64,000 bases of DNA from Rhodanobacter sp. Soil772 (GTDB lineage Bacteria; Pseudomonadota; Gammaproteobacteria; Xanthomonadales; Rhodanobacteraceae), in assembly GCF_001428385.1 (NCBI RefSeq), contig NZ_LMSK01000002.1:836704-900703 (forward strand), read 5' to 3'. The notes under the pieces were generated by a model. It was not told the origin of the DNA and did not search any database. It saw only the letters and a list, made by a program, of their open reading frames with translations. A program made the position numbers and the translations under genes. Of this stretch, positions 1-64,000 are shown piece after piece (within the stretch, counting starts at the first letter, position 1; every line of letters begins with the position of its first letter).

Positions 1-1682
1 TCCTTCGGCATCAGGCCGCCGCCGGCGGTCATCACCACCACGACCGCCAGGCCGATGGTGAACGCCAGCAGGATCAGTGGCTGCCAGCGCATCAGCCGGC
101 GATGATGCATGGCCCAGTCCAGCGCGCGCTCGTAGATGCGCAGCATGCCGTTGTCGAAACGCTCGGCCAGACGCTCCAGCCGCCCCGGCGTGCGCGTGCC
201 CGCGGGCTCGTGCGCCAGCCAGGCGCCGCACAGCGCCGGGGTGAGCGTGAGCGAGACCAGTGCCGAGATCACGATGGTGGCGATCAGGGTTACCGAGAAC
301 TCGCGCATCAGCATGGTGAACATGTTGTTGCCGAACACCATCGGCCCGAACACCGCGATCAGCGACAGCGTGATCGAGATCACCGTGAAGCCGATCTCGC
401 GCACGCCGTTGAGCGCGGCCTGCAGCGGCGGCTCGCCGCGTTCCATGTGGCGCACGATGTTCTCGATCACCACGATCGCGTCGTCCACCACGAAGCCCAC
501 GCACAGCACCAGCGCCACCAGCGAGAAGATGTTGAGGGTGAAGCCGAGCATCCACATCGCCACGAACGCGCCGGCCAGCGACAGCGGCACGCTGAACATC
601 GCGATCACGGTGGGCCGCAGCCGGCGCAGGAACACCAGCATCACCAGCGCCACCATCACGATGCCCATCAGCAGCGCGACCTCCACCTCGTGCAGCGCCG
701 ACAGGGTGGTCGGGGTGAAGTCGAAGATCGGGGTGATTGTCGCGTCGGCCGGCAGCAGAGCGCGCAGCTCGGGCAGGCGCGCGCGGACCGCCGCCACCGT
801 GGCCACCGTGTTCGCTTCCGGCCGCTTGTTGATCTGCAGCACCACCGCGCGCTGGCCGTTGAACCACGCCGCCGCGTACTTGTCTTCCTGGCCGCCGCTG
901 ATCGTCGCCACGTCGGCCAGCCGCACCGGTACGCCGTTGTGGCTGGCGACCACCAGCGCGGCGAAATCCTGCACCGTGTGCAGCGCGTCGTTGGCGCTCA
1001 CCGTCATGCGCGTGACGCCGTTGCTGAGCGTGCCCTGCGGCGAGGTGACGTTGGCAGCGCGCAGCGCATTGGCCACGTCGTTGGCGGTGATGCCCATGCC
1101 CACCAGCGCACCGGTGTTCAGCACGATGCGCACCGCGTGCGGCGTGCCGCCACTCACCTGCACTTGGGCCACACCGGGAATTTGTGCCACCGCCGGCTTC
1201 AGCAAGGTGTCGGTGAGGTCGTACAACCGGTCCGGTGGCAGGCTGGCCGAGGTCAGCGAGACCAGCAGCACCGGGATCTGCGAGGTGTCGAACTTGAAAT
1301 ATCCGGGCGGAGGCCGGCCGGCCGGCAGGTCCGTCGCCGCCGCGTTGATCGCCGCCTGCACGTCGCGCGCGGCCTTGTCGGCATTGCGGTCCATGTTGAA
1401 CAGGACCTGGATCTGCGCGCCGCCCTCGCTGGCGCCGGAGGACATCTGCCGCACCCCGGGGATACGCCCGAGATGGCGTTCCAGCGGCGCCACCACGGTC
1501 GCGGCCATGGTCTGCGCGCTGGCGCCCGGCATCTGCGCAAACACCACCACGCCGGGAAACTCGATCGACGGAAACGCCGCCACGCCGAGCAGCAGGTACG
1601 CCCACAGCCCGGCCAGCATCAACCCGAGCGCAAGCAACGAGGTGCCGACGGGTCGGCGGACCAACGGGGCGAAGAGGTTCAA
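1..1682 (-). CDS. RND multidrug efflux permease (AcrB/MdtB-like), 3' part cut by window edge
   Basis: The reverse strand encodes about 560 residues of an inner-membrane RND pump of the hydrophobe/amphiphile efflux type. It begins with the typical cytoplasmic stretch and first membrane helix (NLFAPLVRRPVGTSLL), followed by porter-domain motifs such as FPSIEFPGV, GGTPHAVRI and GQRAVVLQINKRPEANT, and then by the membrane segment with VLCVGFVVDDAIVVIENI, which holds the two adjacent Asp residues of the proton relay. The start chosen is TTG at 1682, because AGGGAGG lies four bases upstream; an ATG further upstream is in another frame. The gene runs off the left edge, so the second half is not seen. 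Substrates cannot be told. Family assignment is secure. Confidence 0.93.
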   Translation of the reverse strand, partial: MNLFAPLVRRPVGTSLLALGLMLAGLWAYLLLGVAAFPSIEFPGVVVFAQMPGASAQTMAATVVAPLERHLGRIPGVRQMSSGASEGGAQIQVLFNMDRNADKAARDVQAAINAAATDLPAGRPPPGYFKFDTSQIPVLLVSLTSASLPPDRLYDLTDTLLKPAVAQIPGVAQVQVSGGTPHAVRIVLNTGALVGMGITANDVANALRAANVTSPQGTLSNGVTRMTVSANDALHTVQDFAALVVASHNGVPVRLADVATISGGQEDKYAAAWFNGQRAVVLQINKRPEANTVATVAAVRARLPELRALLPADATITPIFDFTPTTLSALHEVEVALLMGIVMVALVMLVFLRRLRPTVIAMFSVPLSLAGAFVAMWMLGFTLNIFSLVALVLCVGFVVDDAIVVIENIVRHMERGEPPLQAALNGVREIGFTVISITLSLIAVFGPMVFGNNMFTMLMREFSVTLIATIVISALVSLTLTPALCGAWLAHEPAGTRTPGRLERLAERFDNGMLRIYERALDWAMHHRRLMRWQPLILLAFTIGLAVVVVMTAGGGLMPK

Positions 1683-1810
1683 GCGGCCTCCCTGGCGCGC
1701 AAGCGTGGCGGGAGCGCCGGGGGCGCGGCCAGGGACGTTGCGGGCGTTCCATTCATGCCGACGTTATGCCAGTTGTCGCGGTCCTTGTGTATGTGCCTGA
1801 AGTCCACCCA

Positions 1811-1842
1811 CATGCAGAAACCCGCTACCGGGTTCCTGCATG
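1811..1842 (-). terminator. Inverted repeat downstream of the BtuB-like gene, possible terminator
   Basis: The arms CATGCAGAAACCCG and CGGGTTCCTGCATG pair with one mismatch around a CTAC loop. It lies 14 bases past the stop codon of the receptor gene. No T-tract follows on the minus strand, so intrinsic termination is uncertain; it could be a REP-like hairpin. Confidence 0.4.
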
Positions 1843-1855
1843 CGTGGCAGCGGGA

Positions 1856-3709
1856 TCAGCGCCTGGCCGGGCTGTAGCGCAGGGTCAGGAACGCGCTGTG
1901 GCCGGGCTGGTTGAAGTACCAGACGGTCTCGTAGTGGCGGTCGAACACGTTCGCCAGGCGCGCCTCGACCTGCCAGTCCGGCGCGAAATGCCAGCTGGCG
2001 CGCAGATCGGTAGTGGCGTAGCCGCCCAGCGGATGGCGGTTGGCCGCGTCGTCGTAGCTGCGCCCGGCGGCGTTGACGCTGGCGCCGACGCCAAACGCGC
2101 CGAAGCGGCGGTCCAGATCCACCCGCGCGGTGCGCCCGGGTCGGCGCGGCAAGGTGCGGCCGTCGTTGACGCCGCCGTCCTCGTTGCGCGGTTGCAGCCA
2201 GCCCAGGTAGGTCTGCAACTGCCAGCCGGCGAAGTTCGCGCCGAGCTGGCCTTCCACGCCGCGGATGCGCGCCTTGCTGATATTGGACGGGAAGTAGTTG
2301 CTGTCCAGCGCGATCAGCTGGTCGATGCGGGTCTGGTAGGCGTTCAGCGCCCAGTTCCATGTCTCCTGCTGCTGGCTCAGGCCCAGTTCGGCGCTGCGCG
2401 ATTTTTCCGGCTTCAGGTCCGGATTGCCGCTGCCGTACGGGTAATACAGGTCGTTGAAGGTTGGCGCATGGAACGCGCTGCCGTAGCTGGCCGACAACTT
2501 CAGGCCGCCATCGAAGCGATAGCCCCACGCCGCGGCGCCGGTGTTGTGGTTGCCGAACTGGCTGTTGTGATCGCGCCGCGCCGACAGCTGCACCTCGTTG
2601 CGGCCGAACGTACCCTGGTACTGCGCGTAGCCGCCGGTATTGTTGCGGCGGCTGGCGAGGAAGCCGGTGTCGCTGTCGATGTGCTCGCCCTGCCAGTCGA
2701 TACCGAGCGTCAGCAGCTGGTTGCTGGCCACGCTGAGGTCGTTCTGCCACGACGCCTGGTTGCGCCGCGAGTAGATGTAGCCGACGAAGTCACGGTTCTC
2801 GTAGTTGTCGTAGCGGTCCAGGTTCTGGCCCGCGCTCAGCGTGGTCTTCCATGCCTCCAGCGGGTCGAAACTGAAACTGCTGCCGGCGACCTGCTGCAGG
2901 GTGCGGCTGCGGTTCTGGTAGCTGCCGTCGAAATGGATCTCGCCGAGGCTGCGCAGCCAGGTGCCGGTGAGCTCGGCGCCGTTGTCCCAGCGGTAGCCGC
3001 CGCTGGCGCTGAGGTTCTTGTTGCGGTAGGCGTCGCGGTCCGGCTCATCAGTAAAGCAGCCGGCGAACACCACGCCGGCGCCAATGCGGCAGGCATTGAT
3101 GCCGCGGGTGTACTGGGCGCCGACGCCGAGGTTGTACCAGGCGTGCTCGCTGCCGCCGGACAAACCGGCCTGGCCGCGCAGCAGGTTGTTGCTGCCGGTG
3201 GTCACGCTGAAGGAAGGCTGCAGGCCGCCATCACGCGTACCGCGGCGGGTGAAGATCTGGATCACCCCGCCGATCGCGTCGGCGCCGTACAGGCTGGAAC
3301 GCGGGCCGCGCACGATCTCGATGCGCTCGATCTGCTCCACCGGAATCTGCTCGAACGCCGCCAGCCCGGCGCTGACCGAAGCCACCCGCACGCCGTCGAC
3401 CAGCAGCAGGGTGTGGGTGGAGTTGGTGCCGCGCATGAACAGCGAGGTCTGCTGGCCGTAGCCGCCGGTGTTGGCGAAGCTCACCCCGGGCAGCCCGGCC
3501 AGCAGGTCCGGTACCGACAGCGGCTGCAGCCGCTCGATGTCGGCGCGGGTGATCACCGTCACCGACGACAGCGCTTCGTCGGCAGTGATCGCGGTGCGCG
3601 TGGCGGTGACGATCACCGGCGCCAGCGCCGATGCGTCGTTCTGGTCGGCGGCTTGCGCGGCCATCGTGCCGCCGAGCAGCGCTGCTGCCAGCAGGGACTT
3701 CTTCATCAT
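1856..3709 (-). CDS. btuB: TonB-dependent vitamin B12 receptor (BtuB-like)
   Basis: This 617-residue outer-membrane beta-barrel receptor probably imports cobalamin or a cobalamin precursor, using energy from TonB-ExbBD. The protein has a signal peptide ending near AAQA, a TonB box-like PVIVTATRT, a plug domain (LPGVSFANTGGYGQ, VRGPRSSLYGADAIGGVIQI) and a C-terminal barrel ending in aromatic and hydrophobic strands (FLTLRYSPARR). The length matches BtuB (about 600). The start ATG at 3709 is preceded by GAGG seven bases away. A cobalamin riboswitch sits immediately upstream, which is the main reason for assigning B12 rather than another substrate. B12 repression of synthesis is therefore expected. 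No BtuCDF genes are in the window. Confidence 0.92.
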   Translation of the reverse strand: MMKKSLLAAALLGGTMAAQAADQNDASALAPVIVTATRTAITADEALSSVTVITRADIERLQPLSVPDLLAGLPGVSFANTGGYGQQTSLFMRGTNSTHTLLLVDGVRVASVSAGLAAFEQIPVEQIERIEIVRGPRSSLYGADAIGGVIQIFTRRGTRDGGLQPSFSVTTGSNNLLRGQAGLSGGSEHAWYNLGVGAQYTRGINACRIGAGVVFAGCFTDEPDRDAYRNKNLSASGGYRWDNGAELTGTWLRSLGEIHFDGSYQNRSRTLQQVAGSSFSFDPLEAWKTTLSAGQNLDRYDNYENRDFVGYIYSRRNQASWQNDLSVASNQLLTLGIDWQGEHIDSDTGFLASRRNNTGGYAQYQGTFGRNEVQLSARRDHNSQFGNHNTGAAAWGYRFDGGLKLSASYGSAFHAPTFNDLYYPYGSGNPDLKPEKSRSAELGLSQQQETWNWALNAYQTRIDQLIALDSNYFPSNISKARIRGVEGQLGANFAGWQLQTYLGWLQPRNEDGGVNDGRTLPRRPGRTARVDLDRRFGAFGVGASVNAAGRSYDDAANRHPLGGYATTDLRASWHFAPDWQVEARLANVFDRHYETVWYFNQPGHSAFLTLRYSPARR

Positions 3710-3849
3710 GTTCGTTCCTCTACGCCGCGCACCCGCGCACGGCTCATGTGTTCAATGAGCTGACGGCAAGCGGGGGGAAGACGGAACGACGGGCAGGCAG
3801 GAGCGACCGACACGTGGTTCGGCCTCGCCCACCGCGAGCCACCAGGAAT

Positions 3850-4058
3850 CGTTCGGGCCGGTCTCCGGGCTGACGAGTGGCCTGCGGTGTTCCGCAGGCC
3901 GTGAACGGCGCCTTCCCGTGCTGCGCACAGTGGCATCCGCCGTTCGTGGATCTCGCTTACCGTTGCGGGGGCAGCGCCGGCCTTGCAGTGCGTTCGCACA
4001 CCACGCACCGGCTTCCCGTTTCATCCGTCGGGCCATGAGCCTTCGGGACACCTGAACC
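3850..4058 (-). promoter_or_regulatory. Cobalamin (AdoCbl) riboswitch
   Basis: Read on the minus strand, this leader shows the conserved cobalamin-aptamer blocks in order: GCCGGTGC near the start, the B12 box region CTGCCCCCGCAACGGTAA (around 3960-3977), GCCACTG, GGGAAGGCG and the closing CAGCCCGGAGACCGGCC (around 3856-3872). About 140 bases separate the aptamer from the receptor start. It should lower expression of the downstream receptor when cobalamin is plentiful. The expression platform (terminator or sequestered ribosome site) was not resolved. Confidence 0.93.
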
Positions 4059-4060
4059 GC

Positions 4061-4474
4061 GCAACTCTAACCCTGACGCGAAGCTCGCGCAATCGGACAC
4101 CTGCGTTAAGAGGGCGTTTTCAGGTTCCGACCCTATTGTTCTAACCGCTGCGTACGTTTCACAAGCTAGTACTCACATTAGCTAAACAAGGAAACAATAA
4201 TCGCAAGTTATTGTAAGTCAATTAGCCTGAAATCGTAATTACTTACTAATTGGTGATGACTTATAAACATTTTGTTGACGTCAGTATTTATGTCGTTTTA
4301 TGTTCGGACAGCAGGTTGTTAGATGTCATGGATACAAAGCGACGACATGAGGCCACATGCCTGCCTGATGGACCCATCGGCGGCGGCCAACATGCATCGG
4401 CTTGCTGATCGATGCGCTGATCGAATTACGTCACTCGGCCTTTGGGCCTTCCACTCTGGGGAAATTCATTACCA
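4061..4474 (+). promoter_or_regulatory. AT-rich divergent intergenic region upstream of the Oar-like receptor
   Basis: No gene is seen. Roughly 4110-4330 is strikingly AT-rich for this genome, with many TTA/TAA runs, while the flanks return to high GC. It must carry the promoter of the downstream receptor and that of the riboswitch transcript. A weak candidate promoter for the receptor is TTGACG at 4275 with TTATGT 17 bases later; this is a guess. The composition would suit a nucleoid-protein (H-NS/MvaT-like) binding region. Confidence 0.4.
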
Positions 4475-7400
4475 ATGAGCAGTCAAAACAAAATCCATAA
4501 TCCGAGGTGGCACCATACCGCGCTCGCCCTGGCACTGAGCATGAGCCTCGGCGGTGTCGCCATGGCGCAGTCCACCACGGGCTCCATCTTTGGCCAGGCA
4601 CCGGCAGCCGCGGGTGAAACCGTCAGTGCCACCAACTCGTCCGGTCTGACGCGCGAAGTGGCTGTCGACAGCTCCGGGCGTTTCCAGATCAGCAACGTGC
4701 CGGTCGGTGTCTACACGGTCTCGCTTAAGAAAGATGGCGCGGTCGTCGACACACGCAAGGTGTCCTTGGCGCCCAACGCCGGCACTGTGGTCACGTTCAG
4801 TGCCGAAACGACATCGCTGAGCGCGGTGACCGTCTCGGCCAATGCATTGCCTTCCATCGACGTCTCCAGCGTCAGTTCGAGCACGGTCATCACCGCCGCC
4901 GACCTGCGGAAACTGCCGATCAGTCGCGACGCGGAGTCCATCGCCCTCCTCGCTCCGGGTACGGTCAAGGGCAGCGGCTTCTTCCCCAACGCGGTCGCCT
5001 TCGGCGGATCGAGCGTGTCCGAGAACGCTTACTACGTGAACGGCTACAACACCGGCGAGCCGTACAAGAACCTGGGTGGCTTTGCGCTGCCCTACGGCGC
5101 GATCGACCAGCAGGAAACGCTGACCGGCGGTTACAGCGCCAAGTACGGCCGCTCCGACGGTGGTGTGATCAACCAGATCGGCAAGCGCGGCACCAATGAA
5201 TGGCACTTCGGCGCCCAGGCGGTCTGGCAGCCGCGGTTCCTCGAGGGCACGCCGGTCAACAACCGTTACGGCAACCCTGCAATCCCCGCAGATGTCGCCA
5301 ACCCCGCCAGCCCCGATGGCTTCACCCATTACCAGCTGGAAGATCCAGCCAAGCCGGGTACGCTGAACCAGTACCGCAACGACAACAAGGAGTGGGAGAC
5401 AACCTACTCCGCCTACCTCGGTGGCCCGCTGATCCAGGACAAGCTGTTCATGTTCCTGGCGGCCGAGACCACCAAGACGCAGACCAACAATGTGGAGTCT
5501 GCCGTCAATCAGAAAGTCCAGTACAACCGGGATAAGCACACGAAGTTCTACGGCAAGCTGGACTGGAATATCACCGACAGCAACATCCTGGAACTGACTG
5601 CGCTGAACAACCAGAAGTCCACCGGCGCCGGCTCGACCTACGCGTTCGACAACGACACGTTGAAGTCGGGTGCCTACATCAACAAGAACGACATCACCAA
5701 GGACAACGCCCAGTTCTACCTGGGTCACTTCACCAGCTACATCACCGATGCAGCCACGCTGAGCATCCTGTACGGCAAGGCCCACTTCCAGGATCCGGTC
5801 GTCTACGGCAACCAGAGTCCGCTGCCATTCATCTCGCGTCCCTACAACCAGAACACGGCCTACCTGCCGCCGGGCACGGGGCCGAACGGTATCGTCAACG
5901 CCCAGGGCAATACCACCTGGACATCGCCGAAGGCGAGCAACAGCACCCACGGCCTGCGCGTCGACTTCGACTACAAGCTGGGTGATCACGACCTCGCCGT
6001 CGGTATCGACAACATGAGCTACGGGGCCAAAAACCAGGGTCCGGACAATCAGAATCCGTTCAACCCGGCGCTGAACTACTACTGGCGCTACTTCCCCACC
6101 TACGTGCAGAAGCGCACGGTCGGCTGGGCCACCAGCATGACGATGACCCAGAAGGCCTACTACCTGCAGGACGACTGGCAGGTCAGCTCCAACGTGCTGC
6201 TGAACATCGGCGTCCGCAACGACCATTTCACCAACTACAACGACCTCGGCAAGGCGTTCGTGGACGAGAAGAACCAGTGGGAGCCACGCATCGGCGCCAG
6301 CTGGGACGTAAATGGCGACTCCTCGTTCAAGATCTACGGCAATGTCGGCCGCTACTACCTGGCGCTGCCCGACAACGCGGCCGAGCGTGCGGCAAACCGT
6401 TCGACCTATCTCACCCAGCGGTTCAGCTATACCGGCATCGACGCGAACGGCGTGCCGACCGGCCTGACGGCGCTTGGCCCGGTCACCTCGCCCGATGGCG
6501 AGTTCGGCCTGCCCAAGGATCCGCAGCAGGTCACCGCGCGCAACCTGAAGCCGGAGTACGTGGATGAGTTCATCGCTGGCTTCGACAAGAAGCTCAACGA
6601 CAGCTGGACCTACGGCGCCAAGGCGATGTGGCGCGACCTGAAGACCGCGATCGACGATGAGTGCTCGCCGGGCCAGATCGCCACCAAGATGACCAGCATG
6701 GGACTGGATCCGGGTCTTTACGGCGACTCGCTGTACGGCGCCTCGTACTGCCGCCTGATCAACCCCGGCCTGACCAACAACATGCTGGTGAAGACGGATG
6801 ATGGCAGCAGCAGCGTCCTCGTGCCGATGACCCAGAAGGACTGGGGCTACATCAATGGCGTCAGGCGCAAGATCGGTTCGCTGAATATGTACCTGGAGCA
6901 TCCGTTCGACGGCAAGTGGATGGCTCGCCTCGATTACACTTGGAGTCGCGGCTTCGGCAACACCGAGGGTCAGGTGCGTTCCGACTTCGGCCAGGGCGAC
7001 GTCTCCAAGACCGAGGACTGGGACAGCTGGCAGCTCATGGATGGCCAAGATGGCGAACTGGCCAACGTACGCAAGCACCAGATCCGCTTCCGCGGCGCTT
7101 ATCAGATCACGCCGGAATGGCTGGTCTCCGGCACGCTGCTGGCGCAGTCCGGTACGCCCAAGGAGTGCTTGGGCTATTACGGCCCGACCGGCGTCGGCGA
7201 CCCGACTGGCTACAACAACGGCGGCAGCGGCAACTACCACTGGTGCCATGGTGTTCGCATCCCGTCAGGCAAGGCCGGGCACACCCCATGGACCGAACTG
7301 GTCAACCTCGGTGTGCACTACGCGCCGGCGTTTGCCGACCACAAGCTGGGTTTCAACCTGGATGTGATCAACGCGCTGAACCAGCAGAGGCCGATACAGA

Positions 7401-7525
7401 CCGACGCGGCTGGCGAAAGCGCCTACGATGGTGTCAGTACCGTGTACGTCAACAACAGCTATGGCGACGGGATCTACTGGCAGCCGCCGCGTACGGTGCG
7501 TCTGTCGGTCCAGTACGATTACTGA
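4475..7525 (+). CDS. Oar-like TonB-dependent receptor with N-terminal carboxypeptidase-regulatory-like domain
   Basis: A large outer-membrane receptor of about 1016 residues. After a signal peptide (ALALSMSLGGVAMAQ) comes a beta-sandwich of the carboxypeptidase regulatory-like type (residues roughly 35-110, with SGRFQISNVPVGVYTVSLKK), then a TonB plug domain (STVITAADLRKLPISRDAESIALLAPG; GGYSAKYGRSDGGVINQIGKRGTNEWH) and a long barrel ending in VRLSVQYDY. This layout is that of Oar/OmpA-related receptors, whose substrates are usually unknown; peptides or polysaccharides have been proposed for relatives. ATG at 4475 is preferred over the in-frame TTG at 4442 because it places the signal peptide at the N-terminus. 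A strong terminator follows. The TPR-sulfotransferase gene downstream is a common neighbour in this order. Confidence 0.9.
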   Translation: MSSQNKIHNPRWHHTALALALSMSLGGVAMAQSTTGSIFGQAPAAAGETVSATNSSGLTREVAVDSSGRFQISNVPVGVYTVSLKKDGAVVDTRKVSLAPNAGTVVTFSAETTSLSAVTVSANALPSIDVSSVSSSTVITAADLRKLPISRDAESIALLAPGTVKGSGFFPNAVAFGGSSVSENAYYVNGYNTGEPYKNLGGFALPYGAIDQQETLTGGYSAKYGRSDGGVINQIGKRGTNEWHFGAQAVWQPRFLEGTPVNNRYGNPAIPADVANPASPDGFTHYQLEDPAKPGTLNQYRNDNKEWETTYSAYLGGPLIQDKLFMFLAAETTKTQTNNVESAVNQKVQYNRDKHTKFYGKLDWNITDSNILELTALNNQKSTGAGSTYAFDNDTLKSGAYINKNDITKDNAQFYLGHFTSYITDAATLSILYGKAHFQDPVVYGNQSPLPFISRPYNQNTAYLPPGTGPNGIVNAQGNTTWTSPKASNSTHGLRVDFDYKLGDHDLAVGIDNMSYGAKNQGPDNQNPFNPALNYYWRYFPTYVQKRTVGWATSMTMTQKAYYLQDDWQVSSNVLLNIGVRNDHFTNYNDLGKAFVDEKNQWEPRIGASWDVNGDSSFKIYGNVGRYYLALPDNAAERAANRSTYLTQRFSYTGIDANGVPTGLTALGPVTSPDGEFGLPKDPQQVTARNLKPEYVDEFIAGFDKKLNDSWTYGAKAMWRDLKTAIDDECSPGQIATKMTSMGLDPGLYGDSLYGASYCRLINPGLTNNMLVKTDDGSSSVLVPMTQKDWGYINGVRRKIGSLNMYLEHPFDGKWMARLDYTWSRGFGNTEGQVRSDFGQGDVSKTEDWDSWQLMDGQDGELANVRKHQIRFRGAYQITPEWLVSGTLLAQSGTPKECLGYYGPTGVGDPTGYNNGGSGNYHWCHGVRIPSGKAGHTPWTELVNLGVHYAPAFADHKLGFNLDVINALNQQRPIQTDAAGESAYDGVSTVYVNNSYGDGIYWQPPRTVRLSVQYDY

Positions 7526-7556
7526 TAGCTGATACCGGCTGAAACTGGCCAAACCA

Positions 7557-7588
7557 AGCCACCGACCTTCGGGCCGGTGGCTTTTTTT
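7557..7588 (+). terminator. Rho-independent terminator of the Oar-like receptor gene
   Basis: A hairpin with arms AGCCACCGACC and GGCCGGTGGCT (one mismatch) and a TTCG tetraloop is followed directly by seven T. It lies 31 bases after the receptor stop codon. Confidence 0.92.
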
Positions 7589-7698
7589 ATCCCGCTGCCG
7601 AGAGCCCGTTGCCGCCGATGGTGGAGTGACCTCATCGTACGCATGCGAACAAGGTGAGAAGGATCACAACGCAGCATCCGTGTAGTTACTATATCCAG

Positions 7699-9318
7699 AT
7701 GAATTCACTGAGCCTTTCCACGGCAGAAAGCCGCCTGCGCCAGCAGGCCCGGCAATGCATCGACAGCCAGCAGTGGGAGGCCGCGCAGGCTACCCTGGAG
7801 TCGCTTGTGCTGCAGGCACCGGACGATGCCGTAGCGCGCCTTGAACTGGCCGATGTGCTGTTCCAGCGGGGCCGGCTCCGTGAATCGACCGCACTGATGC
7901 TTCGTGTCGCGCAGCGGCTTCCGCGAGACACGGCTTTCATCATCAAGGTGGCGCAGCGTCTCGTTGCCGTCGGCGAAACCCTGGCTGCACGTAGCTGTCT
8001 CGATCTGCTCGCCCAGGCACCCGAGCCACCGCCGGAATTACTGGTTGGGCAGGCACACCTACGCTTCGTGCTCGGCGAGATCGCCTCGGCCAGAGCGTTG
8101 ATGGAAAGAGCCTTGGCGGCTGGTATCGATTCGCCGGGCGAGCTGCACCTGTATGCGATGCTGCTTCAGTTCAGTGGCGACATCGATCACGCCTGCACGG
8201 TACTGGAGAGCTGCCTGAGGCGCTGGCCACATTTCGGCGATGCAGCGATGGTTCTGGTGAACCTGCGCAAGCAGAAGCCGGAAGCCAATCGGCTGGATTT
8301 CGTGCAGGAACAACTGCACCGGCTCACCCGGAACAGCAAGGACCCCGACGCCAGGTTTGTGCGCGCGGAATTTGAGTACGCGCAATTCAAGATACTGGAC
8401 GACCTCAAGCGCCACGAAGAAGCCTGGCCCGCTCTAGTGCGGTGCAATTCCCTCATGCACGAGCTCAATCCCTACGACACGGCTGGCGAAGCCGCCGTTA
8501 CCGACGCATTGATACGCCTGCCGGTACCGAACGAGCAGACCGATGAGACGAGATCCAGACCCGCGTTCGATGGTCCTATTCCCATTTTTATCGTCGGCAT
8601 GCCGCGCTCTGGTACCACCCTGCTCGATCGGATGCTGTCGGGCCACTCGGAGGTCGTGTCCGCCGGCGAGATCATCGACTTCTGGCGCCAGCTGCACTGG
8701 GTAGCGGACGTAACCCCGGCCAGATCACAAGGCCTGCTAAAAATCACCCAGCACAGCGCCGACATCGACTACGCCGAACTGGGTGCGCGCTATCTCAAGC
8801 AGACGCAATGGCGCGCGCAGGGTCGCGCATACTACATCGACAAACTTCCGGCCAACATCCAGATGGTCGCGTTCATCCGCCGGGCTTTGCCGCACGCGCC
8901 AATCCTGCACATGGTGCGCGATCCGATCGACACCTGCTTTTCGAACTTCAAGGCCATGTTCGGCAATGTTTCGTCCTACAGCTACGACCTGCAGGCCTTG
9001 GCCCATTACTACGGTGAATACGCGCGTTTGACCCGGCATTGGCACGATCGCTTGCCAGGCGCCATGTTCGACGTTTCCTATACCTCGCTGGTGCGCGATC
9101 CGGAGTCCATGCTGCGCGGAGTACTCGAATACTGCGGGCTCTCGCTGGAGGAAAACTGCCTGCATCCCGAACTCAACGCCTCTCCGGTCGCCACCCCAAG
9201 CAGTGCTCAGGTACGCGAATCCATCCACACCCGCGGCCTGGACCAATGGCGCCACTATGCGAAGCAGTTGGAGCCGCTGCGTCTGGCCATCGGCCCGCCC
9301 GGGGTTGACGCGGACTGA
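7699..9318 (+). CDS. Tetratricopeptide-repeat sulfotransferase
   Basis: A cytoplasmic protein of about 539 residues. The N-terminal 250 residues are helical with TPR-like repeats (WEAAQATLESLVLQAPDDAVARLELADVLFQRG), and the C-terminal half is a PAPS-dependent sulfotransferase domain with the 5'-phosphosulfate loop PIFIVGMPRSGTTLLDRML near residue 300 and the later region HMVRDPIDTCFSNFK that binds the 3'-phosphate. Acceptor unknown; relatives often lie beside TonB receptors, as here, suggesting modification of the receptor or its ligand, which is inference. The start is uncertain: ATG at 7699 gives MNSLSLSTAE, while an in-frame GTG at 7654 would add 15 residues; neither has a strong ribosome site. 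It follows the receptor terminator, so it probably has its own promoter. Confidence 0.88.
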   Translation: MNSLSLSTAESRLRQQARQCIDSQQWEAAQATLESLVLQAPDDAVARLELADVLFQRGRLRESTALMLRVAQRLPRDTAFIIKVAQRLVAVGETLAARSCLDLLAQAPEPPPELLVGQAHLRFVLGEIASARALMERALAAGIDSPGELHLYAMLLQFSGDIDHACTVLESCLRRWPHFGDAAMVLVNLRKQKPEANRLDFVQEQLHRLTRNSKDPDARFVRAEFEYAQFKILDDLKRHEEAWPALVRCNSLMHELNPYDTAGEAAVTDALIRLPVPNEQTDETRSRPAFDGPIPIFIVGMPRSGTTLLDRMLSGHSEVVSAGEIIDFWRQLHWVADVTPARSQGLLKITQHSADIDYAELGARYLKQTQWRAQGRAYYIDKLPANIQMVAFIRRALPHAPILHMVRDPIDTCFSNFKAMFGNVSSYSYDLQALAHYYGEYARLTRHWHDRLPGAMFDVSYTSLVRDPESMLRGVLEYCGLSLEENCLHPELNASPVATPSSAQVRESIHTRGLDQWRHYAKQLEPLRLAIGPPGVDAD

Positions 9319-9405
9319 TCACCACATGCCAGGCTGGCCGCCGCTGAAATTCCGGATTGTTGTGGCGATCCGGTTCTTGCGCTGCCTCGGCCCGCCACGC
9401 GCGCT

Positions 9406-10539
9406 TCAGCTCCCACCGATCCAGCTCTGCTGCACGCAATACTCGTCATCCAGCACCACCAGATCGGCGCGATAGCCCGGCGCGATGCGGCCGTGGCTGC
9501 CACCGAGGCCGAGGAACTCGGCGGGGTAGGTGCTGGCCATGCGTACCGCTTCCTCCAGCGACAGGCCGAGCAACTGCACCGCGTTGCGTACGGCGCCGGC
9601 CATGTCCAGTGCGGAGCCGGCCAGCACGCCTTGCGCGGTCTGGCAGATGCCGTCTTTCACGACGATCGTTTCGCCGTTGAGCACGTAGTCGGGGTGGTCC
9701 GCACCGACCGGCGGCATCGCGTCGGTGACCAGCAGCATCTTGCCGCGCGGCTTGGCGGCGACCGCCACGCGCAGGCTGGCCGGATGCACGTGATGGCCGT
9801 CGACGATGATGCCGCACCAGCTCATCGCATCCTCCAGCGCGGCACCGACCACGCCCGGCTCGCGGCTGCCGAACGGCGTCATCGCGTTGAACAGGTGGGT
9901 GAAGCCGCGCACGCCGGCCGCGAGCGCGGCACGGATCGTTTCATAGTCGGCCGCGGTATGTCCCGCGCAGACGATCAGCCCGGCGGCGACCAGTGCACCG
10001 ATGCTGGCCAGCGACACCTGGTCCGGCGCCAGCGTGATCAGTCGCACGCCGCGATGCGGCGCGCACAGCATCGCCAGCTCGTCGCTGCCCGGCGCGTGGA
10101 AGTATTTCGGGTCGTGCACGCCCTTGCGTGCCGGCGCCAGGTACGGGCCTTCCAGATGGATGCCAAGCACGCCGGGTACGCCCTCGGCCAGCGCCTGCTC
10201 CACCGCGGCCAGCGCCGCGCGCATCACGGCCACGTCGTCGCTGATCAGCGTCGGCAGGAAGCCGGTAGTGCCGAAGCGCCGGTGCGCCGCGCCGATCCGA
10301 CGCAGCGTTTCCACCGTGGGCGCTTCGTTGAACAGCACGCCACCGCCGCCGTTGACCTGCACGTCGATGAAGCCGGGCAAGAGCATCGCGCCGTGCAGAT
10401 CGTGCTGATGCGCATCACGCACTCGCGGATCGGCCGGCGGCAGCAGGTCGACGATGCGCTCACCCTCCAGCAGCACAGCAAGGTCGTCGTGCCAGCCGTC
10501 GGCAGCGAGCACGCGGGCGTGGGTAAGGGCGGTAGTCAT
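9406..10539 (-). CDS. nagA: N-acetylglucosamine-6-phosphate deacetylase
   Basis: NagA removes the acetyl group from GlcNAc-6-phosphate, giving glucosamine-6-phosphate. The 377-residue protein is an amidohydrolase with the metal-site and substrate motifs of the family: GFIDVQVNGGGG, GIHLEGPYL (metal Glu), CAGHTAA (His), THLFNAMTPF (His) and VTDAMPP (catalytic Asp). Length is typical. It is the last gene of a three-gene operon, starting nine bases after the deaminase stop codon. The product feeds the adjacent SIS-domain deaminase. Confidence 0.96.
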   Translation of the reverse strand: MTTALTHARVLAADGWHDDLAVLLEGERIVDLLPPADPRVRDAHQHDLHGAMLLPGFIDVQVNGGGGVLFNEAPTVETLRRIGAAHRRFGTTGFLPTLISDDVAVMRAALAAVEQALAEGVPGVLGIHLEGPYLAPARKGVHDPKYFHAPGSDELAMLCAPHRGVRLITLAPDQVSLASIGALVAAGLIVCAGHTAADYETIRAALAAGVRGFTHLFNAMTPFGSREPGVVGAALEDAMSWCGIIVDGHHVHPASLRVAVAAKPRGKMLLVTDAMPPVGADHPDYVLNGETIVVKDGICQTAQGVLAGSALDMAGAVRNAVQLLGLSLEEAVRMASTYPAEFLGLGGSHGRIAPGYRADLVVLDDEYCVQQSWIGGS

Positions 10540-10548
10540 GGCGATTCC

Positions 10549-11580
10549 CTAGACCGTCTCGGTCACCTTGTTGAGATGCGGCGGCACGTCGGGGTTGAAG
10601 CCACGGCGCAGTGACAGCTCGCTGGCGGCGCGGTAGAAGCTCTGGATGATCAGCAGCGGCGTGCATAGCGCGGGCAAACCGGCGGCCACCGGCAAGGTGC
10701 CTGCGCCGCGCTGCCCCGGCGCGGCCACGAACACCTGCGCGCCACGACTGCGGAATTCGCGCGCCACCGCCAGGGTGCCGGCCAGGGTATCGTCGTCCTG
10801 CGCGAAGCACAGCACCGGGAAATTCGGCCCGACCAGGGCCATCGGGCCATGCTTCACCTCGGCCGCGCTGAACGCCTCGGCGTGCAGGCCGCAGGTTTCC
10901 TTGAATTTCAACGCCGCCTCCAGCGCGATGCCGAGGCCGTAGCCGCGGCCGACGACGAACAGGTTGTGCGCACCGGCCAGGCCGTCGCTCAGTGCGGACC
11001 AGTCCGCATCCCAGTTGCTGCGCAGCGCACCCGGCAACACCTGCAGTGCGGCGCCCAGTGCGGCGTCGCCGCGCCAGCGCGCGCACAGGTGCAATACCGC
11101 GGCCAGCGCGGCGATGTAACTCTTGGTCGCCGCCACGCTGCGTTCGGGCCCGGCATGCAACGGGATCACCGTATCGGCCAGCGCGGCCAGCGGCGAATCC
11201 TCGACATTCACCAGCGCCACCACGCGGGCGCCGGCGGCCTTTGCCGCTTCCGCATTGCGCAGCAGGTCGGGGCTCTTGCCCGACTGCGAGATCGCGATGA
11301 ACAGCGCGCCCTGCCACTGCTGCTCGGCCGCATACACCGAAGTCACCGATGGCGAAGCCGATGCCGTGACGATGCCGAGTTGCGTCTCGAACACGTACTT
11401 CGCGTAAGCCGCGGCGTGATCGGAGCTGCCGCGCGCGCAAGTGACGATGAAACGCGGCGGCTGTGCGCGCAGCGATTGCGCCAGCGCACTGACCACCGCT
11501 TCGTTCGCGGCGAACTGGCGTGCAACCACATCGGCCGCCTCGTGCGCTTCCTGGTACATCAGGGTGTCGCGGGCGGCCAT
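10549..11580 (-). CDS. nagB-II: SIS-domain glucosamine-6-phosphate deaminase (NagB-II type)
   Basis: This 343-residue protein has two SIS (sugar isomerase) domains like the C-terminal half of GlmS but lacks the glutaminase domain. Visible motifs are ARGSSDHAAAYAKY, ISQSGKSPDLL, AATKSYIAAL and, in the second domain, VGRGYGLGIALEAALKFKE followed by EVKHGPM. Such proteins between nagA and a GntR regulator serve as the non-orthologous deaminase NagB-II, converting glucosamine-6-phosphate to fructose-6-phosphate and ammonia. The regulator gene ends 12 bases upstream and nagA begins nine bases downstream. A GlmS-like synthase role is excluded by the missing glutaminase domain. Confidence 0.9.
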   Translation of the reverse strand: MAARDTLMYQEAHEAADVVARQFAANEAVVSALAQSLRAQPPRFIVTCARGSSDHAAAYAKYVFETQLGIVTASASPSVTSVYAAEQQWQGALFIAISQSGKSPDLLRNAEAAKAAGARVVALVNVEDSPLAALADTVIPLHAGPERSVAATKSYIAALAAVLHLCARWRGDAALGAALQVLPGALRSNWDADWSALSDGLAGAHNLFVVGRGYGLGIALEAALKFKETCGLHAEAFSAAEVKHGPMALVGPNFPVLCFAQDDDTLAGTLAVAREFRSRGAQVFVAAPGQRGAGTLPVAAGLPALCTPLLIIQSFYRAASELSLRRGFNPDVPPHLNKVTETV

Positions 11581-11592
11581 CAGGATCGGTCC

Positions 11593-12345
11593 TCAGTCGG
11601 TCTGCAGTTCGGCGACGAAGTCGTAGATGTCGCCGCGATACCAGGAACAGGTGAACTCGACCACGCGGCCGTCGTCCAGAAAACTGCGCCGCTCGATGCT
11701 CAGCCCGGCGCTGCCCACATTGACGTGCAGCAGCCGCGCCTGCTGCGCGTTCAGCGATACCGCGCGCAAGCGCTGCAGCGCGCGGCGCGGGCGCGCGTTG
11801 AGTTTTTCGAGTGCCTCGTACAACGAGTCGCGCACCAGCAGCGGATCGGGCAGCACGCTGGCCGGCACCACGCTGCGCTCGATCGCCAGCGGTTCGTCCT
11901 GGCCGTAGCGCACGCGGTGCAGGCGCACCACCAGCGAGCCGGGCGACAGGTTCAGCGCCATCGACTCTTCCGGCGTCACCTCGCCGATGCCGCGCTCGAA
12001 GAATTCCGAACGCGGCGACAGGCCGCGCTCGCGCAGATCCTCGGTGAAGCTGGTCAGCCGCGACATCGGCTTGACGATGCGCTCGGCGATAAAGGTGCCG
12101 GCACCGTGGCGCTGGGTCAGCAAGCCTTCCTCGACCAGGCCGGCGATCGCCTTGCGCACGGTCACCCGCGACAGCTTCAGCACCTGCGACAGGTCGCGTT
12201 CGCTGGGCAGCGCCTGGCCCGGCTCGATGTCGCGATGTTCGACGATGTTGCGGATCGCCCGGCGCAGGCGCAGGTAAGCCAGCGGCTGGTGCGTGGCCGG
12301 GTCGTGGCAGATGCGGCGGTATTCGTTGGCCAGTGCGGTTTCCAT
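11593..12345 (-). CDS. nagQ: GntR/HutC-family regulator of GlcNAc use (NagQ/NagR-like)
   Basis: A 250-residue repressor-type regulator. The N-terminal winged helix-turn-helix spans about residues 20-90 (LPSERDLSQVLKLSRVTVRKAI, then GLLTQRHGAGTFIAE), and the C-terminal UTRA effector domain spans about 100-240 (LSRVRYG-like VVRLHRVRYGQDEPLAIERS; EFTCSWYRGDIYDF). It heads the nag operon, so aminosugar phosphates are the likely effectors. Two candidate operators are present, one just upstream of its own start and one upstream of the divergent zwf operon. The gene symbol rests on context and domain type; NagR or YvoA would be equivalent names in other organisms. Confidence 0.88.
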   Translation of the reverse strand: METALANEYRRICHDPATHQPLAYLRLRRAIRNIVEHRDIEPGQALPSERDLSQVLKLSRVTVRKAIAGLVEEGLLTQRHGAGTFIAERIVKPMSRLTSFTEDLRERGLSPRSEFFERGIGEVTPEESMALNLSPGSLVVRLHRVRYGQDEPLAIERSVVPASVLPDPLLVRDSLYEALEKLNARPRRALQRLRAVSLNAQQARLLHVNVGSAGLSIERRSFLDDGRVVEFTCSWYRGDIYDFVAELQTD

Positions 12346-12354
12346 GCGGCGAAC

Positions 12355-12372
12355 GATACCAATAGCGAACCA
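12355..12372 (-). promoter_or_regulatory. Candidate NagQ operator (direct repeat) upstream of the nag operon
   Basis: On the minus strand the sequence reads TGGTTCG, four bases, then TGGTATC. This matches the tandem TGGTATT-N4 pattern associated with NagQ/HutC regulators in Xanthomonas relatives. It lies only nine bases before the regulator start codon, so binding would block transcription or initiation and give autorepression. Confidence 0.6.
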
Positions 12373-12426
12373 CTGATCGCAAGCCCGTCAGATCAGCCGT
12401 TCGCACCGGGCGCAGCCGCGCCAACC

Positions 12427-12480
12427 GGCGAAGTCGAAGTGCGTGCTGAGGGACCCTTCGGCTTCGGCCTGCGACCCGCG
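12427..12480. repeat. REP-like inverted fragment
   Basis: GGCGAAGTCGAAG and CCCTTCGGCTTCGGCC form imperfect inverted arms. The same words occur in the longer palindrome at 49331-49444, so this is probably a partial copy of a dispersed palindromic repeat. Confidence 0.5.
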
Positions 12481-12538
12481 CCCAGAGCCCGGCCCGGACT
12501 CGATCCGGGGTGAGCGGAGTCCGAGAGGTGATTCCAGC

Positions 12539-12567
12539 TTGTCGCCCAACCGCAACCTGTTTTATGA
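12539..12567 (+). promoter_or_regulatory. Possible zwf promoter
   Basis: TTGTCG and TTATGA are separated by 17 bases. The match to a sigma-70 promoter is moderate. Its value is that the candidate NagQ site at 12594 would lie about 20-40 bases downstream of the start point, a position suited to a roadblock. Confidence 0.3.
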
Positions 12568-12593
12568 ATTCGTATGCACCCGGGTAGCTGATC

Positions 12594-12611
12594 TGGTATT
12601 TCACTGGTACG
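12594..12611 (+). promoter_or_regulatory. Candidate NagQ operator upstream of zwf
   Basis: TGGTATT, four bases (TCAC), then TGGTACG: a near-exact TGGTATT-N4 direct repeat. It lies 71 bases before the zwf start codon, inside the zwf leader. With the minus-strand copy at 12355-12372 it suggests that the GntR regulator also controls the glucose-6-phosphate operon. Confidence 0.6.
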
Positions 12612-12682
12612 ATCTTCGGCAACCCGGGTTATCGCGCCATTCGGCCCCTGCCCGCCATCCGGCATCGAGTCGAGGTGTTCGC

Positions 12683-14146
12683 GTGACTGCTTCCTCCCAA
12701 TCGGTCGAACCGTTCGACCTGGTGATTTTCGGCGGCACCGGCGATCTCGCCGTGCGCAAGTTGCTGCCGGCCCTGTTCCATCGTTTTCTCGACGGCCAGA
12801 TCCCAGCCAGCAGCCGGATTGTCGGCATCGCCCGCGAGGCGCTGGACGACGACGGCTACCGCGCGCAGCTGCGCGAGGCGCTGATCGGCGTGTGCGCGGC
12901 GGCGCAGCTCGACGTGTTCCTGCAGCAAGTCCATTACCGCCCGCTGGATGCGCGCAAGGACGAAGGCTGGGACGACTTCGCCGCCCTTATCGGCAACCAG
13001 CCCGACCACATCCGCGTGTTCTACCTGTCCACTTCGCCGGAACTGTTCGTCGACATCTGCAACCGGCTGGGCCAGTACAAGCTCAACGAAGGTGCCTCGC
13101 GGGTGGTGCTGGAAAAGCCGATCGGCCGCGACCTGGCCAGCGCGAACCAGATCAACGACGCGGTCGGCAAGGTGTTCAGCGAGTCGCAGACCTTCCGCAT
13201 CGACCACTACCTCGGCAAGGAGACGGTGCAGAACCTGCTGGTGCTGCGCTTCGGCAACGCGCTGTTCGAACCGCTGTGGAACGCCGGCCACATCGACCAC
13301 GTGCAGATCACCGTGGCCGAAACCCTCGGCGTCGGCCATCGCGGCGCGTACTACGACCGCGCCGGCGCACTGCGCGACATGGTGCAGAACCACATGCTGC
13401 AGCTGCTGTGCATGGTGGCGATGGAGCCGCCGTCGTCGCTGGCGCCCGACGCGGTGCGCGACGAGAAACTGAAAGTGCTGCACTCGCTGAAAGCCATCGA
13501 CGACAGCAATGCCGCCCAACTCACCGTGCGCGGCCAGTACCGCGCCGGCGTGGCCGAAGGCGCCAGTGTGCCCGGCTATCCGGAGGAGCTGGGCAACAGC
13601 AAGTCCAGCACCGAAACCTTCGTGGCGCTGAAGGCGGAAATCGCCAACTGGCGCTGGGCCGGCGTGCCGTTCTACCTGCGCACCGGCAAGCGGCTGCCGA
13701 GCCGGGTGTCGGAGATTGTGGTCACCTTCAAGCCGGTACCGCACTCGATCTTCAACCCCGATGCCGGCACGCTGGCGCAGAACCGGCTGGTGCTGCGGCT
13801 GCAGCCGGACGAAGGCGTGAAGCTGTGGCTGACCATCAAGCATCCCGGCCCCGGCGGCCTGCGCCTGCGCCACGTGCCGCTGGACATGAGCTTTGCCGAA
13901 GCGTTCGGCGTGCAGCAACCCGATGCCTACGAACGCCTGCTGCTCGACGTGGTGCGCGGCAACCCCACCCTGTTCATGCGCCGCGACGAAGTGGAAGCGG
14001 CGTGGCGCTGGGCCGGCCCGATCCTCGCCGCCTGGGCCGGCAGCGGCGAGCCGCCGCGGCCGTACACCGCCGGCAGCTGGGGCCCGAGCGCCGCGGTGGC
14101 GCTGATCGAGCGCGACGGCCGCACCTGGAACGAAGACAGTGAATAG
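12683..14146 (+). CDS. zwf: Glucose-6-phosphate 1-dehydrogenase
   Basis: Oxidises glucose-6-phosphate to 6-phosphogluconolactone with NAD(P)+, the entry to the Entner-Doudoroff and pentose phosphate routes. The 487-residue protein shows the nucleotide-binding GGTGDLAVRKLLPALF at the N-terminus and the active-site RIDHYLGKETVQNLL with its catalytic His/Lys region, plus the LRTGKRLP segment. The start is GTG at 12683, with GAGG seven bases upstream; the open frame extends further upstream but that part is not protein-like. First gene of the zwf-pgl-edd-eda operon. Confidence 0.97.
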   Translation: MTASSQSVEPFDLVIFGGTGDLAVRKLLPALFHRFLDGQIPASSRIVGIAREALDDDGYRAQLREALIGVCAAAQLDVFLQQVHYRPLDARKDEGWDDFAALIGNQPDHIRVFYLSTSPELFVDICNRLGQYKLNEGASRVVLEKPIGRDLASANQINDAVGKVFSESQTFRIDHYLGKETVQNLLVLRFGNALFEPLWNAGHIDHVQITVAETLGVGHRGAYYDRAGALRDMVQNHMLQLLCMVAMEPPSSLAPDAVRDEKLKVLHSLKAIDDSNAAQLTVRGQYRAGVAEGASVPGYPEELGNSKSSTETFVALKAEIANWRWAGVPFYLRTGKRLPSRVSEIVVTFKPVPHSIFNPDAGTLAQNRLVLRLQPDEGVKLWLTIKHPGPGGLRLRHVPLDMSFAEAFGVQQPDAYERLLLDVVRGNPTLFMRRDEVEAAWRWAGPILAAWAGSGEPPRPYTAGSWGPSAAVALIERDGRTWNEDSE

Positions 14147-14258
14147 GCTGCGTTTACCGACGCTTCACCCGGCCCCACCGATGCGTGCGGCAGACTGGGG
14201 CTCCCTTCCCCACGATGCGCGCAGCCATGCCTGAGTGCCCGCCGCGCCACCCCTCATC

Positions 14259-14972
14259 ATGACCACCCATCTGAACGTCACCACACACAGCTTCACCGAT
14301 GGCAAGGCGCAGGCCACGGCACTGGCCGAACGCGTCGCCGAACGCCTGCGCCGCGGATTGGCCGAACGCGGCCATGCCGTGCTGGCGGTCTCCGGCGGCA
14401 GCACGCCGAAGGATTTCTTCGCCCGCCTGTCGCGCGAGAAACTCGATTGGGCCAAGGTGCAGGTGACCCTGGTCGACGAACGCTGGGTGGCGGAAACCGA
14501 CGAGCGTTCGAACGCGCGGCTGGTGAAGTCGCTGCTGTTGCAGCACGCCGCCGGTGCCGCGCAGTTCATGCCGCTGTACACCGGCGACGCCACCCCCGAA
14601 GCCGGGCTGGCCACCACCAGCGCGCGCATCGGTGCGCTGCCGCTGCCGTTCGACGCGGTGGTGCTGGGCATGGGCGACGACGGCCACACCGCCTCGTTCT
14701 TCCCCGGCGGAGACCACCTCGCCGACGCGCTGGACCTGGACGGCACCGCGCGCGTGCTGTCGATGCATGCGCCCGGCGCCGGCGAGCCGCGCATCACGCT
14801 GAGCCTGCCGACGCTGCTGGAAACGCGCGCGCTGTACCTGCTGGTGGCCGGCGAAAAGAAACGCGACCTGCTCGCCGACGCGCGGCTCGGCCTCGATGCC
14901 GCGCAGCACTATCCGGTGCGCGCGGTGCTGACCCAGCAGCGCGTGCCGGTGGCGGTGTACTGGTGTCCGTGA
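14259..14972 (+). CDS. pgl: 6-phosphogluconolactonase
   Basis: Hydrolyses 6-phosphogluconolactone to 6-phosphogluconate. The 237-residue protein is of the NagB/DevB type, with AVSGGSTPKDFF near the N-terminus, VTLVDERWV and the signature GMGDDGHTASFFPG. ATG at 14259 (MTTHLNV) is chosen over an in-frame ATG 24 bases earlier because it gives the usual N-terminus. It lies 112 bases after zwf and 115 before edd, in pathway order. Confidence 0.95.
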   Translation: MTTHLNVTTHSFTDGKAQATALAERVAERLRRGLAERGHAVLAVSGGSTPKDFFARLSREKLDWAKVQVTLVDERWVAETDERSNARLVKSLLLQHAAGAAQFMPLYTGDATPEAGLATTSARIGALPLPFDAVVLGMGDDGHTASFFPGGDHLADALDLDGTARVLSMHAPGAGEPRITLSLPTLLETRALYLLVAGEKKRDLLADARLGLDAAQHYPVRAVLTQQRVPVAVYWCP

Positions 14973-15087
14973 CCACCACAACCAGCGTCGCTGCAGGAGC
15001 GCACCTTGTGCGTGAAAAGCCAGCGAAGCAGCGACGCCGCAACTCCGATCGCGCACAAGGCGCGCTCCCACCCACCCGGAATGAATC

Positions 15088-16905
15088 ATGAGCACGTTGC
15101 ATCCCGTTGTCGCCGAAGTCACCGAACGCCTGCGCGAGCGCAGCCGCGAGACGCGCGCGGCATACCTCAGGCGAATCGACGCGATCGACCGCAGCGGGCC
15201 GCAGCGCGAACACCTGTCCTGCGGCAACCTGGCGCACGGCTTCGCCGCCTGCGGCAGCGAGGACAAGGCCGCGCTGCGCAGCGGCCGGCGCGCCAACCTC
15301 GCCATCGTCACCGCCTACAACGACATGCTGTCGGCGCACCAGCCGTACGAGCGTTATCCGGCCTTGATCCGCCAGGTCGCGCGCGACGCCGGCTTCACCG
15401 CCCAGGTCGCCGGCGGCGTGCCGGCGATGTGCGACGGCATCACGCAAGGCCGGCCCGGCATGCAGCTGTCGCTGTTCTCGCGCGACCTGGTGGCGATGGC
15501 CACCGCGGTGGCGCTGTCGCACGACATGTTCGACGGCGCGCTGTTCCTCGGCATCTGCGACAAAATCGTGCCGGGGCTGCTGATCGGCGCATTGAGCTTC
15601 GGCCACCTGCCCGGCGCGTTCGTGCCGTCGGGGCCGATGCCCAGCGGCATCCCGAACGAACAGAAATCCAAGGTGCGTCAGGCCTTCGCCGACGGCAAGG
15701 CGAGCAAGGCCGAGCTGCTGGAAGCCGAGGCCGCCTCGTACCACGCCGCCGGCACCTGCACCTTCTACGGCACCGCGAACTCCAACCAGATGCTGATGGA
15801 GATCATGGGCCTGCACCTGCCCGGCGCCAGCTTCACCGCGCCGGACACACCGCTGCGCGACGCGCTTACCGCCGAGGTGGTGCGCCGCGTCGCCGCGCAC
15901 AGCGCGTTGGGCGACGCGTTCCTGCCGCTCGGCCACATCATCGACGAGCGCGCGATCATCAACGGCGTGATCGGCCTGCACGCCACCGGCGGCTCGACCA
16001 ATCACCTGCTGCACCTGGTGGCGATCGCGCACGCCGCCGGCATCCAGTTGCGCTGGGACGACTTCGACGCGCTGTCCGGCGCGATCCCGCTGCTGGCGCG
16101 CGTGTACCCGAACGGCTACGCCGACGTGAACCAGTTCCACGACGCCGGCGGCATGGCCTTCCTGATCGACCAACTGCTCGGTGCCGGCCTGCTGCACGCC
16201 GACGTGCAAACGATCTTCGGCACCGGTTTGGACGGCTATACGCAGGTCCCGCAACTCGACGCCACCGGCACACTGCACTGGAAGCCGGTCGACAAGCAGA
16301 GCGGCAACCGCGGCGTGCTGCGTGGCGTCGACGAACCGTTCCGCACCGACGGCGGCCTGCGCATGCTCGATGGCAACCTCGGCCGCGCGGTGATCAAGGT
16401 GTCGTCGGTGCCGGACGACCGGCTGCTGATCGAGGCGCCGGCGATCGTGTTCGACGACCAGGACGAAGTGGCCGGCGCATTCAAGCGCGGCGAACTGAAT
16501 CGCGACTTCGTGGCGGTGGTGCGCTTCCAGGGCCCGCGTGCCAACGGCATGCCCGAACTGCACAAGCTCACCCCCACGCTGGCGCTGTTGCAGGATCGCG
16601 GCCACCGCATCGCCCTGCTCACCGACGGGCGCATGTCCGGCGCCTCCGGCCGCGTGCCGGCGGCGATCCACGTCACCCCCGAGGCGGTCGCCGGCGGCAA
16701 CATCGCGAAGATCCGCAACGGCGACATGATCCGGCTGGATGCGGCGAATGGACGTCTGGACGTCCTGCTCGAAGCGCACGAACTGGACGCGCGCCTGCCG
16801 CATGCCGCCGACCTGTCGCGCGAGCACAGCGGCATGGGCCGCGAACTGTTCGGCCTGTTTCGCCAGGCCGCCGCCAACGCCGACCTCGGCGCCGGCGTGC
16901 TGTAG
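15088..16905 (+). CDS. edd: Phosphogluconate dehydratase
   Basis: Converts 6-phosphogluconate to 2-keto-3-deoxy-6-phosphogluconate. The 605-residue protein belongs to the IlvD/Edd iron-sulfur dehydratases; visible conserved blocks are [14 protein letters not shown] (cluster Cys), GICDKIVPG (second Cys), the [14 protein letters not shown] stretch (third Cys), [16 protein letters not shown] and [11 protein letters not shown]. Length is that of Edd (about 600) rather than IlvD. It starts at an ATG preceded by a weak purine stretch and lies between pgl and eda. Confidence 0.97.
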
Positions 16906-16958
16906 CTCTGCTCCCTCCCCTGCGCAGCAGGGGAAAGAGTGAAACCCAGGAGTCAAAC

Positions 16959-17600
16959 GTGAGCCCCATCGAACAGAAGCAGCAGCAAGTCGAAACCCTC
17001 ATGCGGCTGGCGCCGGTGATCCCGGTAGTGATCATCGACGACGCGAAGGCCGCGGTGCCGATGGCGCGCGCGCTGGTCGCCGGCGGCATTTCGACGATCG
17101 AGGTCACCCTGCGCACGAGCGCCGCGCTGGAGGCGATCCGCGCGATTGCCGCCGAAGTGGAAGGCGCCGTGGTCGGTTGCGGCACCGCGCTGACCGCGCG
17201 CGACCTGCAGGCCGCGCTGCAGGCCGGCGCCCGCTTTGCCGTGTCGCCCGGCACCTCGCCGCGCCTGCTCGACGCCGCCGACGACAGCGCATTGCCGCTG
17301 CTGCCCGGCGTCGCCACCGCCAGCGAGGCGATGGCCCTGCTCGAACGCGGCTATCGCCACCTGAAGTTCTTCCCCGCGGTGCCGGCCGGCGGCACCAAGC
17401 TGCTCGGCGCCTGGGCCAGCCCGCTGCCGCAGATCCGCTTCTGCCCCACTGGCGGCATCAGCCTGGTCAACGCCGCGGACTTCCTCGCCTTGCCGAACGT
17501 GCTGTGCGTCGGCGGCTCATGGCTCACGCCCGCCGACAAACTGGCCAGCGGCGACTGGGCCGGCATCGAGTTGCTGGCACGCGAGGCGGCCGCCCTCTAG
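16959..17600 (+). CDS. eda: 2-keto-3-deoxy-6-phosphogluconate aldolase
   Basis: Cleaves KDPG to pyruvate and glyceraldehyde-3-phosphate, the last Entner-Doudoroff step. The 213-residue class I aldolase contains ALVAGGISTIEVTLRT, VGCGTAL, the Schiff-base lysine in YRHLKFFPA and FCPTGGIS. The start is GTG at 16959, with an AGGAG ribosome site at proper spacing. It is the last gene of the operon; a palindromic hairpin follows 25 bases later. Confidence 0.97.
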   Translation: MSPIEQKQQQVETLMRLAPVIPVVIIDDAKAAVPMARALVAGGISTIEVTLRTSAALEAIRAIAAEVEGAVVGCGTALTARDLQAALQAGARFAVSPGTSPRLLDAADDSALPLLPGVATASEAMALLERGYRHLKFFPAVPAGGTKLLGAWASPLPQIRFCPTGGISLVNAADFLALPNVLCVGGSWLTPADKLASGDWAGIELLAREAAAL

Positions 17601-17624
17601 GCAATGTCTGGGCAAGCCTTTGCT

Positions 17625-17652
17625 CGTCATTCCGGCGAAAGCTGGAATGACG
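17625..17652 (+). terminator. REP-like hairpin after eda
   Basis: CGTCATTCC and GGAATGACG are perfect inverted arms around CGGCGAAAGCT. This is a familiar dispersed palindrome type in proteobacteria and stands where the operon should end. No T-tract follows, so Rho-independent termination is not certain. Confidence 0.5.
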
Positions 17653-17786
17653 GCTTGTTCGGAGCTTCCCCGGGAGGCGCCTCGGATGGCCGACATTCCT
17701 GCGCGCCAGCAGCCGGCCGATAGTCGGCGAGTCGCGAGCGGTCGGCGTTTTCAACCCGGGCGTCGTCGCTGATCCGGACTCGCGAC

Positions 17787-17817
17787 TGAAGAAAATCACA
17801 GGAAGTGATTTTCTTCA
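17787..17817. repeat. Perfect 13-base inverted repeat
   Basis: TGAAGAAAATCAC and GTGATTTTCTTCA are exact reverse complements separated by AGGAA. The A-rich left and T-rich right flanks would allow bidirectional termination, but no gene reads into it from the right. It may also be an operator or an element end. Confidence 0.55.
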
Positions 17818-17903
17818 CAAGCTCGCAGTCAAACGCAGCCGGGCACCGCAACCTCGCCTAGCGCTTTCAGACTGGGGCAGTCCATACCCACTCTGATGGT
17901 TCG

Positions 17904-17923
17904 CTGGGTCACCGGTGACCCAG
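17904..17923. promoter_or_regulatory. Perfect 20-base palindrome upstream of the redox operon
   Basis: CTGGGTCACCGGTGACCCAG is a perfect palindrome with no spacer, 267 bases before the cytochrome start. This form suits binding of a dimeric regulator. No regulator gene lies next to it. Confidence 0.4.
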
Positions 17924-17973
17924 GGCCACCGTGCGCATGACACGCCAACCCCTTGCATGGACCCGATGACGAG

Positions 17974-17989
17974 TGCCACGGTCGTGGCA
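17974..17989. promoter_or_regulatory. Second inverted repeat upstream of the redox operon
   Basis: TGCCACG, two bases, CGTGGCA: exact seven-base arms. It lies 50 bases from the 20-base palindrome and about 200 bases before the first gene. The rest of 17653-18190 holds no gene that I can support. Confidence 0.35.
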
Positions 17990-18190
17990 TGGATGTTGCT
18001 GATTCGTCCGTGGGTCGGACCATCTGGAAGGGGCAAAGACAGCCGCCGTGTTGCTGGCATCAGGATGTTGCAAAGCCTGACGTTTCGCTGCCGAAACGGA
18101 GTCGGGTTCGCTCTGCGGCTTCGCCGTGGAGCGGGCGGCGCGCCTGTGCATGGTTGCCACCTCTGGGCACTGGAAGTCAGGAGGATCGCA

Positions 18191-20716
18191 ATGATTTCGT
18201 ATCACTGGCGGTGGGGAACATTGTTCTTGCTGGTGGGCCTGATCGTCGCGGGCTGCTCCGCGCACAAGCAAGCCGAGCCCGGCAAGGTGCTCGATGAAGC
18301 CAGACGGGCCGGTCGCGATGGCGCTTCGTTCCCGCAGGCGTCGGAGGACTACTTCCATGACATGGACGGTGCCCTGGCGCTGACGCCGGACGAGATCAAG
18401 GGACGCAACATGTGGCTGGTCTGGAGTGGCGGCAACGACTACTTCTGGAACCGCATGAGCGACTACACGTTCGGCGCGTTCGACCTGCTGAAGACCATCA
18501 GCTCGCACCCCAGCCTGGGCTACTCGCGGGACGACCGCTGGAGTCGGTTCGGCATGGTCAACGAACCCTGCTTCGAGAAGGCGGCCGGTCCCGACAAGGA
18601 TCGCCGTGGTCTGTGGTTGGACGTGCGCGGCAAGGACTGCCCGGCCGATCCGTTCGAGAATGAAAGCAAGTACCCGGGCGTGGCGGTCGGTTCGCGCGGC
18701 AAGCCCCTGGGCGACGGCACCACGCAACCGGTGGGTTCGTTCTACGGCTATGCGACCGGCATCGTCGGCCTGCGCCTGTTCCCGAATCCGGACTTCGATG
18801 CCAAGGCCGCCAAGGCCTGGGATCCCGAGCGTTACTACACCGATCCCTCCTACTACAACCGCAAGGATCTGGTGCGCCCGTACCGGGTCGGCATGTCTTG
18901 CGGTTTCTGTCATGTCGGCCCGAGTCCGGTGAAGCCGCCGGCCGATCCGGAGCATCCGGCATACGCCAACCTCAGTTCGTCGGTGGGCTCGCAATACATG
19001 TGGGTCGATCGCCTGTTCCTGTTCAACTCGAACAAGCCGGAGGGGCGCACGAATTTCATGTACCAGCTCGTGCACACGTATCGGCCGGGCACGATGGACA
19101 CGTCGCTTGTTTCGACCGACAACATCAACAATCCACGCACGATGAACGCGCTCTATGACTTCGTGTCGCGCCTGGGAGTGGGCAAACGCCTGTGGCACGA
19201 AAAGCTCGCCGGTGGCGAGCGTGACAACAAGCAGCTCAACGACTTCGTCAGCAACGGCCCGTTGACTGAGTTCTATACCAAACCGGATGCGGTGCGCATG
19301 CCCCACATCCTGAAGGACGGCGCCGATTCGGTCGGCCTGCTCGGCGCGCTCAACCGGGTCTATCTCAACATCGGGCTGTTCGGCGAGGAATGGCTGCTGC
19401 ATTTCAACCCGGTCATCGGCGGCAAGACGATCACGCCGATCCCGATTGCGACCGCACAGAAGAACTCCGGGTACTGGCAAGCCACCGAAATGGGTACGCC
19501 GAACACGGCGCTGTTCTTTCTGAAGGCCGCGCAGCCGGATTATCTGAAGGATGCGCCCGGCGGCGCCGCGTATCTGAGCACCGATGCGGCCACGCTGGAT
19601 CACGGCAAGCAGGTGTTCGCCGATACCTGCGCCCGTTGCCATTCGAGCAAGGCGCCGCGACCGCCAGTCGACCTCGGCCTGAATCCGGACAAGTGCGCTG
19701 GCACCGGCTACCTCGACTGCTTCAAACACTGGTGGACCTGGACCCAGACCGACGACTACAAGGCGCAGATGCGCACCATCGTCAAGGCGGACGACTTCCT
19801 GCAGGGCAACTATCTTTCGACCGATGCGCGCATCCCGGTGACCCTGCTGCGCACCAACGTGTGCAGCCCGCTGGCGACCAACGCACTGGCCGGCAACATC
19901 TGGGACAACTTCTCGTCGCAGTCGTACAAGCAGCTGCCATCGGTCGGCACGGTGACGCTCAGTGATCCGTTCACCGGCGCACCGATGCCCTATGCGATGC
20001 CGGCCGGAGGGCGTGGCTATACCCGGGTGCCCTCGCTGATCGGCCTGTGGTCCACGGCGCCGTTCCTGTTGAACAACGCGGTCGGCCCGTTCTCCGGCGA
20101 CCCCTCGGTGGGGAGTCGCATGAAGGTGTTCGACGCCTCGATCGAGCAGATGCTGTGGCCGCAGAAGCGCGAGCACGATGCCGTTCTCGGCGACAAGCTG
20201 CCCGGCACCATCGACCGCACGACGCAGCGCAGCGAGATCGTCATTCCGGCCGGCTACGCGCCCAACGCGCTGCAGGCGCTGCGAGGCCGGCTGCACCGCT
20301 GGTTGCCGTGGCTTGTCGGCGACGGCGACGACATCACGATCGGGCCGATACCGAAGGGCGTGCCGGTCGGGCTGCTCACCAACCTCAAGCTGCGCGCCGA
20401 GAGTACGGATCCGGCGGCGATCGCCGCTCATGTCCGCGACACCGGCGAGATGCTGCTCAAGCTCAAGCTGGATCTGGCTGCGGCCCCGGCAAACGCCAGC
20501 GACGAGGATCTGCGCGCCCGCTTCGCGAACCTGAAGGCACCGATGATGCGACTGAGCAAGTGCCCGGACTTCGTCGTCAATCGCGGCCACTACTTCGGCA
20601 CGGCGCAGTTCAACCAGCAAAAAGGCCTGAGTGCCGACGAGAAGGCATTCGGCCAGGTACCGGAGTTGAGCGACGCGGACAAGCGCGCGCTGATCGAGTT
20701 CCTCAAGACGTTCTGA
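18191..20716 (+). CDS. Diheme c-type cytochrome lipoprotein (MauG/RoxA-like, tentative)
   Basis: An 841-residue exported protein. The signal sequence ends in a lipobox (IVAGC, Cys22), predicting a periplasmic lipid-anchored protein. Two haem c motifs are present: CGFCH at residues 237-241 and CARCH at 480-484. A later segment, RVPSLIGLWSTAPFLLNNAVGPF, resembles the region in MauG/RoxA-type diheme enzymes that reads as LRNVxxTxPYxHNG in simpler relatives. The roughly 240-residue gap between haems is near that of the rubber oxygenase RoxA, but the RoxA link is inference; it could be a peroxidase, an oxygenase or an electron acceptor. ATG at 18191 has a perfect AGGAGG site. It heads a six-gene operon, and the next gene, a GMC oxidoreductase, begins 17 bases later, suggesting that the cytochrome may accept its electrons. 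Confidence 0.85.
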   Translation: MISYHWRWGTLFLLVGLIVAGCSAHKQAEPGKVLDEARRAGRDGASFPQASEDYFHDMDGALALTPDEIKGRNMWLVWSGGNDYFWNRMSDYTFGAFDLLKTISSHPSLGYSRDDRWSRFGMVNEPCFEKAAGPDKDRRGLWLDVRGKDCPADPFENESKYPGVAVGSRGKPLGDGTTQPVGSFYGYATGIVGLRLFPNPDFDAKAAKAWDPERYYTDPSYYNRKDLVRPYRVGMSCGFCHVGPSPVKPPADPEHPAYANLSSSVGSQYMWVDRLFLFNSNKPEGRTNFMYQLVHTYRPGTMDTSLVSTDNINNPRTMNALYDFVSRLGVGKRLWHEKLAGGERDNKQLNDFVSNGPLTEFYTKPDAVRMPHILKDGADSVGLLGALNRVYLNIGLFGEEWLLHFNPVIGGKTITPIPIATAQKNSGYWQATEMGTPNTALFFLKAAQPDYLKDAPGGAAYLSTDAATLDHGKQVFADTCARCHSSKAPRPPVDLGLNPDKCAGTGYLDCFKHWWTWTQTDDYKAQMRTIVKADDFLQGNYLSTDARIPVTLLRTNVCSPLATNALAGNIWDNFSSQSYKQLPSVGTVTLSDPFTGAPMPYAMPAGGRGYTRVPSLIGLWSTAPFLLNNAVGPFSGDPSVGSRMKVFDASIEQMLWPQKREHDAVLGDKLPGTIDRTTQRSEIVIPAGYAPNALQALRGRLHRWLPWLVGDGDDITIGPIPKGVPVGLLTNLKLRAESTDPAAIAAHVRDTGEMLLKLKLDLAAAPANASDEDLRARFANLKAPMMRLSKCPDFVVNRGHYFGTAQFNQQKGLSADEKAFGQVPELSDADKRALIEFLKTF

Positions 20717-20733
20717 TCTCCGGCAGCCGCCCC

Positions 20734-22626
20734 ATGGACAGTACTGAAGGGCCCGCGTGGGATTACGTCATCGTCGGCTCGGGTGCCGGCGGCGGCACGC
20801 TGGCGGCGCGCCTCACCGAAGCCGGCATGCGCGTCTTCCTGCTCGAAGCCGGCGGCGATGCGTGCACCACGGATGCGCCATGCCTGCCGGACGACTACGA
20901 CGTGCCGGGCTTCCATCCGTTCGCCAACGAGAACGCCGCGATGAGCTGGAGCTTCGAGGTTCGCCACTACGCCGAGGAAGATCGTCAGGCGCGCGATCCC
21001 AAGTACGACGCCGCGCGCGGTGGCGTGTTCTATCCGCGCGCGGCGGCACTTGGCGGCTGCACCGCGCACAACGCGATGATCTTCATGCCGCCGCACGATT
21101 CCGACTGGAACCACATCGCGCAACTGACCGGCGACCGCTCCTGGCGTGCGTCGCGCATGCGCCGCCATGTGCGGCGCGTCGAGGCCTGCCATCACCGGCG
21201 CGTATGGCGGGCGCTGCGCTGGCTCGGCATCGATCCTACCGGACATGGCTGGAACGGCTGGTTGCGCACCGAAAAATCGATGCCGCTCGAGGCGCTGGGC
21301 GACGAAGCCATGGTGCGCGTGGTGGCCGAATCCGCGCGCAGCTTCGTGCATGCCCTGCCCAGGCCCCTGCTCGGTGTCCTGCGGTGGCTGCGTCGTCCGG
21401 GCGATCCCAATGCGCGGATCTGGGGGCAAGGCAGCTTCGAGGGACTCTGCTACACGCCGCTGTCCACCGCGGGGCACCGGCGCACCGGCGCACGCGAGCG
21501 CGTGAAGCAGGCGCAGAACGCGCACGGGGATCTCCTGCACATCGAACTCGATGCGCTCGCGACCCGGGTGATCTTCGACAACGGGGGGACGGCCTGCGGG
21601 GTCGAATACCTCAAGGGGGCACGCCTCTACCGTGCGCATCCGGCCTGCAGCGATGCACCGGGCGAACGGCGGGAGGTGCGCGCGCGTCGCGAGGTGATCC
21701 TGTGCGGCGGCGCCTTCAATACGCCGCAACTGCTGATGCTCTCCGGCATCGGCCCGGCCGCGCATCTGCGCGACCACGGCATTCCGATCCGGGTCGATCT
21801 GCCGGGCGTCGGATGCAATCTCCAGGATCGCTATGAAGTGGCGGTAACGCACCGCATGCGGCAACCCTGGAGCGTGCTCGCCGGAGCCCGCTTCGAGCGC
21901 GGCGATCCGCTGTGGCAGCGCTGGAGCGCTTCACGCATGCCGGTTCCGCTGTGGCGGCGCTGGCGCAGACCGGGCGCCGGCATGTACGGATCCAGTGGCG
22001 CAGCGATCGCACTGATCCGCCGCTCGGCATCCGCTGTGCCGGAACCCGACATTTTCTGCATGGCCTTGCCGACGCGGTTTGAAGGCTACTCGCACGGATT
22101 CTCGCAAGTCATCCGCAGCCATCTCGACTATCTGACCTGGGCAGTGCTGAAGGCGCATACGCTCAATCGCGCCGGCACGGTCAGGCTGCGTTCGGCCGAT
22201 CCGCGCGACACGCCGCGGGTGAACTTCCGTTATTTCGAGGAAGGCAGCGACACCGCGGGCAAGGATCTGCAGGCCGTCGTGCAGGCGATCCGGTTCCTGC
22301 GCCGGCTGACCGCACCGCTGATCGCCAGCGGCGTGATCGCCGAGGAATGCGCGCCCGGGTCGGCCGTCGAGACCGATGCCGCCCTGACCGACTACGTGCG
22401 CAACACCGCCTGGGGCCACCACGCCTCGTGCTCCTGCCCGATCGGCGCCGCCGCCGAAGGCGGCGTGCTCGACAGTGCGTTCTCGGTGCATGGCGTGCGC
22501 GGCCTGCGGGTCGTCGACGCCTCGGTGTTCCCGCGCATTCCCGGATTCTTCGTCGCCGCGGCGATCTACACGGTGGCCGAGAAGGCGGCCGAAACGATGT
22601 TGCGCGATGCGCAAAGAACGGCTTGA
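20734..22626 (+). CDS. GMC-family FAD-dependent oxidoreductase
   Basis: A 630-residue flavoprotein. The N-terminus carries the FAD fold (DYVIVGSGAGGGTLAARL, then VFLLEAGGD), followed by the GMC signature region AAALGGCTAHNAMIFM, the second signature GGAFNTPQLLMLSGIGP, and the C-terminal active-site WGHHASCSCPIGAA with the catalytic His and DASVFPRIPGFFVAAAIYTVAEKAA. GMC enzymes oxidise alcohols or polyols; the substrate cannot be read here. No signal peptide or Tat motif is seen, so it seems cytoplasmic or membrane-peripheral, although its neighbour cytochrome is periplasmic. ATG at 20734 follows the cytochrome stop by 17 bases. Confidence 0.92.
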   Translation: MDSTEGPAWDYVIVGSGAGGGTLAARLTEAGMRVFLLEAGGDACTTDAPCLPDDYDVPGFHPFANENAAMSWSFEVRHYAEEDRQARDPKYDAARGGVFYPRAAALGGCTAHNAMIFMPPHDSDWNHIAQLTGDRSWRASRMRRHVRRVEACHHRRVWRALRWLGIDPTGHGWNGWLRTEKSMPLEALGDEAMVRVVAESARSFVHALPRPLLGVLRWLRRPGDPNARIWGQGSFEGLCYTPLSTAGHRRTGARERVKQAQNAHGDLLHIELDALATRVIFDNGGTACGVEYLKGARLYRAHPACSDAPGERREVRARREVILCGGAFNTPQLLMLSGIGPAAHLRDHGIPIRVDLPGVGCNLQDRYEVAVTHRMRQPWSVLAGARFERGDPLWQRWSASRMPVPLWRRWRRPGAGMYGSSGAAIALIRRSASAVPEPDIFCMALPTRFEGYSHGFSQVIRSHLDYLTWAVLKAHTLNRAGTVRLRSADPRDTPRVNFRYFEEGSDTAGKDLQAVVQAIRFLRRLTAPLIASGVIAEECAPGSAVETDAALTDYVRNTAWGHHASCSCPIGAAAEGGVLDSAFSVHGVRGLRVVDASVFPRIPGFFVAAAIYTVAEKAAETMLRDAQRTA

Positions 22627-22672
22627 TCGAATCGGGTTTTGTTCACTGCGGGAAACCGCGAAGGAGACTGCC

Positions 22673-23104
22673 ATGCCGTACGACGTAGCGAAACTGCTGG
22701 CCATGACGCAAGCGCAACTGGACGATCTGTTCCGCGCCAGTCCACCCGGCGACATTCCCGATGGCACCGCCGAAGGCACGGCGATCATCGCGCCCGGCAC
22801 CCAATACTCCGAGACCATTGCCAAGGTCATCAACCACTTCGGCTGGCAGGGAAAAGTGTTCGATGCCGCCAACGGCGTGTTGAAGAACAGCATCAGCATA
22901 TTCAGGGTCGAGGCCATCGTCGCCAAGGTCTACAAGGGGCCGAGTTGGCTGGACGGCAAGGAATGCATCGTGCTCGACTACTCCGCGACCTCGCTGGTCG
23001 CGCACTGGATTCGGGACGAGATCCGGCTGATCGATGCCGGCTTCTATCTGGGCAAGGTGTACTGGGGCAAGGATCGCCTGATCGACTTCTGCCTGAAGTT
23101 TTGA
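22673..23104 (+). CDS. Uncharacterised 143-residue protein in the redox operon
   Basis: I do not recognise the family. The protein begins MPYDVAKLLAMTQAQLDDLF and ends DAGFYLGKVYWGKDRLIDFCLKF. It has no signal peptide or membrane helix, and the middle part (EAIVAKVYKGPSWLDGKECI, then VLDYSATSLVAHWIRDEI) reads like a small beta-rich ligand-binding barrel; this is only an impression. The ribosome site AAGGAG is excellent. The gene sits between the GMC oxidoreductase (46 bases upstream) and the membrane protein two bases downstream, so it is co-translated with them and presumably works in the same pathway. Confidence 0.85.
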   Translation: MPYDVAKLLAMTQAQLDDLFRASPPGDIPDGTAEGTAIIAPGTQYSETIAKVINHFGWQGKVFDAANGVLKNSISIFRVEAIVAKVYKGPSWLDGKECIVLDYSATSLVAHWIRDEIRLIDAGFYLGKVYWGKDRLIDFCLKF

Positions 23105-23106
23105 CC

Positions 23107-24405
23107 GTGACGCCGCAATCCCATTTCACGGTGGTGGCACCGCTCGCGGCGGGTCGCGAAGGCGGTTTGCGGGAGTTGCTGGACACGATGAACTCGGCTC
23201 CGGGCATGGCCGATCCGGGCAACGCGATGCTGCCGTTCGGCGCGTTCGAGCGCCTGCACTTCGCGCGACTCGTGCTGCTCGGCGATCCCACGCTTGCCGA
23301 TGTCGAGGCGTATGGTTTTCGACCACCGCAGGCGCCGCTCTACCTCGCCTTCATGGGCGACTGCGATGGGCCGGCGCGACGGATGCTCGCCGACCTGTCG
23401 CAGCGTGCGGAGGCCGGCTTGCGGCAAATCTTCGCGCACTGCGAAGGCTTCGACGCGCACGGCGATCTGCTGACCTGGATGCTCGCGCACGACACGCCGG
23501 TGGCGGCGAACTATGTGAACTGGGTCGGCCGCAGCGTGCTGCAGATACGCCAGGAAAGTGCGCTGCAGCGCGTGCTGAGCGCGAAGGTGGTGCGCCGGCC
23601 GCTGGCATCGGGCGCCGAGGCACAGGCGGCGCGGCGCGGCCTGATTACCTTTGTCGAAGCAGAGAAGCAGGCAGGCCGACTCGCGCTGGCGCCGCCGGAG
23701 CGCACGCCATCGGGCTGGCGCATCGCCAAGTTCGCCAACCTGGTTATCGTGCCGCTGGCCGGACTCATCGCGTTGCCGGTGCTGATCGTGCTGCTACCCT
23801 GGCTCGTCTATCTGCTGCGGACGCGCGAAACCAGCGACCCGGAAATCTGTCCGCGTCCGCAGGCCGAAGCCCTGCAAGCACTGCAGGATCTGGAGGATCG
23901 CGATGTCTCGAACCAGTACACCGCGATCGGCTCGCTGAAGCCGGGGCGGTTTCGCCGCTGGCTGCTGAGCTTGTTGCTGGTGCTGGTCGACTACGCCTGC
24001 CGACACGTCTTCACGCGCGGCCGCCTCGCCCGCGTGCAGACGATCCACTTCGCGCGCTGGGTCTTTCTCGACGACAAGCGCCGCGTCATGTTCGCCAGCA
24101 ATTACGACGGCGGCCATCAAGCCTACATGGACGACTTCATCAACAAGGTGGGCTGGGGCCTGAACCTGCTTTTCAGCAATGGCCTCGGCTGGCCGCGCAC
24201 GCGCTGGCTGATCCTGGGCGGGGCGCGCATCGAGCAAAGCTTCAAGCGCTATCAACGACGGCATCAGATCCCGACCCAGGTCTGGTACAAGGCCTACCCC
24301 GGCCTGGCCCTGGTCGATCTCAAGCGCAACCAGCGCATTCGCGAAGGCCTGGAACGTGAGCGGATGAGCGATGCACAGGCACTGGCCTGGCTGAGGCTGC
24401 TATGA
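23107..24405 (+). CDS. Uncharacterised membrane protein with an internal duplication
   Basis: A 432-residue protein of no family I can name. It has one clear hydrophobic segment at about residues 212-238 (VIVPLAGLIALPVLIVLLPW) dividing two similar halves. Each half has an HFAR motif (residues 51-54 and 314-317) followed by a short loop with two acidic residues, an aromatic or acidic strand ending in DG (MGDCDGP and SNYDGGH), and a helix. The halves recall the ferredoxin-like alpha+beta barrels of the DyP/EthD/chlorite-dismutase structural group, which is inference. The start is GTG at 23107, two bases after the previous stop; its own stop overlaps the DyP start by four bases (ATGA), showing tight coupling to the peroxidase. 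Confidence 0.82.
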   Translation: MTPQSHFTVVAPLAAGREGGLRELLDTMNSAPGMADPGNAMLPFGAFERLHFARLVLLGDPTLADVEAYGFRPPQAPLYLAFMGDCDGPARRMLADLSQRAEAGLRQIFAHCEGFDAHGDLLTWMLAHDTPVAANYVNWVGRSVLQIRQESALQRVLSAKVVRRPLASGAEAQAARRGLITFVEAEKQAGRLALAPPERTPSGWRIAKFANLVIVPLAGLIALPVLIVLLPWLVYLLRTRETSDPEICPRPQAEALQALQDLEDRDVSNQYTAIGSLKPGRFRRWLLSLLLVLVDYACRHVFTRGRLARVQTIHFARWVFLDDKRRVMFASNYDGGHQAYMDDFINKVGWGLNLLFSNGLGWPRTRWLILGGARIEQSFKRYQRRHQIPTQVWYKAYPGLALVDLKRNQRIREGLERERMSDAQALAWLRLL

Positions 24406-25931
24406 AGGCGCAGACACCGATGCATGAAATCGATCGGGACGACATCCAGGGCCTGCTGCGGTCGGGCTACGGTCATCACACCGAAGCCTGTTTTCTGCTG
24501 CTGCGAATCAAGGATCGCGAGGCTGCGCGGGCGTGGCTGGCGGCCGCGCCGGTGACGAGCGCGGCGATGGTCGAGCGGCCGGTCGGAACCGACGCGTCGA
24601 TCCAGCCGGAGCCATTGCCGGAGACCGTACTTCAGTTGGCCTTGAGCAGCGCGGGGCTGCGCGCGCTGGGGATCGCCGACGACGTCATCGAGGGCTTCGC
24701 GGAGGAATTCGTGTCCGGCATGGACGGCGATGCGAATCGCGCCCGCCGGCTCGGCGACGTGGGCGCGAGTGCGCCGGAGCGCTGGCAGTGGGGCGCCGGG
24801 CAGCGCGTGCCGCATGTGCTGGTGTTGCTCTACGCCTTGCCCGGTCACCTCGACCCGTGGCGCCGCACGATCGAGCAGCAATGCATGGCCGGCTTCGACA
24901 CGCTGGCTTGCCTGCAGACCGCCGACTCGCTCGATCGTGAACCGTTCGGTTTCAGGGATGGCATCTCGCAGCCGAAGATCGACTGGGAACGCCAGCGCCC
25001 GGCACGCGACGACGCCCAGCTGGCCTACAGCAACCTGAGCTGCCTGGGCGAGTTCGTGCTCGGTTATCCCAACGAGTACGGCGGCTACACCGATCGCCCC
25101 CTGCTCGATGCGCAACGCGACACGCAGGCCACGCTGCCACGGGCCGAGGATGCGCCCGACCAGGCCGACCTCGGGCGCAACGGCAGCTATCTGGTGCTGC
25201 GTCAGTTGCAGCAGGACGTGCGGGGTTTCTGGACGTTCCTCGACGGCGCGGCCGGCGGCGATACGGATCAGCGCGAACGGTTCGCGGCAGCGATGGTCGG
25301 CCGCACCCTGCAAGGCGTGCCGCTGGTCGCGGCAACGAAGGCGAGCGATGCCGCGGCGTCGTCAGCGGACTTGAATGCCTTCACCTACCAATCCGATCCG
25401 CAGGGTTTGCGCTGCCCGCTCGGCGCCCATATCCGTCGCGCCAATCCGCGCAATGCCGACCTGCCCGCGGGAACGCGCGGCATCATTTCGCGCCTGATCC
25501 GCACGCTGGGCTTCGACGAGGAAGCATTGCAGCAGGACCTGGTCGCCTCCACGCGCTTCCATCGCTTGTTGCGCCGCGGGCGCAAGTACGGGGCTGCGAC
25601 GCTGGCGGAATCGCTGGCCGGCCCACCCGGCGCGCCAGTCGGGCTGCACTTCATCTGTCTGGGTGCCAACCTCGCGCGCCAGTTCGAGTTCGTGCAGGAC
25701 GCCTGGCTGACGGGAACGAAGTTCGACGGACTGACTGCCGAGAGCGATCCGCAACTCGGCACACGCATCCCGGCGCCGGATGGCACGCCCACCGATGGCT
25801 ACTCGATCCCGCAGCCCGACGGATCGGATCGGCGCATCACCGGCTTGCCGCGGTTTGTCACCGTGCTGGGCGGCGGCTACTTCTTCCTGCCCGGCATTCG
25901 TGCCCTGCGCTACCTGGCGGCAGCTCACTGA
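24402..25931 (+). CDS. DyP-type haem peroxidase
   Basis: A 509-residue dye-decolorising peroxidase. The diagnostic GxxDG motif is present as GFRDGISQP with the catalytic Asp at residue 186, the proximal haem ligand is His343 in CPLGAHIRRANPR, and the distal arginine region follows as RFHRLLRRGRKYG. The length is that of the longer DyP classes, not the 300-residue encapsulated class. No signal peptide is seen. It overlaps the preceding membrane-protein gene by four bases and is followed 12 bases later by a catalase-like gene. It would use hydrogen peroxide or an organic hydroperoxide to oxidise an unknown substrate, possibly peroxide made by the GMC oxidase upstream. Confidence 0.94.
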   Translation: MKAQTPMHEIDRDDIQGLLRSGYGHHTEACFLLLRIKDREAARAWLAAAPVTSAAMVERPVGTDASIQPEPLPETVLQLALSSAGLRALGIADDVIEGFAEEFVSGMDGDANRARRLGDVGASAPERWQWGAGQRVPHVLVLLYALPGHLDPWRRTIEQQCMAGFDTLACLQTADSLDREPFGFRDGISQPKIDWERQRPARDDAQLAYSNLSCLGEFVLGYPNEYGGYTDRPLLDAQRDTQATLPRAEDAPDQADLGRNGSYLVLRQLQQDVRGFWTFLDGAAGGDTDQRERFAAAMVGRTLQGVPLVAATKASDAAASSADLNAFTYQSDPQGLRCPLGAHIRRANPRNADLPAGTRGIISRLIRTLGFDEEALQQDLVASTRFHRLLRRGRKYGAATLAESLAGPPGAPVGLHFICLGANLARQFEFVQDAWLTGTKFDGLTAESDPQLGTRIPAPDGTPTDGYSIPQPDGSDRRITGLPRFVTVLGGGYFFLPGIRALRYLAAAH

Positions 25932-25943
25932 CGGAGCGTTGCG

Positions 25944-27173
25944 ATGAACTCGAACACGAGTCGCCCCATACCACCTCCCGATACCGGCTCGGCGATCCTG
26001 AACTGGCTGGCGCGGACGTCCATCAAGCTCATCCAGATCGAGCGCCGCTTCGACCCCTTCGTGCGGCCGGCGTTCGACGCCGTGCTGCGCGACCCGATCG
26101 CGCGCCTGACCACGTACCTGATCAACCGAAAACGCCCGAACGAAGGCCTGGCGATCGCCGAGGAACGGCCGCTGCCCGACGAAGAGCAGTTCGTCGACTC
26201 GATCATCGCCAGTTTCCAGCAGCAGATGCGCCTGCTGTGGAAACCCGGTGGCGTCGAACGCGGCGGCAACACCAAGACGCAAGGCATCGTGCGCGCCGAG
26301 TTCATCGTGCATGACGGCCTGCCTGCCGAGTTGCGCCATGGCATCTATACCAAGCCCGGCAGCTTTCGCGCGTGGGTGCGTTTCTCCGGGCCAGGCCCCT
26401 ACGTCACGCCGGATATCGACGACGTCGGCTTCATGAGCATGTCGGTCAAGCTGCTCGGCGTGCCGGGGCCGAAGTTGATGGCCGAGGAGCAGTTCACCCA
26501 GGATCTGTTCGGCGTTTCTCCGCCGACCTTCGTGACGCCGGACGTGCGCGCCAACGCGCAACTGCAGATCGAAAGCGTGAAGAACGCGCAGATCTTCTAT
26601 TTCCTCAACCGCCAGCGCTCGCACCTGCTCGATCTCATCATGCAGAGCTTGTGGACCAAGACGCAGAGCAGCCCGCTCGAAGCACCGTACTTCAGCTGCG
26701 TGCCGTACCTGCTGGGCGAAGGCCGGGCGATGCAATATTCGTTCTGGCCGAAGACGCGCAAGCGCACGCGGATACCGCGACTGCCGCTGCGCCCACCCGA
26801 CGACTACCTGCGCGCGGCGATGGTGGCCGCACTGGATGCCGGCGACGTGGAGTTCGAGGTCCGGCTGCAGCTGCAAACCGATCCGCACCTGATGCCGATC
26901 GAGAACGCCGGCGTGCTGTGGCCCGAACGCCTGTCGCCGCGCATCCCGGTGGCGACCCTGCGCATCGCGCGGCAGAAGTTCGACTCGCCCGCACAACTGG
27001 ACTTCGCCAAGCGCCTTTCCTACAACCCATGGCACTGCATTGCCGAACATCGCCCGCTGGGCAACCAGAGCCGCGCGCGCCGCCGGATGTATCTGGCCCT
27101 GTCCACCCTGCGCCACCAGATGAATGCCGTGCCGCACTACGAGCCGACGGGCGACGAGGTGTTCGACTCATGA
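25944..27173 (+). CDS. Catalase-family haem protein, unusual active site
   Basis: A 409-residue protein with the catalase fold as read from VRAEFIVHDGL, FRAWVRFSGPGPY, DVGFMSMSVKLLGV and the C-terminal LSYNPWHCIAEHRPLG. In true catalases the strand before this region carries the distal His (VxHAKG); here the aligned stretch is NTKTQG (residues 109-114) with no His. A Tyr (about residue 360 in SYNPWH) is at a place that could supply the proximal ligand, but the surrounding sequence differs from catalase. The protein therefore probably belongs to the catalase-like group related to hydroperoxide-rearranging or peroxygenase enzymes rather than being a hydrogen peroxide dismutase; this is inference. 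It is the last intact gene of the redox operon. Confidence 0.85.
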   Translation: MNSNTSRPIPPPDTGSAILNWLARTSIKLIQIERRFDPFVRPAFDAVLRDPIARLTTYLINRKRPNEGLAIAEERPLPDEEQFVDSIIASFQQQMRLLWKPGGVERGGNTKTQGIVRAEFIVHDGLPAELRHGIYTKPGSFRAWVRFSGPGPYVTPDIDDVGFMSMSVKLLGVPGPKLMAEEQFTQDLFGVSPPTFVTPDVRANAQLQIESVKNAQIFYFLNRQRSHLLDLIMQSLWTKTQSSPLEAPYFSCVPYLLGEGRAMQYSFWPKTRKRTRIPRLPLRPPDDYLRAAMVAALDAGDVEFEVRLQLQTDPHLMPIENAGVLWPERLSPRIPVATLRIARQKFDSPAQLDFAKRLSYNPWHCIAEHRPLGNQSRARRRMYLALSTLRHQMNAVPHYEPTGDEVFDS

Positions 27174-27406
27174 CACCGGACGGTTACATCGCGCAACGGA
27201 TCGTCGGCCGGACCGTGTCGTACGGGCAGAAGGAGCGGGCTTGCCCAATGCAAGCACAACGGCCTACTAAGCACCGAATGCGTCCTCAAGAGGCAATGGG
27301 TCAGGTTGATTCAAATGTGAGTGCTAAGAACGAATCGCACCGAACTGTCAAATACGATTTCAGTGCCCATCGCAACATTTCAATATTTTCCACGCGCATG
27401 AGGTAG
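27170..27406 (+). pseudogene. Truncated gene start coupled to the catalase-like gene
   Basis: An ATG overlaps the previous stop (ATGA), as expected for a further operon member. The first 24 or so codons (MTPDGYIAQRIVGRTVSYGQ) have the high GC of the operon; from about 27240 the composition drops and the frame drifts on to a stop at 27404-27406 with no protein-like character. I read it as the 5' stub of a seventh operon gene cut by insertion of the low-GC block that follows. It could also be a genuine 78-residue protein. Confidence 0.45.
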
Positions 27407-27412
27407 AACACC

Positions 27413-28024
27413 ATGGACATTATCGCTGCCACCTCAGTATTTTTGGTCCTGTTCCTAGCGCCACTGATCCCAGCCTATGCCACATACAAACTTTTGCCGG
27501 CCTCACCGGTGCAGATCACGGGTGTTTTTGCGGGCTTGAAAATCAATGCTGGTGGCGCTTTCGCAACTTTCTTCATCCTATTTGTTGGTCTATTCATCGT
27601 TACGGATGTTGCCCGTACTCTTATCTTGCAACCCATCGAACGCACGCTGCTATGGCGGATCGACGGGCAATACCGCGTAACAGATGAGAACGGAAAGCCG
27701 CTGCATCTTAATGGTCACGACAACCCAGTGAAAGTCAGTCTTGACCCAGGTGGCTCAGCTGTCGATGACAACGGCTCATTCTCGGTCAGAGCATTCAAGA
27801 TCGATGGCGAGCTGCCGACTGTCTGGGTTCAAATCCCCGGCATTTGGTCTGAAAGAGTTTCGTTGAGCTCTGGCAAAGACGATCTCGATATCGACGAAAA
27901 GCAACGTCTGGTCCTTATCAAGAATCCCGTTCTGCTCCGCGTTCTATCGAACGCATCCTCTTATTCACCGGCAGCCGACAACCTTCAGCCAGCTGCCGCC
28001 AACAACGCAGGAGACGGGCCATGA
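27413..28024 (+). CDS. Membrane-anchored hypothetical protein
   Basis: A 203-residue protein with two hydrophobic segments (about residues 4-27 and 46-68) and a C-terminal soluble domain of about 130 residues containing NGKPLHLNGHDNPVKVSLDPG. No family recognised. The start ATG has GAGG eight bases upstream. The next gene starts within its stop codon (ATGA), so the two are translationally coupled. GC content is clearly lower than in the redox operon before it, consistent with acquired DNA. The soluble domain is probably periplasmic. Confidence 0.75.
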   Translation: MDIIAATSVFLVLFLAPLIPAYATYKLLPASPVQITGVFAGLKINAGGAFATFFILFVGLFIVTDVARTLILQPIERTLLWRIDGQYRVTDENGKPLHLNGHDNPVKVSLDPGGSAVDDNGSFSVRAFKIDGELPTVWVQIPGIWSERVSLSSGKDDLDIDEKQRLVLIKNPVLLRVLSNASSYSPAADNLQPAAANNAGDGP

Positions 28025-28347
28025 ATCACATTACAGCTTCAGCCATCTTTGTTGCACTCGGAATCGGAAGCGCCATACCGTGCCATGCGGTCGAAGTGCG
28101 TGGTCGGGTCAACACACAATCGTCAGGAATTGTTGTCCCTCGGTCGAACGTGCCGGTGGCGTTGGTCCACTGCGGCAATCCAAATCAGGCCATCCAGAAT
28201 ACGCTGACGGATCCAAATGGCATGTACTTCTTCCCTGAGGTGGCTGCGGGAAGCTATTGCATCAACATTCCCAATTTCAACACGTTCCCGATTACCGTTC
28301 CTGAGCAGCCAGGGTACGATGTGCCACCCATTATGATGCCGAACTAA
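28021..28347 (+). CDS. Secreted protein with a carboxypeptidase-regulatory/SdrD-B-like domain
   Basis: A 108-residue protein with a signal peptide (IFVALGIGSAIPCHA) and one small beta-sandwich of the type seen in carboxypeptidase regulatory and prealbumin-like domains, with TLTDPNGMYFFPEVAAGSYC as its core. Such domains bind or brace other proteins outside the cytoplasm. It overlaps the upstream membrane protein by four bases, so the pair may form a complex in the envelope; this is inference. Confidence 0.72.
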   Translation: MNHITASAIFVALGIGSAIPCHAVEVRGRVNTQSSGIVVPRSNVPVALVHCGNPNQAIQNTLTDPNGMYFFPEVAAGSYCINIPNFNTFPITVPEQPGYDVPPIMMPN

Positions 28348-28350
28348 GCC

Positions 28351-28827
28351 ATGAAGACTCTACCCATACTGCTATTGCTGCTGTTCCACGTCGCGTTGGC
28401 CGAGTCCACTCCCGCCGATACCGTCAGCTGCAGGCTAAGCGCGTATGACGTTGAACAATATGCGCGGACCCTCGGACGATCAAGCCGCGAAACCAGATTG
28501 AGCGAAAAAGGTAGTTGCCGGATCGACAGGAGCAAGCATGGACTATCGCTGGAAGCAATACCAAGCATGACCCCCCCGACCCTTTGCCGTTTCGTGATTT
28601 TTGGCGATTCCTCCTTGGGCAAGGGTTGGCAGATTCAAGCATTTGCAATCGAAACCACCAGCAATGGCTTGCATCGAACGCCGCCGAACGTGTTCAAGCT
28701 CCGGGCGGACGATCCCGAGAGAGTTGAGCAGGCACTCATAACCACGGTCACCTTTAGAGGTCCCGACTGCAAGAAATGGCATGATGCCTTCGAGCCCACA
28801 ACGCCAACCGGCGATCCCACCCCTTGA
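28351..28827 (+). CDS. Secreted hypothetical protein
   Basis: A 158-residue protein with a signal peptide (LPILLLLLFHVALAES) and four cysteines in the mature part (VSCRLS, GSCRID, TLCRF, PDCKKW), which could form two disulfides. No family recognised. It starts three bases after the upstream gene and completes a three-gene low-GC cassette of envelope proteins. Confidence 0.68.
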   Translation: MKTLPILLLLLFHVALAESTPADTVSCRLSAYDVEQYARTLGRSSRETRLSEKGSCRIDRSKHGLSLEAIPSMTPPTLCRFVIFGDSSLGKGWQIQAFAIETTSNGLHRTPPNVFKLRADDPERVEQALITTVTFRGPDCKKWHDAFEPTTPTGDPTP

Positions 28828-29389
28828 GTTGCTTGGCGATTGCAGGGACACAAATAGCCACCGCAAGGAGAGTCGCGACTGGCGCGATTGCACCACAACA
28901 ATCGACACGATGACGCCACATGCCGGCAGGCCGAATTCGCACTGATCGTGTCGGCGCTGCTCTCCTGTGCCGCGTCCTGGATCATCGTCCGCCGCTATCG
29001 ACGCCGCATGCAGCAGTTGATGCACACGCTGCACACCGGGTAATCGGCAGCACCTGCTGCGGAGGCAGCTCCCGGCGTCCCCGCGCCAGTGGCGGTTTCG
29101 CTCGCCGACAACCGCCGTGCTGGCATGCGGCTTTCCATGCTGCTTATTTCCATACTGCTTATCGCGGTGTCTTGCCTCATCGCGCGGTCGAGCACTCTCA
29201 TCCGGTATGCGGCCCGGTGGTATCGAATGGCAACGACGTTGCCAGCATTGGCTGCGCGATCACGGCATCCCACGGACTGACGCCATGGGCGCATGGAAAG
29301 ATCTCCGTGAAAGACTGGGCGACCCCGGCAAGCCCAGGGACATCCCGCTCCTTTGAGCCGCCAAGCAACGTGCACCGGCGACTCGCGGT
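28828..29389. other. Scarred region without an intact gene
   Basis: No complete gene is supported. At 28921-29043 (+) an open stretch without a start reads ALIVSALLSCAASWIIVRRY, like the membrane-helix C-terminus of a lost gene. The remainder shows short hydrophobic frames on the plus strand only. The region lies between the low-GC cassette and a transketolase remnant and is best seen as deletion and insertion debris. Confidence 0.4.
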
Positions 29390-29645
29390 TCAGGGCTGCA
29401 GCAAGGCCCGCGCCCGCTGCACCACGTTGTCCACGGTGAAGCCGTATTCGCGCAGCAGCACGTCGGGGGGCGGAGGCGCCGAAGCGCTCGATGCCCAACA
29501 TGTCGCCCTGCGCGCTGGTGTAGCGTTGCCAGCCTCGGGCGACGCCCAGTTCCACCGCCAAGCGGGCGGTGACGTCGGGCGGCGGCACGTCGTCGCGGTA
29601 GCTTTGTGACTGCGCCTCGAACAGCTCCCAGCTCGGCATCGACAC
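29390..29645 (-). pseudogene. Transketolase C-terminal remnant, frameshifted
   Basis: On the minus strand the sequence reads VSMPSWELFEAQSQSYRDD, then LAVELGVARGWQRYTSAQGD and MLGIERFGASAP, matching the last 85 or so residues of transketolase almost word for word. A one-base shift in a run of six C (around 29464) breaks the frame, after which LLREYGFTVDNVVQRARALL continues to a stop at 29390. The N-terminal 570 residues are absent; the left junction is the short inverted-end element at 29656. Non-functional remnant. Confidence 0.85.
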
Positions 29646-29655
29646 GAGCAAAATA

Positions 29656-29729
29656 GGAGTCAGAGTAAACTTCTCTATCGGAAGCCTTTTGAAAGGCAAC
29701 TCCGACCCCTGTTTTTGACCCCTGTTTTT
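29656..29729. repeat. Short element with inverted ends, of the kind flanking REP-associated transposase genes
   Basis: GGAGTCAGAGT (29656) and ACTCCGACCCC (ending 29709) are imperfect inverted ends (9 of 11). Inside is the palindrome GCCTTTTGAAAGGC. The right end continues as a tandem pair of GACCCCTGTTTTT. Such 'gggtcagagtaaactt' words are typical borders of RAYT-type elements; the transposase itself is absent. After it, 29737-29853 (+) is a 38-codon open stretch ending in GFDDWRIVVR, probably the tail of a lost gene. Confidence 0.5.
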
Positions 29730-29876
29730 CGACCGCATGACGCCAAGCATGATGTCCGACGGCGTGGTGCTGCACCCGTATCATTTCGTGACTGTCTTGG
29801 AAGCCATTTGTCAGGCGACCGGTTTCGACGACTGGCGCATCGTCGTGCGTTGATCCATCAGCAAGGACGGAAGCAC

Positions 29877-30698
29877 TTGAATATCGGACCGCTGGCCCTC
29901 TCGTCGGCCCTGCTGGCGCTGCTGTTCGGCGTCGTCGCCGCACTCGCCGCCGCCGGCTTCCTGGCCAAACGTGGCTACGCCGACGCCGGCAATGCGTTGT
30001 ACCTGGCGCTCGGCCTCGGCCTGCTCGGCGCGCGTGCCGCTTACGTGGCCGGCTGGTGGCCGCAGTATGTGCAGCAGCCGAGCAGCATGTTGAACATCCG
30101 CGACGGCGGTTTCGATCCGATTGCCGGAGCACTCGGGCTAGTCGTGGCGGCGCTGCTGATCGGCTGGCGCCGGCCACCCTTGCGTCGGCCGCTGGCTGCC
30201 GGCGTGGTGGTCGGCATCGCGGCATGGGCGTTCGCCGGACTGGTCGCGTACAAGCTGACCGCGACCACCCACCCCGGCTTGCCGGCGCTGCTGCTGAGCG
30301 ACCTGGACGGGCGCGATGTGGCGCTGGAAAAGCTGCGCGGCCAGCCCACCGTGATCAACCTGTGGGCCACCTGGTGCGGTCCGTGCCGGCGCGAAATGCC
30401 GGTGCTGGCCGAGGCGCAGCGAGCGATGCCGCAGATCCGTTTCGTGTTCGCCGACCAGGGCGAGTCGGCGGCGGCGGTGAAGCAGTTCCTGCAGGTGCAG
30501 CGCCTGGCGCTGGACAACGTGCTGATCGACGGCAACCTGCAGTTGTCGAACCATTACAACGCCCGCGGCTACCCGACCACCTTGTTCCTCGACGCCGACG
30601 GTCGCCTGCGCGACATGCACATCGGCGAGCTGTCGCGCGCCACGCTGGCCGAACGCCTGCAGCGGATCCAGCCGCCAGCCGCCCCAGCGCCACGCTGA
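29877..30698 (+). CDS. TlpA-like membrane-anchored thioredoxin
   Basis: A 273-residue protein with an N-terminal membrane domain of about four helices (residues 1-120) and a C-terminal periplasmic thioredoxin domain (about 130-265). The redox site is WCGPC in VINLWATWCGPCRREMPVL, and the cis-Pro region is YNARGYPTTLFLDADG. It probably reduces periplasmic disulfides, for example in cytochrome c maturation or peroxide defence. The start is TTG at 29877 with AAGGACGG upstream; no ATG fits. The multi-helix N-terminal part may allow electron transfer through the membrane, but no conserved Cys pair is visible there. Confidence 0.88.
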   Translation: MNIGPLALSSALLALLFGVVAALAAAGFLAKRGYADAGNALYLALGLGLLGARAAYVAGWWPQYVQQPSSMLNIRDGGFDPIAGALGLVVAALLIGWRRPPLRRPLAAGVVVGIAAWAFAGLVAYKLTATTHPGLPALLLSDLDGRDVALEKLRGQPTVINLWATWCGPCRREMPVLAEAQRAMPQIRFVFADQGESAAAVKQFLQVQRLALDNVLIDGNLQLSNHYNARGYPTTLFLDADGRLRDMHIGELSRATLAERLQRIQPPAAPAPR

Positions 30699-30873
30699 TC
30701 TGCGCGCCACAGGCCGGCCGCGCCGACCTCGACATGGTTGCCGACGGCCGCGAACCGGTTGCGGAACGAAGGACGGCATATTGCGCTGCGAAGGGCGGGC
30801 GCGACCCGCAGCCTTTCGTCACCCGACCGGCAAGATCCAGCGCGGCGGGCCTACGGCATCGGGCGGGAGCGCA

Positions 30874-31578
30874 TCAGGCCGTCTGTTCGGCGTCCAGCCG
30901 CGCCATCACCGCGTCGGTGACGCGGGCGCAGCGCTGGCCCATGAACGGGAACGCCCCGCTCATGGTCTCGGCCAGGGTGCCTTGCAGCGACGTGCGCAGC
31001 AGCCGGCGCGCGCGGTGCAGGCGGGTCTTCACCGTCTCCGGCTTGATCGCCAGCAGGCCGGCGGTCTCCTCGACCGAGCATTCCTCGACTTCGCGCATCA
31101 TGTAGACGGTGCGGAACGATTCGGGCAGTTCGTCGATGGCGCGTTCGAGCAGGTGGCGGATCTGCGTGCGTGCGGCCGAGACCGCCGGATCCTCGCTGCC
31201 GAATTTCGAGGGGAACTGGATGATCTGGTGGGTATCGTCCACTGCCGCGTCGACCTGCTCCAGGCCGACCATGGTGTGGCGCTTGCGCAGCCGGCCGCGC
31301 GCCTCGTTCAGCACGATGCTGGTCAGCCAGGTCAGCAGGGTCGAGTCGCCGCGGAACGAATCCAGCTTGTGATAGGCACGCATATACGATTCCTGCAGCA
31401 CGTCTTCCGCTTCCGAATCTTCGCCGATCACGCTGCGCGCAATGCGGAACAGGCGCTGGTTGCAGCGCTGCATGATGTGGCGAAACGCCTCGCGATGGCC
31501 GTCGCGGACCAGCGCTACCAGCGCGTGGTCGTCCAGCGCGGCGTAATCGACGGGTGCAACATGGACATGGGCTGACAT
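30874..31578 (-). CDS. ECF-type RNA polymerase sigma factor (RpoE-like)
   Basis: A 234-residue sigma-70 family protein with region 2 (residues about 20-95, LFRIARSVIGEDSEAEDVLQ then YMRAYHKLDSFRGDSTLLTW) and region 4 (about 140-200, LPESFRTVYMMREVEECSVE then VKTRLHRARRLLR). It should direct transcription of a stress regulon. The start is ATG at 31578, preceded by AAGGAG; an ATG 18 bases upstream overlaps that ribosome site and is rejected. No anti-sigma gene lies downstream, and the 30-residue C-terminal tail beyond region 4 is longer than usual. folE lies 55 bases upstream on the same strand, so the two may be co-transcribed. Confidence 0.92.
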   Translation of the reverse strand: MSAHVHVAPVDYAALDDHALVALVRDGHREAFRHIMQRCNQRLFRIARSVIGEDSEAEDVLQESYMRAYHKLDSFRGDSTLLTWLTSIVLNEARGRLRKRHTMVGLEQVDAAVDDTHQIIQFPSKFGSEDPAVSAARTQIRHLLERAIDELPESFRTVYMMREVEECSVEETAGLLAIKPETVKTRLHRARRLLRTSLQGTLAETMSGAFPFMGQRCARVTDAVMARLDAEQTA

Positions 31579-31633
31579 GGCTTTCTCCTTGTACACCCGA
31601 TTCGATGCGTGGGGGCGACCCGAAGTTCCCGGA

Positions 31634-32257
31634 TCAGCCGGCGAGCGTGGCCAGTATCTCCCCTCGCCGCGGTTCCTGCGCGAATTCGCCGAGCAGGCGC
31701 CGGGTCTGCATCGACACGCCGTGCAGGCGCACGCCGCGCGAGGACAGGCATTCGTGGCTGGCCTGCACGATCACCGCCACGCCGCGCGGCTGCAGCACCT
31801 GGGCCAGGGTATCGGCGATTTCCACGGTCAGCCGCTCCTGGATCTGCAGGCGCCGGCCGAACGCCTCGACCAGCCGCGCCAGCTTGGAGATGCCGACCAC
31901 ACGCTGGTTCGGCAGGTAGGCGATGTGCACCACGCCGCGGATCGCCGCCATATGGTGTTCGCAGGTCGACTGCAGCGGGATGTCGCGCAGGATGACCAGC
32001 TCGTCGTAGCCGCCGACTTCGCCGAAGGTGCGGCTGAGCAGGCCGGCCGGATCCTGCCGGTAACCGGCAAACCATTCCTCGTACGCGCGCACCACGCGCG
32101 CCGGCGTGGCCAGCAGGCCTTCGCGCGCGGGTTCGTCGCCGGCCCAGCGGATCAGCGTGCGCACGGCGGCTTCCGCCTCGGCACGCGACGGGCGGGAGTT
32201 TTCGCCGACCGGCATCGGCGCGGCGACTGAAGCGAGGGCTTGATCGGATTCGAGCAT
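31634..32257 (-). CDS. folE: GTP cyclohydrolase I, zinc-dependent
   Basis: FolE converts GTP to dihydroneopterin triphosphate, the first step of tetrahydrofolate synthesis. The 207-residue protein keeps the zinc ligands in STCEHHMAAI (Cys and His) and in ASHECLSSRGV (Cys), and the conserved LPNQRVVGISKLARLVEAFG and SSRGV...HGVSMQTRRLLG stretches. It is therefore the type IA, zinc-requiring form. The N-terminal 25 residues are variable as usual. It lies just before the ECF sigma factor gene and is divergent from the DUF4142 gene. Confidence 0.96.
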   Translation of the reverse strand: MLESDQALASVAAPMPVGENSRPSRAEAEAAVRTLIRWAGDEPAREGLLATPARVVRAYEEWFAGYRQDPAGLLSRTFGEVGGYDELVILRDIPLQSTCEHHMAAIRGVVHIAYLPNQRVVGISKLARLVEAFGRRLQIQERLTVEIADTLAQVLQPRGVAVIVQASHECLSSRGVRLHGVSMQTRRLLGEFAQEPRRGEILATLAG

Positions 32258-32418
32258 GCGGGTGACTTCGTTGGGTTGGTCGCTGATTCGACGCAGGCGC
32301 CGCGTTCGAGGTTCCCGCCGCGCTCCGCTCGCCAGCCGGAACCTGTACGCCGCTGCTGCATCTCATGCGTACCGGCAAGCCTCGCTTGCCCTTCATCCAC
32401 CCCAAGGAGACATTGCTA

Positions 32419-32955
32419 ATGAACAAATCCCTGTTCGCTCTCGTCCTCACGCTCGGCCTCGGCTCGCTCGCGAGCGTGCACGCCCAGCAGGCGCCGGCCG
32501 CCCCCGCGATCAACGACGCGCAGATCGCCCACATCGCCTACACCGCCGGCGCGATCGACGTCACCGCCGCCAAGCAGGCGCTGAACAAGTCGCACAACAA
32601 GGCGGTGATCGAGTTCGCCAAGGAAATGGCGCGTGACCACGCTGCCGTGAACGACCAGGCCCTGGCGCTGGCCAAGAAACTGGGCGTCACCCCGGCCGAC
32701 AACGCCACCAGCCAGTCGCTGGCCAAGGGCGCCGCCGCCGAACAGACCAAGCTCGCCGCGCTCAGCGGCGCCGCCTACGACAAGGCCTATGCCGACAACG
32801 AAGTGGCGTTCCACAAGGCCGTGCTGGCCGCACTCGACGGCACGCTGATTCCGGCCACGCAGAACGCGGAGCTGAAGTCCCTGCTGGAAACCGGCTCGAA
32901 GCTGTTCCACGAACACCAGATGCACGCCGAGCACCTGGCTGCCAGCCTGAAGTAA
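32419..32955 (+). CDS. Exported DUF4142-family protein
   Basis: A 178-residue periplasmic protein: signal peptide ending SVHAQ, then a four-helix, ferritin-like domain of the DUF4142 type (IAHIAYTAGAIDVTAAKQAL, EFAKEMARDHAAVNDQALAL, LFHEHQMHAEHLAASL). The repeated His residues at the helix ends are typical. Function is unknown; relatives are linked to envelope stress. The start ATG has AAGGAG nine bases upstream. It forms a two-gene operon with the cupredoxin gene ten bases downstream. Confidence 0.88.
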   Translation: MNKSLFALVLTLGLGSLASVHAQQAPAAPAINDAQIAHIAYTAGAIDVTAAKQALNKSHNKAVIEFAKEMARDHAAVNDQALALAKKLGVTPADNATSQSLAKGAAAEQTKLAALSGAAYDKAYADNEVAFHKAVLAALDGTLIPATQNAELKSLLETGSKLFHEHQMHAEHLAASLK

Positions 32956-32965
32956 GGAGCGCACC

Positions 32966-33316
32966 ATGTTCCGCAGCACGATTATGGCCGTCAGCCTGCT
33001 GACCCTGAGCCTGGGCCTTGCCTCGGCATTCGCGGCCACCCCGGCCACAGCGTCGGCGACCACGCAAGCACAGACCGTGCACGTGATCGTGCTCGACAAG
33101 ATGGTGTTTGGTCCGATGCCCACCGGCGTACGCGCCGGTGACATCATCGAGTGGGTCAATCACGACATCTTCGAACACAGCGCCACCGCCCGCGACGGCA
33201 GCTTCGACATCGACCTGAAACCGGGCGCCACCGTGCGCACCACGGCCAAGGCCGGTTCGTTCGCGTTTTTCTGCAAGTTCCACCCTGGCATGACCGGCAC
33301 CCTGGTCGCCAAGTAA
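32966..33316 (+). CDS. Periplasmic cupredoxin (amicyanin/plastocyanin-like)
   Basis: A 116-residue blue-copper-type protein with a signal peptide (to about residue 24). Copper ligands are visible: His71 in WVNHDIFEHSAT, and Cys103, His106 and Met109 in FFCKFHPGM. It would carry electrons or copper in the periplasm. It follows the DUF4142 gene by ten bases with a good ribosome site (AAGGAG), and the pair is closed by a strong terminator. The partner enzyme is not obvious from the neighbourhood. Confidence 0.92.
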   Translation: MFRSTIMAVSLLTLSLGLASAFAATPATASATTQAQTVHVIVLDKMVFGPMPTGVRAGDIIEWVNHDIFEHSATARDGSFDIDLKPGATVRTTAKAGSFAFFCKFHPGMTGTLVAK

Positions 33317-33387
33317 CCCGGCAGCAACTCTCTCCCCTCGAGGTTGCAAGGTCGTCCTACCACGGCCTTGCATGCTGCCGGTCCCCC

Positions 33388-33432
33388 GGTCGCAGCGCTG
33401 GATCGAAGCGATCCCGTTGCGGCCGTTTTTTT
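33388..33432 (+). terminator. Rho-independent terminator after the cupredoxin gene
   Basis: A two-part stem (GGTCGCA with TGCGGCC; GGATCG with CGATCC) is followed by seven T at 33426-33432. It lies between convergent genes. Confidence 0.85.
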
Positions 33433-33438
33433 GCCGGT

Positions 33439-33780
33439 TCACTCGCCCGGCGGCACCCTGGTCAGCTCCACCCCGTCGACCGTCATCTTCCACGCGCCGC
33501 CATCCTCGTGAGGCGGCATGGACACCACGAAGGTGGTCTTGACCGGGCCGACACCCACCACGAAATTGTCGCCCTCGAACGCCTGCAGCGGACCGTTGAC
33601 GGACTTGCTCATGCCGCCGTCCACCCGCTTGTAGTTCACGTTGCCGCTCTCGGTGATCAGCAGCGACATCGTCGGCGATCGCCACTGCCCGGCATACGCC
33701 ACCTTCTCCGGCGGCAACGGCTTGGCGCAACCGGCCAGCAACAGGCAGCACACCGCGAACAGCCACAGCAACTTGCGCAT
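33439..33780 (-). CDS. Small lipoprotein, function unknown
   Basis: A 113-residue protein with a lipobox (LLLAGC, Cys18) directly after a short positively charged start (MRKLLWLFAV). The mature domain is about 95 residues and beta-rich (MSLLITESGNVNYKRVDGG). No family recognised. The start at 33780 has GGGGAGA upstream; an in-frame upstream extension to 33834 would spoil the signal peptide. Confidence 0.8.
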   Translation of the reverse strand: MRKLLWLFAVCCLLLAGCAKPLPPEKVAYAGQWRSPTMSLLITESGNVNYKRVDGGMSKSVNGPLQAFEGDNFVVGVGPVKTTFVVSMPPHEDGGAWKMTVDGVELTRVPPGE

Positions 33781-33887
33781 GTTTTTCTCCCCGGAAATCG
33801 AAAACCGGATTCGACCGGCCCGCTGCATCGGCACAAACCCGGAACAACATCTCAGCGGCCGCCGCGCCCGCCTGACCGTACGCGAGC

Positions 33888-34445
33888 TCAGCCGCCGGGA
33901 CCAGGCTGGACCTCGTACTCACTTTGCACGAGGCCGCTGGCGTACGTCCGCGTCGCGACATGCCGGAGTGCGATGTCGTGCGGGATGGCGCCAAACAGCG
34001 GGATCCCGCTGCCGACAAGCACCGGCACGCGCGTGATGACGAGGCGCTGGACAAGCCCGGCCCGCAGAAAGCCCTGGATGGTGATGCCGCCGTCCACGTA
34101 GACATGCCGGATGCCGCGCCCGGCCAGCCGCGCCACGATCTCCGCCGGAGGTCCCGACATGGGCTCGACCACCGCCCCGGCGGGAGCCGGCGCGAGCGGA
34201 CGGGTACTGAGCACGCAGACAAGCTTGGTGCCGTAAGGCCACGCATCGAAAGCCAGCACGGTCTCGTAGGTCTTGCGGCCGATGACCAGCGCATCCACCG
34301 TGGCCATGAACTCCTCGTAGCCATGCGGCTCGCCGCCACCCGGGGGAAGGAAGTCGAGGGCCCCGTCGACCCGCGCGATGAAGCCGTCGAGACTGGTGCC
34401 GACAAAGACCGACACCTTCACCGCCGCACCCGCATGCCTTGTCAT
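33888..34445 (-). CDS. Dihydrofolate-reductase-like protein (RibD C-terminal domain family)
   Basis: A 185-residue NADPH-dependent reductase-like protein. It shows VFVGTSLDGFIARVDGALDF at the N-terminus, ALVIGRKTYETVL (the nucleotide-binding turn) and HVYVDGGITIQGFL. Bacterial proteins of this stand-alone type (YyaP/YwjB-like) are common and of unknown substrate; it is not FolA. The downstream gene's stop overlaps its start region, so the small membrane protein gene upstream on this strand is co-transcribed with it. Confidence 0.88.
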   Translation of the reverse strand: MTRHAGAAVKVSVFVGTSLDGFIARVDGALDFLPPGGGEPHGYEEFMATVDALVIGRKTYETVLAFDAWPYGTKLVCVLSTRPLAPAPAGAVVEPMSGPPAEIVARLAGRGIRHVYVDGGITIQGFLRAGLVQRLVITRVPVLVGSGIPLFGAIPHDIALRHVATRTYASGLVQSEYEVQPGPGG

Positions 34446-34446
34446 G

Positions 34447-34635
34447 CTAGCGGCGCCCCGACCGGAACGCCCAGATGCAGAGACCGCCCGCGATCAGCAG
34501 GGCCACCCATGAAAACCACACCGGCATGGCGAACGGCCCCACCTGCACCGGCCACTGGTTGAAGAGCCGCAACGCCTGAACGACCGCGACTACGCCGAAG
34601 ACCACACCCGACACCCGCGCGTATTTGCCTCGCAT
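34447..34635 (-). CDS. Small two-helix membrane protein
   Basis: A 62-residue protein with two hydrophobic segments (VSGVVFGVVAVVQALRL and PVWFSWVALLIAGGLCIWAF) and a basic C-terminal end. The start at 34635 has a strong GAGGAGG site. Its stop codon is one base from the start of the reductase-like gene, so both are translated together. Function unknown. Confidence 0.72.
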   Translation of the reverse strand: MRGKYARVSGVVFGVVAVVQALRLFNQWPVQVGPFAMPVWFSWVALLIAGGLCIWAFRSGRR

Positions 34636-34887
34636 GATGGCACCCTCCTCTTCAGCGACATCGCGGATGATCCGATGCCCGAACGAACGGCGAAACGGCG
34701 GCGACACGATGGACCGTCGTGGCTAGTGGCCATGACGGCGCCGGACGCGGGGCAACCGACGTCGGCAAAGTAGCAGCTCTGCAGGCCGAGAACGTGCCGA
34801 CCAACGTGGCGTCCGCGCCGCACGGCCATCATGCGACAAGGCCGCCGGCATCGGAATGCCGCCGGCCCGTCGCGCGTCACGCAGGAA

Positions 34888-37332
34888 TCAGTGTCCGGCC
34901 GGGGCGCCCTTCACCGGCTTCACGTACGTCTCGAACAACTCGTCGATGCGGCGGTATTCGTCGTACCAGGAATCGGCGTGCACGAAGCCGTGGCGTTCCA
35001 GCGGGTACAGCGACATCCAGAAGTTCTTCTTGTGCAGCTCGATGAAGCGCTGGTACAGGCGGATCGAGTCCTCGGCGAGCACGTTGTCGTCGATCAGGCC
35101 GTGCTCGATCAGCAGCGGGTCCTGCAGTTTTTCCGCGTACTCAATCGGCGAACTGACCTGGTACGCCTCGGGGTCGAGTTGCGGGTCGTTGAGGATGTTC
35201 GAGGTGTACTCGTGGTTGTACAGCGTCCAGTCGCTGACCGGGCGCAGCGCGGCGCCGGCGGCGAACTCGCCGGGCGCGCGCAGCAGCGCCATCTCGGTCA
35301 TGAAGCCGCCGTAGCTGCCGCCGTAGATGCCCACGCGCTGCGGGTCGACGTTGTGGTTTTTCACCAGCCACGCCTTGCCGTCGAGCAGGTCTTCCAGTTC
35401 CGGGTGGCCCATCTGGCGGTAGATCGCGGTACGCCACGCGCGGCCGTAGCCTTCCGAGGCGCGGTAGTCCATGTCCAGCACCACGTAACCCTGCTGCACC
35501 AGCAGGTTGTGGAACAGCTGCTCGCGGAAGTAGTTCGACCACGACAGCGTGACGTTCTGCAGGTAGCCCGCGCCGTGCACGAAGATCACCGCCGGCTTCG
35601 ATCCGGCCTGCTCGTTCGCCGGGCCGTAGTACTTCGCCCAGATCGAGCCGGCGCCGTGCGAGGACGGCACCGCGACGATCTGCGGCGCAATCCAGTCGCG
35701 CGCGGTGAACGCCGGTTTCATCGTGGCGGTCAGTTCGCGCGGCGTGCCGCCGGCGGCACTCTGCACCGCCAGCTGCGGCAGCACGTACGGCGAGGAATGC
35801 AGCACGGCGAGTTGCGTGCCGTCGGGCGACAACGCGAACTCGTCCATGCCCTGGTAGTTCGTCACGCGGCTCAGTGCGCCGCCGGCGGACGGCACGCGGT
35901 AGACGTCATAGCTGTACGGCGCGACCTGGTTCGTGCGCAGGTAGAACCACTGGCCGTCCTCGCTGAGCTGCGGGTGGCTCACCTCGAACTGGCCGGCGGT
36001 CAGCGCCTTCGCCTTGCCGTCGAGCGGCTTGACGTAGAGCTGCGAGTAGTCGGTCTGTTCGCTCAGGTACCACAGCGTGCGGCCGTCCTTGAGCCAGCCG
36101 AAATCGTTGAAGTTCCAGTTGATCCAGGCGCCGTCGGTGAGGCGCTGCTGGTTGACCAGGGCGTGCTTGGCGAAATCCACGCTGGCGATCCAGCGATCCT
36201 TGTTGTCGATCGCGCGCAGTTGGATGGCAAGGTTGCGGCCGTCGTCGCTCCACACGATGCCGCCACCACCGCCGTCGTCTTCGCTGCCGATGATGCGTAC
36301 CGCGCGTTGTTCGGGTGCCTTCAGCGCCTTGGCCCGGTCGGCCTTGCCGGCCTTCTGCAGCGCGGCGACGGCGCGCTCGCGCAAGTCCTTCAGCGGATCG
36401 TCCTTGATGCCGGGCAGCGTGTCGGCGGCCAGCGGATACGACTGGTGCGCAGCCAGGTCGAGCAGCAGCAGCGACTGCGGCGCCGGGTCCTTGCGACCCA
36501 CGTACACGCGGGCCTCCTGCTGTTCGGCGTAACCGGTGTCGGTGACGTAGTGGGTGACTTCGGGCGCCTTGCCCGCTTCGTAGCCTTTCGGCGCGGTGAC
36601 CAGCAGCAACCAGCGGCCGTCTGGCGACAGCTCGCTGTCGACCAGGGTGATCTTGTCGCCGAGGAAGAACGGTAGCGGCGCGCGGCCCGGATCGGCGGCG
36701 GCCAGCGCCTTGTCCTCGTCGCGCCGGGCCTGCTTGTCGGCCTTGATCTGGCGCAGCGTCTTGAACAGTTCCAGCTGCCGCTCGCCCAGCGCGTCGGGCT
36801 GCTTCGCCTGCGGATCGTCGGCGAACTTCAGCACCGCCGCACGCGTGGTGACACCGCCGGCCAGGTCATGGCTGTACCAGTCGTTGCCGTCGCGGAACTG
36901 CAGTGCGCGGCCATCGGCGGAAAAACGCGGCGCGGATTCTTCCTGCGGCGTACTGGTGACCTGGGTGCGCCGGCCACCAGCCAGCTCCACCACGAACACG
37001 TCGCCGTGCAGGATGAAGGCGGCGTGCTGGTGTGCGCGGTCGAACACCGCCGGGCCGTCGGCCTGCGCCAGCGCGGCCGGGTCCAGCTTCGCGCCTTGCG
37101 CGTTGGCCGGATCGACCCGGTACAGGTCGCGTAGCGGGCTGCCGTCGCGCTTCAGCGAGTAGTACAAGTGGCGACCGTCGACGCTCCAGTACGGCTGCTC
37201 CACCGCCTGCCCGATCCAGTCGGGATTGGCCATCACGGTTTCCAGGTCGAGCGGCGTCGAGGCCGATGCGGCGGCCGCCGCGGCCGGCGCGACGGTGAAG
37301 GCTACGAGGGCGGCAAGCAGCAATCGACGCAT
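34888..37332 (-). CDS. S9-family serine peptidase (dipeptidyl peptidase IV-like)
   Basis: An 814-residue exported peptidase. A signal peptide (LLLAALVAFTVAPAAAAAA) is followed by a long beta-propeller (residues about 40-540, with repeated SPDGRWLLL, SDDGRNLAI, SEDGQWFYL blades) and a C-terminal alpha/beta-hydrolase domain. The nucleophile lies in VGIYGGSYGGFMTEMAL, the Asp in IEHGLIDDNVLAED and the His in PLERHGFVHAD. It should cleave short peptides in the periplasm, probably after proline or alanine. ATG at 37332 has GGGGAAG upstream. A degenerate second S9 peptidase lies just upstream. Confidence 0.94.
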   Translation of the reverse strand: MRRLLLAALVAFTVAPAAAAAASASTPLDLETVMANPDWIGQAVEQPYWSVDGRHLYYSLKRDGSPLRDLYRVDPANAQGAKLDPAALAQADGPAVFDRAHQHAAFILHGDVFVVELAGGRRTQVTSTPQEESAPRFSADGRALQFRDGNDWYSHDLAGGVTTRAAVLKFADDPQAKQPDALGERQLELFKTLRQIKADKQARRDEDKALAAADPGRAPLPFFLGDKITLVDSELSPDGRWLLLVTAPKGYEAGKAPEVTHYVTDTGYAEQQEARVYVGRKDPAPQSLLLLDLAAHQSYPLAADTLPGIKDDPLKDLRERAVAALQKAGKADRAKALKAPEQRAVRIIGSEDDGGGGGIVWSDDGRNLAIQLRAIDNKDRWIASVDFAKHALVNQQRLTDGAWINWNFNDFGWLKDGRTLWYLSEQTDYSQLYVKPLDGKAKALTAGQFEVSHPQLSEDGQWFYLRTNQVAPYSYDVYRVPSAGGALSRVTNYQGMDEFALSPDGTQLAVLHSSPYVLPQLAVQSAAGGTPRELTATMKPAFTARDWIAPQIVAVPSSHGAGSIWAKYYGPANEQAGSKPAVIFVHGAGYLQNVTLSWSNYFREQLFHNLLVQQGYVVLDMDYRASEGYGRAWRTAIYRQMGHPELEDLLDGKAWLVKNHNVDPQRVGIYGGSYGGFMTEMALLRAPGEFAAGAALRPVSDWTLYNHEYTSNILNDPQLDPEAYQVSSPIEYAEKLQDPLLIEHGLIDDNVLAEDSIRLYQRFIELHKKNFWMSLYPLERHGFVHADSWYDEYRRIDELFETYVKPVKGAPAGH

Positions 37333-37424
37333 GGATTCTTCCCCAGGCAAAAAGCCAGCATAACCGAGCCCGCCGGCGATCCGCGGCCACCCCTGCCGAA
37401 AGTCAGATGTCAGCGGCTTCGACG

Positions 37425-37650
37425 ACAGACTCACGGGCGGCAGTTGAGCGGCCTGCTGATGGGCACGCAGATCGTGCAGCACCCCGGCAACTACCGCGGA
37501 TTGTTTTCGCCGGTGATGGTCAGCACCGCCGGCTAGGCGGTGTTCGCCTGCACGTGCTGCAGCGGCGAGTAGGCCAGGGTGGCCTTGAACTGCGCCGGGT
37601 CCGCGATGCTGCCGTATTCGGGGATGTTGTACGGGCTGGACGTGACACCG
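37425..37650. pseudogene. Prolyl oligopeptidase remnant in two opposite pieces
   Basis: On the minus strand, 37650-37495 reads NIPEYGSIADPAQFKATLAY then SPLQHVQANTA, a stop, PAVLTITGENNPR, matching the catalytic domain of prolyl oligopeptidases (FNITEFG..DPAQFKALxAYSPYHHV..YPAVLLTTGDNDPRV). On the plus strand, 37436-37500 reads GGS, a frameshift, then GLLMGTQIVQHPGNYRG, matching the preceding GGSNGGLLMGTQITQHPxLFR nucleophile region. The gene is thus a fragment with an internal inversion. It is not expressed as a peptidase. Confidence 0.65.
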
Positions 37651-37753
37651 TGAACGCAGCAGCGGCGTGCCGACTACCCCGCACGCTGTCACTGCGGCAT
37701 GATGGCCGCTCGCGCGATGCGGGGCGCCGACGCTAACCGGGGGAGGAATCACG

Positions 37754-38524
37754 ATGAAAAAGGTCATGCTGTGTGCGGCGATGCTTCTACTGACCTGTTC
37801 CTTGACGGCACGGGCCGCCGAACAGCGCGAACAGACTTACAGGATCGGCGCCGACGTCGATGCCACCGGGCACATCACCGCTACCCAGGTCGAGCAGGAC
37901 GTACCAGCATCGATCGCCGCGCTGCTGACTTCTGCGGTGAAGCAATGGCAATTCATATCGGCCACACGCAATGGTCAACCGGTGCCCGCACACACGTTCA
38001 TCAGCATCAAGCTGCAGGCGTTGCCGAACGCGAGCGGCCAATACAGCTTGCGCATCAGCTTCGCGGGCAACGGCCCCAAGTTCGACAGGGCCGGCAGGCA
38101 GCCGCCATATCCACGGGATGCAGTGCGCAGACGCCAGGCTGCATTCGTTTTTATCCATGCTACGGTGCAACCGGACGGCCGCCTGGCCAACATGACGGTG
38201 AACAGCCAGTTCGTGGAATGGCCGGTGTCGGCGTCATTCAAGGATGCCGCATTGAAGATCGCCAGGACCTGGCATTTCATCCCGGAACAGGTCGACGGTC
38301 AGCCTGTTGCGACGCAAGTGCGCATACCGGTGAACTTCACTTTGCGCGATCAGATACTCACTCCGGAACAAGTCAAAATCCTGCGCGAAGCCGCACGCAA
38401 GAAAGATGCGGTGGCGAACGCCGAGGCTGATCAACTCGGCATCCCGCTGCCATCGGAGCAGGAGGTTGCGCTGGACAGCCCGCTGCAGCCGCATGCCGTC
38501 GCCACTATCATCAGCGCCCCCTGA
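37754..38524 (+). CDS. Exported protein with two TonB-C-like domains
   Basis: A 256-residue protein with a signal peptide (MLLLTCSLTARAAEQ). Two repeats of the TonB C-terminal type are visible: residues about 25-100 (ADVDATGHITATQVEQDV ending WQFISATRNGQPVPAHTFI) and about 130-200 (ATVQPDGRLANMTVNSQFVE ending WHFIPEQVDGQPVATQVRIP). The latter has the usual pattern of 'WxFxPxxxxGxPV'. There is no membrane anchor or Pro-rich linker, so it is not a classical TonB. Role unknown; possibly periplasmic receptor interaction. Confidence 0.78.
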   Translation: MKKVMLCAAMLLLTCSLTARAAEQREQTYRIGADVDATGHITATQVEQDVPASIAALLTSAVKQWQFISATRNGQPVPAHTFISIKLQALPNASGQYSLRISFAGNGPKFDRAGRQPPYPRDAVRRRQAAFVFIHATVQPDGRLANMTVNSQFVEWPVSASFKDAALKIARTWHFIPEQVDGQPVATQVRIPVNFTLRDQILTPEQVKILREAARKKDAVANAEADQLGIPLPSEQEVALDSPLQPHAVATIISAP

Positions 38525-38540
38525 CCCCGCCGAGCACCGC

Positions 38541-39203
38541 ATGCCCCTGCCCACCGTCGAACACGAAACCGCCGCCGATCCGCGTTACAGCATCCTCTGG
38601 TTGCACGGCCTCGGCGCCGACGGCAACGACTTCGCGCCGATCGTGCCGGAGCTGGTGGACCCGGCGTGGCCGGCGCTGCGTTTCGTGTTTCCGCATGCGC
38701 CGGTGCGGCCGGTGACGATCAACAACGGCATGTCGATGCGCGCGTGGTACGACATCATCGGTTTCGACGCGCACGCGCGCCAGGACGAAGCCGGCATCCG
38801 CGCCTCGATCGGCGAAGTGCAGACGCTGATCGCGCGCGAGCACGAACGCGGCGTGCCGAGCGAGCGGATCTTCCTCGCCGGCTTCTCGCAGGGCGGCGCG
38901 ATCGCGCTGTCCGCGGGCCTGCGCCATGCGGAAAAACTGGCCGGCATCATCGCGCTGTCGACCTACCTGCCCATCGCCGCCACGCTCGCCGCCGAGCGCA
39001 GCGCGGCGAACGCGGCCACGCCGATCTTCTGGGGCCACGGCAGCGCCGATCCGGTGGTCGTGCTGCAGCGTGGTACCGACTCACGCGATGCGCTGCAGGC
39101 GTTGGGTCACGCGGTGGACTGGCACACCTACCCGATGGCCCACGCGGTCTGCGCCGAGGAGATCGGCGACCTGCGTCACTGGCTGGGCCGACGACTGGCG
39201 TAA
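38541..39203 (+). CDS. Carboxylesterase/phospholipase-type alpha/beta hydrolase
   Basis: A 220-residue hydrolase of the Abhydrolase_2 group (carboxylesterase EstB, lysophospholipase-like). Visible features are WLHGLGADGNDFAPIVPEL (oxyanion region), FVFPHAPVRPVTINNGMSMR with RAWYDI, the nucleophile in FLAGFSQGGAIAL, the acid in GHGSADPVV and the His in YPMAHAV. It is cytoplasmic, and the length matches the family. It starts 16 bases after the TonB-C protein stop. Confidence 0.92.
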   Translation: MPLPTVEHETAADPRYSILWLHGLGADGNDFAPIVPELVDPAWPALRFVFPHAPVRPVTINNGMSMRAWYDIIGFDAHARQDEAGIRASIGEVQTLIAREHERGVPSERIFLAGFSQGGAIALSAGLRHAEKLAGIIALSTYLPIAATLAAERSAANAATPIFWGHGSADPVVVLQRGTDSRDALQALGHAVDWHTYPMAHAVCAEEIGDLRHWLGRRLA

Positions 39204-39233
39204 GCGCGACCGCGCTGCGGCATACTTGCCCGC

Positions 39234-40286
39234 ATGCGCGAACCCACGCCCCGCCGCAGCCCGCGCGGCCGCATCGAACACAGCCCGCTGCCGGACTTCT
39301 GCCGGCTGCCTGCGCTGTTCGCGCTGCTCGTGGTGGGCGCGCTGACGGTGACCCTGATGTGGCTGGCACGCGACGACCCCCGCGACTGGTCCGCCTACAG
39401 CGTCGGCATGCTGTTCGTGACCTTGCTGGGCATGGTGGTGGCGGTGACGCTGTGCACGCTGCGGCCGTGGCTGCAACGTCTGCCGGGGCACCTGCCGTAT
39501 GTCGGCGTGTGGCTGCTGATCCTGCTGCTCGTGCTGGTCGCCAGCATCGTGGCGCACTGGTTCGATGGCGCGCTGCAGATGCATCTGGTGCGCAGCAGCC
39601 TGCCCGTGTTCGTGCGTGACAATGTGCTGATCGCGGCCCTGCTCGGCGCCGCGATGCTGCGCTATTTCTACGTGCTGGCGCAGTGGCAGGCACGGCTGGC
39701 GGCGGTCGCCCGCGCCCAGGTCGAGGCGCTGCAGGCACGCATCCGTCCGCACTTCCTGTTCAACAGCATGAACACCGTGGCGGCGCTGATCCGGGTCGAT
39801 CCCGACGCCGCGGAACGCACGGTGGAGGACCTCTCCGAACTGTTCCGCGCCGCACTGGGCCAGCACGACACCGACGACGGCACGCTGGGCGAGGAGCTGG
39901 CGCTGGTCGAGCGCTACCTGGGGATCGAGCAGTTGCGCCTGGGCGCGCGCCTGCGCGTGCGCCGCGAACTGCACGACCTGCCCGCCGACTTTCCGTTGCC
40001 GCGCCTGCTGCTGCAGCCGCTGGTGGAGAACGCAGTGCGCCATGGCGTCCAGCCGCTACGCGAAGGCGGCGAGGTGATCCTGCGCGGCCAGCGCGACGGC
40101 CGCGGCGTGCGCATCGAAATCGTCAACCCGCTGCCGGCCACCCCGCCCGCCGCCGGCAACGGGCATGGCCTGGACAGCGTGCGCCGACGCGTCGCCTATC
40201 GCTACGGTCCGCTGGCGAAGGTGCAGGCCGGCCCGCAGGGCGACCGCTTCGTGGTGCTGCTGCAACTGCCGGGAGGATCCGCCTGA
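39234..40286 (+). CDS. algZ: LytS/AlgZ-type sensor histidine kinase
   Basis: A 350-residue membrane kinase. Four hydrophobic segments occupy residues about 25-150; a short coiled stretch leads to the His_kinase domain with the phosphorylated His173 in RIRPHFLFNSMNTVAALI, and the ATPase domain has LLLQPLVENAVRHGV and GNGHGLDSVRRR. This unorthodox kinase lacks the usual H-box/dimerisation domain. It overlaps the response regulator start by one base (TGATG), as AlgZ-AlgR or FimS-AlgR pairs do. The name follows the pair; targets in this organism are unknown. Confidence 0.88.
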   Translation: MREPTPRRSPRGRIEHSPLPDFCRLPALFALLVVGALTVTLMWLARDDPRDWSAYSVGMLFVTLLGMVVAVTLCTLRPWLQRLPGHLPYVGVWLLILLLVLVASIVAHWFDGALQMHLVRSSLPVFVRDNVLIAALLGAAMLRYFYVLAQWQARLAAVARAQVEALQARIRPHFLFNSMNTVAALIRVDPDAAERTVEDLSELFRAALGQHDTDDGTLGEELALVERYLGIEQLRLGARLRVRRELHDLPADFPLPRLLLQPLVENAVRHGVQPLREGGEVILRGQRDGRGVRIEIVNPLPATPPAAGNGHGLDSVRRRVAYRYGPLAKVQAGPQGDRFVVLLQLPGGSA

Positions 40287-40990
40287 TGCGCGTGCTGATC
40301 GTCGACGACGAGCCGCTGGCGCGCGCGCGCATGGCCGCGCTGCTGGGCGAATGCGCCGACGTAGAGGTCGTCGGCAACGTCGGCGACGGCGAAGCCGCGC
40401 TCGCCGCGCTAGGCGAACTGCAACCGGACGCCTTGCTGCTCGACATCAACATGCCCGGCATCGACGGCGTGGCGCTGGCGCAGCGCCTGGCTGGCCGCGC
40501 GCGGCCGCAGGTGATCTTCTGCACCGCCTACGAAGCGCATGCGCTGACGGCGTTCGAACTCGGCGCGGCCGATTACCTACTGAAACCGGTACGGCTCGAC
40601 CGCCTGCGCGATGCGCTGCAGCGCGCGCAGCGTCGCCTCGCCGACGCCCCGCGCGAACCGGCCGCGTACCTGCACGGCCGCCTGCGCGGCGAACAGGTGC
40701 GCATCGCGCTGGACGAAGTGATCTGCCTGCTCGCCGACGAGAAATACGTCGTCGTGCAACACCGCCGCGGCGAACTGCTGATCGAGGATTCGCTGCGCCA
40801 GCTGGAAGAAGCCTACCCCGACCAGCTGATCCGCCTGCACCGCAACTGCCTCGTTCCGCCGCCGCGCCTGCTCGGCCTCAAGACCCTCGCCGACGGCCGC
40901 GTCCTCGCCCGCCTCGACGGCAGCGAACTCAACCCGGAAATCAGCCGGCGCAATCTGCCGGCGGTGCGCAAGCTGCTGCGGCTGGGGTGA
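40286..40990 (+). CDS. algR: LytTR-type response regulator (AlgR-like)
   Basis: A 234-residue regulator with a receiver domain (phospho-acceptor Asp53 in ALLLDINMPGIDGV; Thr in IFCTAYEAHALTAF; Lys in YLLKPV) and a C-terminal LytTR DNA-binding domain (about 130-230; EVICLLADEKYVVVQHRRGE, LIRLHRNCLVPPPRLLGLKT). It is transcribed with the AlgZ-like kinase. In relatives AlgR controls type IV pili, exopolysaccharide and twitching. Confidence 0.93.
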   Translation: MRVLIVDDEPLARARMAALLGECADVEVVGNVGDGEAALAALGELQPDALLLDINMPGIDGVALAQRLAGRARPQVIFCTAYEAHALTAFELGAADYLLKPVRLDRLRDALQRAQRRLADAPREPAAYLHGRLRGEQVRIALDEVICLLADEKYVVVQHRRGELLIEDSLRQLEEAYPDQLIRLHRNCLVPPPRLLGLKTLADGRVLARLDGSELNPEISRRNLPAVRKLLRLG

Positions 40991-41064
40991 GTGGCGAGGT
41001 GCCGCGCCGTCAACTGCACGGTCACGCGGCGGGAAGTAACATGCCGCCATTGCCGGGAGCTGCC

Positions 41065-41280
41065 ATGACAAACCATCCCTTCAAAATCGGCGACCACGTG
41101 CGCTGGAATTCGGAAGCCGGTTACGTGACCGGCCGGATCATCAAGGTGCACACGCGCGACACCGACTACAAAGGCCACATGCGTCGTTGCAGCGAGGCCG
41201 ATCCGCAATACGAGATCCAGAGTGACAAGACCGACCACGTCGCCATGCACAAGGGCGCGGCGCTGCACAAGATCGACTGA
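41065..41280 (+). CDS. DUF2945 / hypervirulence-associated TUDOR-domain protein
   Basis: A 71-residue protein beginning MTNHPFKIGDHVRWNSEAGY, which is the hallmark of the DUF2945 family, with TGRIIKVHTRDTDYKGHMRR and DPQYEIQSDKTDHVAMHKG. It is a small SH3/Tudor-like beta-barrel of unknown function. ATG at 41065 has GGGAG upstream. The DUF488 gene begins one base after its stop, a pairing that suggests joint function. Confidence 0.88.
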   Translation: MTNHPFKIGDHVRWNSEAGYVTGRIIKVHTRDTDYKGHMRRCSEADPQYEIQSDKTDHVAMHKGAALHKID

Positions 41281-41281
41281 G

Positions 41282-41827
41282 ATGCCCGCCAACCCCGCCA
41301 CGATCTGGACGATCGGCCACTCCACTCGCACGCTGGAGGCATTCCTCGGCCTGCTGTCCAACCACCGGATCGAGGCGATCGCGGACGTTCGCCGCTTTCC
41401 CGGCTCGCGCCGCTATCCGCATTTCGCCAGCGACGCGCTGGCCGCCACGCTACCCGCGCATCGCGTCGCCTACCAATGGATCCCCAAGCTCGGCGGCCGC
41501 CGCAAGGTGCAACCGGACTCGCCGAATACCGCGTGGCACAACGCCTCGTTCCAGGGCTACGCGGACTACACCGCCACCGCAGAATTCGCCGAAGGCCTCG
41601 CCGAGCTGTTGAAGCTGGCCGCCAGCAAGCGCACCGCGCTGATGTGCGCCGAAGCGGTGTGGTGGCGCTGCCATCGTTCGATCATTTCCGACGTGCTGAA
41701 GCTGCACGGGATCGAGGTGATCCACATCATCGACGCGACGCACAGCACGGTGCATCCGTATACGTCACCGGCGCGGATCGTGGATGGAAGGTTGAGTTAT
41801 GCGGCGCCGCAAGGGGCGTTGTTGTAG
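41282..41827 (+). CDS. DUF488-family protein
   Basis: A 181-residue cytoplasmic protein. Diagnostic motifs of DUF488 are IWTIGHSTRTLEAFLGLL, ADVRRFPGSRRYPHF, YADYTATAEFAEGLAELL and the conserved MCAEAVWWRCHRSIISDVL. The Cys/His-rich region is conserved in the family but no activity is established. The start is one base after the DUF2945 stop. Confidence 0.9.
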   Translation: MPANPATIWTIGHSTRTLEAFLGLLSNHRIEAIADVRRFPGSRRYPHFASDALAATLPAHRVAYQWIPKLGGRRKVQPDSPNTAWHNASFQGYADYTATAEFAEGLAELLKLAASKRTALMCAEAVWWRCHRSIISDVLKLHGIEVIHIIDATHSTVHPYTSPARIVDGRLSYAAPQGALL

Positions 41828-41936
41828 CGCCCCGGAGCACAACTCGGCGCCGCATGTCGACCCATAGCTGCCGGTCGCCGTCATCGTCCGTCATAGAACT
41901 CCCCGCGTTAGCTGTGTAGAACCTAGGCAGAGCTAG

Positions 41937-42293
41937 CTAGATGGAGTGATTGAGCTGGTTTAGGCGTTTCATTCCTTCCATGACGCCAGGACAGACACTG
42001 GCTTTTTGAAGATTTAGGCGCCCCAGCCGGACGGCTTTTTGATAGTCAGAAAGCCCTTCTTTTGCACCTTCGTCGAATGCCTTCTGGCGCTCCTGGTCTC
42101 CACTAATGATCTTGCCAGCCAATTGGTTGACTCCCAAGAGCTGCTCATCCGAGTAACCGCAAGTCGTTCGGGCAGCGCTCAGGAGCAGCCCCAAGTCGCG
42201 ACTACCGGAGGCAAGTCTCGCCTGTGTCACTTCGCCTGCGTGAGAACCGAAGGCACATAGCAGAAGGATGGCAAACGAGAAGATTCTGCGCAT
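41937..42293 (-). CDS. Secreted hypothetical protein
   Basis: A 118-residue protein with a signal peptide (RIFSFAILLLCAFGSHA). The mature part is helical (about 100 residues) with two Cys (TTCGYSDEQLLGV and ASVCPGVMEGM) that may pair. No family recognised. The start at 42293 is chosen for the signal peptide; an in-frame extension to 42359 is possible. GC is lower than the surroundings. Confidence 0.6.
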   Translation of the reverse strand: MRRIFSFAILLLCAFGSHAGEVTQARLASGSRDLGLLLSAARTTCGYSDEQLLGVNQLAGKIISGDQERQKAFDEGAKEGLSDYQKAVRLGRLNLQKASVCPGVMEGMKRLNQLNHSI

Positions 42294-42529
42294 CGGGCGG
42301 GAATCATGGCTGTTGAGGTGCCCGCAGCATGAAGCCTGCCTTCTAGAGCCGCAAGCCAATGTCGTTCAAAGTATCTGTTCTATATTCTTTCGACACCCGG
42401 GAATACAACTTCTCAACGGAGTCCGTAGGGCGATGCTTTGCGCTGAGCTTTTCGATTGAAATGTTGGTCTCTATGACTGCCAGCTTCCGCCGCCGATAGC
42501 AGACCGTCGTGGCAGCGCGAAACCACACT

Positions 42530-42920
42530 CCGAATGGGGCGTTTGGCATCTCGGCTCTTCCGCTCCTGCAACCGCGTAGCGGTTGCACACCGAGTGCGGG
42601 CCGGGATGGCCCGCTGCTCTACCCAGGGTCCCTTGTGCGGCGGTGAGTCGGGGTCGACAGGCCGCGCAGCGGGCAGCGGCAGGGATGCCGATGCCTTTTC
42701 GCCCGGACAGGAGTCCGGTCGAAAAGCCCGGCCCCGACTCACGGACTTGCCGGGCACGATGCCCGGCAAGCGCCAAGCGGGGTGTCGTTTTCTCTTGGTT
42801 ACTTCTCTTTTGGACAAGCAAAAGAGAAGTAACTCGGCCTCCGAAGGAGGACGAAAGCTCTTCGCTCTGAAGCCGCAACAACGCGACAGAAGCATCGCCC
42901 GCAAGCGGGCTCCTACAAGA
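42530..42920. repeat. Dispersed palindromic repeat block (about 390 bases)
   Basis: No real gene is seen between 42294 and 42948. The block consists of nested inverted repeats: GAGTCGGGG with CCCCGACTC, CTTTTCG with CGAAAAG around GGAC..GTCC, GCCGGGCA with TGCCCGGC, and the perfect 15-base pair GTTACTTCTCTTTTG / CAAAAGAGAAGTAAC at 42798-42833. It ends in GCCCGCAAGCGGGCTCCTAC. Such blocks recur as multicopy intergenic repeats in Xanthomonadales; the short open frames in it are artefacts. Confidence 0.65.
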
Positions 42921-42948
42921 GCATCGAGACATCCGCGCGCAGCACCGA

Positions 42949-43854
<906 letters not shown>

Positions 43855-43888
43855 CGTGTTCACTCCGTAACGGGAAAGGTTGTCGTGT

Positions 43889-45223
43889 TCATGCGTGCCG
43901 CTTGCCGGCATCCAGCCAGCCGCCGTCGAAACCGGCGCGGCGCAGGCCGTCGACGATCCAGCGGCAGCCGCGCATCAGCTGCCACGGCAGGCCGCTGCGA
44001 TGGTTTTCCACCATCAGCACGATCGGGCCGAGGTTGAGGCCGAAGAAGTATGGCGACACCCAGCCGTCCGGCGCTTGGCCGGGCTGGTCGGCCCAGGTCT
44101 GGTTGAAGCTGGCCTTGAAGCCGTAGGGGTGCGCGTCGTGCAGCTGCAGCGTGTGGATGAAGTGGTGCACCGTCGGCAGCACGATTTCCGGCGCAAACGG
44201 CAGCGACGCCACCACCGCCCACGGCGCCAGCGTGCCGTCGTCGATGCCGTACGGCGCGCCGCGGCCGACGTAGTCCTCGAACCGGCGCTCGATGCCGTCG
44301 ATCTTTCGTGTCGCCGGGCCGGGACCATCGCTGGCGGTGATGCCCCAGCAGTGATCGCTGTAGCCCTTGAAGCCGAGCGGGTTGTCGCTGGCGTAGCGCT
44401 GCTGGACCAGGGTGGCGCGGCGGCTGTTCTCGAAATAGTCGATGCCCTTGCCGCGCATGAACGCGTCGCGAATGCCACGAAAATCGATCCACATCTGCGA
44501 CAGCTGGTGGGTGAACAGCGGGCCGCAGTACAGGTAGTCGATGTCGTAGCAGCGCTTCCACTCGTAGGTGGACGACCAAGCCGCATAGGCCGCGGGCGGC
44601 AGCGCATGGGTGGGCGAGCCGAGCGCCAGCACGTACAGCAGCAGGCCTTCGTCGTAGCCCTGCCAGCGATGCGGGATGAAGCCGCTTTCCGGATGCCAGC
44701 CGTGGCCGATGGTGCCATCGGCGGCCTGCGCCCACGGCCAGTCGGCGCGCTGGTAGAGGAAGTTTGCCGTGTCGCGAATCTCCTTCTGCTCGGCGGTGTC
44801 GTCGTCGAAGTACGCGGCGGCGGTCAGCATGCCGGCGAACAGGAAGGCGCTGTCCACGGTGGACAGCTCGCACTGCCACGCGCGCCGGCCGGTCTGCATG
44901 TCGAGGAAGTGGTAATAGAAGCCGCGATAACCGGTGGCGTCGGGTTCGGTGCCCTGCGGGCTGTCGCGGAAGAAGCGCAGCGCGGCGAGCGTGCGCTTGA
45001 TCGCCGTGTGGCGGCTCATCAGGCCGCGCTCGACCGCCACCGGGTAGCAGCTCAGCGCCAGTCCGGTCGCGGCGATGCTGGCCGGCCAGTCCGGCGCGGT
45101 CTTGTCGGAGATCAGGCCGTTCTGCGGGTTCGTCTCATACTGGAAGTAGGCGAACGCCTTGTCCTGCAGGTGCTGCAGTAGTGTGCCGGATTCGAGCGGA
45201 TGACTGGGCGGATGGGAACGCAT
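43889..45223 (-). CDS. Glycoamylase-like (alpha,alpha-barrel) protein
   Basis: A 444-residue protein of the glycoamylase-like family (PF10091 type) that forms the middle domain of cyclic beta-1,2-glucan synthases. Visible blocks are LQDKAFAYFQYETNPQNGLI, ATGYRGFYYHFLDMQTGRR, ELSTVDSAFLFAGMLTAA, DYLYCGPLFTHQLSQMWIDF and CWGITASDGPGPA. Here it stands alone and lacks a signal peptide. It is divergent from a GH94 gene, and the two probably act on the same beta-glucan. The start is uncertain: ATG at 45223 is preferred; a GTG at 45295 would add 24 residues. Confidence 0.85.
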   Translation of the reverse strand: MRSHPPSHPLESGTLLQHLQDKAFAYFQYETNPQNGLISDKTAPDWPASIAATGLALSCYPVAVERGLMSRHTAIKRTLAALRFFRDSPQGTEPDATGYRGFYYHFLDMQTGRRAWQCELSTVDSAFLFAGMLTAAAYFDDDTAEQKEIRDTANFLYQRADWPWAQAADGTIGHGWHPESGFIPHRWQGYDEGLLLYVLALGSPTHALPPAAYAAWSSTYEWKRCYDIDYLYCGPLFTHQLSQMWIDFRGIRDAFMRGKGIDYFENSRRATLVQQRYASDNPLGFKGYSDHCWGITASDGPGPATRKIDGIERRFEDYVGRGAPYGIDDGTLAPWAVVASLPFAPEIVLPTVHHFIHTLQLHDAHPYGFKASFNQTWADQPGQAPDGWVSPYFFGLNLGPIVLMVENHRSGLPWQLMRGCRWIVDGLRRAGFDGGWLDAGKRHA

Positions 45224-45410
45224 GGATCTGATCGTGGCCTGTCGCGGTGAGGGCAGCCCGGGCACGGAAGACGCCGTGCCGTCGGCACCGGACACTGCCC
45301 GATGGATGCCGCATGCATCCTACTCCGCGGCATGGTGAAGCGCGGGTTGACGCCGCCTATGCTTCGCTCGGCGCATGCTGGGGTTTTCGTCGCCGTCGAC
45401 AGGAGTCGCC

Positions 45411-48400
45411 ATGTCATCGCCTTCCTCCCGCAGCATCGATGTGGAGCAGCGCTGCCTGCTGTCCAACGGTCGCTACAGCGTGATGCTGGGCGCGAACGGC
45501 TCCGGCTTCAGCCGCTGGCGCGGCCTGGCGGTGACGCGCTGGCGCGAGGATCCTGTCGGCGACGGCTGGGGCAGCTACCTGCTGCTGCGCGACGAGGATA
45601 GCGGCGAAACATGGTCGGCCAGTCAGCAGCCGTACGGCAACCGCACGCCGGACGACGCGGTCACGTTCGACGCGGGACGCGCCGGTTTCAGCCGGCGCCA
45701 CCACAGCGTGCACAGCGTGCTGGAAGTCGCGGTGGCAGCCGAGGCCGACGTCGAGCTGCGCCGGCTCACCCTGAGCAATCACGGCGATCGCACGCGCACG
45801 CTGTCGCTGACCTCGTACGCCGAGCTGGTGCTCGGCCCGATCGGTGCCGACAACGCGCACCCGGCGTTCTCCAAGATGTTCGTGCAGACCGAATGGGACG
45901 CCACGCGCGGCATCCTGCTGGCCACGCGGCGGCGACGCGACAACAGCGAAGCCGAAGTGTGGGCCGCGCAAGCGCTGCAGATCGCCGGGGAGGATGACGG
46001 CGATGCCGGCGAATGCGAAACCGACCGCGCACGCTTCCTCGGCCGCCTGCGCACGCTGCGCCATGCGCAGGCGATGCAGCCGGGCGTCGCGTTGTCGAAC
46101 ACCGTCGGCTGCGTGCTCGACCCGGTGTTCAGCCTGCGCCGCCGCTTCACGCTGGCGCCGGACAGCAGCGTGACCTTGCTGCTGTGGACGCGACTGGCCG
46201 ATTCGCGCGACGGCGCCATGGCCCTCGCCACGCAACTCGGCGATCCGGCCGCCGCCGCACGGCTGTTCGACGGCGCGGCGCAACATGCCGAAGCCGAGTG
46301 CGCACAGCGCGGCATCGGCGTCGCGCAGGCGGCGCGATTCGCCCGCTGGATGAGCGCGCTGCTGTGCAACGATCCGCGCCAGCGCGCGGCGCCTGACGCG
46401 CTGGCGCGCGGCCGCGGCGGCGCGCCGGTGCTGTGGTCCGCCGGCATCTCCGGCGACCGGCCGATCATCCTGCTGCGCCTCGGCGAGGCCGACGACCTGT
46501 CGCGCGTGAACGAGGTGCTGCAGGCACAACAGCAGTGGCGCCGCCGGCAACTTGGCGTCGACGTGGTGCTGCTGCATGCCGCTGGCGACGCGCGACAGGC
46601 CGCGCTCGATCCGCTGGTGCGTGCGCAGCAGGCGCGTCTGAAAGCCGACGATCAGCTGCCCAAGGCCGAACTGTTCGCGTTGCGCGACGACGCGATCGGC
46701 GAGGATTTGCGCAACGGCCTGCTGACGGTGGCACGCGTGGTGCTGGACGAGGCGCAGCCCGCACAGGCCGCGGCCGGATCGCCACCCGCCCTCGCCGCGC
46801 CCGCGCCGATCCGCGCGACCGTCATGGCAGCGGCCGTCACCGCCAACGCCGATGCGCCGGAATTTGCCAACGGCCACGGCGGCTTCGTCGACGGCGGCCG
46901 CGCCTACCGGATCGAACTCGACGAAGCGCATCCCACACCGGCACCGTGGGTGAACGTGATGGCGAACCCCGCGTTCGGCTGCATGCTGTCGGCCGAAGGC
47001 GGCGGTTATGCGTGGTCGCTCAACAGCCAGCAGAATCCGCTGACGCCGTGGCCGAACGACCCGGTCAGCGACAGCCCGCACGACGTGCTGTACCTGCGCG
47101 ACGAGGACACCGGCGTGCTGTGGAGCGCGTGCGCGCTGCCGATCCGCGTGGCCGGCGCGCGCTACGCGACCACCCACGGCAAGGGCTGGACGCGCTTCGA
47201 GAACGACGCGCACGGCATCGAACTGGAGCTGCTGCAGTGCGTGCCGACGGACGACCCGCTCAAGCTGTCGCGATTGCGCCTGTGCAATCGCTCGCCGCGC
47301 ACGCGGCGGCTGTCGGTAACCCACTACGTCGAATGGGCGCTGGGCGCGAACGGCAGCACGCCGGCGCCGTTCGTGATCACGTCACGCGACGAACGCACCG
47401 GCGCATTGTTCGCGCGCAACCGCTGGCGGCCCGACTTCGGCGACCGCATGGCGTTCATTGACCTGGCCGGGCCCGCGCACTCGATGACCGGCGACCGCCA
47501 TGAATTCCTGGGGCCGCTCGGCACGGTCGCGCAGCCGCTGGTGCTGCGCGACGGCACGCCGCTGTCCGGCCGCCTCGGCGCCGGGCTGGAGCCTTGCGGC
47601 GCACTGCAGGTGCGCATCGAATTGCCGCCGGGCACGCAACTCGACCTGCGCTTCCTGCTCGGCGAGGCCGTCGACGACAGCACCGCCCAGGCGCTGGTCG
47701 AGAAATATCGCGCGGCCGATATCGATGGCGTGCTCGCCGACGTCGCCGCGCAGTGGAACGGTCTGCTCGATGCCGTGCAGGTGCGTACGCCCGATCGTGC
47801 GCTGGACATCCTGCTCAACGACTGGCTGCTGTACCAGGTCACCAGCTGCCGGCTGTGGGCGCGCACCGCCTACTACCAGGCCAGCGGTGCCTACGGTTTC
47901 CGCGACCAGTTGCAGGACGTGATGGCGCTGTGCGTGAGCCGCCCCGATCTCGCCCGCGAACACCTGCTGCGTGCGGCCGGCCGCCAGTTCGTCGAGGGCG
48001 ACGTGCAGCACTGGTGGCTGCCGCCGGGCGGCCAGGGCATCCGCACGAAGGTCAGCGACGACCGCCTGTGGCTGGCGTATGTCGTCGCGCACTACGTCGA
48101 GGTGAGCGGCGACGCGGCGGTGCTCGACGAGGTGCCGCCGTTCCTCGCCGGCCAGCCGATTCCCGACGGTGCCACTGACGCGTTCTTCCAGCCCGCGGCC
48201 TCCGACCGGCAAGCCAGCGTGTACGAGCACTGTGCGCTCGCGATCGACAGCAGCCTCGGCCGCGGCGTGCACGGCCTGCCGCTGATCGGCACCGGCGACT
48301 GGAACGACGGCATGAACGCGGTCGGTGCCAAAGGTCGCGGCGAGAGCAGTTGGCTCGGCTGGTTCCTGCTCGCCACGATCGCCGCGCTGGCGCCGTACGC

Positions 48401-49283
48401 CGAACGACGCGGCGAGAAGGCGCGCGCGCAGCGCTGGCGCGACCATGCCGACGCTCTGCATGCCGCGCTGGAACACGCGTGGGACGGCCAGTGGTATCGC
48501 CGCGGCTACTACGATGACGGCGCGCCGCTCGGCTCGCACGAAAACGACGAGTGCCGCATCGACACCATCGCGCAATCCTGGAGCGTGCTGGCCGGCAGCA
48601 GCGACCGCGAACACGCCACGCAGGCCATGGCCGCGGTCGACCGCCTGCTGGTCGACCACCCGAACCGGATCCACCGCCTGTTCACCCCGCCGTTCGACCA
48701 CAGCCGGGAGAACCCCGGCTACATCAAGGGTTACCCGCCCGGCGTGCGCGAGAACGGCGGCCAGTACACGCACGGTGCGGTCTGGTCGATCTTCGCCTGG
48801 GCCGGCCTCGGCGACGGCGACCGTGCCGGCGGCCTGTTCGACCTGCTCAACCCGATCCGCCACGGCGATAGCCCCGCCGCGGTGGAGCGTTACAAGGTCG
48901 AACCCTATGTTGCCTGCGCCGACGTCTACTCCGTCGCGCCGCACCTCGGCCGCGGCGGCTGGACCTGGTACACCGGCTCCGCTGCTTGGCTATACCGCGC
49001 CGGACTGGAAGCCATGCTCGGCTTCCACAAGCAGGGCGACCACCTGCGCATCGACCCATGCACGCCGAAGGACTGGCCCGGCTTTGGAATCACCTATCGG
49101 CATCACGGCAAGCAGCACGTCACCCGCTACGACATCGACGTGCAGAATCCGGATCGTGTCTGTACCGGCGTGGTGCGAATCGACATGGACGGCCAAACGC
49201 TGGCAGCCGACGACGCCATACCACTGGCCGACGACGGCGGGACACACCGGCTGTGCATCTTGCTCGGCAAGCGCCGGCCGTAG
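45411..49283 (+). CDS. GH94-family glycoside phosphorylase (1,2-beta-oligoglucan phosphorylase-like)
   Basis: A very large 1290-residue protein. The C-terminal third is an alpha/alpha-barrel of GH94, with the active-site GTGDWNDGMNAVG (Asp963-Asp966), YRRGYYDDGAPLGSHENDEC, PPGVRENGGQYTHGAVWSI and RGGWTWYTGSAAWLYRAGLE. Two beta-sandwich domains precede it and look duplicated (SYLLLRDEDSGETWSASQQP near residue 55 and DVLYLRDEDTGVLWSACALP near 555). The length and layout match the C-terminal half of cyclic beta-1,2-glucan synthase and free-standing 1,2-beta-oligoglucan phosphorylases. It lacks the GT84 synthase domain and any membrane helix, so it is probably a cytoplasmic phosphorolytic enzyme yielding glucose-1-phosphate. 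The ATG at 45411 has AGGAG upstream. Confidence 0.88.
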   Translation: MSSPSSRSIDVEQRCLLSNGRYSVMLGANGSGFSRWRGLAVTRWREDPVGDGWGSYLLLRDEDSGETWSASQQPYGNRTPDDAVTFDAGRAGFSRRHHSVHSVLEVAVAAEADVELRRLTLSNHGDRTRTLSLTSYAELVLGPIGADNAHPAFSKMFVQTEWDATRGILLATRRRRDNSEAEVWAAQALQIAGEDDGDAGECETDRARFLGRLRTLRHAQAMQPGVALSNTVGCVLDPVFSLRRRFTLAPDSSVTLLLWTRLADSRDGAMALATQLGDPAAAARLFDGAAQHAEAECAQRGIGVAQAARFARWMSALLCNDPRQRAAPDALARGRGGAPVLWSAGISGDRPIILLRLGEADDLSRVNEVLQAQQQWRRRQLGVDVVLLHAAGDARQAALDPLVRAQQARLKADDQLPKAELFALRDDAIGEDLRNGLLTVARVVLDEAQPAQAAAGSPPALAAPAPIRATVMAAAVTANADAPEFANGHGGFVDGGRAYRIELDEAHPTPAPWVNVMANPAFGCMLSAEGGGYAWSLNSQQNPLTPWPNDPVSDSPHDVLYLRDEDTGVLWSACALPIRVAGARYATTHGKGWTRFENDAHGIELELLQCVPTDDPLKLSRLRLCNRSPRTRRLSVTHYVEWALGANGSTPAPFVITSRDERTGALFARNRWRPDFGDRMAFIDLAGPAHSMTGDRHEFLGPLGTVAQPLVLRDGTPLSGRLGAGLEPCGALQVRIELPPGTQLDLRFLLGEAVDDSTAQALVEKYRAADIDGVLADVAAQWNGLLDAVQVRTPDRALDILLNDWLLYQVTSCRLWARTAYYQASGAYGFRDQLQDVMALCVSRPDLAREHLLRAAGRQFVEGDVQHWWLPPGGQGIRTKVSDDRLWLAYVVAHYVEVSGDAAVLDEVPPFLAGQPIPDGATDAFFQPAASDRQASVYEHCALAIDSSLGRGVHGLPLIGTGDWNDGMNAVGAKGRGESSWLGWFLLATIAALAPYAERRGEKARAQRWRDHADALHAALEHAWDGQWYRRGYYDDGAPLGSHENDECRIDTIAQSWSVLAGSSDREHATQAMAAVDRLLVDHPNRIHRLFTPPFDHSRENPGYIKGYPPGVRENGGQYTHGAVWSIFAWAGLGDGDRAGGLFDLLNPIRHGDSPAAVERYKVEPYVACADVYSVAPHLGRGGWTWYTGSAAWLYRAGLEAMLGFHKQGDHLRIDPCTPKDWPGFGITYRHHGKQHVTRYDIDVQNPDRVCTGVVRIDMDGQTLAADDAIPLADDGGTHRLCILLGKRRP

Positions 49284-49330
49284 AGCGGGCACGGCCCGCG
49301 GCTTCCGCCACGACGCGCAAACGTTCCCGC

Positions 49331-49444
49331 CGTTCGCCCTGAGCGTAGCCGCGAAGCGGCGAAGTCGAAGGGCCGGCGCCATGTGGCTTTATGGTTGCGG
49401 GGGCCCTTCGACTTCGGCCTGCGGCCTACGCTCAGGGTGAACGG
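49331..49444. repeat. Long imperfect palindrome between convergent genes
   Basis: CGTTCGCCCTGAGCGTAG and CTACGCTCAGGGTGAACG mark the ends, with GCGAAGTCGAAGGG and CCCTTCGACTTCG inside: a 114-base imperfect inverted repeat. It is REP/BIME-like and lies between the stops of the GH94 gene and ntrC, where it could end both transcripts. A partial copy is at 12427. Confidence 0.65.
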
Positions 49445-49462
49445 TGGAGGTGTGAGGCGTAC

Positions 49463-50834
<1,372 letters not shown>

Positions 50835-50842
<8 letters not shown>

Positions 50843-51845
50843 GCGCGCGCTCCAGTGGCAGGTACAGCGAGAACACCGTGTGGCCGGGGCGGCTGGTGTA
50901 GCGCAACTCGCCGCCATGCTCGTGCGCGATCTCGCGCGACAGCGCCAGGCCGAGGCCGCTGCCGTCGGCGCGGCCGGAAACCAGCGGCTGGAACAGCGTG
51001 TCGCGCAGCGCCACGGGCACGCCGGCGCCGTCGTCGATCACGTCCACCCGCAGCGCCATGCGCAGCATCCGCTCGCCGACGCGCGCGCCGTGCTCGACCC
51101 GCGTACGCAAGGTGAGCGTGTGCGCGCCGGCTTCCAGCGCGTTGCGCGCCAGGTTCAGCAGCACCTGCTGCAGCCGGTCCGCGTCGCCGTGCAGGTCCGG
51201 CACGCTGGGGTCGTAGTCGTGATGTAGCTGCGGCGGCGCGGGTTCGGCCAGCAGCAGGTCGCACAACCGTTCCAGCAGGCGATGAATGCTGACCGGGCCG
51301 AGCTGCGGCGCGCCGTCGTGATGCAGCAGGCGGTTCGCCAGCGCACCGAGCCGGTCGGCCTCGTCGATGATCATCCCGGCCAGCGCCTGCAGGTCCGCGT
51401 TGTCGACCCGGCGCTGCAGCAGTTGCGCGGCACCGCGCAGGCCGGCCAGCGGGTTCTTCACCTCGTGCGCGAAGCCGCGCAGGGTGGCCGACAGCGGCGA
51501 GCCGGTCGACGACGGTTCGGCCAGCACGTGCACTTCCAGCAGCAGACCATCGCCGAACGGCTGCAGCGCGATGTCCGCGCCGATCTCGCGGCCATCGGCC
51601 GCGGCCAGCGCCACGGCACGCCAGTGCGCCGGCCGCTGCTCCGCCAGCACCTTCGCGGCCCGCGCCATACCCTCGTCCGCATCGTCCAGCAGCAACCCCA
51701 GCGGCTGCCCCGCCACGCTGCGGAAACCCAGCTCCAGGCATTCGACCAGGGCGGGGTTCAGCCAGCGCAGGCGCAAGTCCGCGTCGACCAGGGCCAGCCC
51801 GGTCGCCATCTGCTCCGCCCACGTCCGCCACGCCTGCTCGCTCAT
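50835..51845 (-). CDS. ntrB: Nitrogen sensor kinase NtrB
   Basis: A 336-residue soluble kinase and phosphatase for NtrC. A PAS domain (residues about 5-110) precedes the His-box with His127 in GFAHEVKNPLAGLRGAAQLL and the ATPase domain (QVLLNLARNALEAG, VIDDGAGVP, GSGLGLALSREIAHEHGG). Its activity is normally set by the PII protein, not present in the window. The start at 51845 lies inside an inverted repeat resembling NtrC half-sites. glnA, often upstream, is not here. Confidence 0.95.
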
Positions 51846-51880
51846 TGCACCATCATGGACAATGTTTCGACTTGGTGCAA
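51845..51880 (-). promoter_or_regulatory. Inverted repeat at the ntrB start
   Basis: TTGCACCA and TGGTGCAA are exact inverted arms separated by 20 bases. The half-sites resemble NtrC boxes (TGCACC/GGTGCA), but the usual spacer is about five bases. It overlaps the ntrB start codon, so it might serve autoregulation. Confidence 0.35.
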
Positions 51881-51911
51881 ATGGAGCTTCAGCCGGAGGG
51901 CCGACGGCGTT

Positions 51912-53705
51912 TTATTCGCTGCGCCCGGACGAACCGGCCAGCACTGCAGTGCGCGCCGGTCTTGCGGTCATCGTGGCGACGAGGTCGCTGCCGATGGTCA
52001 GGCACTGGTCGGCGATCGTGGCCACGCCGGGGCGGTGCGAGACGGCGATCAGGATGGTTTGCGGCAGGCGGCGTCTGATCGTCGCGAGGACCGCGGTCTC
52101 GGAGGCGGCGTCGAGTGCGCTGGTGGCCTCGTCCAGCACGGCCAGGAACGGCTGGCGCAGGATGACCTGGGCCAGCAGCAGGCGCTGCAGTTCGCCGCCG
52201 GAAAGCCGGCTCGATGCGCTATGCAGTGCGGTGTCGAGCCCGTGCGGCGAGTCGGCCAGCCGCTTGTCGAGGCCGACGTCGACCAGCGCGCCGCGCAACA
52301 TCGCGTCGGTGGCGTCGGGCGCCGCCCATAGCAGGCATTCGCGCACGGAGTGCTGCCACGGCCGCACGTTCTGGCTGACGTAGGCGCCATGGCGCACCAG
52401 CTCGCGGTACGCGTCGAAATCGATCGGCTGTCCGTCGCGGCGCGCCACGAACACCTCGGGCGCCATCATGCCGGCCAGCACGTCGACCAGGCTGCTCTTG
52501 CCGATGCCGGAGTCGCCGCAGATCAGGGTCAGTTCGCCGGGCGCCAGCACCAGCTCGCCGACCTCGAGCCCGCTGGGCGGCGGCGTCAGCCGCATCCGCT
52601 CGATGTGCAGCGTGCCGCTTGACGTGTCGCTGTGCGACGGCGCCGCGGACGGACGCACCGGCGCCAGGCTCACGTAGCGCTGCCACAGTTCGAAAGCCGG
52701 CGCGGCCGAACGCAGTTGCTGGAAGCTCTGCCGCGTGGTCACCAGGTAGGGCAGCAAACGTCCGAGCAGCAGGCACACCGCGATCAGCGAGGCCTGATCG
52801 ACCCCGTGCCAGCGATGCGCGAGCACGAACAGCGCGGCGATCCCGGCCGCCGCCAGCAGTTCGAGCATCAGCCGCCCGGACGCCACCAGTTCCAGCTGGC
52901 GCCGGTAGCCGTGGCACAGCCGGGCGGAAATGGCGCCGTAACTCGCCTTCTCCGCCGCCTCGCGCTCGAACGAGCGGACATGGCGCAGGCGCCGCGGAAA
53001 ATCCTCGCTGTGCCAGAACAGCCGGGTCATGTCGGCGATGTACTGGCGGCTGACCAGCGACTGCTCGCGGCCATACGCACGCGACGCCAGCAGCCCCAAG
53101 CCCACCAGCACCGGTGTCGCCAGCATCAGCGGCGGCGAAACCCAGAACGCGAAACCCAGGCTGACCGCGGCGCTGATGCCGGCGATCAGCAATTGCTGCA
53201 GGGCGCTGAAGCCCTGCACGATGATCTCGACGTTGTGGGTGAGCACGTTGGCGATTTCCGCGGACGTCGCCTCCGCCAGCGAGGTCAACGGCGCGTCGAT
53301 CAGGCGTGCGTGCACCGCGCGACGCAGGTGCATACCGTAGCGACCGACCAGGCGTGCGCCCATCCGCGCCGCCTGCCAGCGCAACAGGGCAAAGGCACCG
53401 GTTGCGGCGGCAAAGATGGCGGCCTGCATCTCGACGCTGCGGCGCGGGTCGAGCAGCGCGCCGCCGAACGGCAGCGTCTGTCCCGGCTGCACCAGCGGCA
53501 CCAGCAGCAAGGCCGCGAGGCTGCCGGCGAAAGCCGCGCCCAGCGACAACGCGACGTACGCGAGCGTTTCCACCCGCTCGATGCCGGTGAGCGTGCGCGC
53601 CAGCGAACGCAGCAGATCCTGCGCACTATCGCCCGTCGGTTGTGCCGGCCCGGAATTTCGCATGTCGGTGAGTGCGACGGGCGGCGGAAAAGGTTGTGCC
53701 GGCAC
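51912..53705 (-). CDS. ABC exporter, fused permease and ATPase
   Basis: A 597-residue half-transporter: membrane domain with about six helices (residues 45-330) and a C-terminal ATPase domain (about 365-580; Walker A CGDSGIGKSSLVDVLAGMM, signature SRLSGGELQRLLLAQVI, Walker B FLAVLDEATSALDA). It resembles exporters of peptides and natural products, such as those in lasso-peptide and other RiPP loci; the substrate cannot be told. The start is weak: GTG at 53705 or ATG at 53663. It lies 21 bases after the HprK-like kinase gene on the same strand, so the two are probably co-expressed. Confidence 0.9.
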   Translation of the reverse strand: MPAQPFPPPVALTDMRNSGPAQPTGDSAQDLLRSLARTLTGIERVETLAYVALSLGAAFAGSLAALLLVPLVQPGQTLPFGGALLDPRRSVEMQAAIFAAATGAFALLRWQAARMGARLVGRYGMHLRRAVHARLIDAPLTSLAEATSAEIANVLTHNVEIIVQGFSALQQLLIAGISAAVSLGFAFWVSPPLMLATPVLVGLGLLASRAYGREQSLVSRQYIADMTRLFWHSEDFPRRLRHVRSFEREAAEKASYGAISARLCHGYRRQLELVASGRLMLELLAAAGIAALFVLAHRWHGVDQASLIAVCLLLGRLLPYLVTTRQSFQQLRSAAPAFELWQRYVSLAPVRPSAAPSHSDTSSGTLHIERMRLTPPPSGLEVGELVLAPGELTLICGDSGIGKSSLVDVLAGMMAPEVFVARRDGQPIDFDAYRELVRHGAYVSQNVRPWQHSVRECLLWAAPDATDAMLRGALVDVGLDKRLADSPHGLDTALHSASSRLSGGELQRLLLAQVILRQPFLAVLDEATSALDAASETAVLATIRRRLPQTILIAVSHRPGVATIADQCLTIGSDLVATMTARPARTAVLAGSSGRSE

Positions 53706-53726
53706 CGGCGTCGGCGCTCGCGGGAA

Positions 53727-54749
53727 TCAGTCGAGCAGCTGCAGCAGCGCGTCCACGGCAGCCCGCGGATGGCGCCCGCGGCGCAATTGATGAACCCCCT
53801 GCCGGGTCAGTTGCTGCTCGAAGCGGTGCCAGCCCGGCTGCCCCACCGCATACGGCTGTCCGGCGGCGAGCCGTGCGGCGACTTCGCCCTCCGGTATCGG
53901 ACTCAACAGGATCTCGGGATCGTCAGCCGGCTGGCTCGAAACGAAGACCGCGCCGGTCAGCTGCAACGGCGCCGCGGCCAGTCGGCCAGGACTTTGCCGC
54001 AGGTCGGCTTCGAATTTCTCGACGCCGCTGCGGCGGCGGATGATCGGCGCTTGGCTGATCCAGCGGTGGATCTCCGCGTCGTCGACGAAGCGCAGCGCAT
54101 CGGCCTGCACGTGCACGTAATTGGCGACACCGGTGGCGAGCAGGCTTTCCGGCTGCACGAAGACCGCGTCTTCGGCGAGAAAGTCCAGGCCCTGCAGCAG
54201 GCTGTGCAAGGCAACGGTCGACTTGCCCGAACCGCTCGCCCCCAGCAGCAGGATGCCGCGCCCGTGCCGGCCCACGCAGGCGCCGTGCAGCGGCACCAGG
54301 CCGAGTCCGCGCGTGGCCAGGGTGAACACGGCGAATTCGATGAGTTCGTAGCGCAGGTGGTAGGGGCGATCGAGCATGTCTTCGGAAGCCACCACCAGGG
54401 CCTGGCGCTGCGCGGGCGCCAGCACCACGTAGTTCGACGCGTCCATCACGCCGCAGAGCAGGCCGGCACCGGACTGCATCTGCACCGGCGGCGGTTCGGC
54501 GGCCGGCGGCGACGCGCGGCGCGGCAGCAGGCGCAGCTCGATGCGGAACTCCGGCGCGGCAGGCGGCAGGTGGTGCGACGGCAGGCCGGCATAGGCGGCA
54601 TCGACCAGATCCAGCAGTGCCGCGCTGGCGCTTTCGAAGCGGAAACACCCGCCCATGATCTGCTTGCACAGCGCAACGTGCCGGCGCGAGCGCTCGCCAA
54701 ACGGGTCGGACGCGGTGGCTTGAGCGCCGTGATGTGAGTTCAGGGTCAT
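53727..54749 (-). CDS. HPr-kinase-like protein (HprK-related)
   Basis: A 340-residue protein. The C-terminal half has the HprK-type P-loop (GASGSGKST at residues 170-178, preceded by VPLHGACV) and the acidic motif FLAEDAVFV, while the N-terminal half has no HPr-kinase hallmark. Such proteins phosphorylate serine in RiPP precursors (lasso peptide kinases) or occur in exosortase and polysaccharide loci. No PTS genes are nearby, so HPr itself is not the likely target. Paired with the ABC exporter downstream; divergent from the radical SAM gene. Substrate unknown. Confidence 0.82.
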   Translation of the reverse strand: MTLNSHHGAQATASDPFGERSRRHVALCKQIMGGCFRFESASAALLDLVDAAYAGLPSHHLPPAAPEFRIELRLLPRRASPPAAEPPPVQMQSGAGLLCGVMDASNYVVLAPAQRQALVVASEDMLDRPYHLRYELIEFAVFTLATRGLGLVPLHGACVGRHGRGILLLGASGSGKSTVALHSLLQGLDFLAEDAVFVQPESLLATGVANYVHVQADALRFVDDAEIHRWISQAPIIRRRSGVEKFEADLRQSPGRLAAAPLQLTGAVFVSSQPADDPEILLSPIPEGEVAARLAAGQPYAVGQPGWHRFEQQLTRQGVHQLRRGRHPRAAVDALLQLLD

Positions 54750-55008
54750 CGTCGCCGATCGCGGGTTTCAACCGCGGTTGATGGCATCGCGCCGCGCCAT
54801 GCGAACACGCTGAACGGTGGGTGCGGTTTCGGCGGACAAAGGTTGTGCCGGGCAGGCACCCGCGGCCCGAATATTTTTGCCGCACGAGGCAACCGAAGGC
54901 CCACGCCGGGGCACTTACGTCCAGGCAGCGTCGAGCGACGGCGCCCACGCGTCGGCCGTGCGCCGACGCGCGGCCTGCCCCCATGGCTACGATCGAGGCT
55001 ATTCCGAG

Positions 55009-56487
55009 ATGCTGAGGATTCACGTCGGCCACTCCTACTTCCTGCGGTTCGACCCGAAGCAGTGGGAGCGCGGCAAACCGTATCCCCCGCTCGCCACGAT
55101 CCAGGTCGCCGCGCTGCTGCGGCAGATGGGGCACACGGTCAGCCTGTTCGACGCGATGCTTGCCGACGGCGTCGGCGACTTCGAGGCCTCCCTGCAAACC
55201 ACCCGGCCGGACGTGGTGGTGCTGTACGAGGACAACTTCAACTTCCTGACCAAGATGTGCCTGGGCCGCATGCGCGAGGCGGCCTGCCAGATGATCGCCG
55301 CGGCACGTGCCGGCGGCGCCCGGGTGATCGTCGCCGGCTCCGACGCCTCCGATCATCCGGACGTCTTCCTCGCCGCCGGCGCGCATGCCGTGCTGGTCGG
55401 CGAAGGCATCGCCGCCCTGGCCGAACTGATCGGGCGGCTGCAGCGCAACCCCGAGGCCGACAGCGACGGCTGGGCGGCCGGCCTCGGCGGCGTCGCCAGC
55501 CTGGTCGACGGGCAGACCCAGCTGACCCGGCTCGGCGCGCTGCCGCCGGATCCGCGGCTGGTCGGCCACCCCGCCTGGGACCTGGTCGACATCGAACGCT
55601 ACCGCACGATGTGGCACGAACGGCACGGCTACTTCAGCCTCAACATGGCGGCGTCGCGCGGCTGTCCTTTCCGCTGCAACTGGTGCGCCAAGCCGATCTG
55701 GGGCAACCACTACAACCAGCGCAGCGCCGAGGACGTGGCCGCGGAGATGAGCTACCTGAAACGAACGTTCAAGCCGGACCACATCTGGCTGGCGGACGAC
55801 ATCTTCGGCTTCCGCGTCGACTGGGTAACGCAGTTCGCCGCGCACCTGCACGCCGCCGACGGACCGGTGCCGTTCACCATCCAGACCCGCGCCGACCTGA
55901 TCAGCGAGCACATGGCCGCAGCGCTCGGCCAGGCCGGCTGCGCGGAGGCGTGGATCGGCGCGGAAAGCGGCAGCCAGCGCGTGCTGGACGCGATGAACAA
56001 GGGCACCAAGGTCGCCGACCTCGTCACCGCCCGCACACGCCTGGGCGAACACGGCATCCGCGTGGGCTTCTTCATCCAGCTGGGCTACCTGGGCGAGCAG
56101 CTGGATGACCTGCTGGCCACCCGCGAGCTGATCGTGCAGGCCGCGCCGGACGATATCGGCGTGAGCGTGTCCTACCCGCTGCCGGGCACGAAGTTCTATG
56201 AGCAGGTCAAGGCCCAGCTGGGCCCGAAGACGCACTGGCAAGACAGCGGCGACCTGGCCATGATGTTCCGCGGCGCCTACGACTCGGACTTCTACCGCCG
56301 CGTGCGCGACCTGCTGCACGAACAGGTCGCCATCCAGCAGGCCGAGCCCGCCGAACAGACGGATCGCCGCGCCGCGCTCGACGCACAATGGACGGCGCTG
56401 ATCGCCCGCGAGGGCGCACACCGCAACAAGAACGCCACGTCGCCGCCCGCCGCGTCGACGCGGCACATCGCCCTGCAGCTGCACTGA
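55009..56487 (+). CDS. Cobalamin-binding radical SAM protein
   Basis: A 492-residue enzyme. The N-terminal 150 residues form a Rossmann-type B12-binding domain (PPLATIQVAALLRQMGHTVS, then LFDAMLADGVGDFE), and the radical SAM domain follows with its cluster-binding cysteines in RGCPFRCNWCAKP (Cys219, 223, 226), then DHIWLADDIFGF and IGAESGSQRVLDAMNKGT. The C-terminal region ends at a TRHIALQLH tail. Members methylate unactivated carbons or rearrange sugars and lipids. ATG at 55009 is chosen; the open frame extends upstream to 54817 but reads as non-protein. It is followed seven bases later by the nucleotidyltransferase gene. The riboswitch-controlled BtuB elsewhere in the window could supply the cofactor. 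Confidence 0.92.
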   Translation: MLRIHVGHSYFLRFDPKQWERGKPYPPLATIQVAALLRQMGHTVSLFDAMLADGVGDFEASLQTTRPDVVVLYEDNFNFLTKMCLGRMREAACQMIAAARAGGARVIVAGSDASDHPDVFLAAGAHAVLVGEGIAALAELIGRLQRNPEADSDGWAAGLGGVASLVDGQTQLTRLGALPPDPRLVGHPAWDLVDIERYRTMWHERHGYFSLNMAASRGCPFRCNWCAKPIWGNHYNQRSAEDVAAEMSYLKRTFKPDHIWLADDIFGFRVDWVTQFAAHLHAADGPVPFTIQTRADLISEHMAAALGQAGCAEAWIGAESGSQRVLDAMNKGTKVADLVTARTRLGEHGIRVGFFIQLGYLGEQLDDLLATRELIVQAAPDDIGVSVSYPLPGTKFYEQVKAQLGPKTHWQDSGDLAMMFRGAYDSDFYRRVRDLLHEQVAIQQAEPAEQTDRRAALDAQWTALIAREGAHRNKNATSPPAASTRHIALQLH

Positions 56488-56494
56488 CCGCGCC

Positions 56495-57739
56495 ATGCTG
56501 CCGCCACTCAGGATCATTCGGCACGGCCTGCGCCGCACCACCGAGGCCCTCGCCGTGGAGCTGGCGCGGCCGGGCGGCGCCACGCCGGCGTGGAGCGAAC
56601 TGGAATGGCGGCTGGCCACGGCCGTCGCCGTCGCGCACGGCGTGTCGCCGCTGCTGAGCAAATGTTCCGCGTGGGAAAACCCACCGTGGCGGCGCTTCCT
56701 GGAAAGCCAGCGCGAGCACGTCGAGCTGCGCCATCGGCGCATCGCGGCGCTGCTGCAGCGCATCGACGCCGACGCCCGCGCCGCCGGGCTGGTGATGGTG
56801 CCGCTGAAGGGCTCCGCGCTGCACGCGCTGGGAATCTACGCGCCGGGCGAGCGGCCGATGGCCGACATCGACCTGCTGGTGTGCGAGGACGATGCCGCCG
56901 CGGCGATCACGCTGCTGCTGCAGCTCGGCTACGTGGAGTCGTTCGCACAATGGAAACATCGGGTGTTCAAGCCGGCCACCGGCCAGCCGTTCGCCGGACT
57001 GGGCGAGCACCGCGACACGCCGGTCAACATCGAGCTGCACACGCGCATCCGTGAGCGGCTGCCGGTATGCATGGTCGACATCACCGCGCGGATCCACCCG
57101 CGCGCGCCGCAGCCGGGCCTGAATCCCTATCCGTCGAACGGCGCCCTGATGAGCCACCTGCTGCTGCACGCGGCCGGCAACATGTGCGGCCGCAGCCTGC
57201 GCCTGCTGCACCTGCACGACATCGCGCTGCTGGCGGCGCGCATGGCTGCGAACGACTGGGCCGTGCTGCGGGATGGCGACGCCGAGCCGCCGTGGTGGGC
57301 GCTGCCGCCGCTGCAGCTGGTCGCTCGCCACTACCCGAATGCGATTCCCGCCGCCGTGCTGACCCGGCTCGAACGCGACTGTCCGCTGCTGCTGCGGACG
57401 GTCTCGCGCCGGCAAAGCCTAACCCAGGTGTCGTGCTCGGAACTGTGGCTGCACGCCTTCGCCGGGATCGAATGGTCGCGCTCCGCCCGCGAAGCCGGGC
57501 GCTATCTTCGGAACCGCATCAGCCCTTCGCAGGAAGCACGCAAGGAGCGCGCCGACATGGTGCGCACCCAGCTCTGGCTGCAGGGACAAAGCTGGGTCGT
57601 CTCGCCGCATCGTCGGCGCGTGCTTACCTGGCTGACCCGGCCGGTGCCGCGGATGGACACCTTGTACGTGGTACGCGCGGCACTGGAGCCGCTCGCTCCA
57701 CGTGCGGACACGGAACGCACGCTGGCCGTGTCGGGATAA
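56495..57739 (+). CDS. Nucleotidyltransferase-family protein
   Basis: A 414-residue protein of the uncharacterised nucleotidyltransferase family (PF14907 type). The key motif is MVPLKGSALHALGIYAPGERPMADIDLLV, with the GS and DxD metal site, followed by VNIELHTRIRERLPV and a helical C-terminal part with LLLHAAGNMCGRSLRLLHLHD. Related genes sit in lasso-peptide loci beside kinases, where they attach a group to the phosphorylated peptide, and in exosortase loci. Seven bases after the radical SAM gene. Confidence 0.85.
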   Translation: MLPPLRIIRHGLRRTTEALAVELARPGGATPAWSELEWRLATAVAVAHGVSPLLSKCSAWENPPWRRFLESQREHVELRHRRIAALLQRIDADARAAGLVMVPLKGSALHALGIYAPGERPMADIDLLVCEDDAAAAITLLLQLGYVESFAQWKHRVFKPATGQPFAGLGEHRDTPVNIELHTRIRERLPVCMVDITARIHPRAPQPGLNPYPSNGALMSHLLLHAAGNMCGRSLRLLHLHDIALLAARMAANDWAVLRDGDAEPPWWALPPLQLVARHYPNAIPAAVLTRLERDCPLLLRTVSRRQSLTQVSCSELWLHAFAGIEWSRSAREAGRYLRNRISPSQEARKERADMVRTQLWLQGQSWVVSPHRRRVLTWLTRPVPRMDTLYVVRAALEPLAPRADTERTLAVSG

Positions 57740-57749
57740 GCCGCGTCCG

Positions 57750-57963
57750 GCCGACGCACGAATCCGGCATCACCGCCGTCGCCGCGGCACTGCACATCCG
57801 GGAGCTGGCCATCGTGCACAGCCAGGAGATCGGCTCGCACACGTTGTTCCTCGGCCGCATCGTTTCCGACGAAAATCTGGTGGCTGGAATCCAGCTGCAT
57901 CACACGACAGGCTTTCATCAAGCCTGGCGCCGGCGGCAGGGTGTGCCGTTTACGGAGGTCTAG
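57750..57963 (+). pseudogene. Flavin reductase-like domain remnant
   Basis: The open frame reads LHIRELAIVHSQEIGSHTLF, LGRIVSDENLVAGIQLHHTT and ends RRRQGVPFTEV with a stop at 57961. This matches the last third of flavin-reductase-domain proteins (HTLFIGRVV...). The N-terminal two thirds, with the FMN site, are missing. Non-functional. Confidence 0.6.
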
Positions 57964-58569
57964 CCCATTGACCAGCGGCGCAGCATCACGCTGCGGGGTA
58001 TCGCTGCATGCGCCGGGACATCGTGGCCGCTGACCGATCCGGCATGATCGGGTCGCCGGTGGGTGCGATCAGGCGCGAGCGTCAACCTAGAGGCTGCTTC
58101 CGACCCATTTGAGTCGGTCGCGAAGGTCCGCTTTGCGGAAGCCCATTTCCCGGGAGTGACTGCGGGCACCTGGCAATGCAAGGGGGTGCAATGCGCGAGG
58201 TTCGTCCTTCCGGACAACCACCGCATGCATCTCACGCGCGTGGCTCTTGAGCTTTGGCCCTAAGATGAACCATTCGTCCATCCGACGTCGATCTGCCCGG
58301 AGCGCAAACTGTCATTTTGACGCGTAGCTGTCCGCGAATTTCGTCGAATAGGTAAGTAACAGGTGTCGGGAGGGCCCGTATATCCCCGCGGATGTGATGG
58401 ATAAAAGATAACACCCCGGATAAAAAGGTTTGCGTGGCTGCAAAGCGTCGATGCCGACTCCAGGGACATCGGGTAAATCGTTGATCTCGTGTAGGATTAG
58501 GGCGGAAGAAAGGGGCGCATGGAAGCTGAACATCCCGTGCATATTGCCGAATCAAGGCACTACTGAAGC
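57964..58569. other. Non-coding stretch before the cassette array
   Basis: No gene is supported, and in particular no integrase (intI) or recognisable remnant of one is seen on either strand. Composition changes from high to lower GC at about 58280. A 66-codon frame at 58063-58263 and antisense frames at 58260-58555 look random. A promoter for the cassettes may lie here but was not identified. Confidence 0.4.
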
Positions 58570-58576
58570 GTTAGGC
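58563..58576 (+). other. attI-like or orphan recombination point before cassette 1
   Basis: TACTGAAGCGTTAGGC contains a GTTRRRY core (GTTAGGC at 58570-58576), the exchange point used by integron integrases. No matching RYYYAAC box or hairpin lies upstream, so it resembles a primary attI site or the right half of a lost attC. Confidence 0.45.
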
Positions 58577-58579
58577 ATC

Positions 58580-59080
58580 ATGATCACAACTCATCGCGAG
58601 ATTGTTGATTACTGGGCAAGGCACGAGGACGAGTGCGGACTGTCAGTTGACTGGGCGGAAGCTGAGAAGCTGTGCTGGCGTTGCGCGCACAAGCGCCTGC
58701 TTCAACGCTGCCATATCATTCCCAGATCTCTTGGTGGGGAGGAGAGCCCAAGTAATCTCGTTTTGCTTTGCGCACAATGTCATGGAGAGGCGCCCAACGT
58801 TGCAGACCCTGCATTCATGTGGACTTGGTTGCGCGCCCATGCCGTTCCCTTCTACGGTACGTACTGGCAGCAGCGTGGTGTTAGGGAGTACGAGCTCATC
58901 TTTGGGGAAAAGCCTTTTGTCGGTCTCTCTCATTCAGACGAGCTAATGGAGCGCGTCACCGCTACGCTCGGAGATCTATTTGCACGCACTAGCACTCATT
59001 GGGGTCAAGGAAAAATCAATCCTTCAACATGGGCTTGGGCTATGCGCCAGGTTGATCGGGCAGCTCGGCATGATGCCTAA
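58580..59080 (+). CDS. Cassette 1: HNH-endonuclease-like protein
   Basis: A 166-residue protein with a zinc-ribbon/HNH fold: CWRCAHKRLLQRCHIIPRSL then ESPSNLVLLCAQCHGEAPN has the two CxxC pairs, the catalytic His and the Asn. HNH proteins cleave DNA or RNA. It lies in a mobile gene cassette, and its TAA stop is part of the attC1 left box, as usual for cassettes. The ATG at 58580 is three bases after the recombination point. Lower GC than the genome. Whether it is a nuclease in a defence role is inference. Confidence 0.82.
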   Translation: MITTHREIVDYWARHEDECGLSVDWAEAEKLCWRCAHKRLLQRCHIIPRSLGGEESPSNLVLLCAQCHGEAPNVADPAFMWTWLRAHAVPFYGTYWQQRGVREYELIFGEKPFVGLSHSDELMERVTATLGDLFARTSTHWGQGKINPSTWAWAMRQVDRAARHDA

Positions 59081-59131
59081 CAATTCGTTCAAGGCGGACG
59101 GCTACGCCGCCGCTTAACTCCAGCGTTAGAT
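59076..59131 (+). repeat. attC1, integron recombination site
   Basis: The site runs from GCCTAAC (R'' box, RYYYAAC) to GTTAGAT (R' box, GTTRRRY), 56 bases, with inverted inner arms GGCGGACGGC / GCCGCCGC. It belongs to cassette 1. The core is nearly identical to attC2 and similar to attC3. Confidence 0.9.
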
Positions 59132-59157
59132 GTTCCGTGGCATGAGGCTAGAGAACT

Positions 59158-59565
59158 ATGGCAGCACCCCCCAAACTCAAACGGGCGATCTCCTTTATCT
59201 TGCAAGCGTTGTTGTTGGCTTTTGCAGCGGTCTGCATGCTTGTCTATGGGCAACACAACTTCGCAATTCGGTTCGTTGGGCTGCTTGCACTATTCGGAGG
59301 CCTTGTCCTAGTCCGCAATTCGCGTCAGTCAAATTCGGCTGTTCGTATCCAAAACAAGCCCGCGTTCTCCGTCAAGCCTAGGCAGTGGTTAGTCGGGCTT
59401 GCTCTTGTTGTAGCGTTGGCTGCCGCGCTAGCGTGGCTTTTCTACGACGCCGCGACGGGGTATCGGAGTGGCGTCGCTCCCCTTTTTACGTTCATTGCTG
59501 CTGGTCTATCTTGTAGCTTGTGGTGGGGCGGCTTGTTTATGCGGTGGTTCATGTGGTGGTTCTAG
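59158..59565 (+). CDS. Cassette 2: membrane protein, unknown
   Basis: A 135-residue protein with four hydrophobic segments (FILQALLLAFAAVCMLVYG, FVGLLALFGGLVLV, WLVGLALVVALAAALAWLF, PLFTFIAAGLSCSLWWGGLF). A short Ser/Lys/Arg-rich loop lies between helices 2 and 3. No family recognised. It is the only gene of cassette 2. Confidence 0.7.
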   Translation: MAAPPKLKRAISFILQALLLAFAAVCMLVYGQHNFAIRFVGLLALFGGLVLVRNSRQSNSAVRIQNKPAFSVKPRQWLVGLALVVALAAALAWLFYDAATGYRSGVAPLFTFIAAGLSCSLWWGGLFMRWFMWWF

Positions 59566-59581
59566 CAACTTCACAGGCACC

Positions 59582-59638
59582 ATCTAACTACTCGTTCAAG
59601 GCGGACGGCTACGCCGCCGCTTAACTCCAGCGTTAGGC
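59582..59638 (+). repeat. attC2, integron recombination site
   Basis: ATCTAAC (R'') to GTTAGGC (R'), 57 bases, with the same inner inverted arms as attC1; about 40 bases between the boxes are identical to attC1. Such uniform attC sites are typical of chromosomal arrays. Confidence 0.9.
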
Positions 59639-59648
59639 TGCTAAACAA

Positions 59649-60392
59649 GTGAATGATCTGCTCGACCAAACAGAGACGCTGCAGAACCTCCTGATCTCCG
59701 AGGCGACGGGCGGGAATGAGGACGACGCAGAGTACGTTCGCCTGCGTCAAATGTTGCTGGCTAATGCGGCTCTAGAGTCTTTGATGCCAAAGTTGCTGCG
59801 TACTTGTCGAAACCTCGCGCAGTTCTGGCAGTTCATAAAGTTTGAATTTGGCACATACGCTGAGCGCCGCAATTATATTTGGAGCGAATTCCGTCCTGTT
59901 TTGGACGCTATCGAGCGCGGCGTGTCGGCACCATCGGATAAGGTTGTTTCCCAAGCACTCGAAAAATTCGACGCGTCACATGTTCAAGCCGCTTGGTCCA
60001 AGGCACTGGACAGGCGCGCGTCCGACCCGGAGGGAGCAATTACGTCTGCTCGAACGCTCATTGAGTCGATCTGCAAACACATCCTCGACGAGTCCGGCAT
60101 CCCCTACGACGACGCCGCGGATCTGCCAAAGCTTTACAAAACGACAGCTGAGGCGCTTACCTTGGCGCCCTCTCAACACACAGAACAAGTGTTCAAACAA
60201 ATTCTCGGCGGCTGCACCGCAGTCGTAGAGGGGCTCGGTTCACTACGCAATCGCCTGAGCGACGCACACGGCAAGGGCAAGGTTGGGAGCAATCCTGCAT
60301 CACGTCACGCAGAGCTTGCGGTTAACCTTTCGGGGGCCTTGGCAACTTACTTGCTGGCCACGTGGGATGCGCGCAACGAAGCCGCAGCCTAA
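59649..60392 (+). CDS. Cassette 3: abortive-infection-type protein with C-terminal Abi_C domain
   Basis: A 247-residue protein. The C-terminal half (about 130-245) has the hallmark of Abi_C (PF14355-like) domains: SARTLIESICKHILDESGIP, DLPKLYKTTAEALTLAP, FKQILGGCTAVVEGLGSLRN and RLSDAHGKGK followed by RHAELAVNLSGALATYLL. The N-terminal half is helical and of unknown role. Such proteins are tied to phage resistance by abortive infection, although mechanisms differ. The start is GTG at 59649. The TAA stop lies in the attC3 left box. Confidence 0.8.
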   Translation: MNDLLDQTETLQNLLISEATGGNEDDAEYVRLRQMLLANAALESLMPKLLRTCRNLAQFWQFIKFEFGTYAERRNYIWSEFRPVLDAIERGVSAPSDKVVSQALEKFDASHVQAAWSKALDRRASDPEGAITSARTLIESICKHILDESGIPYDDAADLPKLYKTTAEALTLAPSQHTEQVFKQILGGCTAVVEGLGSLRNRLSDAHGKGKVGSNPASRHAELAVNLSGALATYLLATWDARNEAAA

Positions 60393-60443
60393 CATCTCAT
60401 TCGAGGCGGACGGCTACGCCGCCGCTCAATCCCAGCGTTAGGC
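60387..60443 (+). repeat. attC3, integron recombination site
   Basis: GCCTAAC (R'') to GTTAGGC (R'), 57 bases, with the inner arms shared with attC1 and attC2 but several changes (TCGAGGCGG, CTCAATCCC). It belongs to cassette 3. Confidence 0.9.
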
Positions 60444-60448
60444 GCCCC

Positions 60449-61045
60449 ATGTCCACGACACCCAAGCATTGGAACTACTTCCTCGCTGTTGAGGCCGAGC
60501 TGGTGGCTTGCTCAAGATACGTAGAGTTCTCGCGCGCGAACTACGCCTGCTACTCCAATGAGTTCGCAAAACTGATCGTGCTCGCGGCGGCTGAAGTCGA
60601 CTCCATTTGGCAGGAGCTTTGCGCGCATCTGAACGCCTCTGCAAGGGCGGAGAAGATCACTGACTACTACACAATTTTGCTCGCTCAGTATCCGCTATTG
60701 ACTCAATGTGAGATTGCGATTCCCCGCTACCAGCTGACCTTTTGTCCGTGGAAGGACTGGACTGACATTCAACGCCCAGACTGGTGGAGCAAGAGCTACA
60801 ACAAGCTTAAGCACGAGCGAACCGCACACTTTTCAAGTGCAACTTTGGAGGCCGCGCTGAATGCAGTCGGCGCTCAATTCTTAGCGCTGCAGCTCTATCA
60901 TCACGCCGTCAACAACGAACATGTGTCTGTCGATCTTTCAATGCGTAGCGCCCTGTTCGCTCCAAGGTTGCCTGACACATACAAAGGTGGAACGTTCTGG
61001 GGTTATGGAGATCCTTTTGCACATCTCGCTCCACCAGGCGCTTAA
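60449..61045 (+). CDS. Cassette 4: unknown, HEPN-like helical protein
   Basis: A 198-residue, mostly helical protein. The middle contains WWSKSYNKLKHERTAHFSSA, a pattern (W..SYN..KH.R) seen in HEPN-like families, and the first helix reads ANYACYSNEFAKLIVLAAAE. The family is not certain. The start ATG lies six bases after the recombination point; the stop TAA is in the attC4 left box. A nuclease or toxin role is possible but unproven. Confidence 0.7.
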   Translation: MSTTPKHWNYFLAVEAELVACSRYVEFSRANYACYSNEFAKLIVLAAAEVDSIWQELCAHLNASARAEKITDYYTILLAQYPLLTQCEIAIPRYQLTFCPWKDWTDIQRPDWWSKSYNKLKHERTAHFSSATLEAALNAVGAQFLALQLYHHAVNNEHVSVDLSMRSALFAPRLPDTYKGGTFWGYGDPFAHLAPPGA

Positions 61046-61106
61046 CCCATCACTCCACCGGACCTGCGCGAGAAGCCGCGCAGTCCCGTGAATTCAGACG
61101 TTAAAT
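61040..61106 (+). repeat. attC4, divergent integron recombination site
   Basis: GCTTAAC (R'') to GTTAAAT (R'), 67 bases. The inner stem is GGACCTGCGCG / GCCGCGCAGTCC with one unpaired base, as is normal in attC sites. The sequence differs from attC1-3, suggesting that cassette 4 came from another array. It is the last site; no cassette follows. Confidence 0.72.
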
Positions 61107-61248
61107 CTCACGGCAGTGGCTGCTTTTCGGCATGCATTTGTAGCAGGCGACCGGCCGTTGTTGGCCGATAGCTGCCACTCGAATTCGGCAATCAGCATGA
61201 CGGCGCTCTGATCATGGCCTACAAGTCCCGGCGACCCCACGATGCCTT

Positions 61249-62355
61249 TCACTCGCCCGCCGCAACCAACCGCAGATACAACGCCTCGAACGCGCGCGCG
61301 GTGTGGTCGGCGTCTTCGCGGATCGCCCGGCACTGCGCAGCGGCCGCCAGCCGCAGCCGCAGCGCCTCGTCCGCCAGCACGCGGCTGATTGCGCCGGCCA
61401 GGGCGGCCCAGTCGCCGACCGGCACGGCCAGCGCCGCCGCCGGCGTCCACTCGGCCAGATGCCCGACCGCCGTGCCGACCGCCGGCACGCCCGCTACCGC
61501 CGCTTCGAGCAGCACCAGCGGGCCGGCTTCGTGCAGCGACGACAGCACCAGCAGGTCGGCCGACTCCATCATCGGGCGCAGCTCGCGCTGCGTCTTGAAG
61601 CCATGGAAGCGGACGCGGTCTTCCAGTCCCAGCCGGCAGGCCAGCTGTTCCATCTCGCCGTGCAGCGTGTCCACGCCGACGATGTCCATGTGGAAGGCCA
61701 TCCCTGCCTTGGCCAGCGCGGCCAGCGCGCGCAGCAGGGTCGGCTGGTCCTTCACCCGGTTGAGGCTGGCGACGTGGATCAGCCGCGCCGGCCCCGCGCT
61801 GCGCCCGTGCGGGGCCAGCGGCGACCACCCGCGCAGGTCGACGCCGAGCGGCACGCGCCGGGCTTTCAGGCCGAGCGCGGCCAGCGCGTCGATGATCGGC
61901 GCGCTGGCCGCGGTGATCGCATCGGCGCCGCGCAGCACTACCGCCTCGCGCAGGCGCCCCTTCCATTTGCGTCGGCCGCCGTAGCCGATCGCGTGCAGCG
62001 CGACCAGTTCACCGCCGGCGACGTGCACCAGGCTCGGTCGCCGCAGCAGTTTCGCCGCGGCGACGGCGACCAGGCTGCAGGAACCGGAGAAGATCGCTTG
62101 GACCAGGTCGAACGGCGCGCGGCGATGCTCGGCGCGAATTGCCGCGATCGCGCGCAGCCGTGTCCAGCCGTCGCCGATGTTGTGCACGGTGGCGCCGGCG
62201 AGTTCCCAGCGATCGGCCGTCGCTTCCTGGTGCAACGCGAAGACATGTACTTCGTGCGCGCGCGCCAGCCGCCCGATCAACGCCAGCAAGACCGGGATCA
62301 CGCGGAACTCGCCGCTGCGATCTACCCCGCCCGGCACCACCAGCGCGATTTTCAT
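61249..62355 (-). CDS. Glycosyltransferase, GT4 family
   Basis: A 368-residue GT-B enzyme. The N-terminal domain begins MKIALVVPGGVDRSGEFRVI and contains FDLVQAIFSGSCSLVAV; the C-terminal domain has RLIHVASLNRVKDQPTLLRA, VRFHGFKTQRELRPMMESA and the EAGPLVLLEAAVAGVPAVGT motif (the EX7E site of GT4). It transfers a sugar from a nucleotide sugar to an unknown acceptor. It starts within the stop of the next gene upstream (four-base overlap), so both act together. Confidence 0.9.
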   Translation of the reverse strand: MKIALVVPGGVDRSGEFRVIPVLLALIGRLARAHEVHVFALHQEATADRWELAGATVHNIGDGWTRLRAIAAIRAEHRRAPFDLVQAIFSGSCSLVAVAAAKLLRRPSLVHVAGGELVALHAIGYGGRRKWKGRLREAVVLRGADAITAASAPIIDALAALGLKARRVPLGVDLRGWSPLAPHGRSAGPARLIHVASLNRVKDQPTLLRALAALAKAGMAFHMDIVGVDTLHGEMEQLACRLGLEDRVRFHGFKTQRELRPMMESADLLVLSSLHEAGPLVLLEAAVAGVPAVGTAVGHLAEWTPAAALAVPVGDWAALAGAISRVLADEALRLRLAAAAQCRAIREDADHTARAFEALYLRLVAAGE

Positions 62356-63476
62356 CCTGCCCTCCGCCGCCGGTCGTCGAGCACCTGCGCATAGGCATCG
62401 GCCCAGCGGCGGCCCAGCGCGGCGAACGACAGCGTGGCGTCGAAGTGGGCGCGCACCTGCGCCGGCGATGGCCGGTTCGCCGCGACATCGACCAGCGCCT
62501 CGGCCAACTGCGCGGCGTCGCCGCAGGGCCATAGGCGACCGACGCGGCCATCATCGGTCAGCGCGCGGAACGCGGGGATGTCGGTGACCACCGGCGCCAC
62601 GCCGCAGGCCAGCGCCTCCAGCAGCGCATAGCCGCAGCTCTCGGCATGGCTGCCGGCGACGAACAGGTCCGCGGCCTGCATCAGCGTCTCGACCCGCGCG
62701 TGCGCCAGCTTGCCGAGCAGATGCACGCGCCCGGCCAGCCGCGGATCGCGCGCGATGCGCTGCTGCATTACATCGAGCAGCGGCGCGTTGCCGAACGCGC
62801 ACCACAGCTGCAGGTCGGGCAGACGCAGCGCAGCGCCGGCCACGCCGTCGAGCACGCTCAGCGGATCCTTGCCGGGGTTCAGATGGCCGACCCACAGCAC
62901 GCAGGGGTCACCGTGCAGGCCGGTTTCGGCGCGCGCGCGGGCGCGATCGCCCGGCGTGAAGCGGCTGCTGGATTCGGGGATCGCGAACAGCCGCGTCTGC
63001 GGCGCGAACAGGCCGGCGCGGGTGAACGGCTGCGCCATGTCGACCGCGGTGAAGGCGATGCCCGCGGCCGCCGCGTACCGGCGCCGCCACCACGGCCGTC
63101 GCCACCAACGTGGCAGCCGGTCGGCGTGGTCCTGGATCACGATCGGCAACTGCGGCAGGTGTTGCGCCAGGGCGAACGCGTCGGCGGCGAAGCCCAGGCC
63201 ATGCACGTGCAGCACGTCGGGCCGGATCTCGTCCAGCACCTCGGCGAGATGGCGCGCGCGGTGCGTGTCGGGCACCGCGACGAAGCGGTAGTCGATGCCG
63301 TTTCGCAGCACGCGCTCCGGGCGCGTCGCCAGCTGGATCACCGACACGCGGGTGCCGGCGCTGGCCACCGCTTCGGCCACATCGGCCAGCGAAGGCCATT
63401 GCTCGAAGACGTCGGCCGAGGCGAGGTTCGCCGGCACCGGCAGGAAATTGATCTGCGCCACGTGCACGGCCGGCAT
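62352..63476 (-). CDS. Glycosyltransferase, GT4 family
   Basis: A 374-residue GT-B enzyme. The N-terminal region has VHVAQINFLPVPANLASADV and RPDVLHVHGLGFAADAFALA; the C-terminal region has VLWVGHLNPGKDPLSVLDGV, VHLLGKLAHARVETLMQAAD and HAESCGYALLEALACGVAPV with the EX7E motif. Unknown sugar and acceptor. It begins four bases after the radical SAM gene, showing one operon of three genes at least. Confidence 0.9.
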   Translation of the reverse strand: MPAVHVAQINFLPVPANLASADVFEQWPSLADVAEAVASAGTRVSVIQLATRPERVLRNGIDYRFVAVPDTHRARHLAEVLDEIRPDVLHVHGLGFAADAFALAQHLPQLPIVIQDHADRLPRWWRRPWWRRRYAAAAGIAFTAVDMAQPFTRAGLFAPQTRLFAIPESSSRFTPGDRARARAETGLHGDPCVLWVGHLNPGKDPLSVLDGVAGAALRLPDLQLWCAFGNAPLLDVMQQRIARDPRLAGRVHLLGKLAHARVETLMQAADLFVAGSHAESCGYALLEALACGVAPVVTDIPAFRALTDDGRVGRLWPCGDAAQLAEALVDVAANRPSPAQVRAHFDATLSFAALGRRWADAYAQVLDDRRRRAG

Positions 63477-63480
63477 CAGC

Positions 63481-64000
63481 CTAGAGGCCCGACACCTGCG
63501 GCATGCGCAGGCGCACCAGCCGGTTCGCCAGGTTCAGTTCCCACGGCCGGTCGTACTTGCGGAAGCGGTAGCGCCACCCGGCCATCGCGCTCAGGTTGCG
63601 CTTGGCCCACGGCGGCGCACGCAGGTCCTGCACCGTGGGATAGCGGCAGCGCAGCACGGTGACGAAGTCGTTGATGCGATGGCGCAGTTTGTCGGTGAGC
63701 CACGGCGCATCGACGTGGCAGGCGTAGTGGACCCAGCGCGGCTGGGTCCACTCGTCCGGCGTGGTGGGGAACACCACCGGCTCGCCGTCGAGGTCGAGCA
63801 GCGGCGCGCCCGGCCGCTTGCTGCGGTCCTTCTCGTGGCGGCTGTGCTCCGGCAGCGGCGTGTAGACGTAGATGACGATCTCGGTCTGCGGGTTGATCCG
63901 CTTCAGCTCGCGGATGAATTCGAAGGTGCGCTCGGTCTCTTCCTCGGTGTTCTCCGGCGGCGCGACCATGAACGACAGCTCGGGGATCACCCCGTAGCGG
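63481..64000 (-). CDS. Radical SAM protein, C-terminal part (cut by window edge)
   Basis: About 173 residues of the C-terminus are in the window. RYGVIPELSFMVAPPENTEE then TERTFEFIRELKRINPQTEI, with IVIYVYTPLP after it, is characteristic of the end of the radical SAM barrel in B12-dependent or HpnJ-like enzymes, where the substrate is often a lipid or sugar. The cluster cysteines lie beyond the edge and were not seen. It precedes two glycosyltransferases, suggesting a glycan or glycolipid pathway. Confidence 0.78.
   Translation of the reverse strand, partial: RYGVIPELSFMVAPPENTEEETERTFEFIRELKRINPQTEIVIYVYTPLPEHSRHEKDRSKRPGAPLLDLDGEPVVFPTTPDEWTQPRWVHYACHVDAPWLTDKLRHRINDFVTVLRCRYPTVQDLRAPPWAKRNLSAMAGWRYRFRKYDRPWELNLANRLVRLRMPQVSGL

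Follow-up and report, generated by a model that had tools for sequence, protein, structure and literature searches.

Which chemistry, if any in common, is carried out by the products of six adjacent genes in the window (the whole stretch of 64,000 nucleotides of Rhodanobacter sp. Soil772 DNA that was analysed), and do these genes form a unit at all? All six ORFs are intact and located on the + strand with intergenic gaps of 17, 46, 2, -4 and 12 bases, bearing out the operon-like row described in an earlier note on this DNA (Table 1). Terminator-like sites between positions 17500 and 28000 remained at background (9 versus a mean of 7.4 in shuffled sequence). Proteins 3, 4 and 6 returned no Pfam or NCBIfam family match at E 0.01.

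Table 1. Genes of the operon and the segment that carries it.
Feature	Position	Strand	Basis
cyt, exported dihaem c-type cytochrome lipoprotein, 841 aa	18191..20716	+	lipobox, two CXXCH
GMC, GMC family FAD oxidoreductase, 630 aa	20734..22626	+	PF00732 + PF05199
p3, 143 aa, no named family	22673..23104	+	predicted lipocalin/calycin-like beta barrel
p4, 432 aa, GTG start, no named family	23107..24405	+	predicted two ferredoxin-like domains joined by hydrophobic helix
DyP, DyP-type haem peroxidase, 509 aa	24402..25931	+	TIGR01413, PDB profile match
Cat, catalase-superfamily haem protein, 409 aa	25944..27173	+	hhalign to catalase family; distal Asn
Segment breaking edd-eda / tlpA-like synteny, ~12 kb	17601..29714 (approximate ends)		congener comparison

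Homologous loci were picked with two p4 peptide patterns; out of 146, the best 80 were retained, Variovorax being abundant among them. In this census, p4 was directly followed by DyP in 79/79 cases, p3 and p4 were spaced by at most 350 bp in 73/79, and DyP and Cat were adjacent in 62 of the 63 loci carrying both on the + strand. The search for conserved synteny proposed in the earlier note thus detected the complete set in 50 of the best 80 of 146 loci, with the gene order reshuffled in several ways and also across phyla, which refutes the idea that the six genes do not co-occur elsewhere. The window's own gene order accounts for 30 of the 80 loci; one or more of the six genes are missing from 30 of the 80, in some cases owing to contig ends (L035 stops within p4). 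Across the 299 genomes of the phylum that were compared, the same three carried p3, full-length p4 and a close Cat, while the C-terminal half of p4 alone was present in 8 further genomes; of all 299, 30 had a catalase-family match at 1e-10 and 4 a strong cytochrome match. The line for a close Cat (E 1e-150) was set after the gap had been seen, the next best match having 1.3e-63. Because gene order is kept in the 80 loci and three of the genes share their phyletic pattern in the 299 genomes, the six genes are confirmed, as far as sequence comparison reaches, as one set in operon arrangement beyond chance. In principle, cyt-GMC and p3-p4-DyP-Cat could be units of separate function that merely travel together, which would be compatible with any of the functions considered below. 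Indeed, G281 and G139, two of the four genomes in the set of 299 whose cytochrome match is strong, have cyt-GMC but neither p3 nor p4, as do Rhizobium plasmids, and p3-p4-DyP-Cat occurs without the cytochrome in G167. However, the joint presence of all six genes in the 50 complete loci, in differing arrangements and across phyla, renders this somewhat unlikely.

The groups bearing the set comprise nitrifiers (Nitrosomonas, Nitrospira), methanotrophs, Variovorax and Acidobacteria, and among 60 relatives it was confined to a single one. In 12 of 35 congeners the edd-eda/tlpA-like synteny is unbroken, with 756-883 bp between the end of the edd match and the start of the tlpA-like match, whereas here the operon block interrupts it and the distance is 12813 bp. 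Based on phyletic rarity and interrupted synteny we propose that the operon was horizontally acquired; composition gives no sign of foreign DNA, the GC content being 66.3 % in the operon and 66.9 % in the rest of the window.

To assess conservation of individual residues, complete frames (cyt 61, GMC 46, DyP 75, Cat 70) were aligned together with the window's own protein; alignments A2, A3, A4, A6, A7 and A8 contain 48, 38, 32, 22, 30 and 15 chosen rows, respectively. The cytochrome carries a lipobox (VAGC22; Cys in 52/62 aligned rows), and its CXXCH motifs at positions 237 and 480 as well as His800 are present in 62/62 rows. The distance of 243 residues between the two haem motifs falls within the 235-245 given for the FadCcp dihaem dioxygenase/diol synthase (245/235) in the available part of PMC4496055. 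In contrast, the FadCcp MauG motif PY[FL]HNGSV with its His is replaced by PFLLNN, and the respective position (Leu627) is Leu in 55, His in 6 and Gln in 1 of the 62 rows. The RoxA/B/C models of NCBIfam were not matched at E 0.01, and RoxA was absent among 51 PDB matches at E up to 10. Hence, of the label "RoxA/MauG-like" the two CXXCH motifs and the FadCcp-like spacing stand, while the MauG-motif His and similarity to the Rox models do not. The oleate diol synthase operon PA2077/PA2078 of Pseudomonas aeruginosa likewise encodes exported dihaem c-type proteins of the RoxA/Ccp superfamily, which have their CXXCH motifs ~240 residues apart and act on lipids (PMC4496055, in part); according to the accessible text of PMC6377657 both (10S-DOX, 7,10-DS) are mainly periplasmic. 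When compared by description rather than by sequence, the window differs in its single longer lipoprotein (841 aa), in Leu for the MauG-motif His and in the six-gene set.

A further likeness exists to the dihaem family NF040606 ("CytoC_perox"), whose genes adjoin a catalase-superfamily gene in 6 of the 11 genomes above the model's cut-off, and which resembles the cytochrome in its haem spacing (233-241 in the five members examined) and in having a C-terminal GH motif. Nonetheless, these are separate subfamilies: the cytochrome reached 35.4 bits, far under the cut-off of 150, profile-profile comparison aligned merely 39 C-terminal columns (89.7 %), and the NF040606 search of the whole own genome listed two other short places (L102, L103) and not the cytochrome. 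Moreover, the six genomes lack a full-length p4 or p3 match, and the single catalase-family member read (G155) retains the distal His. We propose that the cytochrome is a lipid dioxygenase. Alternatively, a RoxA-type dihaem oxygenase could cleave an isoprenoid (terpenoid, hopanoid or rubber-like) oxidatively, with DyP, GMC and Cat processing the carbonyls. Dihaem cytochromes with sub-threshold RoxA/B/C similarity are indeed located upstream of a related Rhizobium cluster, and GMC could oxidise terpenoid alcohols or aldehydes, but the lack of any RoxA/B/C match at E 0.01 and the acyl-lipid enzymes found as neighbours in relatives make isoprenoid cleavage very improbable.

In nine loci with ~10 kb of sequence upstream of p4 the cytochrome was undetected by tblastn, and all nine possess a same-strand PF03098-type haem oxygenase/peroxidase gene upstream of p4 (assigned by Pfam for four of the genes and by tblastn to those four for the other five). 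Seven are of the alpha-dioxygenase type and each is followed by a second catalase-family gene, so that a PF03098 gene directly precedes a catalase-family gene in 7 of the best 80 of 146 loci; the other two are of a different type with TPR repeats. At loci L005 and L063, with 5.7 and 8 kb upstream, neither a cytochrome nor a PF03098 gene was seen. The copy of N. europaea matched rice alpha-dioxygenase at 3e-54 and has the stretches HDW, YRxH and SRRLxxDRFFTS in common with it, which we take to be of functional relevance in alpha-dioxygenase. When 40 of the 81 set-bearing genomes were searched whole, 6 had a gene of this kind, and each copy was located in or overlapped the operon locus. The link is one-sided, since 4/299 genomes carry alpha-dioxygenase-type genes and these four do not include any of the 3 genomes that have a full-length p4, and the replacement events are non-independent, because the alpha-dioxygenase loci belong mostly to nitrosomonads and methanotrophs. 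A fatty-acid haem dioxygenase with a catalase-family partner, a pairing that these seven loci resemble, is found in the cyanobacterial pair of 10S-dioxygenase and catalase-related hydroperoxide lyase (Brash 2014 as cited in the part of PMC13049297 available). Compared by description with the Nostoc genes, the window type differs in carrying a dihaem cytochrome in place of the dioxygenase and a Cat with distal Asn, and searches of its own genome found no alpha-dioxygenase and no PF03098 fatty-acid dioxygenase next to a catalase-family gene.

Patatin or lipase genes were present in 11 of the best 80 of 146 loci, as counted with seven query proteins at >=90 bits, which other lipid enzymes would escape. 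The flanking acyl-lipid enzymes in relatives are alpha-dioxygenase, patatin and class 3 lipase; in addition, Rhizobium pRL11 harbors a cyt-GMC-patatin cluster and Mesorhizobium a GMC-patatin fusion. Speaking against the lipid reading, no alpha-dioxygenase, lipase or alpha/beta-hydrolase of the sought types turned up in any of the 30 loci that keep the gene order of the window. For the hydrophobic, lipid-like substrate and hydroperoxide chemistry suggested earlier, the relatives' alpha-dioxygenase-type genes in the cytochrome slot and the patatins and lipases that adjoin operon genes or are fused with them provide indirect support.

Cat itself did not match PF00199, but hhalign aligned it at 99.9 % over 322 columns with a Paracoccus protein just at the cut-off of this family. 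Arg106, Gly108, Asn109, Arg379 and Tyr383 are all present in 71/71 rows, and the distal position is Asn in Cat versus His in three aligned catalase-family relatives; the His of katE was seen via the R-x-x-H motif pattern, outside the alignment. These data agree with the earlier description of a catalase-like protein with altered active site, and we assign Cat to the catalase superfamily by fold homology and the proximal Arg/Tyr haem site. Its best PDB profile match was coral allene oxide synthase (1u5u; E 0.0022, ~60 residues). Arg and proximal Tyr of this allene oxide synthase/hydroperoxide lyase are conserved in Cat, whereas Gly108-Asn109 replaces the distal pair Thr66/His67 named in the accessible part of PMC5617202. 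The second catalase-family protein beside alpha-dioxygenase has Gln at the distal position in five aligned sequences.

DyP scored below the curated cut-offs, weakly in Pfam (DyP_N, 26.1 versus 27.5 bits) and with 68.6 versus 100.5 bits for TIGR01413. Its profile matched PDB 8re3 at 5e-65, and among 20 PDB sequences at E 1e-5, 17 carry the name DyP or dye-decolorizing peroxidase, identifying it at the profile level as a divergent family member. Asp186, His343 and Arg385/388/391/392 are present in 76/76 homologues and Gly187 in 72/76; presumably, these provide the distal Asp of GxxDG, the proximal His and the distal Arg, and we regard the predicted active site as intact. In a simpler scenario, the operon would serve detoxification of lipid hydroperoxides or oxidative stress, with the cytochrome acting as periplasmic dihaem peroxidase, DyP and Cat removing peroxides and nothing being made. 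Many dihaem cytochromes in this superfamily are peroxidases, and the intact DyP residues as well as the catalase-family neighbours of the NF040606 genes would fit. However, the distal His needed for catalase activity is missing in 71/71 Cat rows and replaced by Gln in the five aligned sequences of the second catalase-family protein, an oxygen-inserting enzyme type occupies the cytochrome slot in seven loci, and one would hardly expect a set for general stress in just one of 60 relatives. Detoxification is thus unlikely.

Both GMC domains scored above cut-off (PF00732, 1.4e-21; PF05199, 6e-28). His563 is present in 47/47 rows and aligned by eye with the catalytic His of choline oxidase, while the second catalytic position, His or Asn in the canonical pair, is Phe606 in 46/46 readable homologues (1 row gapped). 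We take Phe606 to correspond to Asn510 of choline oxidase. This replacement speaks against a plain GMC oxidase as the peroxide source that had been envisaged. Electron feed from GMC to the cytochrome, also suggested, was dropped as first choice: by inspection, neither a signal peptide nor a strongly hydrophobic stretch is visible in GMC, whereas the cytochrome has a lipobox.

The "two unknowns", p3 and p4, indeed belong to no family by sequence, but their predicted folds are of known types. Best fold matches of p4 were WhiE-ORFI and Abx(+)O. Mainly its C-terminal half is fused to DyP in some Alphaproteobacteria, and in three plasmid loci of this class a P450-like part is joined in addition (P450-p4-DyP). 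These features could indicate that p4 is an ABM/SchA-like enzyme of polyketide pathways and that the operon makes a small molecule for secretion that has nothing to do with membrane lipids. However, an unsystematic inspection by eye of the ORF starts of seven loci and of recurrent flanking ORFs revealed no polyketide, peptide or terpene assembly gene, and we consider such a product quite improbable. The predicted folds of p3 and p4 reveal no lipid ligand.

Lipid peroxide (oxylipin) chemistry is best known from the lipid signals of animals, plants and fungi. We propose, at about even confidence, that the operon encodes an oxylipin-type pathway led by the dihaem lipid dioxygenase. The extracytoplasmic lipoprotein would add O2 to an unsaturated acyl chain, yielding a lipid hydroperoxide as with PA2077. 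The lipocalin-like p3 may carry the lipid product and membrane-anchored p4 may hold or position it next to DyP. DyP and the distal-Asn Cat would act on the hydroperoxide, reducing it, rearranging it or cleaving its chain, instead of dismutating H2O2, and GMC would oxidise the resulting alcohol or aldehyde. Here, we infer the compartments (from sequence inspection), the substrate, the direction (biosynthesis or breakdown), the order of steps and the roles of p3 and p4. More tentatively, and with a lower probability, this may be an undescribed bacterial oxylipin pathway, in which either of two unrelated haem enzymes, a c-type lipoprotein with two haems or an alpha-dioxygenase resembling that of plants, can serve as the exported oxygenase. 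In it, p3 and p4 would represent new families, and catalase- and GMC-fold enzymes with conserved changes of catalytic residues would make a signalling or defensive lipid out of lipid hydroperoxides.

Few systems with bacterial oxylipins have been described. The roles of these compounds in prokaryotes were largely unidentified according to the available part of PMC5155153 (2016), and one signalling role is described in the accessible text of PMC6377657. Searches of open PMC papers, subscription papers lying outside this scope, listed none that describes the operon in its title or at the start of its abstract. The gene set thus appears to be widely shared and previously unstudied, and its most likely function, with an even chance in our estimate, is oxygenation of fatty lipids followed by processing of the lipid peroxides. 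If true, the operon would give a family with thousands of listed homologues a testable function, two unrelated haem oxygenases would fill one pathway position, and ecologically central bacteria such as Nitrosomonas, Nitrospira and methanotrophs would provide enzymes of catalase and GMC fold whose altered active sites serve the chemistry of lipid hydroperoxides. A 657 aa lipoprotein of Nitrospira locus L004 lacks a Pfam match. Two Variovorax genomes have relatives of the large patatin at places away from the operon, and a third genome has none.

The window carries six open reading frames on one strand, designated cyt, GMC, p3, p4, DyP and Cat in this order, and the same frames and gaps (17, 46, 2, -4 and 12 bases) were found as claimed in the earlier note. 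Sequence inspection revealed a lipobox and two CXXCH motifs in cyt and no obvious signal peptide at the start of the other five proteins. The middle of p4 is strongly hydrophobic (hydropathy over 19 residues reaches 2.99, at residue 212). GMC alone scored above family-model cut-offs; DyP and cyt remained sub-threshold, and p3, p4 and Cat gave no family-model match at E 0.01.

GTDB species genomes were scanned with a p4 profile, the best 80 of 146 loci were retained, and gene presence was assessed by tblastn, some absences being due to contig ends. Conserved synteny elsewhere, which the earlier note had named as a check, was indeed detected: all six genes are present in 50 of these best 80 of 146 loci, a count that, like those that follow, overstates independence because many loci belong to close relatives. 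Individually, p3 and DyP were found in 79 loci each, Cat in 72, cyt in 62 and GMC in 55. Within the same 80 loci, DyP directly follows p4 in 79/79 cases, p3 and p4 are at most 350 bp apart in 73/79, and, where both partners are on the plus strand, DyP adjoins Cat in 62/63 and cyt adjoins GMC in 40/44. The exact gene order of the window occurs in 30 loci; the remaining arrangements have cyt-GMC divergent, downstream or missing, or Cat inverted, and linkage therefore survives rearrangement. Hosts, according to record titles, include Variovorax, Rhodoferax, Paraburkholderia, Nitrosomonas, Nitrosospira, Nitrospira, methanotrophs, Sedimenticola and Acidobacteriaceae. The six genes are a real unit.

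In a second sample of 299 genomes of the phylum, selected without p4, full-length p4 is present in three (the strain's own genome, G330 and G167). p3 is confined to the same three, as is close Cat (E <1e-150; next best 1.3e-63). With the own genome set aside, the chance that two pairs drawn from 298 genomes coincide is, by our arithmetic, 1 in 44,253 for each comparison, a figure that depends on a Cat threshold set after the results. The C-terminal half of p4 alone occurs in eight further genomes. Strong cyt matches were obtained in four genomes (own, G330, G281, G139); G175 yielded weak pieces. As cyt adjoins GMC without p3 or p4 in G281 and G139, two sub-modules are distinguished, cyt-GMC and p3-p4-DyP-Cat. 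Two loosely linked units would be an alternative account of the set, which this division favors and against which the persistence of linkage argues.

The genes found in place of cyt bear on function. Beyond GMC, N. europaea has a gene for a PF03098 haem enzyme. Its best solved relatives are the fatty-acid alpha-dioxygenases 4kvj (3e-54) and 4hhr (3e-51), which we take to be the rice and Arabidopsis enzymes, respectively, and HDW, YRxH and SRRLxxDRFFTS are shared. A PF03098/alpha-dioxygenase-type gene lies within 17 of the best 80 of 146 loci. Nine loci offer ~10 kb upstream of p4 without cyt (L051, L055, L058, L062, L068, L069, L070, L080, L081), and all nine carry a same-strand PF03098-type gene upstream of p3, as called by Pfam for L051, L055, L062 and L080 and by tblastn for the others. 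Seven of these genes are of the alpha-dioxygenase type and are followed by a second catalase-family gene, whose product has a distal Gln in five aligned proteins and exceeds the PF00199 (catalase) cut-off in three of four scanned; L051 and L058 have a different type that contains TPR repeats. Neither cyt nor a PF03098-type gene was found in L005 (5.7 kb upstream) and L063 (8 kb). Whole-genome searches of 40 set-bearing genomes (the own genome and 39 represented among the 80 loci) detected alpha-dioxygenase-type genes in six, where every copy is inside or overlaps the operon locus. In Nitrosomonas sp. Nm34, the alpha-dioxygenase frame is split over overlapping frames, reflecting either a broken gene or a sequencing error.

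This occupation of the cyt place by a fatty-acid dioxygenase-type enzyme is the strongest single argument for an oxylipin-type pathway led by an exported dihaem dioxygenase, to which we give about an even chance. Cyt would produce a lipid hydroperoxide, p3, p4, DyP and Cat would process it, and GMC would finish the product; substrate, direction and step order are those we infer, and the evidence suggesting a lipid comes from relatives rather than the window locus. Counting against the pathway are the own genome, in which a search for alpha-dioxygenase found none, the four of 299 genomes with alpha-dioxygenase-type genes, none of which has full-length p4, the 30 loci with the window's arrangement, which have no PF03098, patatin/lipase or alpha/beta hydrolase partner, and the sequence of cyt. 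Peroxide detoxification and production of another small metabolite are less probable rivals; the dioxygenase-type replacements point to the oxylipin-type pathway.

Cyt scored a sub-threshold 35.4 bits against NF040606, the NCBIfam dihaem CytoC_perox model, was not among the matches when the genome was searched with this model, and aligned with its members over 39 C-terminal columns and no more in profile-profile comparison; judged by sequence, its link to known lipid oxygenases appears weak. Its haem spacing of 243 resembles that of the fatty-acid dihaem peroxidases FadCcp (PA2077/PA2078; 245 and 235) and not that of RoxA (199), as given in PMC4496055, whereas, unlike FadCcp, cyt is devoid of the MauG-motif His. 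No Rox protein was among the PDB hits of cyt at E up to 10. Isoprenoid cleavage is a further, less probable rival function. Single steps of the oxylipin-type pathway are known: PMC4496055 describes dihaem fatty-acid oxygenases, PMC13049297 cites Brash 2014 for a dioxygenase acting with a catalase-related enzyme, and PMC5617202 covers catalase-related AOS/HPL. The six-gene combination was not found described in the open PMC literature searched (titles, abstract starts).

Lipid-related neighbors occur in relatives. Of the best 80 of 146 loci, 11 carry a patatin or class 3 lipase gene and 4 an alpha/beta hydrolase gene; with PF03098 genes counted as well, 22 loci have at least one of these. The large patatin of L047 type has 1-2 copies in five genomes having an operon-linked one, which is the best match in four of the five (query's own genome excluded); relatives are located elsewhere in two Variovorax genomes, and Nitrosomonas genomes yield little or nothing. 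The Rhizobium plasmid pRL11 carries, one after another, genes for an NADH:flavin oxidoreductase, a dihaem protein, a membrane protein, a second dihaem protein, cyt, GMC and a patatin. On a Mesorhizobium plasmid, a GMC-patatin fusion adjoins a cyt homologue, its patatin-like domain scoring 26.6 bits where the cut-off is 27.7, with tblastn scores of 115 and 70 bits. At three loci on Alphaproteobacterial plasmids, a P450-like part is followed in the same protein by p4 (chiefly the C-terminal half) and DyP; two of the three P450-like parts score over the cut-off of Pfam. These fusions suggest a scaffold role of p4 for DyP. A TPR protein precedes each fusion, one carrying a guanylate cyclase domain, a possible link to signalling.

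G183, not among the p4 matches, has an alpha-dioxygenase-like gene between two NF040606 dihaem genes, and also an NADH:flavin oxidoreductase-like gene (named by inspection). An NF040606 gene has a catalase-family neighbor 177-729 bp away in 6 of 11 genomes over cut-off, namely at L110 and L100 (G155) and in five similar genomes. A lipoprotein of no family, found in Nitrospira L004 and also in L006-L008, L048, L059, L074 and L075, is mostly accompanied by a p3 paralogue of 246 aa. Five of these loci (L004, L006-L008, L048) have both genes immediately ahead of p4 and a distant dihaem cytochrome upstream of them.

Positions of features in the window and in related loci
Feature	Locus	Position	Strand
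Six-gene operon	window	18191-27173	+
Three small ORFs	window	27413-28827	+
Small ORF, no Pfam match	window	27413-28024	+
Small ORF, weak CarboxypepD_reg match (Pfam)	window	28021-28347	+
Cobalamin riboswitch	window	3839-4070	-
P450-p4-DyP fusions, 1423-1620 aa, with preceding TPR protein	L082	5090-11640	
	L083	5065-11145	
	L084	4983-11100	
GMC-patatin fusion, 1562 aa	L106	14786-19474	
Lipoprotein, 657 aa, and p3 paralogue	L004	7250-9964	
Alpha-dioxygenase-like and NF040606 genes	L128 (G183:C11)	2767-10559	
NF040606-catalase pair	L100 (G155:C1)	4141438-4144746	
Split alpha-dioxygenase frame	L052	1288-4137	

Among 60 relatives, p4 is present in one, the own genome itself. Matches to edd and tlpA-like genes, in pairs picked by eye, are 756-883 bp apart in 12 of 35 congeners versus 12,813 bp here, and no such close pair was found in the other 23. 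The block is an island here; GC content showed no difference for the operon. In gene order, similarity is 78, 72, 80, 74, 66 and 82 % to L003 and 77, 74, 77, 70, 64 and 82 % to L009, and this resemblance of all six genes to the same loci would fit whole-block transfer. The small ORFs lie within the same ~12 kb insertion, two of them with measured GC of 52 and 56 %. The window also has a cobalamin riboswitch (91.9 bits).
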